Below, in pieces: positions 1 to 21,397 of a stretch of DNA of 21,397 bases. Location: positions 1-21,397 of IMG/VR virus record IMGVR_UViG_3300031759_000166, one strand, 5' to 3'. The translations under genes were made by a program, and so were the position numbers. The stretch is from a virus. Positions within the stretch are counted from its first letter, which is position 1; each line of letters starts with the position of its first letter. A model generated the notes under the pieces. The model was not told where the DNA came from, did no database searches, and was given only the letters and a program-made list of their open reading frames with translations.

Positions 1-855
1 TTTTCCTTCATCTTGAATTTCTCCCATTTTAGCGTACTTAGCCACGCTAGTTTGGCTTCCTTTTTGGCGCAATTCTAAAACTCTATGTAAGTTAGTGCCT
101 ACTAACTTAGGTAAAGCCGCCGATACGGTCTTGGCGGTCAAATCTTCCATCCCAGCCCCATTGGCATTTAACCAAGCCAATAGCTTTGCCCGTTCTGAGG
201 GCTTGCAACCGGTCAAGGCAAGGAGTTCATTGTCAAGCGCGGCCTGAGCCCTTTGTACAGCCAAGCAGGCATTGTGGAGCTCTTTAGGATCCACTGGGAC
301 GCCTCGATCGTTGATTTGCTGGGTAAGGGTATATACTTCCTGTTCAGAGGCTGTAAGTGGCCTTAAAAGGGCTCCTATAGCCATCTCTGCCTTGACATCT
401 GATACGCAATAATCATACATTTGCTTCAACAGTACGGGATCTTTATTAAATTCGCCTTTATGTGGCTTGCACAATTTTTGAATAAGGCGTTTTCCAACCG
501 GATCTTTTTGATCTGCGGTGCCTAAAAATATGGCGGCTTCCTCCAAAGATTGAGGGCAGTTATTTGCCGCAGCCCAAGCCATCGTATCTCGAGTTCTTTC
601 CCAAGGCACATTGATACCTAAAACATGACGCATAATATTCACCTCAAAGGCTACGTTCCAACCTTGGAAAATAGTATCTTTTGCATACATAAATTGAGGC
701 AAAGATGTTTCTGGGGTCCATAATTTTACAGGACCTCCATCAATGGAATACGCCATACAGATTACCTCTGTTGAAGCATCCTTAGCATATACATCCAATC
801 CACGGTCAGGCAAGTCAATAAAGCTACGAACCTCAAAGTCCAAATTAATTAGCAT
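1..855 (-). CDS. Family A DNA polymerase, N-terminal part (truncated by window edge)
   Basis: Reading from ATG at 855, 285 codons are open to the window edge, so the gene is cut off at its 3' end. The visible part is a DnaQ-like 3'-5' exonuclease domain of the type found in phage family A polymerases. Exo I is D6-F-E8 in INLDFEVRS, Exo II is around N67-V-A-F-E71, and Exo III is Y149-C-V-S-D153. The text after about residue 165 looks like the start of the polymerase domain, but motifs A, B and C lie outside the window. It should be the replicative phage DNA polymerase. The ATG overlaps the last 11 bases of the HNH gene upstream, and only a weak purine-rich stretch (AAAGAAAA) precedes it. A start inside the HNH gene therefore suggests translational coupling. 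Confidence 0.9.
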   Translation of the reverse strand, partial: MLINLDFEVRSFIDLPDRGLDVYAKDASTEVICMAYSIDGGPVKLWTPETSLPQFMYAKDTIFQGWNVAFEVNIMRHVLGINVPWERTRDTMAWAAANNCPQSLEEAAIFLGTADQKDPVGKRLIQKLCKPHKGEFNKDPVLLKQMYDYCVSDVKAEMAIGALLRPLTASEQEVYTLTQQINDRGVPVDPKELHNACLAVQRAQAALDNELLALTGCKPSERAKLLAWLNANGAGMEDLTAKTVSAALPKLVGTNLHRVLELRQKGSQTSVAKYAKMGEIQDEGK

Positions 856-1219
856 TGTTTTCTTTCAAATATTTAATGGCTGATTTTAATAGTTCAATAT
901 TATCTTTAAATTGACCTAATCCAAAATTACAATGGTGGCAAAGTATGCCGCGAACCTTACCTGTGGTGTGACAATGATCAACATTTGTAAATTTGGCATT
1001 ATCTAGCTCCGCAGCACATATAGCGCATTTACCAGATTGAATATCTATTAAATTTTGTTTTTCTTGGGAGGTTACGCCGTAAGCCTTTTTTAGCTTATAT
1101 TCAGCGTTTAGAATCCTATAGCAATCTTTGCAATAGGAATGGAGGCCGTCTTTATGCTGTTTATTTTTACTAAAAGCAAAAAGAGGTTTTGAGATTTTAC
1201 ATTTACTGCATTGTTTCAT
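845..1219 (-). CDS. HNH endonuclease, recombination endonuclease VII type
   Basis: This 124-residue protein has an N-terminal zinc ribbon (C4-x2-C7 and C30-x2-C33). An Endonuclease VII-like HNH core follows: C65-x2-C68, the DHCH motif at 81-84, and C94-x2-C97 followed by N98. The family binds and cuts DNA and often behaves as a free-standing homing endonuclease in phages. I place the start at 1219 because AGGAG lies 8 bases upstream of that ATG. The frame stays open to 1288, but that extension only reads through the promoter-like motif and leader. It is a clear paralogue of the gene at 5901-6371, sharing GILCH-x-CN, LGQ-x2-D-x-IE and LKSA-x-KYL. It sits immediately before, and overlaps, the DNA polymerase gene, a classic homing location. 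Confidence 0.88.
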   Translation of the reverse strand: MKQCSKCKISKPLFAFSKNKQHKDGLHSYCKDCYRILNAEYKLKKAYGVTSQEKQNLIDIQSGKCAICAAELDNAKFTNVDHCHTTGKVRGILCHHCNFGLGQFKDNIELLKSAIKYLKENNAN

Positions 1220-1276
1220 AACGCACACTCCTAAGGATAAAGCTGACGTATCAGCGGAAACTTCTATTCTACTCTT

Positions 1277-1287
1277 ACTAATACGCA
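1277..1287 (-). promoter_or_regulatory. TGCGTATTAGT motif, copy 1 (putative phage promoter)
   Basis: This is an exact copy of the 11-base motif seen upstream of five transcription units. It abuts the T tract of the terminator at 1287-1308 and lies 57 bases before the HNH start at 1219. The downstream bases AAGAG-TAGAAT are AT-rich. No TTGACA-like -35 is visible because the terminator stem fills that space. The promoter role is inferred from position and recurrence. Confidence 0.55.
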
Positions 1288-1308
1288 AAAAAGGGGGCCG
1301 AAGCCCCC
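1287..1308 (-). terminator. Intrinsic terminator after the nrdJ-DUF1289 unit
   Basis: On the minus strand a perfect 6-bp stem GGGGGC / GCCCCC closes a TTCG tetraloop and is followed by six T residues. UUCG loops are typical of stable intrinsic terminators. It lies about 80 bases past the DUF1289 stop and directly before motif copy 1, so it insulates the nrdJ unit from the HNH-polymerase unit. Confidence 0.9.
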
Positions 1309-1330
1309 AAAACTCACCACCATGTGAAAT

Positions 1331-1419
1331 ACTTTTTCTTACAAAATTTCCCGATCGGTAACTTTTTCGTATTTTTGCCTACTTTTTTAGCAAATATTCC
1401 CGATCGGTAAACTTTTTAA
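1331..1419. repeat. Direct repeat of the 3' end of the DUF1289 gene with a CCGATCGG palindrome
   Basis: Two imperfect copies of about 38 bases, at 1331-1369 and 1381-1419, share TTCCCGATCGGTAA followed by CTTTTT on the plus strand. The second copy (plus-strand order) encodes the last codons and stop of the DUF1289 gene. The first copy is non-coding. Each copy is centred on the palindrome CCGATCGG. This could be a small tandem duplication or a pair of protein-binding sites. Confidence 0.6.
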
Positions 1420-1596
1420 TACACTTAATTTCTCTTGGTTGGACATAACATACCATTTAGAAATCTGCGCCCGGGTTCGTTTGCACCCTCGACATACATC
1501 TTGAACGTCGAGGGTACAGATACCATTGCAGGGAGATTTGACTTCCACTCCCATGCAAGGTTCCAGTTCCACAGGTTTAGTGGAGGACAGTCCCAT
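1387..1596 (-). CDS. DUF1289-family cysteine-rich protein
   Basis: This 69-residue protein has the DUF1289 signature: SPC-x3-CTLD, then VCRGCKRT, then an acidic/basic region with a conserved W (SKW) and MS. The four-Cys arrangement (C-x3-C-x7-C-x2-C) suggests metal or Fe-S binding; the family has no firmly established reaction. The start at 1596 lies 3 bases after the nrdJ stop. An internal ATG at 1554 (MGVEVKSPC) matches the usual N-terminus of the family better, and neither start has a strong ribosome binding site. It is cotranscribed with nrdJ and followed by a strong terminator. A redox or metal-related role beside the B12-dependent reductase is inference. Confidence 0.75.
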   Translation of the reverse strand: MGLSSTKPVELEPCMGVEVKSPCNGICTLDVQDVCRGCKRTRAQISKWYVMSNQEKLSVLKSLPIGNIC

Positions 1597-1599
1597 GGA

Positions 1600-3474
1600 T
1601 CAGATTTCACAGAATCCACTTGAACAAGCTAAAGTCTGTGCCCCTTCCACATTGTCTGTTTCTTCTTTAAAAATACTCCAGTCAAGCACAGGCATTTTGG
1701 CTTTTAATTCTTCGTATTCTTGTTCTGTACAAGTAGTATAGGGGGCCTGACGATATGATCCATTGTCTTTTGGCAAAAATGATACACCACTCATTTCGTC
1801 AAAATACTTCCAAACCCAAGCACCAACCTCTGGCCATTCATGCTCATCAACAGAAACTGTAACAGATGGCTTGTGGTCACACCAATAGCGTTGATATGTT
1901 AACCATAATTCTAAGTGGCTGATGGGGTCGACGTCATCTCTTGTGATCCCTGTTGGGGCTTTGATTGGGAAGCTAAACACAGTTGTCTGAGTTGGCTTGT
2001 AGACACAGTCTTCCGCTGGAACTCCTTGACTAACCAAGAATTGGCTGAGAGGATCTTTCTTATCTCCTCGTACTCGGCGGATGTAGTATTTAGCGTGTCG
2101 TGGGTGAATTCCCGAAGCTGAGTCAACAAGTTGTGATACTGTGCCACTTGGTTTAACACATGTGATTGCAGCTGATTTAGGGATTCCAAGGATTGCAGCA
2201 AACTGTTCATTTGCCTCTCTTGCTGCCAAGCGGAGCTCTGCGAGGAGTTCATTTAATTCTGGTCCTTGTGTTGTGAGTAAAGGGTTGTCGTAGATGCCGG
2301 TGAGCGAAACGCCAAGTAAGCGCTCCTCTTCAGTATTACGTTGCCACACTTTACGCAAGTAGGGGAATTTTGTGAAGGTGGCTTGGATTGTACCAAGGAT
2401 GGCGGCAAGCCGCACTTTTCGCAACAGGGTTTCTTTTGTGTCGTCATGGCGTACTACGCACTCTGAGAGGTTGCAGAATTGGTAAGGACGGAGAATGATC
2501 TCACTGCACGGATTACAGCCAAAGTCGTAGTTTGTGTCACGAATGCCACCTTTTTCAATAACTTTCTTAGCAGCCTCCCGATTAAAAATGCCTCGTTCAC
2601 CGGAATGGGAGTTGTAAAGTGATAACCATTCTTCCATGAACTTTCCGACAGTAGGTGTTTCGTTATACACCGCACTGTTGTTCGCAAGAGCGCGGTGCGG
2701 GGCAGTATCCCACCATGGTCCTGCTTTTGCATGGCGAATCCTTTCATCATCAAGATCAGATAGTGAGATCATTGCAGAGCGACGTACGCCACCCACTACA
2801 ACCACCTCACCAATTTTGCACATCAAGTCATGGCATTCTAATGAGTTTAAACGACGACCTTTTGCACCCTTAAATAAATTAACTGCGAACTTAAAAAGTT
2901 CTACTAATGGTTCTGGCCCAGAAGCACGTCCTCCAAAAGTTTTGAGTCGTGCTCCAGCGGGGCGGATGGACTCAACATTCCACTTAGGGATTTCTCCAGC
3001 CCAGAGGTTTGCGAGGAGGAGTCGGAGGGATTTGGCCCATCCTTCTTTAGAATCGTGGACGGTAATGGTATGTTCGGAATCGAATAGACGGTCTGGCACT
3101 TCCGGCAACTGACTAATATACTTTGCTTCGACTGAGAAACCAACTCCAGTGCCACACAGGAGGATAAACATCGCTTCGTCAAACGACTTCGGATCATCAA
3201 TTGGGAGATAGCTGCAGTTATAGACGCAAGTATTGTCACGGTCGGCACTCTTTCCTGCTGTCATCATGGCGCGCATGGACGGCATTAGTTCTAGGTTCTT
3301 GATTGCGGTGAATAGCTCTTCTTTTAACGCAGAATCTGCGGTGATTGCTGGTGTACGGCTAAAAATATAATCTACGAAACGACCAACTGTTTCATCCCAA
3401 GTCTCTCTACGACCTTTGTCGTCTTGGTAACGGGCGTAACGGCTCATTCCAATATATTCTTGGTACTGATCCAT
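1600..3474 (-). CDS. nrdJ: Adenosylcobalamin-dependent (class II) ribonucleotide reductase
   Basis: This 624-residue protein reduces ribonucleotides to deoxyribonucleotides, supplying DNA precursors during infection. It resembles the monomeric triphosphate-reductase (RTPR) type. Visible elements are NTCVYNCSYLP with C83 and C87, one of which is a likely redox cysteine, and LLCGTGVGFSVE near 105-116. NPCSE at 321-325 carries the thiyl-radical cysteine C323 and catalytic E325, and C334 is the probable redox partner. The C-terminal CSSGFC tail (C617, C622) matches the shuttle cysteine pair. It is somewhat shorter than the roughly 740-residue Lactobacillus RTPR. AAGAAAG lies 6 bases before the ATG. 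The gene follows a structured spacer with a terminator (3511-3641), which may attenuate its expression. Confidence 0.92.
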   Translation of the reverse strand: MDQYQEYIGMSRYARYQDDKGRRETWDETVGRFVDYIFSRTPAITADSALKEELFTAIKNLELMPSMRAMMTAGKSADRDNTCVYNCSYLPIDDPKSFDEAMFILLCGTGVGFSVEAKYISQLPEVPDRLFDSEHTITVHDSKEGWAKSLRLLLANLWAGEIPKWNVESIRPAGARLKTFGGRASGPEPLVELFKFAVNLFKGAKGRRLNSLECHDLMCKIGEVVVVGGVRRSAMISLSDLDDERIRHAKAGPWWDTAPHRALANNSAVYNETPTVGKFMEEWLSLYNSHSGERGIFNREAAKKVIEKGGIRDTNYDFGCNPCSEIILRPYQFCNLSECVVRHDDTKETLLRKVRLAAILGTIQATFTKFPYLRKVWQRNTEEERLLGVSLTGIYDNPLLTTQGPELNELLAELRLAAREANEQFAAILGIPKSAAITCVKPSGTVSQLVDSASGIHPRHAKYYIRRVRGDKKDPLSQFLVSQGVPAEDCVYKPTQTTVFSFPIKAPTGITRDDVDPISHLELWLTYQRYWCDHKPSVTVSVDEHEWPEVGAWVWKYFDEMSGVSFLPKDNGSYRQAPYTTCTEQEYEELKAKMPVLDWSIFKEETDNVEGAQTLACSSGFCEI

Positions 3475-3510
3475 GGTGTCTTTCTTGTTATTATTGGTTT
3501 ATCTAAAGGG

Positions 3511-3540
3511 CAAAAAGCCCAGCGTAGTTTCTACGCCGGG
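3511..3540 (-). terminator. Intrinsic terminator between the ssDNA-binding gene and nrdJ
   Basis: On the minus strand, CCCGGCGTAG and CTACGCTGGG form a 10-bp stem with one G-U pair around an AAA loop, followed by CTTTTTG. It lies 37 bases before the nrdJ start. It may terminate the ssDNA-binding transcript, act as an attenuator for nrdJ, or both. Confidence 0.85.
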
Positions 3541-3543
3541 CCA

Positions 3544-3638
3544 ACCCATCTACTGGGTACTACTAAAGGGTGGGAGCGTTCAGTACATTACGTCTTACTG
3601 CGTCAACTCGTCTCCCTTTCGGGACGCTCCCGTAAGAC
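3544..3638 (-). ncRNA. Candidate structured RNA (pseudoknot plus hairpins) upstream of nrdJ
   Basis: Directly after the stop of the ssDNA-binding gene the minus-strand RNA contains, in order, GTCTTAC (3638-3632), GGGAGCGT (3631-3624), TCCC-GAAA-GGGA (GNRA hairpin, 3624-3613), GTAAGAC (3598-3592) and ACGCTCCC (3579-3572). The first and fourth elements pair over 7 bp and the second and fifth pair over 8 bp. The interleaved order gives an H-type pseudoknot. GCGTC can instead pair with GACGC inside the first helix, so two states compete. A further hairpin ACCCA/TGGGT (3558-3544) and then the terminator follow. I do not recognise an Rfam family and see no B12 box. Confidence 0.5.
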
Positions 3639-4157
3639 TTAAACTGCGAAGTCTGCTGCTGCTGATGTAGCTCCACCAAACTTCTCACCGTCTTCTAACT
3701 TTTGCACGTTGTTCAAACCGCATGCAATTCCACGTGATCCAGATACATCGTATGGGTACAATGTAATTGAGGCACGACCGTAGCATCCAGAGTAAAACTC
3801 ATTGCTATCGATGATTGGGTTTAAGTCTGAATCTACAACACCGGGCTTTTCATTGCTTGATGCGTTAATGAAGTAATAGTCTGCAAAGGTATCATCTTCA
3901 CGCTCTGTAGCACCGTCACGCAAACCACCTTTTAATACCTTAGGAACTGAACCCCCAAAGTATGCAGCGTTAGTGGCTTTACATTCTTCAAATGCTTTAT
4001 TAAACCGTGCAATAGTTTCCTTATCCGATTTTGGAATAAGAATCATTGATGAGTACTTAAGTGTACCGTTCAATGTTTCTGCTGGCTCAAACACATGAGC
4101 AAAAGAGAAACGTACCTTACCGGTTACAAACTTAATTTTATTCGATTTAGCTGCCAT
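3639..4157 (-). CDS. Phage single-stranded DNA-binding protein, DUF2815 (Enc34/gp2.5-like)
   Basis: This 172-residue protein matches the DUF2815 family of phage ssDNA-binding proteins, which have an OB fold related to T7 gp2.5. Diagnostic stretches are KVRFSFAHVFEP near the N-terminus, SSMILIPKSD at about 36-45, and the C-terminal block CYGRASITLYPYD followed by RGIACGLNNVQKLEDGEKFGG. It should coat single-stranded DNA during replication and recombination. The usual acidic C-terminal tail is weak here (it ends AAADFAV). AAAAAGG precedes the ATG, a leader sequence shared with the DUF2800 gene. Transcription probably starts at motif copy 2, 78 bases upstream. The next gene in the transcript, after a terminator, is nrdJ. 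Confidence 0.85.
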   Translation of the reverse strand: MAAKSNKIKFVTGKVRFSFAHVFEPAETLNGTLKYSSMILIPKSDKETIARFNKAFEECKATNAAYFGGSVPKVLKGGLRDGATEREDDTFADYYFINASSNEKPGVVDSDLNPIIDSNEFYSGCYGRASITLYPYDVSGSRGIACGLNNVQKLEDGEKFGGATSAAADFAV

Positions 4158-4187
4158 AATTATTTTTACCTTTTTAACGTTTTAGAT

Positions 4188-4214
4188 TTGACTGATCTTA
4201 TGGGTGCCAGTCAA
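4188..4214 (-). other. 5' leader hairpin of the ssDNA-binding gene
   Basis: TTGACTG and CAGTCAA form a 7-bp stem with a 13-base loop between motif copy 2 and the ribosome binding site. There is no T tract, so it is a leader structure rather than a terminator. It may stabilise the mRNA 5' end or act as a site for autoregulation. Confidence 0.5.
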
Positions 4215-4234
4215 TTTACCCTCTTACTGTTGTT

Positions 4235-4245
4235 ACTAATACGCA
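4235..4245 (-). promoter_or_regulatory. TGCGTATTAGT motif, copy 2 (putative phage promoter)
   Basis: This exact copy is followed by AACAACAG and lies 77 bases before the ssDNA-binding gene start. The upstream bases are AT-rich (GATAGTTAATT). No consensus -35 is seen at 16-18 bases. Confidence 0.55.
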
Positions 4246-4261
4246 AATTAACTATCATTTA

Positions 4262-4278
4262 ATTTCACAATGTGAAAT
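4262..4278. repeat. Perfect 17-base palindrome ATTTCACAATGTGAAAT
   Basis: An 8-base inverted repeat with a single central base lies between the stop of the 4281-4538 gene and motif copy 2. It is shaped like an operator. A related half site, on the minus strand TATTTCACATGGTG, lies at about 1326-1339, upstream of motif copy 1. As RNA it would be a weak hairpin without a T tract, so I do not call it a terminator. Confidence 0.45.
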
Positions 4279-4280
4279 AA

Positions 4281-4538
4281 TTATGAATCGTACAAAATGC
4301 CTAACTCACCCAACGCCTGCTTCATTGCCAATGCCCTAATGAAGTCGGTGTGGTACTCCTTCTCGTACAACAATTCTGGATCATCTGCCACAATGTCTAA
4401 GATTTCCTCAATAGACTCCCGAATCTGAAGAACACCTTCTCGGTATCTTCCTCCGGGAAGCCCATCAAAGTCTTTTACAAACTGGTCGATTAACATATCC
4501 GGAATATCAAACTCAGATCCGTAGCATTCTACCAGCAT
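4281..4538 (-). CDS. Small acidic phage protein of unknown function
   Basis: I do not recognise this 85-residue acidic protein. It begins MLVECYGSEFDIPDMLIDQF and has a central run IRESIEEILDIVADDPELLY that is probably helical. There are no Cys clusters, membrane segments or catalytic motifs. AGGAG overlaps the stop codon of the upstream membrane-protein gene and gives good spacing to the ATG, so it is probably translated from the same transcript as the DUF2800 nuclease. It is the last gene of that unit. Confidence 0.75.
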   Translation of the reverse strand: MLVECYGSEFDIPDMLIDQFVKDFDGLPGGRYREGVLQIRESIEEILDIVADDPELLYEKEYHTDFIRALAMKQALGELGILYDS

Positions 4539-4546
4539 ATAAACTC

Positions 4547-4690
4547 CTATTTGGCCACGATTACTAGCCCTATATTTCCAATGGCGTAGCCCATAAACAT
4601 AATACCTTGACCTACGCCGCCTTTAATAAATTGATCTATTGACACAATGGCGTACACAATCCCCATTGCGCCTATTAGCCACGTACTCAT
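4547..4690 (-). CDS. Small two-segment hydrophobic membrane protein
   Basis: This 47-residue ORF starts MSTWLIGAMGIVYAIVSID and ends GYAIGNIGLVIVAK. Two hydrophobic stretches (about 4-17 and 30-46) are separated by a short polar turn (DQFIKGGVGQG), so it should be an inner-membrane hairpin. GGAGG lies 8 bases before the ATG, and the ATG overlaps the TGA of the DUF2800 gene (ATGA). These features make it a real gene despite its size. Small membrane proteins of this kind are common in phage early regions; I cannot assign a function. Confidence 0.75.
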   Translation of the reverse strand: MSTWLIGAMGIVYAIVSIDQFIKGGVGQGIMFMGYAIGNIGLVIVAK

Positions 4691-5841
4691 TTAAAATCCT
4701 CCGCGACATCCTCTTTAGCTCGCACCAGTTTGGGCTCTCCTTCTGGCCTTAAAATCAAGTTACCAAGCCAAGATGCTACTTGTCCTTTAGGTCCTAATTT
4801 TTCCAACGAGGCGATTGATTTGAGCTTTGGAGCCTCCCAAATAGCTTTTGGGTCCATACCCTTCTCAACCAAAACGGTGGCCGCTAAGGCCGTATCTGAT
4901 ATCTTACGGTGGGTCTTTGTGGTGGAGAGTGTGTAACCTGGCGGCACAATGTTTTGATTGATAGCTCGGGTAAGTGCAAACTCTTCCACATCGTTAACCC
5001 AGGTTTTTAGGCCTTGGGCTTTTGCGAGGACTTGACTAACTTCTTCTTCACTGAGGAGGGGCGGGGCTTTGAATTCTTGCTTGGCGAGCTCGGTGTTAAA
5101 ATCGCTGCGGGCTCGGCACTGCGCTTTGGCTTTGCAGAACTGGCACCATTCGCCGGGGAGGAATTCGCCAGCACCACTCCACGCTTTTTTCGCTTTTGGG
5201 CGTACGTAGTAATTGGCCCAGTCGACAAGTTTGACAAGGCTTGTTCCGTCAGTGGAAATGCTATCGAGCCGCGGCTGGTGAATAGTGTAGCTGATTTCGT
5301 GGATCTCTGGATACTCGTCGCGGAACTTTGCCCAGGCTCCAAGTGCGTATAGTCTGAGTTGTGGGTTATCTTGTGCATGGACAGGGATTCCTTTACCGAA
5401 CTTGAGGTCGATGACGCGAATGGCGTGCTTAGAAAGTATAACCACATCGGCCGTACCAAAGCCATCAGGAACCCACTCAGAGAAGTCCACACGTTGCTCA
5501 AAAAGTGATCGATCGCCCTCGCCAATTTGACTGCGAACGTAAAGGACGTAATTGTCGACATTTGCTTCGAAATCTTCGCGCTCTTCTTTGGAGTACGCTT
5601 TGTAGATTGGGTGGGTTTTGATGATTTCATACTCGCGGTCATACTCGTCGTGTCCTATTTGATTGAAATTTAGTCGTAAACGTATTTCTCCAAGGGAGTG
5701 GGCTAGTGTGCCTTCTGCGGAGAAATCAATCCCCTTGGTACTTCGTTTTTGTTCTGGGAGTGTTGCCTCAAGTCTGGCCGAAGGGGTGCATGAAAGCCAC
5801 CGTTTGGAACCCGAAGCTGAAAGAAGAGCATGAGCCGTCAT
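4687..5841 (-). CDS. DUF2800 PD-(D/E)XK nuclease, RecB/Cas4-like
   Basis: This 384-residue protein matches DUF2800, a phage family with a RecB/Cas4-like nuclease fold. Visible residues are E43-GTLAH48 (motif I region), GTAD132 and D145-L-K147 (the PD-(D/E)XK core), and Q161-x3-Y165, the RecB-type QxxxY motif. C18 near the N-terminus and C233, C236 and C242 (EWCQFCKAKAQC) could together form an Fe-S cluster as in AddB and Cas4. It probably processes DNA ends in replication or recombination with the ssDNA-binding protein and DNA polymerase. TAAAAAGGTAAAAATG gives the start, 35 bases after motif copy 3. It overlaps the membrane-protein gene downstream. Confidence 0.85.
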   Translation of the reverse strand: MTAHALLSASGSKRWLSCTPSARLEATLPEQKRSTKGIDFSAEGTLAHSLGEIRLRLNFNQIGHDEYDREYEIIKTHPIYKAYSKEEREDFEANVDNYVLYVRSQIGEGDRSLFEQRVDFSEWVPDGFGTADVVILSKHAIRVIDLKFGKGIPVHAQDNPQLRLYALGAWAKFRDEYPEIHEISYTIHQPRLDSISTDGTSLVKLVDWANYYVRPKAKKAWSGAGEFLPGEWCQFCKAKAQCRARSDFNTELAKQEFKAPPLLSEEEVSQVLAKAQGLKTWVNDVEEFALTRAINQNIVPPGYTLSTTKTHRKISDTALAATVLVEKGMDPKAIWEAPKLKSIASLEKLGPKGQVASWLGNLILRPEGEPKLVRAKEDVAEDFK

Positions 5842-5876
5842 TTTTACCTTTTTAGAATTTTTTACTGGGTATATTT

Positions 5877-5887
5877 ACTAATACGCA
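5877..5887 (-). promoter_or_regulatory. TGCGTATTAGT motif, copy 3 (putative phage promoter)
   Basis: This exact copy lies in the 59-base gap between the HNH gene at 5901-6371 and the DUF2800 gene. It is followed by AAATATACCC and gives a short leader of 35 bases with ribosome binding site AAAAAGG. Confidence 0.55.
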
Positions 5888-5900
5888 TTTTTAAGTATTT

Positions 5901-6371
5901 TTAGTCTGATTTTTCAGTATATTTTTCTAAATATTTTTGGGCGGATTTTAAAATTTCTATGGAATCTCTAGCTTGCCCTAAAAGTACATTACAAAGATGA
6001 CAAAGAATACCTCGTATTTCCCCAGTTGCATGAGAATGATCTATGTGGGCTTTGTGCCCCAGACCCAATACATCTTCGCAAATAGCACATCTATTATTTT
6101 GTATATTCTTTAATTCTTGCTCTTGTTCAAAAGTTATACCGTACTTTGTTTTTGTATGATAATTTCGTTGAGCTTTTTTAACTTTTTCTAAATTATTTTT
6201 ACCCCATTCTCGAGTTCGTGAAATTACTTTTTCTCGATTTTTAGAATACCAAAGGGCAGCTTTTAGTTTTGCGCACGCTTTGCAGCACAAAACTAACCCG
6301 TCTTTTGCTTTTTTATGTTTATGAAACTCAGTTACTGGTTTTTGAATGCCGCATGAATTGCAGTTTTTCAT
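5901..6371 (-). CDS. HNH endonuclease, recombination endonuclease VII type (second copy)
   Basis: This 156-residue protein has an N-terminal zinc ribbon (C4-x2-C7, C30-x2-C33). A basic linker of about 50 residues is followed by the HNH core: C95-x2-C98, DHSH at 111-114, and C124-x2-C127-N. It is a paralogue of the HNH at 845-1219, with the linker longer by about 30 residues and the core and C-terminal helix strongly conserved. AGGAT precedes the ATG at 9 bases. It occupies the place after the terminase small subunit where many phages have the large subunit. HNH proteins beside terminases can assist packaging-site cleavage, but its similarity to the polymerase-linked copy favours a mobile homing gene. 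Confidence 0.87.
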   Translation of the reverse strand: MKNCNSCGIQKPVTEFHKHKKAKDGLVLCCKACAKLKAALWYSKNREKVISRTREWGKNNLEKVKKAQRNYHTKTKYGITFEQEQELKNIQNNRCAICEDVLGLGHKAHIDHSHATGEIRGILCHLCNVLLGQARDSIEILKSAQKYLEKYTEKSD

Positions 6372-6404
6372 TGATTTTATCCTTACTGATAAGTTTGGTG
6401 GGTA

Positions 6405-6424
6405 GCCAGTGAGTAAGCACTGGC
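6405..6424. other. Inverted repeat in the terS-HNH gap
   Basis: GCCAGTG and CACTGGC form a perfect 7-bp stem with loop AGTAAG (plus-strand reading). It has no T tract on either strand, so it is unlikely to be an intrinsic terminator. It lies in an 86-base gap that is GC-richer than its surroundings. An RNA leader for the HNH gene or a packaging-related DNA site are both possible. Confidence 0.4.
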
Positions 6425-6457
6425 AGGGCCGCTAAACCCGTTCCCCGTTGATTGATA

Positions 6458-6853
6458 TTACTCTTTTAATGCTTTAATTAATTTTGCGATTTCCTCATTA
6501 AAATTAACGGAAACCTCGTTCTTTACCTCGGACTTAATTTCGCGGTTATCTTTGTAATCATCGGGATACTGTCCTCGAAGGGCAATTTCAGCGATCCTGG
6601 AGTTAAATGCTTTGTTGTCCACGTTGGCTAGGAGCATCATTTCCCAATAAGACTGACCATATACTGTTGCCATATCCATGGTCTCTGCAAAGTATGGGTC
6701 TTCTTTTTTCCACTTTGCTGCCGTACCACGGCTAATACCGATGGCGGCATACATTGATTTTTGAGAGGCGCCCTGTTTGCCAAGTTCCAAAACGGTCTTA
6801 GCCATTTCCTCGGTGAACGTCTTTTTGTTTGGGGGTGATTTTTTAGTTGCCAT
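6458..6853 (-). CDS. terS: Probable terminase small subunit
   Basis: This 131-residue protein has an N-terminal helix-turn-helix (about 13-50: EEMAKTVLELGKQGASQKSMYAAIGISRGTAAKW, cited in part), as in small terminase subunits that bind the packaging site. A helical region (YFAETMDMATVYGQSYWEMML), an IAEIALRGQYPDDYKD block and an acidic C-terminal helix ending IAKLIKALKE follow. I recognise the overall pattern from phage terS-like DNA-packaging proteins; a different HTH regulator is possible. The ATG overlaps the stop of the small basic protein upstream (TAATG). No large subunit is present downstream within the window, where an HNH gene follows instead. Confidence 0.65.
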   Translation of the reverse strand: MATKKSPPNKKTFTEEMAKTVLELGKQGASQKSMYAAIGISRGTAAKWKKEDPYFAETMDMATVYGQSYWEMMLLANVDNKAFNSRIAEIALRGQYPDDYKDNREIKSEVKNEVSVNFNEEIAKLIKALKE

Positions 6854-7002
6854 TATTTTTTAGCGGTCTTTGCAGACTCTTTAAATTGTTTAGCTGTGGG
6901 GGCGCCTTTGGTACCCGGCTTGCGCATCTTTTCGCCCGAGCCAGCTTTAATGCGCTCTTGCTTAGCGTGGATGTTTGCGTATAAACCGGGTTTAGTTGCC
7001 AT
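6853..7002 (-). CDS. Short basic phage protein preceding terS
   Basis: This 49-residue ORF reads MATKPGLYANIHAKQERI and then KAGSGEKMRKPGTKGAPTA before a Lys-rich tail. The G-LY-NI--K--RI--GSGEKMRKPG-KGAPTA pattern belongs to short basic proteins I recognise from many podovirus- and siphovirus-like genomes, where the function is unknown. Its stop overlaps the terS start (TAATG), so the two are translationally coupled. The upstream ribosome binding site is weak (AGG). It is the first gene after the repeat-rich region at 7003-7190. Confidence 0.75.
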   Translation of the reverse strand: MATKPGLYANIHAKQERIKAGSGEKMRKPGTKGAPTAKQFKESAKTAKK

Positions 7003-7012
7003 ATTGATACCT

Positions 7013-7103
7013 ATATGTATAGTTATTGACAAAAAGTATACATATCAACAGTTTTGTTGACATTTTTGTAAAGTTTTGCCGACTAATTGTAAAGTTGTTG
7101 ACA
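7013..7103. repeat. Cluster of operator-like repeats upstream of the packaging unit
   Basis: This AT-rich stretch holds a perfect 9-base inverted repeat (ATATGTATA 7013-7021, TATACATAT 7037-7045). It also holds three direct copies of TTRTTGACA on the plus strand (7023-7031, 7054-7062, 7095-7103) and two copies of TTGTAAAGTT (7066-7075, 7087-7096). It lies just upstream of the small basic protein and terS. It could be a promoter/operator region or a terminase recognition site. The TTGACA elements would be canonical -35 boxes only for the plus strand, where there is no gene. Confidence 0.55.
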
Positions 7104-7190
7104 TTGGGCAGGAAATCCCAATCTTGGAGTTGGTTACCTGTGGGTCTGGTGATATTAAGTGCCGATGCCTCCGGTCACACCTTGCCCAAT
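7103..7190. other. 88-base element closed by an 8-bp stem, candidate ncRNA or packaging-site structure
   Basis: ATTGGGCA (7103-7110) and TGCCCAAT (7183-7190) pair perfectly and enclose several smaller inverted repeats. On the minus strand these include GTG-A-CCG/CGG-CAC with a one-base bulge and CCAA/TTGG. The result is a multibranched, tRNA-sized fold. It is not a tRNA, because there is no T-arm consensus or CCA. It has no plausible ORF on the minus strand. It sits between a terminator and the packaging genes, so an RNA (packaging or regulatory) or a terminase-binding DNA site are both open. Confidence 0.4.
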
Positions 7191-7201
7191 CTCAAAAATT
7201 T

Positions 7202-7244
7202 AAAAAACCCCACAAAGTGTGCTTCCATGGATAGGCATGCGGGG
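7202..7244 (-). terminator. Intrinsic terminator after the 7253-7498 gene
   Basis: On the minus strand CCCCGCA and TGTGGGG form a 7-bp stem (one G-U pair), with an inner TGC/GCA extension, followed by six T residues. It begins 9 bases after the stop at 7253 and isolates the packaging unit from upstream transcription. Confidence 0.85.
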
Positions 7245-7252
7245 TGTGTTAC

Positions 7253-7498
7253 TTAAAAGCCTGTTACTTTCTTTGCAGCTTTCACTAACTCTTTTTCAGT
7301 GCTCTCGCTGATAAATCGGTTAATTTGTAAAGCTGCGTCAATAACCTCTTCCATTGTTGGAAATTTTGGAGCTGCTTCAGCTAATTGTTTGGATGTCTTG
7401 TCCATTAGATCCCACGCAGCCATCTGGGCTTTGTAGTTGTTTTCTAATAGTTCTTTTGCTTGATAAAATGCTGCATAACGTAGTTCAAAAGGTGTCAT
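7253..7498 (-). CDS. Small helical phage protein (MTPFELR family)
   Basis: This 81-residue protein begins MTPFELRYAAFYQAKELLE. Short proteins with this opening (MTPF-LR, then a helix, then FPT-EE-I--A--IN-F) occur in many phages of T4-like and other types, with no known function. It is predicted all-helical and lacks Cys and membrane segments. I choose the start at 7498 because AGGACACAATATG gives a ribosome binding site. The frame stays open to 7618 only by reading through the promoter-like motif. It forms a one-gene unit between motif copy 4 and a terminator, with a long structured leader. Confidence 0.78.
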   Translation of the reverse strand: MTPFELRYAAFYQAKELLENNYKAQMAAWDLMDKTSKQLAEAAPKFPTMEEVIDAALQINRFISESTEKELVKAAKKVTGF

Positions 7499-7606
7499 AT
7501 TGTGTCCTGTGTGTGATGTGTGTGAGGGCCAGGATTCTATGATGGCTCCTGGTGGCCATTGGCTTTCTTTACAGCCGGGGGTATCTCCCGATAAGCCCCT
7601 ATATAC
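7499..7606 (-). other. Structured 108-base 5' leader
   Basis: Between motif copy 4 and the start at 7498 the minus strand has several inverted repeats: GGGG/CCCC around a 14-base loop, GGCT/AGCC around TGTAAAGAA-like bases, and CCAGG/CCTGG around 14 bases. No ORF of note uses this stretch. It is probably an untranslated leader that could stabilise or regulate the mRNA. Confidence 0.45.
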
Positions 7607-7617
7607 ACTAATACGCA
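7607..7617 (-). promoter_or_regulatory. TGCGTATTAGT motif, copy 4 (putative phage promoter)
   Basis: This exact copy is embedded in a 9-base inverted repeat on the plus strand (ATACACTAA 7603-7611, TTAGTGTAT 7619-7627). It is followed by GTATATAGGGG and lies 108 bases before the 7253-7498 gene. Confidence 0.55.
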
Positions 7618-7635
7618 TTTAGTGTATTAAACGCC

Positions 7636-7866
7636 CTAAAAATCATCCGGCACTATGATAGTCTTCTTAGGCTTGGATGGTGGCGTTTTGTTTAGCGCAC
7701 TGTGTAGGTGTGGCATGACATCATTAAGCATCATCTTGGCCATTGCTGCAGCCTTTTCTTGGTGCTCAATCTCTTGCTGGGCCGTTGTTTGTTTGGCTTT
7801 GCGTTCGACTTCCTTAATGATGTTATTGCTGATACCTGCGCTCTTAAGCAGTTGCTTCAGGTTCAC
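7636..7866 (-). CDS. Small phage protein with a charged helical core
   Basis: This 76-residue protein is unrecognised. It has a predicted long helix (IIKEVERKAKQTTAQQEIEHQEKAA) followed by a Pro/Lys-rich tail (PPSKPKKTIIVPDDF). I prefer a GTG start at 7866 because GGAG lies 7 bases upstream. An ATG at 7890 adds eight residues but deepens the overlap with the preceding gene to 47 bases and has a poor ribosome binding site. It is the last gene of the unit that begins at 9297. Confidence 0.65.
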   Translation of the reverse strand: MNLKQLLKSAGISNNIIKEVERKAKQTTAQQEIEHQEKAAAMAKMMLNDVMPHLHSALNKTPPSKPKKTIIVPDDF

Positions 7867-8092
7867 TTGGCGTCTCCACTGGTGTTGCATTCTCGTTCAA
7901 TGCATCAATTTGTGGTGCACATTGTGCTTGAATGGCTGCAATGATATTTGCCAACAATACTACTGGGGCTTTAAAGGGCTCATTTAGTACATTGATAATG
8001 CCATTGATGTCCTGAACTGAGAACTTCAAAGTCATAATCTTATCGGCCAATGGATCTACTGGTTTTGCTGCTGTATCGACTGTATCAGTCAT
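7844..8092 (-). CDS. Small phage protein of unknown function
   Basis: This 82-residue protein has a central block TLKFSVQDINGIINVLNEPFKAPVVLLANIIAAIQAQCAPQI (cited in part as KFSVQDINGIINVL and APVVLLANII). It resembles a widespread short phage family with the pattern L-F-V-D-N-IL--L---PF--V--LI--IQ-Q--PQ. The function is unknown. The N-terminus and C-terminus are low-complexity and acidic. It overlaps the preceding gene by 8 bases and the next by about 23. Confidence 0.72.
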   Translation of the reverse strand: MTDTVDTAAKPVDPLADKIMTLKFSVQDINGIINVLNEPFKAPVVLLANIIAAIQAQCAPQIDALNENATPVETPSEPEATA

Positions 8093-8384
8093 TTTTACTT
8101 CCTTTCTTCTTTGGTTGTTTAATTGGGAAACCCAATCTTTCTCTTGCTGCTAACTGCTCCGGATCAGTACAGTACTGATTTAATTCAAATTTACGACAAT
8201 ATGTATCCATCAATGCCTCCATACGCATATCGTGAAGCATTTTAATACCTAATAGCGCATTAGATATTTCATCTTCTGTCATTGGTCTTGGGGCGTCGCC
8301 GTGATGTTTAAATAACAAATCAATATCATCTGCTGTTTGCCACGCCACCATGATGGCCTGTTCTAAATCGTATCTATCGCTCAT
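8085..8384 (-). CDS. Small phage protein of unknown function
   Basis: This 99-residue protein is mostly helical, with an N-terminal helix (RYDLEQAIMVAWQTADDIDLL), the segment MTEDEISNALLGIKMLHDMRMEALMD, and a basic C-terminal tail (KQPKKKGSKND). No catalytic motif is seen. Its ATG overlaps the stop of the 8381-8602 gene (ATGA), and its stop overlaps the next gene by 8 bases, so it is tightly coupled in the operon. Confidence 0.72.
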   Translation of the reverse strand: MSDRYDLEQAIMVAWQTADDIDLLFKHHGDAPRPMTEDEISNALLGIKMLHDMRMEALMDTYCRKFELNQYCTDPEQLAARERLGFPIKQPKKKGSKND

Positions 8385-8602
8385 TTCTTTTTCTTTCTGG
8401 CAGCTTTTACTTGGCCATCAAAATCAAAACAATACCATCTACCAACGATAATTAAAGCCGGTAGAAGTTCTTTCCATGCTTCGATATCATCTTCATGCCA
8501 TTTGTTGGGCTGTTTTAAACTCTTCTCAATGCTGACATAGCTATCAATGAGACTTTTTCCAACAAGTTCGTCCATGAAATCGTCATCAATTTCAATATTC
8601 AT
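8381..8602 (-). CDS. Small phage protein of unknown function
   Basis: This 73-residue protein starts MNIEIDDDFMDELVGKSLID and ends in a basic tail (AARKKKK). The middle has WHEDDIEAWKELLPALIIVGRWY. No family is recognised. The start at 8602 is chosen because AAGGAG lies 8 bases upstream and the ATG overlaps the DUF3310 stop (ATGA). A GTG at 8611 would leave the ribosome binding site too close. Confidence 0.73.
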   Translation of the reverse strand: MNIEIDDDFMDELVGKSLIDSYVSIEKSLKQPNKWHEDDIEAWKELLPALIIVGRWYCFDFDGQVKAARKKKK

Positions 8603-8823
8603 TTGCCACACTCCTTTTCGTGATGCATTCTTTTTTCAATTTCTCGGCGAACATACCATTCGGCTTTACGTAAGTCTTCAACGGCATCATGTTTTAAATC
8701 AGCGCGCCAAATGTATTTGATGGCATTGCCAAGGTTAAAACCCATGTGCTCAGTAACCTGAATGCATTCGATTCCAGAGGGGTGAGCAGTATAATGCTTA
8801 GGCTTATTCACTGGGTCGTGCAT
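8599..8823 (-). CDS. DUF3310 protein
   Basis: This 74-residue protein has the DUF3310 pattern: VNKPKHYTAHPSGIECIQV at the N-terminus, then FNLGNAIKYIWRADLKHDA, then EDLRKAEWYVRREIE. The family is common in phages near nucleotide-metabolism and replication genes and has sometimes been annotated as a nucleotide-kinase-like protein, but I know of no demonstrated activity. It overlaps its upstream neighbour by 20 bases and its downstream neighbour by 3. Confidence 0.88.
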   Translation of the reverse strand: MHDPVNKPKHYTAHPSGIECIQVTEHMGFNLGNAIKYIWRADLKHDAVEDLRKAEWYVRREIEKRMHHEKECGK

Positions 8824-8989
8824 GCTTTCTCCTTAGTTCGCTTTCTACTGCCATAATTTCTTCTGGTGTGTCACAAACCCAAAGTGTCTGAATATCTTTA
8901 AACATGGTTAGATCGATATCTTCAACACCCTGTACCGTATCAAACATCGCGTGCCCTTTAACTAAATGCTCGACAATAAATGTTGTCAT
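8804..8989 (-). CDS. Small phage protein of unknown function
   Basis: This 61-residue protein reads MTTFIVEHLVKGHAMFDTVQ at the N-terminus and ends in a basic helix (VESELRRKHARPSE). It resembles a small alpha/beta fold. No family is recognised. The ATG overlaps the stop of the region-4-like gene (ATGA). Confidence 0.68.
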   Translation of the reverse strand: MTTFIVEHLVKGHAMFDTVQGVEDIDLTMFKDIQTLWVCDTPEEIMAVESELRRKHARPSE

Positions 8990-9297
8990 ATCTTTAATTC
9001 CTTTTTAATAAATTCAATGCCCTTAGCAAAATGGTAGCGCCAGTATTTTTCAGTTACGTTAATATCGGCGTGTGTTAGCCCCTCTAAAAACGCCTCTAAA
9101 ATAAACTGCTGTTTTGTCGGTAGCTGTTCAGCAATCAATCTCCTAACATCCAGTATATCTTCTGCATTCCACGGAAGATAAGCCTCCATCATGTCGGCAG
9201 ATACCCCCTCGTTGTCATCTTGCTCAATCGGATCGAGCTCTTCATCTGACAAACGGGGGGTTGCGGCGTTGATTTTGTGTTTGGTTTTTGTCCTCAT
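8986..9297 (-). CDS. HTH protein resembling sigma factor region 4
   Basis: This 103-residue protein has a Lys-rich, acidic N-terminal half and a C-terminal block from about residue 53 (VRRLIAEQLPTKQQFILEAF, then LEGLTHADINVTEKYWRYHF). The run L-P-x-K-Q-x3-L-x4-LEGLT-x2-[DE]I followed by a basic recognition-like helix resembles sigma-70 region 4, although the turn is a few residues short. It could bind the RNA polymerase flap or DNA; a generic HTH regulator is the alternative. The ATG at 9297 has no ribosome binding site ahead of it, because the helicase stop and motif copy 5 lie only 6 bases upstream. An ATG at 9315 exists but is inside the motif. Confidence 0.5.
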   Translation of the reverse strand: MRTKTKHKINAATPRLSDEELDPIEQDDNEGVSADMMEAYLPWNAEDILDVRRLIAEQLPTKQQFILEAFLEGLTHADINVTEKYWRYHFAKGIEFIKKELKI

Positions 9298-9299
9298 AG

Positions 9300-10643
9300 C
9301 TACACTAATACGCAATTTAGGGCATCTAAAAGGGCTTCTTGCAAATTTATTTTTCCATCTAGCACTTTGGCCACTTGTTCGTCGATACTATTAGACACCG
9401 TTAGATGGTGTATGATAACCGGTTTCGTTTGCCCTTGGCGGTAAATCCTAGCGTTGGCTTGGATGTAGTTTTCTGAACTCCATGGTAGATCAAACCACAC
9501 CGTCTGGGCTGTTTCACCAACGTTGCACTGTAAATTGAGCCCGATTCCCCCACTTTGGGGATGGGCAAGGAGCATACGAATCTCCCCACGACGCCATGCT
9601 TCGATGTTGTCATCGTCCAACACCACAGCCTGCGGGAATTGAAGACGTATTCTTTGGAGAGAATGTTTAAAGTGGTAGAAGACCAGCGTAGGGGAGGAAG
9701 ACTCTTCCATGACCGACTCAAGACGTTCCAGTTTAGAGCGGTGTACCTCTTGTGTTTCTCCTTCTTCGGTGTATATAGCGCCCGATGTGAACTGGAGGAG
9801 TTTCCCCGCCAGTGTCGCCGCTGTTGGAGCTGTGATTTTCCCCTTACCGATGTCAAGGACCATGTCTTTTCTAAGTTCGTCATATTGCCTCCTTACCTGT
9901 GGGTCAATTTCGATTTTGTGATACAGCGACGTAAGCGCTGGTAATTGTAAATAATCTTCAGCTTTGAGACTAAAACAAATATCTGAAACCTTATCTTTAA
10001 TATCCTGATCCGCACCATTTTTTAATTTCCATGAGTAAACTACCCTTGTATGCCTGTTCATCTGATCGGGCATCATGTATTTATCCCGGAATTTTGTGAG
10101 GCTTGTTTCAAGACGCGCCCCTAAGTCCAATATACCCACCTGAGACCAGAGATCGCCCATGCCCTGAGGGGTAGGTGTACCCGTGAGTATTACGCGTCTC
10201 TGAAAGCCCTTTAAATGCTTCTTAAGCGCCTTAAAACGCTTGGTTGAGGCGTCTTTAAAACGGGATGACTCATCAATTACTAAGTTAGTAAACACTAACT
10301 TGTCCGAGGCGCCACAAAGCCAAGCCACGTTTTCAAGGTTTATCAGGTATACGTCTGCCTCTTGGTCTAAGGCCTGCTGCCTCTGCGTAAGCGTCCCTAA
10401 AATTTTCGAGACTTTCAAGGATTTTAAATGTTCCCACTTCTTTACCTCCGCATCCCACACCGTCTCCGCTACTCGCTTGGGTGCTATAATAAGTGTCTTG
10501 CCCGTGAACTGTTCGGCAATAATGGTGAGTGTAGTTGTCGTCTTGCCCAATCCAGGTGGCAGAAAAAGACCAAGGTTGGGGATTGTTTTGGCTTTTGATA
10601 TGAGCTCCTTTTGATAGGGGTGAAGTTGTTCTCTAGTCAGCAT
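9300..10643 (-). CDS. SNF2-family DNA helicase/translocase
   Basis: This 447-residue protein is a superfamily 2 ATPase of the short phage SNF2 type. Walker A is PPGLGKTT at 29-36, motif Ia is LIIAPKRV, and motif II is VIDESS around 122-127. Motif III is LTGTP at 153-157, motif V is GIGLNLQ, and motif VI is QANARIYRQGQ near 395-405. It should couple ATP hydrolysis to movement on DNA during replication or recombination. VRR-NUC, HNH and SNF2 helicase are adjacent, a common phage replication cluster. The ATG at 10643 lies inside the HNH gene (11-base overlap) with no clear ribosome binding site, so translation may depend on coupling. Confidence 0.92.
   Translation of the reverse strand: MLTREQLHPYQKELISKAKTIPNLGLFLPPGLGKTTTTLTIIAEQFTGKTLIIAPKRVAETVWDAEVKKWEHLKSLKVSKILGTLTQRQQALDQEADVYLINLENVAWLCGASDKLVFTNLVIDESSRFKDASTKRFKALKKHLKGFQRRVILTGTPTPQGMGDLWSQVGILDLGARLETSLTKFRDKYMMPDQMNRHTRVVYSWKLKNGADQDIKDKVSDICFSLKAEDYLQLPALTSLYHKIEIDPQVRRQYDELRKDMVLDIGKGKITAPTAATLAGKLLQFTSGAIYTEEGETQEVHRSKLERLESVMEESSSPTLVFYHFKHSLQRIRLQFPQAVVLDDDNIEAWRRGEIRMLLAHPQSGGIGLNLQCNVGETAQTVWFDLPWSSENYIQANARIYRQGQTKPVIIHHLTVSNSIDEQVAKVLDGKINLQEALLDALNCVLV
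9304..9314 (-). promoter_or_regulatory. TGCGTATTAGT motif, copy 5 (putative phage promoter)
   Basis: This exact copy overlaps the last codons of the SNF2 helicase gene, whose stop TAG lies 1 base beyond the motif. It ends 6 bases before the ATG of the region-4-like gene. If TATTAG acts as a -10, the transcript would start at or next to that ATG and be leaderless. Confidence 0.5.
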
Positions 10644-11085
10644 GATAGTTTCGCTTGTCTCGGTTTTCTTTTTTGGTTAGCAGTTGCAGGTTCCAGGGTA
10701 CATGTAGTCCAGATACATTCTTTCCGTTTAGTGGCACAATGTGATCTACCTCCCACAGCTGGCCTGTGAATTGTTTTATTAGTTTAGCGCGCCTGTACCA
10801 CACTTTAATCTCTTCGATAAATACGTCTTTAATCCACTTGGGCTTTCGGTTGCGGCGTTTGGCGCGAACGATGGCCGCGGTGGCATTTACTTTATCGCGG
10901 TTGTTTGCATGCCACACGTCAATCTTTTTGGTCTCGACTTCAAACTTATGGGGCTCTCTCCAAAACTCAATGCAGTATCCATCCTTTTTGTTTTTCTTTT
11001 TGCTGTACCCCCAAAATCGATAACCGTCATCACGGTACTCCCCGCGCACAAACTCTTTTCCTGTGTCAGGATTTAATCGCCGCAT
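10633..11085 (-). CDS. HNH endonuclease
   Basis: This 150-residue protein has a C-terminal HNH core EVDHIVPLNGKNVSGLHVPW followed by NLQLLTKKENRDKRN: the DH pair, the central Asn/His and the final N-x3-K-x2-K-N helix are all present. The N-terminal half is basic and aromatic (DDGYRFWGYSKKK). It is a different HNH family from the two endonuclease VII-type genes. GAGGAG 8 bases before ATG 11085 supports this start. It overlaps VRR-NUC upstream by 20 bases and the helicase downstream by 11. It could be a homing endonuclease or part of the replication set. Confidence 0.87.
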   Translation of the reverse strand: MRRLNPDTGKEFVRGEYRDDGYRFWGYSKKKNKKDGYCIEFWREPHKFEVETKKIDVWHANNRDKVNATAAIVRAKRRNRKPKWIKDVFIEEIKVWYRRAKLIKQFTGQLWEVDHIVPLNGKNVSGLHVPWNLQLLTKKENRDKRNYHAD

Positions 11086-11341
11086 TGATAAACTCCTCAA
11101 TCTGTTCTTTATTTCTGAGCACCGTTACCTCAAAGCCTTGTTGTTTAAGATTCTCAAAGACTAACAGTTGCCTAGGCGAAAGGACTCCAGTTTGTGTTTT
11201 CAATTCCACTAAGTATGCCCGCCCCGCTAGAAATACTATTCGATCCGGCACCCCCGATACTGAGCTGATCCACTTGTAGCTCAGGCCCCCTGCTTCCTTG
11301 ACCTTTTTGTTTAGATAACTTTCTACTTGCTTTTCCAGCAT
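11066..11341 (-). CDS. VRR-NUC domain nuclease
   Basis: This 91-residue protein is a minimal VRR-NUC (virus-type replication-repair nuclease) domain. The catalytic PD-(D/E)XK residues are GVPD33 and E46-L-K48, with a supporting Q58. VRR-NUC proteins in phages are typically about 90 residues and sit beside SNF2 helicases, as here; Holliday-junction or flap cleavage is the likely role. AAGGA lies about 6 bases before ATG 11341. The first 170 bases overlap the metallopeptidase-like gene in another frame. Confidence 0.9.
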   Translation of the reverse strand: MLEKQVESYLNKKVKEAGGLSYKWISSVSGVPDRIVFLAGRAYLVELKTQTGVLSPRQLLVFENLKQQGFEVTVLRNKEQIEEFINAAIKS

Positions 11342-11738
11342 ACTTTTCCTTCTCAAACATGCAAATCTTAAATATCTGGCCGGCTAGATGGCCTGATAGG
11401 TAGGCACGTGTCTCATTGACAAAGTTATCCTCTTCGCCTATGTGCTCGGCCAGATGATCCACAGCATGACTAACTTCGTGAGTAATCGTATCAACCAATG
11501 TACTGAGATCATCATTAACAAGAGCCATATTAAAAACCAAAATGATAATCGCGTCTTTTCCATCGCCAATAAGATGAGTCTCGGCAATTCCGCAATCAAG
11601 TGCACTAGCTTTAAGAGTAATTTCATGGTCTTTTAAAATTTGTTGAAACACTTTGTCGTCAAAACACAATTTAATAATGTCAGGAAAAAATCCAACGTTC
11701 AGTTTGTAGTAGTTGTAATTCCTTTTCTTCTTAACCAT
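11172..11738 (-). CDS. Putative zinc metallopeptidase-like protein (HEVSH motif)
   Basis: This 188-residue ORF carries THEVSHAVDHLAEHI with the zinc-binding HExxH at 87-91 and a possible third ligand in NETRAYLSGHLAGQI (E109). Phage proteins with this pattern are usually about 120-140 residues and of unknown role. From residue 133 the frame overlaps VRR-NUC in a different frame, and the composition turns Gly/Ser-rich (GGAGSNSISSGAGILSG). The C-terminal 55 residues may therefore be a read-through after loss of the original stop codon. The start overlaps the stop of the upstream gene (TAATG). Confidence 0.7.
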   Translation of the reverse strand: MVKKKRNYNYYKLNVGFFPDIIKLCFDDKVFQQILKDHEITLKASALDCGIAETHLIGDGKDAIIILVFNMALVNDDLSTLVDTITHEVSHAVDHLAEHIGEEDNFVNETRAYLSGHLAGQIFKICMFEKEKYAGKASRKLSKQKGQGSRGPELQVDQLSIGGAGSNSISSGAGILSGIENTNWSPFA

Positions 11739-11947
11739 TAGTGCCTCGTATTTTTCTTACGGTTTTCTAAAATCTCAAGGGCCTCTTCTTCGTCTAGCGG
11801 TTCTGCGTCTTCAAATATTTCACCAGTTTCAACTAACTGTACAATTCCTTTCATCAGCGCGTCGAGCTCTTCTTGGGTCATGCCGGTGTCTTCCATCAGC
11901 TCATCGGCCCAGCCCTCTTCAAACACTACTGTCTTTTTCTTAGTCAT
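11738..11947 (-). CDS. Small acidic phage protein
   Basis: This 69-residue very acidic protein starts MTKKKTVVFEEGWADELMED, contains MTQEELDALMKGIVQLVE and ends with a basic patch (NRKKNTRH). No family is recognised. GGACGATAATATG supplies the start; a TTG four codons earlier is less likely. Its stop overlaps the metallopeptidase-like gene (TAATG). Confidence 0.72.
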   Translation of the reverse strand: MTKKKTVVFEEGWADELMEDTGMTQEELDALMKGIVQLVETGEIFEDAEPLDEEEALEILENRKKNTRH

Positions 11948-11948
11948 A

Positions 11949-12128
11949 TTATCGTCCAAAGGGGATGGTTGCCAGTATTTCTACATGCTCATTATCTGCT
12001 TCGATCTCATAATTGATGCATTTCTCTTCTTTTTTGTTGAAGATGTCATCCCAGCGTTTGTCAAAGGTTTCCTTGTCGACACTGAGCGGGCGTGGGGTGT
12101 CGCCCTTACCACCGTCACGTGTTGTCAT
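11949..12128 (-). CDS. Small phage protein, DGGKGD family, copy A
   Basis: This 59-residue ORF begins MTTRDGGKGDTPRPLSVDKE, continues TFDKRWDDIFNKKEEK and ends ATIPFGR. It is a paralogue of the 48-residue gene at 14736-14882, sharing MT-x2-DGGKGD, a Pro, then F-x3-WD-x-IF-x-K. The ATG overlaps the stop of the 12125-12406 gene (ATGA) and its stop lies one base before the next ATG. The function is unknown. The conserved N-terminal GGKGD loop is the only clear motif. Confidence 0.72.
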   Translation of the reverse strand: MTTRDGGKGDTPRPLSVDKETFDKRWDDIFNKKEEKCINYEIEADNEHVEILATIPFGR

Positions 12129-12406
12129 TTTGGCTCTTTGGCTTTTTTGATTTTGAGACCGGCGCGTAGTTCGTGGCTGTGTAGCTTCTTGCCCGGGTCT
12201 TTGACCTCACCAGCTGCTTTGGCCACCTTGGCTGCTTCTTTGCGGTTGGCAAAAGTGCCGTTCGATAGCAAGAATCCGCGCTTGTCTTCGTTCTTCTTGC
12301 GGCCAGCTTTCTTTTCAATCTCAGTGTGACTAAATGCGTCGGTGTCTGAGATGACCTTGCCGCTTTTTTCTTTTACTGCTGGTTTAACTACTTTTAATTT
12401 GCTCAT
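12125..12406 (-). CDS. Basic phage protein of unknown function
   Basis: This 93-residue Lys-rich protein has a C-terminal block RGFLLSNGTFANRKEAAKVA followed by LHSHELRAG. The pattern GF--S-G-F--R-EAA--A--AG-------LHS-DL is familiar from short phage proteins of unknown function. The N-terminal 30 residues are probably disordered. ATGA overlaps link it to both neighbours. Confidence 0.75.
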   Translation of the reverse strand: MSKLKVVKPAVKEKSGKVISDTDAFSHTEIEKKAGRKKNEDKRGFLLSNGTFANRKEAAKVAKAAGEVKDPGKKLHSHELRAGLKIKKAKEPK

Positions 12407-12648
12407 TTTCCTATGATGTCCTTTAGTTGTGCTTCGATTTCGGTTTCTGTCCAGCCCTTTGCTTCACCAGCTATGATGCACCAGACTCGGGCTAGTCTTA
12501 ATGCTTCGTTACTGCGTCGTTCTACTTGCTCAATGCGGTGCTCGATGGATTCATACAGCGCTTCGGTTCTGTCTTTGATGTCGTCAATTGCATCGTCGTC
12601 CTCAAAGCAGTACTTCACTAGGCTTGGAGGTATTTTGGTTTCGTTCAT
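12403..12648 (-). CDS. Small helical phage protein
   Basis: This 81-residue protein is mostly one long amphipathic helix (DRTEALYESIEHRIEQVERR) followed by a C-terminal GWTETEIEAQLKDIIGK that resembles a short HTH-like or helical hairpin element. No family is recognised. AGGTAAAACTATG gives the start. Its stop overlaps the next gene (ATGA). Confidence 0.72.
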   Translation of the reverse strand: MNETKIPPSLVKYCFEDDDAIDDIKDRTEALYESIEHRIEQVERRSNEALRLARVWCIIAGEAKGWTETEIEAQLKDIIGK

Positions 12649-12656
12649 AGTTTTAC

Positions 12657-12824
12657 CTAATTTTTATCTGCCCATAATAGCGCCTCGGCCAGCTCTTTGT
12701 ATTGGCTGGGGTCTATCACCTCACACTTGCCGTCTGCTGTAAAGCGCAAGAAGCCTTGGCCGTAGACCAGTGCGTTGTGCATGACGTGGTTGTATAGTTG
12801 TTTGGCGTCTTGTTCAGTTGTCAT
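12657..12824 (-). CDS. Small phage protein of unknown function
   Basis: This 55-residue ORF starts MTTEQDAKQLYNHVMHNALV and continues YGQGFLRFTADGKCEVIDPS, ending ALLWADKN. It looks like helix-strand-strand-helix. It is coupled to the previous gene by TAATG and ends 8 bases before the next start. No family is recognised. The reading frame, overlap and spacing fit the operon. Confidence 0.65.
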   Translation of the reverse strand: MTTEQDAKQLYNHVMHNALVYGQGFLRFTADGKCEVIDPSQYKELAEALLWADKN

Positions 12825-12943
12825 TATGTGTTCCTATGGTATGCGTCGTTAGGGTTGGCCAGCATGCTGGCAATAAGGGCGTCAACGGTGGGGAACCACT
12901 GGATGACTTTGAGGCCGTCTGCTTGGTAGATGGTGAAGCTCAT
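12824..12943 (-). CDS. Very small phage protein of unknown function
   Basis: This 39-residue ORF begins MSFTIYQADGLKVIQWFPTV and ends NDAYHRNT. Its ATG overlaps the stop of the 12940-13164 gene (ATGA) and its own stop forms TAATG with the next gene. It fills an otherwise non-coding gap in a fully coupled operon, which is the main support for it. Confidence 0.6.
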   Translation of the reverse strand: MSFTIYQADGLKVIQWFPTVDALIASMLANPNDAYHRNT

Positions 12944-13164
12944 TCGTTTCTCAACATCTTGGCAATTTGAAAACAAAATTCAATGTGCTCTGTTGGTGAA
13001 TCAGATAGTTTCATCATTAACAATTTACCTTCTTTGTTTTTAAGTTGGCCAATTGCTATAGCAATAGCTTCGGCAGTTGCTGATGTAGTGTTCATTGTCA
13101 TAAGTTCATCAATAGATTCTTGTGCTAATTTAGTAATTCTTTCCATTGCTTCATTGTGTGTCAT
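12940..13164 (-). CDS. Small helical phage protein
   Basis: This 74-residue protein is mainly helical, starting MTHNEAMERITKLAQESIDE, with an Ala/Thr-rich middle (TTSATAEAIAIAIGQL) and ending EFCFQIAKMLRNE. AGGAG lies upstream, encoded in the tail of the preceding gene (HGIGE). No family is recognised. Confidence 0.7.
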   Translation of the reverse strand: MTHNEAMERITKLAQESIDELMTMNTTSATAEAIAIAIGQLKNKEGKLLMMKLSDSPTEHIEFCFQIAKMLRNE

Positions 13165-13167
13165 AAC

Positions 13168-13305
13168 CTATTCTCCTATTCCGTGGGCGCGGTCTTGCAT
13201 GCCCTTTGACCAAGTTACTGTTGGTTGCTTGATGTAGCCATTAGCAACGGCTTCTTTGTGTGTCATTACGGTACGATTTCCATCTTTGTCGTGAATGATG
13301 ATCAT
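13168..13305 (-). CDS. Small phage protein of unknown function
   Basis: This 45-residue ORF begins MIIIHDKDGNRTVMTHKEAV and ends SKGMQDRAHGIGE. The ATG overlaps the stop of the 13302-13667 gene and AGGAGA lies 8 bases upstream. Its C-terminal HGIGE codons carry the AGGAGA ribosome binding site for the next gene, exactly as the end of the upstream gene does for this one. Confidence 0.65.
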   Translation of the reverse strand: MIIIHDKDGNRTVMTHKEAVANGYIKQPTVTWSKGMQDRAHGIGE

Positions 13306-13667
13306 TTTGTTTCTCCTATTCCATGAGCAGCCTCGATGGCGCGGGCGAACCCAACTTCATCATTGCTTGGATCGCCCCATCCACATACTGCATTAAATAT
13401 CTCGCTGATTTGTCGTTCTGTCAACGGGCGCTTTTTCATTGGCTTGCTGGCAAGTCGGCTGGCGTCGATGAGTTGCTTGATGACTTCCATTACCTTGAAG
13501 GCGTTGTAGTCGGAGCTGGTTGTCTTCAAGCCCAATGCGTCACCGATGCGTAACACTTCTTGAGTTAATAAAACTCTAGCGTCACAGGCAATACACCCGT
13601 TTTCGCAGTGTTGGCATTTTCCGTCTCGTTCGGCATCTTGCCGGTCTTGTGTGGTGAAGGTGGTCAT
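13302..13667 (-). CDS. Small zinc-finger-like phage protein with a FARAI module
   Basis: This 121-residue protein has an N-terminal CQHCENGCIAC cluster (two CxxC pairs, likely zinc). A helical middle is followed by a C-terminal module LTERQISEIFNAV then EVGFARAIEAAHGIGE. The same LT-x2-EI-x-EI … FARAI module ends the protein at 13948-14211 and is familiar from many small phage proteins. The function is unknown. The start at 13667 has AGGAG at 9 bases and an ATGA overlap with the previous gene; the frame's upstream extension to 13703 lacks support. Confidence 0.75.
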   Translation of the reverse strand: MTTFTTQDRQDAERDGKCQHCENGCIACDARVLLTQEVLRIGDALGLKTTSSDYNAFKVMEVIKQLIDASRLASKPMKKRPLTERQISEIFNAVCGWGDPSNDEVGFARAIEAAHGIGETK

Positions 13668-13951
13668 TTCATTATCTCCTGTGTCGATGCCGCTAGTTCC
13701 CACAACGCCCGCTCTTGTTGCATGCCCATTTTACGTCCAGCCTCGTAGCCTTGTTCAAACCCACCAGCGTGTGCGATGCCTTCGTGGTGACTTGCGTTTT
13801 CAATCATGCGTTCAATGCGTTCTTTCAACGCTTCTATTTCAGATTGTTGCTGGCGTACAAAGTCTGCATACTGCTGAAATGGTTTGCTTTTTCCATCGCC
13901 CTGTATCCAATAAATGTTTTCCAATTCATCAGCTATTTGTTTTGCGTTCAT
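13664..13951 (-). CDS. MNANE-type small coiled-coil protein, paralogue 4
   Basis: This 95-residue protein opens MNAKQIADELENIYWIQGDG and contains FVRQQQSEIEALKERIER, the coiled-coil core shared by the tandem family at 13664-14739. Its C-terminal half (GGFEQGYEAGRKMGMQQERA) is Gly/Glu-rich and differs from its siblings. It is coupled by ATGA on both sides. The role is unknown; coiled coils suggest oligomer or partner binding. Confidence 0.75.
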   Translation of the reverse strand: MNAKQIADELENIYWIQGDGKSKPFQQYADFVRQQQSEIEALKERIERMIENASHHEGIAHAGGFEQGYEAGRKMGMQQERALWELAASTQEIMK

Positions 13952-14211
13952 TTGTTTTGTGCCTTTTTTAGTATTGCTCTAGCAAAATCAATGTTTTGTT
14001 CGCCTGTGTCAGTTTCCATGACACACCAAATTTCAATTATTTCGTCATCTGTTAGTGTCTTTTCAGCTTCTTGCGTAAAGTCAGATAACCTTTGTAGTGC
14101 GGCTTCTTTTTTCAACGCCTCTATTTCAGCTTGTTGCTGGCGAACCTTTTGCGTTAAATTCTTTATTGTGTTAGCCATTACATCTGTTTCAGATAGTTCA
14201 TTTGCGTTCAT
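13948..14211 (-). CDS. MNANE-type small protein with a C-terminal FARAI module, paralogue 3
   Basis: This 87-residue protein combines the family N-terminus (MNANELSETDVMANTIKNLT) and coiled-coil core (VRQQQAEIEALKKEAA) with the C-terminal module LTDDEIIEIWCVM … IDFARAILKKAQNK found in the 13302-13667 protein. It therefore looks like a fusion of two modules. The KAQ codons near its end provide the AAAGGCACAA ribosome binding site of the next gene. It is coupled by ATGA to both neighbours. Confidence 0.75.
   Translation of the reverse strand: MNANELSETDVMANTIKNLTQKVRQQQAEIEALKKEAALQRLSDFTQEAEKTLTDDEIIEIWCVMETDTGEQNIDFARAILKKAQNK
14111..14142. repeat. 32-base repeat shared by the MNANE paralogues
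   Basis: The segment at 14111-14142 recurs at 14385-14416 with a single mismatch and more loosely at 13825-13856. A partly overlapping 23-base segment is shared exactly by 14407-14429 and 14637-14659. These encode the QQQAEIEAL and ATMLRQQ parts. The DNA identity is high enough to suggest recent duplication or gene conversion. Confidence 0.75.
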
Positions 14212-14312
14212 TTAATCGCTCCAGTAACCAATCCAATAGCAATGATAAACATACCAATACCAAGCAAAAGAAATGTAATGCCAATACAATAATCTACAAA
14301 ATCGTTGTTCAT
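14208..14312 (-). CDS. Tiny single-span membrane protein
   Basis: This 34-residue ORF reads MNNDFVDYCIGITFLLLGIG and MFIIAIGLVTGAIK. Residues about 9-30 form one strong transmembrane segment. AAAGGCGCAA precedes the ATG, which overlaps the stop of the previous gene (ATGA), and its own stop overlaps the next start. It interrupts the MNANE paralogue array. The function is unknown. Confidence 0.68.
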   Translation of the reverse strand: MNNDFVDYCIGITFLLLGIGMFIIAIGLVTGAIK

Positions 14313-14503
14313 TTCTCTTGCGCCTTTTCTAATAATTCGTCAAGCATCATATTTCCTAAGTTTTCGTAACTTTTTATTTTGTTTTTCAACGCCTCAATTT
14401 CAGCTTGTTGCTGGCGTAGCATGGTGGCTATTTCTTCTGCGTTTTCATAAATCCTGCCACTATCAAACAGAATCATTAAGTCAGCCATTTCATTTGCGTT
14501 CAT
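14309..14503 (-). CDS. MNANE-type small coiled-coil protein, paralogue 2
   Basis: This 64-residue protein begins MNANEMADLMILFDSGRIYE, continues with the core IATMLRQQQAEIEALKNKIK and ends LLEKAQEK. It is the most compact member of the tandem family: N-terminal cap, ATMLRQQ helix, KAQ tail. The KAQ codons encode the ribosome binding site for the membrane protein that follows. Confidence 0.75.
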   Translation of the reverse strand: MNANEMADLMILFDSGRIYENAEEIATMLRQQQAEIEALKNKIKSYENLGNMMLDELLEKAQEK

Positions 14504-14739
14504 TGTTGTGCCTTTCCAGTTACTAATTCATCAATTAGCCTTAACTCAGCTTCCAATTCTTCAATACGCTTTCTTTGCTCAACATGGCGCAATTGGTATT
14601 TGTGCAATCTTTCGTGCTGTTCAAGCAGTTTAGAGTGTTGCTGGCGTAGCATGGTGGCTGCTTGGTCAAATAGCTTATAGTCCGTTGAGTAGTATGGTTC
14701 TGTTTCCTGAAGTGCATCAGCTAGTTCATTTGCGTTCAT
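14500..14739 (-). CDS. MNANE-type small coiled-coil protein, paralogue 1
   Basis: This 79-residue protein begins MNANELADALQETEPYYSTD, has the core AATMLRQQHSKLLEQHERLH and a long Glu/Arg-rich coiled coil ending TGKAQQ. It shares a 23-base near-identical DNA segment with paralogue 2 over the ATMLRQQ codons. It is coupled by ATGA to the DGGKGD copy B gene upstream and to paralogue 2 downstream. Confidence 0.75.
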   Translation of the reverse strand: MNANELADALQETEPYYSTDYKLFDQAATMLRQQHSKLLEQHERLHKYQLRHVEQRKRIEELEAELRLIDELVTGKAQQ

Positions 14740-14882
14740 TCTTGTGCCTTTTCGCGCTGTTCTTCCAACTCAGGCAGAGTAGGTACGCCTTTCCTAAAAA
14801 TGGCATCCCAGTTAGCCTCAAACTGTTCTCTATTCTGTGGTGGGATTTGCTTATCCCCTTTGCCGCCATCGTGTTGTGTCAT
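14736..14882 (-). CDS. Small phage protein, DGGKGD family, copy B
   Basis: This 48-residue ORF begins MTQHDGGKGDKQIPPQNREQ and continues FEANWDAIFRKG, ending REKAQE. It is a paralogue of the 59-residue gene at 11949-12128. The AAAGGCACAA of its KAQ codons serves the next MNANE gene, and ATGA overlaps link it on both sides. The function is unknown. Confidence 0.7.
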   Translation of the reverse strand: MTQHDGGKGDKQIPPQNREQFEANWDAIFRKGVPTLPELEEQREKAQE

Positions 14883-15037
14883 ATCAGTGCATCCTCAAAC
14901 TGTGATAGATCAATTATATTCTTTTCACGTGGCTTTTTGACAATTTGAAAACCACGCAAACTAGCAAAATAAACAGCTTCTTCTAAACGTGCAAACTTGC
15001 GCATCAAATCACTGCCATCGTATACCCAAAAGCGCAT
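14879..15037 (-). CDS. Small phage protein of unknown function
   Basis: This 52-residue protein begins MRFWVYDGSDLMRKFARLEE and has a basic middle (GFQIVKKPREKN) before an acidic end (DLSQFEDALI). AGGAG lies 7-8 bases before ATG 15037 and is encoded in the last codons of the upstream gene. The frame stays open to 15076, but the internal start has the better ribosome binding site. Confidence 0.68.
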   Translation of the reverse strand: MRFWVYDGSDLMRKFARLEEAVYFASLRGFQIVKKPREKNIIDLSQFEDALI

Positions 15038-15038
15038 G

Positions 15039-15317
15039 TTATCTCCTAAACTGTGGCACTGGTTTGTGCCTGCCATATCTTAACCTAACTTTAATTGTTT
15101 CGATAGTGCCGATGCGTTTGTTGCGCCAGCCTTGATGGGCGCGGCGAGTCTTTTCAATCTTGTAGCGTGGTATTTTATTAAAACACATACGCTCATAAAT
15201 ATGTTCTATTCTGCCGCGTTTAATATAGGTTGAAACAAACCGACGTTGCCCAATACCACCGAATATGGTGGTAAAGGTGTTGCGTTTGATTATTTTCCTA
15301 AACCGAAAGTTTTTCAC
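15039..15317 (-). CDS. Small very basic phage protein
   Basis: This 92-residue protein is rich in Arg and Lys throughout, beginning (M)KNFRFRKIIKRN and ending RYGRHKPVPQFRR. It probably binds nucleic acid or ribosomes, but no family is recognised. The start is a GTG at 15317 with AAGAAGG upstream, 20 bases inside the preceding gene. Its final codons (TTTAGGAGATAA) contain the ribosome binding site of the next gene. Confidence 0.62.
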   Translation of the reverse strand: MKNFRFRKIIKRNTFTTIFGGIGQRRFVSTYIKRGRIEHIYERMCFNKIPRYKIEKTRRAHQGWRNKRIGTIETIKVRLRYGRHKPVPQFRR

Positions 15318-15516
15318 TCTTAGCCTTCTTGAGCTTCTTAATCTCTGCCATCATTTTCTTAGCGTCTTTTTCCATCTCGTCGATGATACTTGCCATCGCT
15401 TTAATCATGGTCTGGCAAGTATCAAACCCAAGCTCAAACATCTCTTGATCGGTATACACTCGCATGTTGACTTTATGCGAATCTTTCCAGTTTTTATATG
15501 CGGTCTTTGCGTCCAT
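15298..15516 (-). CDS. Small coiled-coil phage protein
   Basis: This 72-residue protein begins MDAKTAYKNWKDSHKVNMRV and ends in a strong coiled coil (IIDEMEKDAKKMMAEIKKLK). Its ATG overlaps the stop of the primase-helicase gene (TAATG), so it is coupled to it. No family is recognised. Confidence 0.72.
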   Translation of the reverse strand: MDAKTAYKNWKDSHKVNMRVYTDQEMFELGFDTCQTMIKAMASIIDEMEKDAKKMMAEIKKLKKAKSEKLSV

Positions 15517-17837
15517 TAGAATATACTTTCATTGTGCATTACGTTTTCATTAATATACTTCTGCGCCTTCTCGTTTAATTTTACACCAAGATAGACGTGA
15601 CTGCGACTGCCATTGGTTCTATCTAAAGCAGTTTGAATACCATGCTCTTGAGTTGCCGCCCAAAAACGACGCTTGAATGCTAATTCTGTGCCGTAAGGTA
15701 TGTTCTTCCTTGTGGCCCAATGTTTGTAGCAAGCAAAGACATCATCTTTGTTTACCTTAGCCTCTGGTTCAAACACCAATACTTCTTCAACAAACGAGCC
15801 GATTGGATTACCCAGATCAGACATCAACTCTAACAAGTCTTTACCGGACTGAGGTTGTAGGAAGTGACCACCGCGAGCTAGTCTGCGCTCTAAACCTTCC
15901 ATCGCCCAGTTAAAGATGCCCGACAACTCTTTAGACAACTTGTGTGACAGGTCGGTATCTTCTTTGTCATAGAACGATTTAGTCATCTTGAGCACAATCA
16001 TACGGCCGGTGAGCGCGTTGGAGTTCTCAGTTAACTGTAATGCCTCGTTACTGTAAATAACAATACGAGTAGGCAGATAACCATTCCAAGCTTCTTTGTT
16101 TTTCCGGTTGACAGTAATGGTATCGCCCCCCACAATACGAAGGAGCTGAGATACAACAGCAGATCTATTTCGTTCAGGTGCTCTTGCGTCAGTAAAAGAA
16201 GCGAGGAGCTTACCAAGCCAAGGCTGCAAACCAAAGGAATCACAAAGTTCTCCTAATTCTGGTGCTACTGTGTTGTGTTGCCCTAACAGGTCAACTAGCA
16301 CCTTGTTGATTGTGCCTTTGCCAGAGCGACGTGGGCCAATCAGGTTAAAAAATTTCTGCTGACGAGTATCTCCGCTGATGATATACCCGAACATTTCTTG
16401 TAGTGTGTCTTTAGACTCTTGGTCATCAGGCCACACAGAGTCAAGGAATTTGTACCATGTTGGGCACTGTGCCTGCTCATCATAATCAAACGGCAATGAG
16501 TTTTGTGTAAAGAAACCCAATGAGTGTGGTATAAGCACCCTGTCTTCAAGGTGGAAGATGCCGTTAGCCAAACTAATGAGTTTAGAGGCATCGGGTTTAT
16601 TAAACCGATAGTCTTCCAACCAAATCGGGGGGCGTGTGTTTTGGTGATTAGGCAAGTGCACGATGGACTTCACCGCATCAATCGCGGCAGAGACGCTGGC
16701 TGGCGCTGGATTAAATGGCGCGAGCTCACCCTTCTTGGCAGTCTTCTTGCACCGGTCTAAAAACTTATACAGAGCTGAGCGGATAGTCGCTTCTTCAATA
16801 ATCTCATAGTGCGTCTTAGAGTGCACGAAAAAATCATCGGCATAGTGAACTAGACTGAACCCCTCTTCGGTGGTGTAGAAGTTGTCCAGAAAGGTACGGG
16901 CGTGGTTCATCGCACCTTGATCAAGAATGATCTCACCGCGATCTAATGCCTCTTGCCTTTTCTGTTGGTTGATCTTAAAGATCAGACTGCGCAGGGTTGC
17001 GCCTGATCCCTTAAACGTCTGCCACTTTTTATCGCACTGGTTGGGTGTGTAGTTAGCCACTGAGCCATCACCATAAGACCAACGATCCCACAGCTCTAGA
17101 GCCTCATAGTCGCCACCAAACTGGTGGTGTAGTGCCATCCCCACTGAGAGCCAATCTGTGTAGCCACAGTGCGGATCCATGTTGGCTAGAATCTCTGTCT
17201 CAACTCTATGGATGTCATAGTTAGGCACCGGTGGGGTATAGTCCGCAAACGCATCGCCAGTTCTGCGGATCTCGCGCTCAGGAATAACAGCAGTCAAATC
17301 CTGCTCATTGGCAGGAATTGCGCCTGAGAGGATGTTACCTGTCACAGTAAAGTAACGACCGCGTGGGTAGAACTCCAAGCCTTTGTCGTGGTCAACGTGG
17401 GCAGACTGCATCAGGGCGCGGGTGAAGATCTTGACCCCTGTGCCTGATGGGGAGACTTCCATGTAGCCTTGAACCGATTGAGCAATTTGCTGCAGTGCAG
17501 CATCGGTGAAAACGCTTGATGTGACATCATAGCAGTCATCCAAGTCAATGCCTACGAGATTGTCATGATCGCTAAATACGAATCCGACCCCATCAAAGCG
17601 GGTGGGGTTGGCTTCATAGGCAGCTTGGACAGTCAGAAAGTCTGCCCATGTTGTCTCATCTGTTGAACTGGCAGATTGCCCGTTTGCCTGTGTGGGCAGT
17701 TTTGACCAGCGTTTAGTGTTTTCATCACCAATTTCGACAAAACGCCACAGAACCCATCTTGGGGTTCGTTTAAGTTCCATGGGAATGTTGTCAAAAAGGA
17801 CGGGGAGTGCGGTGGGTTTTGTGTTTATCATCTTCAT
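15516..17837 (-). CDS. P4-type primase-helicase (AEP-like primase plus SF3 helicase)
   Basis: This 773-residue replication protein has three parts. Residues 20-190 resemble an archaeo-eukaryotic-type primase/polymerase domain (PRWVLWRF, then VGIDLDD95-101 with probable metal ligands D98 and D100, then SGTGVKIF131-138). About 205-290 resembles PriCT-2. The C-terminal half is a D5/P4-type superfamily 3 helicase with Walker A GPRRSGKGT501-509, a B-like LLASFTDAR544-552 and motif C RIVIYSNE591-598. It should prime and unwind DNA at the origin. A putative origin lies just upstream (17855-18127). The start at 17837 or the ATG two codons later are both possible; GAATGAAGATG gives only a weak site. 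A degenerate promoter motif lies 8 bases upstream. Confidence 0.92.
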   Translation of the reverse strand: MKMINTKPTALPVLFDNIPMELKRTPRWVLWRFVEIGDENTKRWSKLPTQANGQSASSTDETTWADFLTVQAAYEANPTRFDGVGFVFSDHDNLVGIDLDDCYDVTSSVFTDAALQQIAQSVQGYMEVSPSGTGVKIFTRALMQSAHVDHDKGLEFYPRGRYFTVTGNILSGAIPANEQDLTAVIPEREIRRTGDAFADYTPPVPNYDIHRVETEILANMDPHCGYTDWLSVGMALHHQFGGDYEALELWDRWSYGDGSVANYTPNQCDKKWQTFKGSGATLRSLIFKINQQKRQEALDRGEIILDQGAMNHARTFLDNFYTTEEGFSLVHYADDFFVHSKTHYEIIEEATIRSALYKFLDRCKKTAKKGELAPFNPAPASVSAAIDAVKSIVHLPNHQNTRPPIWLEDYRFNKPDASKLISLANGIFHLEDRVLIPHSLGFFTQNSLPFDYDEQAQCPTWYKFLDSVWPDDQESKDTLQEMFGYIISGDTRQQKFFNLIGPRRSGKGTINKVLVDLLGQHNTVAPELGELCDSFGLQPWLGKLLASFTDARAPERNRSAVVSQLLRIVGGDTITVNRKNKEAWNGYLPTRIVIYSNEALQLTENSNALTGRMIVLKMTKSFYDKEDTDLSHKLSKELSGIFNWAMEGLERRLARGGHFLQPQSGKDLLELMSDLGNPIGSFVEEVLVFEPEAKVNKDDVFACYKHWATRKNIPYGTELAFKRRFWAATQEHGIQTALDRTNGSRSHVYLGVKLNEKAQKYINENVMHNESIF

Positions 17838-17844
17838 TCAGTAA

Positions 17845-17854
17845 TACTAATGCA
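17845..17854 (-). promoter_or_regulatory. Degenerate TGCATTAGTA motif before the primase-helicase gene
   Basis: On the minus strand TTTTTGCATTAGTATTAC resembles TGCGTATTAGT with two bases missing after TGC. It has the same relation to a gene start (8 bases before ATG 17837). Weak evidence on its own. Confidence 0.3.
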
Positions 17855-18127
17855 AAAATGGCGTGATTGTCTTATATCTTTTAGTTATATGGTATATAAC
17901 CAAAAGTTTGGATTGTCAGGGTTGTCAGGGTATGGTCCAAAAATTGTCATGGTATAGATGATAATCATTCCTATTTGAGAACCAAGAATCAATGACTTAC
18001 AAACAAATTGTCATAGTAGTCATAGTAGTCACCCTCTAAACGTATTATTTTTATTATTTTTAAAAAAGAAAATAAATTTATACGGATAAAAGTGAAATAT
18101 ACCCTGACTACTGTGACTACTGTGACA
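17855..18127. other. Putative replication origin
   Basis: This 270-base gap contains repeats with core TTGTCA on the plus strand: TTGTCAGGG at 17913-17921 and 17922-17930, TTGTCATGG at 17944-17952, and TTGTCATAG at 18008-18016. An inverted copy, TTGTCACAG on the minus strand, ends near 18128. The last two are extended into 26-base inverted arms around an AT-rich core (18036-18100). Near the primase gene a hairpin CTTTT-A-GTTATAT / ATATAAC-C-AAAAG spans 17878-17906. Iterons, an AT-rich tract and an adjacent primase-helicase are typical of an origin, but only the sequence pattern supports this. Confidence 0.55.
18009..18127. repeat. Inverted 26-base iteron arms flanking an AT-rich core
   Basis: The left arm (18009-18034, plus strand) starts TGTCATAGTAGTCATAGTAG and the right arm (18127-18102, minus strand) starts TGTCACAGTAGTCACAGTAG. 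They match except for T/C at two equivalent positions and the bases after GTAGTCA. Each arm itself holds a tandem YAGTAGTCA unit. The right arm overlaps the stop codon of the 18117-18740 gene. Confidence 0.8.
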
Positions 18128-18740
18128 AAATCTCCTTGGCTTTGTTCACAAACCGCTCTACGTTGACATTTTCCCTCACTTCAAACAGGTGATAGGTGGT
18201 GTCATCGTAGTTTGTACCGATGCCGTATGACATAGGGCGGTTAGGAAGGTTCCATTTGGCTACCTCAAAATCCTTGACGGGAAGCAGATGAACCGGAAAG
18301 CCACGATAGTTCCAGCTGTCGGTCAGCATTTGAGCCACATCGCCATCGTAAGTGGCTTTACATGATGGTTTACCCACAGCTCGCCAAATCCGTCTTGGGA
18401 TACAGATAAAGGAAGGAGCAGCAAACAGCCTAGAAGGGTCAAGGTGGTTCGATGCCTGCTCGTTACCTACCAAACTACCACCAGCTGCCATAGTGATGCA
18501 GTGGTTGATTTTTTGGACATCAAGGGGGATGCAGTCAATATCAAAGAATACCAATACATCAAGGTCATCTCTGGTGTTAATTACCCAGTCCATCCATTCG
18601 CCATGATCTAGACCATGAATCTTGTGCTGAACCATTGGAATGCCAAAGTGATCCATCACCTTCTTTTGGTATTCCACCACTCTGGGGTCGATGTTATCCC
18701 AATACAGGGAAAAGATACCCGCTCTTAGTTCCATGCTCAT
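18117..18740 (-). CDS. Putative glycosyltransferase-like protein (DxD)
   Basis: This 207-residue protein has a GT-A-like layout: an N-terminal strand (MELRAGIFSLYWDNIDPRVV), then VLVFFDIDCIPLD63-74 with a D67-x-D69 nucleotide-sugar motif. Aromatic and Cys-containing segments (FAAPSFICIPRRIWRAVGKP) and a late NLPNRPMSYGIGTNY region follow. It is likely to bind a nucleotide-sugar or a similar substrate; phage targets could be host envelope sugars, the virion or modified DNA. It is coupled to the upstream gene by ATGA. Its final codons lie within the right iteron arm. Confidence 0.6.
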   Translation of the reverse strand: MSMELRAGIFSLYWDNIDPRVVEYQKKVMDHFGIPMVQHKIHGLDHGEWMDWVINTRDDLDVLVFFDIDCIPLDVQKINHCITMAAGGSLVGNEQASNHLDPSRLFAAPSFICIPRRIWRAVGKPSCKATYDGDVAQMLTDSWNYRGFPVHLLPVKDFEVAKWNLPNRPMSYGIGTNYDDTTYHLFEVRENVNVERFVNKAKEILSQ

Positions 18741-18931
18741 TCTGCCACCTCATAGCCCAGTTGTTTGACCATCTTGTATGACCATTTACGGAAAAACTCA
18801 CGATGTTCTGAATCTTGTGGGTCGTTCTCATCCCAGACCGATTGGACAACAAAGTTACCAGCATAGTCATAAAATTCAATCTGCATTAGATTGCCGTCTT
18901 TGTCATATACATCTGTTGGTATTACGTTCAT
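18737..18931 (-). CDS. Small acidic phage protein between glycosyltransferase-like genes
   Basis: This 64-residue protein begins MNVIPTDVYDKDGNLMQIEF and continues YDYAGNFVVQSVWDENDPQD. Its C-terminal half is helical (EFFRKWSYKMVKQLGYEVAE). No family is recognised. It is coupled by ATGA to the gene on each side, so it probably works with the glycosyltransferase set. Confidence 0.7.
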   Translation of the reverse strand: MNVIPTDVYDKDGNLMQIEFYDYAGNFVVQSVWDENDPQDSEHREFFRKWSYKMVKQLGYEVAE

Positions 18932-19680
18932 TGTCTATCGCTCCTTGCTAAGCCACCGCTAAAAATGTATGTGCCGGTGTGTGTTAATCTTGCCCATGGG
19001 GCAGCCCAAATTCTAAAGCCATTCTCTCTTGCCAAATCACAGAAGTGATAATCTTCTGACAAATAACGATTATCATCGGGGGAGATACTTGTGTCAAAAA
19101 TATTGGCAATCAGAGTTCCCACGTCTTGTGGATTTACAACAGTGAACATATCGTTGGAATATTTGGGCGCGACCTCGGTCAATTTAGAAATGACTTTGCG
19201 TTGGATTAACATAAACCCCGTACCGCCTTTTTCAATCTCAATAGGTTCGTTAATTTTTCCAGTTGCATCTTTTTTGCCGATGGTGTTGACTACAAACGAG
19301 CCAGTATATTCATGCAGTTTGTCAGCAGGCACTCCTCGACCTACCGCGGCATGGACTTCATGCCAGTTGATTTCTTTCTTGGGGTAAATACCGCAGATCA
19401 CATCCGCATTACTTCTCACCATTTGCACGATGTCGTATGGTTGCCAGCTGATATCTGCATCAATAAACATCAGATGAGTGCAGTCTGATTTTAGGAAATC
19501 ATGCGCTAATCTATTACGAGCTCGAGTAATTAACGATTCATTGAGCATCATTGAGAAGTTCATCTCAATGCCATTTTGTGCTAACACAGATGGGGTAGAT
19601 GTTAAGTTGATGGCATAAGTGCCTGTGCACATACCACCATACATCGGAGTTGCTACGAAGATTTTCGGTTTTTTGTCCAT
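18928..19680 (-). CDS. Glycosyltransferase family 2-like protein
   Basis: This 250-residue protein begins KIFVATPMYGGMCTGTYAIN, a GT-A N-terminal pattern, followed by SLITRARNRLAHDFL and the metal and nucleotide-sugar motif FIDADISW72-79. GGTGFMLIQR and SEDYHFCDLARENGFRIW resemble acceptor-side and ED motifs of family 2 enzymes. A transferase role is likely, with donor and acceptor unknown. AAGGA lies 8 bases before ATG 19680, and the start overlaps the preceding glycosyltransferase gene by 28 bases. Confidence 0.75.
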   Translation of the reverse strand: MDKKPKIFVATPMYGGMCTGTYAINLTSTPSVLAQNGIEMNFSMMLNESLITRARNRLAHDFLKSDCTHLMFIDADISWQPYDIVQMVRSNADVICGIYPKKEINWHEVHAAVGRGVPADKLHEYTGSFVVNTIGKKDATGKINEPIEIEKGGTGFMLIQRKVISKLTEVAPKYSNDMFTVVNPQDVGTLIANIFDTSISPDDNRYLSEDYHFCDLARENGFRIWAAPWARLTHTGTYIFSGGLARSDRQ

Positions 19681-20348
19681 GGATAATTTCCTTGATAATG
19701 TTGTAGGGTTGTTTCGTTGCCTTTTAAATGCATCGCTTCATGATGGGGTCTGACTCGATAGTTAATGGTATGCTCTCCATTACAGTCAAATTCAGGTAAT
19801 ACTTCAGCCATCTTATTATAAAACAGTCTGTCCATATAAAACGATGAGCCAAAGAATTCATGTGAGTGTCGCATTAGATATTTGCGCTTAAAGCAATAGC
19901 AATTGGTATCGACAAAATTGTGGTTGGGTGGAAATACAGATTGCCAAATACCCAAACTCTCACAGTTATCCGCGATTACAAAAGTGCCATCTTGTCGCAC
20001 AATGTTGCGTAAACTGTATGCCCATTGCAGATCACGCTCTTGGATAAAGTTAACTAAGCGCTCAACATGGTTGGGCTCAAACCAGTTATCTTCATCCAAA
20101 AACAAAATGTAATCTGCATTGGTTAGCATTGGAAAAGCCGCATAAACGCGATGCCCGTTGTAACCACCGCTACCAGTATTCTCAGGCAACAAAATGGTTC
20201 TACCGTTCTCATACACTTTAAACTCATTGTCTACGCGCCCATCACATACAATCAGATGTTCGGTAGGAATGGTTTGGTTCTTAACGCTATCAATGGCTTG
20301 TTGCAGATGCTTTGTGCCAATCGTCGGGGTAATAACTTGAATGCGCAT
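19653..20348 (-). CDS. Glycosyltransferase family 2 protein
   Basis: This 232-residue protein begins MRIQVITPTIGTKHLQQAID with SVKNQT-IP, the standard family 2 opening. The D-x-D-like motif FLDEDNWFEPNH83-94 follows, and later residues include NFVDTNCYCFKR. GGAGG before ATG 20348 and a TAATG overlap with the previous gene decide the start; the frame is open further upstream but lacks support. With the two genes downstream it forms a three-gene glycosyltransferase set in the early region. Confidence 0.82.
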   Translation of the reverse strand: MRIQVITPTIGTKHLQQAIDSVKNQTIPTEHLIVCDGRVDNEFKVYENGRTILLPENTGSGGYNGHRVYAAFPMLTNADYILFLDEDNWFEPNHVERLVNFIQERDLQWAYSLRNIVRQDGTFVIADNCESLGIWQSVFPPNHNFVDTNCYCFKRKYLMRHSHEFFGSSFYMDRLFYNKMAEVLPEFDCNGEHTINYRVRPHHEAMHLKGNETTLQHYQGNYPWTKNRKSS

Positions 20349-20713
20349 TAGTCCTCCATTTTCTTTGCGCTGTCTTTTACTCTTGTGGCCCGTTCTTCCC
20401 AATTATCTTGAGTTCCGTAGTCACCTCTGCTTGCCCTCATGCGCTCATTGAACCTAAACTCAGGTTCTACTTTGAGCCATTCTTGGAAAGCCTCTTTATA
20501 CTCCATGTATTCATCGTTGACAACAAACAACGGATGATTCATGCCCGCGATGTCCACACAGGCAACATAGTCGGAAGAAGGTATCCATTTTGGTTTTGAA
20601 ATTGAAACGGATTGAGACCTAACCCCCCTACCTATGCCCATTTTGTTTCGAGCTCGAATAAAACGATCATAGGCTCTCTGCTGTTCGTCATTTAATTGTA
20701 ATAATTTAGTCAT
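20348..20713 (-). CDS. Conserved phage protein of unknown function
   Basis: This 121-residue protein has an N-terminal helix (DEQQRAYDRFIRARNKMGIG), a central block WIPSSDYVACVDIAGMNHPL followed by FVVNDEYMEYKEAFQEWL, and a C-terminal acidic/basic tail with RMRASRGDYGTQDNWEERAT. I recognise the SDYV-CVD-AG--HP-FVVN pattern from uncultured phage proteins but know no function. It overlaps the sigma factor gene by 8 bases. Confidence 0.75.
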   Translation of the reverse strand: MTKLLQLNDEQQRAYDRFIRARNKMGIGRGVRSQSVSISKPKWIPSSDYVACVDIAGMNHPLFVVNDEYMEYKEAFQEWLKVEPEFRFNERMRASRGDYGTQDNWEERATRVKDSAKKMED

Positions 20714-21281
20714 CTTGATCCTCTGTGTATTTCTCCTGATTGTTGTTATCGATGGATACAGGCTCTTGGTTGATGTATCCCCTGATTTGGTTTATTTTGC
20801 CCTCAGACATATCCATTATCTTTGCCAGCTCGGTTGTCGTGGGTTTGCGCCCCATCAATTGGGTTAGGGCTCGCTCGTTGTAATTTAGCTTTTTGACAGC
20901 CTCCATAATGTTGATAGGCAAGCGGATAATGTTGGCGGTATTGTCCAACTCTCTTCGCACATCCTTGAGAATGAAGTTTTTAGCGTAGGTTGCGAACCTT
21001 GCGTTGTTCTTTGGTTTCCATCGTAAAGCTGCCTTGAGCAGCGCCTCGTTGCCCAAGCCAATCATATCTTCCACAGGGACTTTGCCGTGTTGCCATGCCG
21101 TCATTTTGCTAACGAGATAAACAACAAAGCGCAAGTTATGGGTGACAAGGGTATCAACTGCCCCCTCATCACCCATAGCTATGCGCTTGGCTAATTCGTG
21201 CTCTTGTTCGGTGGTTAACGGCTCAATTCCATAAAGTGACTGTAAATAGTCATCGAGGATGTCATTTTCTCTTATACCCAT
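20706..21281 (-). CDS. Phage sigma-70 family factor lacking region 4
   Basis: This 191-residue protein is a sigma-70-like factor. Region 1.2 is DDYLQSLYGIEPLTTEQEHE (10-29). Region 2 runs from NLRFVVYLVSKM (49-60) through VEDMIGLGNEALLKAALRW (70-88) and FATYAKNFILKDVRRELD (96-113). Region 3 follows as NIIRLPINIMEAVKKL and GRKPTTTELAKIMDMS. It ends soon after EPVSID with an acidic tail, so the region 4 that reads -35 boxes is absent. The host core polymerase would be redirected to promoters defined by -10 or extended -10 sequence. GGAG lies 8 bases before the ATG. Confidence 0.85.
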   Translation of the reverse strand: MGIRENDILDDYLQSLYGIEPLTTEQEHELAKRIAMGDEGAVDTLVTHNLRFVVYLVSKMTAWQHGKVPVEDMIGLGNEALLKAALRWKPKNNARFATYAKNFILKDVRRELDNTANIIRLPINIMEAVKKLNYNERALTQLMGRKPTTTELAKIMDMSEGKINQIRGYINQEPVSIDNNNQEKYTEDQDD

Positions 21282-21390
21282 TGATGAACTCCACCACCCG
21301 TAAATGGATGTAATCGGGAATCATCAATGCAACACCTAAAACAAACCATCCTAAACCTCCCAAAGTAAATTGAACTGAGAGGCTATACAT
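21262..21390 (-). CDS. Small membrane protein (possibly truncated at window edge)
   Basis: This ORF of 42 residues from ATG 21390 reads MYSLSVQFTLGGLGWFVLGV then ALMIPDYIHLRVVEFINGYK and RK. Residues 8-25 form one hydrophobic span and the C-terminus is basic. The frame remains open to the window edge, so the true start may lie outside. Its TGA overlaps the sigma factor gene by 20 bases, and its coding sequence contains that gene's GGAG site. Confidence 0.6.
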   Translation of the reverse strand: MYSLSVQFTLGGLGWFVLGVALMIPDYIHLRVVEFINGYKRK

Positions 21391-21397
21391 TCCGCAG

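Follow-up and report, generated by a model that had tools for sequence, protein, structure and literature searches.

The 11-base motif that recurs in the window (the whole stretch of viral DNA analysed, 21,397 nt) is very probably the core of a phage-specific extended −10 promoter, which would span −17 to −7, have no −35 box and start transcription at Y−1/A+1. The case was built by comparing sequences, from strand-specific enrichment, a fixed register, an initiator, start codons at +1 and upstream terminators. In the mechanism we propose, the motif would be read by the core of the host RNA polymerase joined by a phage σ factor that consists of regions 1.2, 2 and 3 and lacks region 4. Within this σ, region 2.3 would presumably recognise ATTANTA, the downstream half of the motif, and regions 2.4/3.0 the upstream half, which is TTTGC or GCGT. 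The phages would hold incompatible versions, A or B, with G, A or T at −8, and they make up an uncultured freshwater family whose predicted transcription start signal is the motif.

The window contains five exact copies of TGCGTATTAGT, all on the minus strand, which is the coding strand, as a preliminary description of this DNA had claimed position by position. The chance expectation for the 11-mer in the window is 0.007 (second-order Markov model, both strands). Four copies are intergenic, and the fifth, at 9304–9314, lies over the final codons of the gene for the SNF2 helicase, right before the next gene. A one-mismatch match at 20342 (plus strand) is antisense to genes and looks like chance.

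Class A promoter 1 (1270–1287, minus strand) has TGCGTATTAGT at −17 to −7 followed by AAGAGT, with the predicted +1 A at 1270. Downstream of it is an endonuclease VII-like gene with ATG at 1219, and a G+C-rich stem with a T-run adjoins its upstream side. Promoters 2 (4228–4245, minus strand; predicted +1 A at 4228) and 3 (5870–5887, minus strand; predicted +1 A at 5870) precede the ssDNA-binding protein (SSB) gene (3639–4157) and the DUF2800 gene (4687–5841), respectively, and most relatives also have a promoter at the matching positions. Promoter 4 (7600–7617, minus strand; predicted +1 A at 7600) would give a leader of about 99 nt before the gene at 7253–7501. Promoter 5 (9297–9314, minus strand) reaches into the 3′ end of the SNF2-helicase gene, and its predicted +1 coincides with the A of an ATG at 9297, so that the mRNA would be leaderless. 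The similarity of the bases after the motif, noticed earlier, is meaningful, as all five sites have Y−1 and A+1, 17 bases past the first T of the motif. Incidentally, a homing endonuclease target, considered for the EndoVII genes near two of the sites, was rejected, as many sites have no such genes.

The sequence at 17845–17854, which had been called a degenerate copy, mismatches the motif at 3 of 11 bases and is actually a good copy of another class, TTTGCATTAGTA, at 17846–17856. It belongs to a class CG promoter (17839–17856, minus strand; TTTGCATTAGT-ATTACT) with predicted +1 G at 17839, a TTGCATTAGTA promoter preceding the primase/helicase gene (15516–17837).

Relatives were gathered as IMG/VR contigs through the DUF2800 and SSB genes of the window, giving 1.42 Mb of loci around the two marker genes with overlapping loci counted. 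A search of these related phages, which the preliminary description had proposed, found 84 exact 11-mers along the coding strand and 0 on the opposite strand, and reversed and letter-shuffled control motifs gave about 0. In long A contigs, GCGTATTAGT occurs 10, 11 and 10 times (G001, G002 and G003, respectively) with 0.08–0.09 expected in each. The sites precede primase, helicase-neighbour, SSB, DUF2800 and structural-type genes, the last label being our own reading.

This 11-mer, GCGTATTAGT, is one class (A) within a promoter family. When the class A copies are aligned, the motif is preceded by W-W-T-T and followed by A or G, with Y-A at a constant spacing. Other relatives carry class B, TTTGCATTA[G/A/T]TA, and before DUF2800 and SSB most of them have TTTGCATTA[A/G/T]TATATGTAC at the homologous place. 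Some SSB leaders instead have a canonical host-type extended −10, such as TGGTATACT. Because another promoter type stands at the homologous place, one promoter would have been replaced by another. The version TTGCATTAATA is found in G006 and G008, and TTGCATTAGTA in G004 and G010. A single class is largely kept within each genome, and a few contigs have mixed sub-classes at −8 or −13.

The register was obtained from 320 distinct sites aligned on ATTA, which both classes fit without gaps. Logos of these sites show T−17 T−16 T−15 G−14 C−13 in class B and T−17 G−16 C−15 G−14 T−13 in class A, and in both classes ATTANT at −12 to −7, T/C at −1 and A at +1. Inside each class, −16 to −7 is invariant. 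G−14, invariant throughout, is at the extended −10 position of σ70, and T−15 is also present in class B. The promoters of the family lack a −35 box. The preliminary description had likened TG followed by TATTAG to an extended −10 element; the extended −10 holds, but its register has to be shifted to ATTAGT at −12 to −7 with G−14. The hexamer is ATTANT rather than TATAAT with A−11, and it has T at −11 in the deduced register. Because ATTANT lacks the A−11 of σ70 promoters, we infer the register of base flipping.

Transcription is predicted to start at A+1, to which the Y−1/A+1 and the start codons point indirectly. An ATG lies exactly at the predicted +1 in 62 of the 320 sites, and in 51 of these it begins an ORF of 40 aa or longer. 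The other offsets from −3 to +25 have 0–12. Two more ATG peaks, at −6 and −4, stem from the motif with its adjacent bases and mostly lack an ORF. The genes with ATG at +1 come from several unrelated families, and with the ATG exactly at the predicted start, their mRNAs would be leaderless. On the upstream side, a terminator hairpin runs into the motif at 44 of the 320 sites versus 4 of 1600 random places. At several sites, the T-run of the hairpin leads straight into the motif.

Random or intragenic copies, named earlier as what would speak against a promoter, were sought in the related contigs, and 314 of the 320 sites are outside any ORF of at least 90 aa, a result that leaves the promoter reading standing. 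The motif could otherwise be an operator or activator site of a phage regulator, with ordinary host promoters adjoining. Operators too are typically strictly conserved and low in copy number, and in some relatives a host-type extended −10 occupies this position. However, Y−1/A+1 and the ATG at +1 keep one fixed distance, so that another −10 would not fit between the motif and the start. In addition, the orientation of the motif relative to the gene is invariable, and residues of the DNA-reading helices of σ change with the motif, as described below. We thus consider an operator very unlikely; the shared operator offered earlier as the alternative is unneeded given the comparative evidence, which supports the phage-specific promoter class without −35 that had been preferred.

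Another possibility is that a single-subunit RNA polymerase like that of T7 reads the motif, whose length, strictness and genome-specific versions resemble those of T7-like promoters (about 18 bp, with an AT-rich start and a TATA-like end). On the other hand, PF00940 detected the T7 control at 1e-109 and matched none of 13 related contigs of 35–68 kb and none of 25 searched earlier, and a σ factor that tracks the promoter class is present. A single-subunit polymerase is therefore extremely improbable.

The phages of this family encode a σ70 relative of about 191 aa, which in the window (191 aa; 20706–21281, minus strand) consists of regions 1.2, 2 and 3 and is B-type of class CG. Regions 1.2 and 3 scored above the Pfam cut-off and region 2 just below it, and its profile matched SigA/RpoD chains of solved structures at 1e-28 to 1e-36, regions 2 and 3 being homologous to those of RpoD/SigA. 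Region 4 is absent from the same chain of 191 aa, in which the SigA/RpoD alignment stops near residue 180, ahead of region 4, and a σ without region 4 fits promoters without −35. Among named phages, no match to the phage σ reached 60% identity. Rfam gave no match. A prophage or host link was dismissed, as 85,000 bacterial and archaeal species genomes gave only cellular σ factors at up to 44% identity.

Sequence differences in σ follow the promoter class. In 12 of 12 class A contigs with σ, the window aside, the sequence is RG[IV]ERG...IRIPIKVREE, and the K of class A is replaced by N in class B contigs. A and B share no residue at several columns, among them 109 (T440 in σ70 numbering), 111, 124 (H455) and 126 (457), and the equivalents of T440, H455 and 457 fall in regions 2.4 and 3.0. 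Residue 98 (T429, region 2.3) is the sole column separating the −8 base, being Thr in 44 of 44 cases with G−8 and Ser, Ala or Gly in 9 of 9 with A/T−8. R110 (R441) is invariant in the phage σ factors, like G−14 in the promoters. These class-linked residues agree with published σ70 contacts, which assign the −14 pair to R441 and E458 and position −12 to T440 and make T429 a fulcrum between the flipped −11 and −7 (PMC4593229, PMC2613000, PMC4496690). Thus the phage σ appears to read the motif, its predicted DNA-contacting residues changing together with it. Independent switches were few, and sign tests on independent contrasts were not significant with so few of them. Because class A arose once and G−8 changed about twice, the residue correlations are consistent but statistically non-independent.

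Trees were compared by the number of class A changes they need. The σ tree needs 1 (53 contigs), and those of SSB, DUF2800 and SNF2 need 9, 10 and 6, respectively. With the same 51 contigs, the primase tree needs 4 and the σ tree 1, the primase gene being 3 kb from σ. When 23 gene families of the window were scanned, the changes numbered 1 for σ, 1 for the gene overlapping σ, 2 for the gene of a protein designated H and 4–12 for the other 20. Scanning with G002 genes gave a concordant picture for families with many rows, and on the structural side 2–3 changes also suffice for some families that have few rows.

The overlapping gene encodes a 121-aa protein (20348–20713, minus strand) that tracks the promoter class, for which we suggest either hitchhiking or a role as a third component. 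As this gene tracks the class equally and H almost as well, tracking alone does not single out σ, and the class could instead be read by another, hitchhiking phage protein, namely the 121-aa protein or H alone. However, neither has a recognisable −10-reading domain, and the HTH helix of H (VTEKYWRYHF) is identical in both classes, whereas the class-linked σ residues are in regions known to read these promoter positions. We therefore judge a reader other than σ highly improbable.

In the 250 nt that precede the σ gene, 0 of 86 σ loci have a phage-class promoter and 34 have a host-type extended −10 (versus 6.6% of random windows), so the factor is probably made early. We propose that the host polymerase would first make σ, which would then turn on the replication and structural units. 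The σ4-like protein H, expressed from its own phage promoter, would probably complete σ.

Protein H (103 aa; 8986–9297, minus strand; A-type in the window) is encoded directly after the fifth site of the window, where the predicted start is on its ATG, and it occurs in 15 of 16 long contigs. Its residues 42–103 have a predicted σ region 4 fold. The match to Pfam r4_2 (σ region 4) is below cut-off, and profile–profile comparison of H with σ region 4 was not significant (probability 5%). Fold prediction was poor from the single sequence and confident for residues 45–100 from a 17-row alignment. All 50 matches listed for the predicted fold are σ chains or models, the best listed being region 4 of σE, alone or on −35 DNA, with a Z of 8.7, a value that a common arrangement of this kind could also give.

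The gene of H, with its 2 class A changes, is flanked by two direct neighbours that need 7 and 10. Distances of σ and H correlate (0.42, p 0.002), and no correlation was seen between those of σ and SNF2 (0.15, p 0.08). Columns 35 and 40 of H separate the classes. The σ and H genes are unlinked, 8–12 kb apart. That only σ, its overlapping neighbour and H track the class among the 23 families suggests a split σ, and we give about even odds that H is a second, separate σ subunit. At about even odds again, a two-subunit σ (regions 1.2, 2 and 3 plus a σ4-like protein 8–12 kb away) and the promoter class may form a compatibility group, in which the subunits stay together, nearly all other genes pass freely between phages, and each imported gene has to bring or gain a matching promoter. 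If so, the promoter class would limit recombination within an otherwise mosaic virus family.

Phage σ factors without region 4 and promoters without −35 are already known from phiEco32 and T4. The σ of phiEco32, gp36, lacks region 4 and uses a single element without −35, tAATGTAtA, with the start 6–8 bp downstream, for middle and late genes (PMC8948821). The phages described here resemble it in having a σ without region 4 and a single −35-less element, a likeness of function only, and differ in a longer, strict element with G−14, several natural specificity classes, predicted leaderless mRNAs and a separate σ4-like protein. In T4, gp55 and gp33, called a split σ, are a σ2-type reader and a separate σ4 mimic (PMC2988020). 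Late promoters of T4 are thus similar in their σ2-type reader, in a separate σ4 mimic (a candidate in our case) and in lacking −35, but gp33, which acts together with the sliding clamp, does not resemble σ in sequence, whereas H has a predicted σ4 fold. σ regions 4 and 2 are also on separate proteins in SigO–RsoA of Bacillus subtilis (PMC10028694), a cellular stress system, whereas the split σ proposed here is phage-borne, its genes are 8–12 kb apart and its larger subunit would have regions 1.2, 2 and 3. Extended −10 (TGn) promoters of σ70 likewise need no −35 and share T−15 G−14 with class B and G−14 with class A, but here the −10 is ATTANT instead of TATAAT and almost no change is tolerated.

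What is new is an uncultured family with several sharp natural promoter versions that appear to change with σ, with predicted leaderless starts, and a candidate σ4 subunit kept with σ in a freely recombining genome. Few natural families show σ and promoters that have changed together, and those are usually noisy. In this family, the promoters are nearly invariant in at least 5 natural versions, and the changed residues are where σ70 structures predict, so that simple exchanges could test the σ–promoter code. Should the second subunit prove real, a phage σ would be split in two, with parts inherited together across a mosaic genome.

The window is itself mosaic. Over 6.1 kb, the stretch from about 15.3 to 21.4 kb, which holds σ and the primase promoter, shares 85% identity with L007, a contig of class CG, and the part below about 12.9 kb groups with A-class contigs. 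Between them, an island of about 250 nt (13417–13669) that is 96–98% identical in contigs of other classes is likely the junction. That the window's own σ reads its own five sites was rejected, as the 12 of 12 other A contigs bearing σ have a different σ type. Its σ is thus probably not the reader of its A sites. These sites would be those of an A-type phage, with the A-type σ of that phage encoded beyond the reliable part of the contig.

The window is more probably an assembly chimera than a live recombinant. Genes are freely exchanged in this phage family, and the island could be a recombination site of a true recombinant phage having a CG-class σ with A-class promoters. However, three independent contigs (L354, L028 and L108) that share 99.9% identity with the A part never reach into the σ part, one of them (L354) ending at 13546 inside the island, and the window is the only record that pairs A sites with a B σ. 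A true recombinant is therefore rather unlikely. There is independent support for the five sites and for protein H but not for their linkage to the window's σ gene. As in this window, motif classes can serve as an internal check for chimeric phage contigs.

On the minus strand, a gene for a 121-aa protein (window 20348-20713) overlaps the gene of the phage sigma factor, and in its tracking of promoter class this protein equals the sigma factor. It could be a third component.

Promoter class and sequence affinity both change within window 13417-13669 and 12900-15300. These intervals are the likely junction of a mosaic or chimeric contig. Adjoining the junction are four small paralogous genes (MNANELAD..., window 13664-14739), which are accompanied by 35-39-nt repeats.

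In related phage loci of the CG promoter class (L215, L217, L009, L016 and others), the palindrome TGTTTAAACA reaches up to 28 counts in 20 kb with both strands counted, and other loci contain the repeats TTGTCAGGGT, CCTAGGGTTG or TAGGAGAATA. These palindromes and repeats resemble sets of operators or stoperators belonging to the early region.

The leader of the mRNA for the single-stranded DNA-binding protein, SSB (window 4157-4228, minus strand), contains a hairpin with compensatory changes among relatives, and a GGG(T) upstream in the leader can pair with the (A)CCC of the hairpin loop. Hairpin and pairing would together form a candidate pseudoknot before the SSB gene, one that may resemble the operator of T4 gene 32. 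An Rfam search with this leader returned no matches. Another leader, G+C-rich and about 100 nt long, lies 3′ of promoter site 4 (window 7501-7600, minus strand) and is possibly a structured RNA; in relatives, this site is likewise followed by leaders of a similar kind.

Near promoter sites 1 and 3 the minus strand carries one free-standing endonuclease VII-like gene each, at window 845-1219 and 5901-6371, respectively. Some relatives have a polA-like gene directly after site 1.
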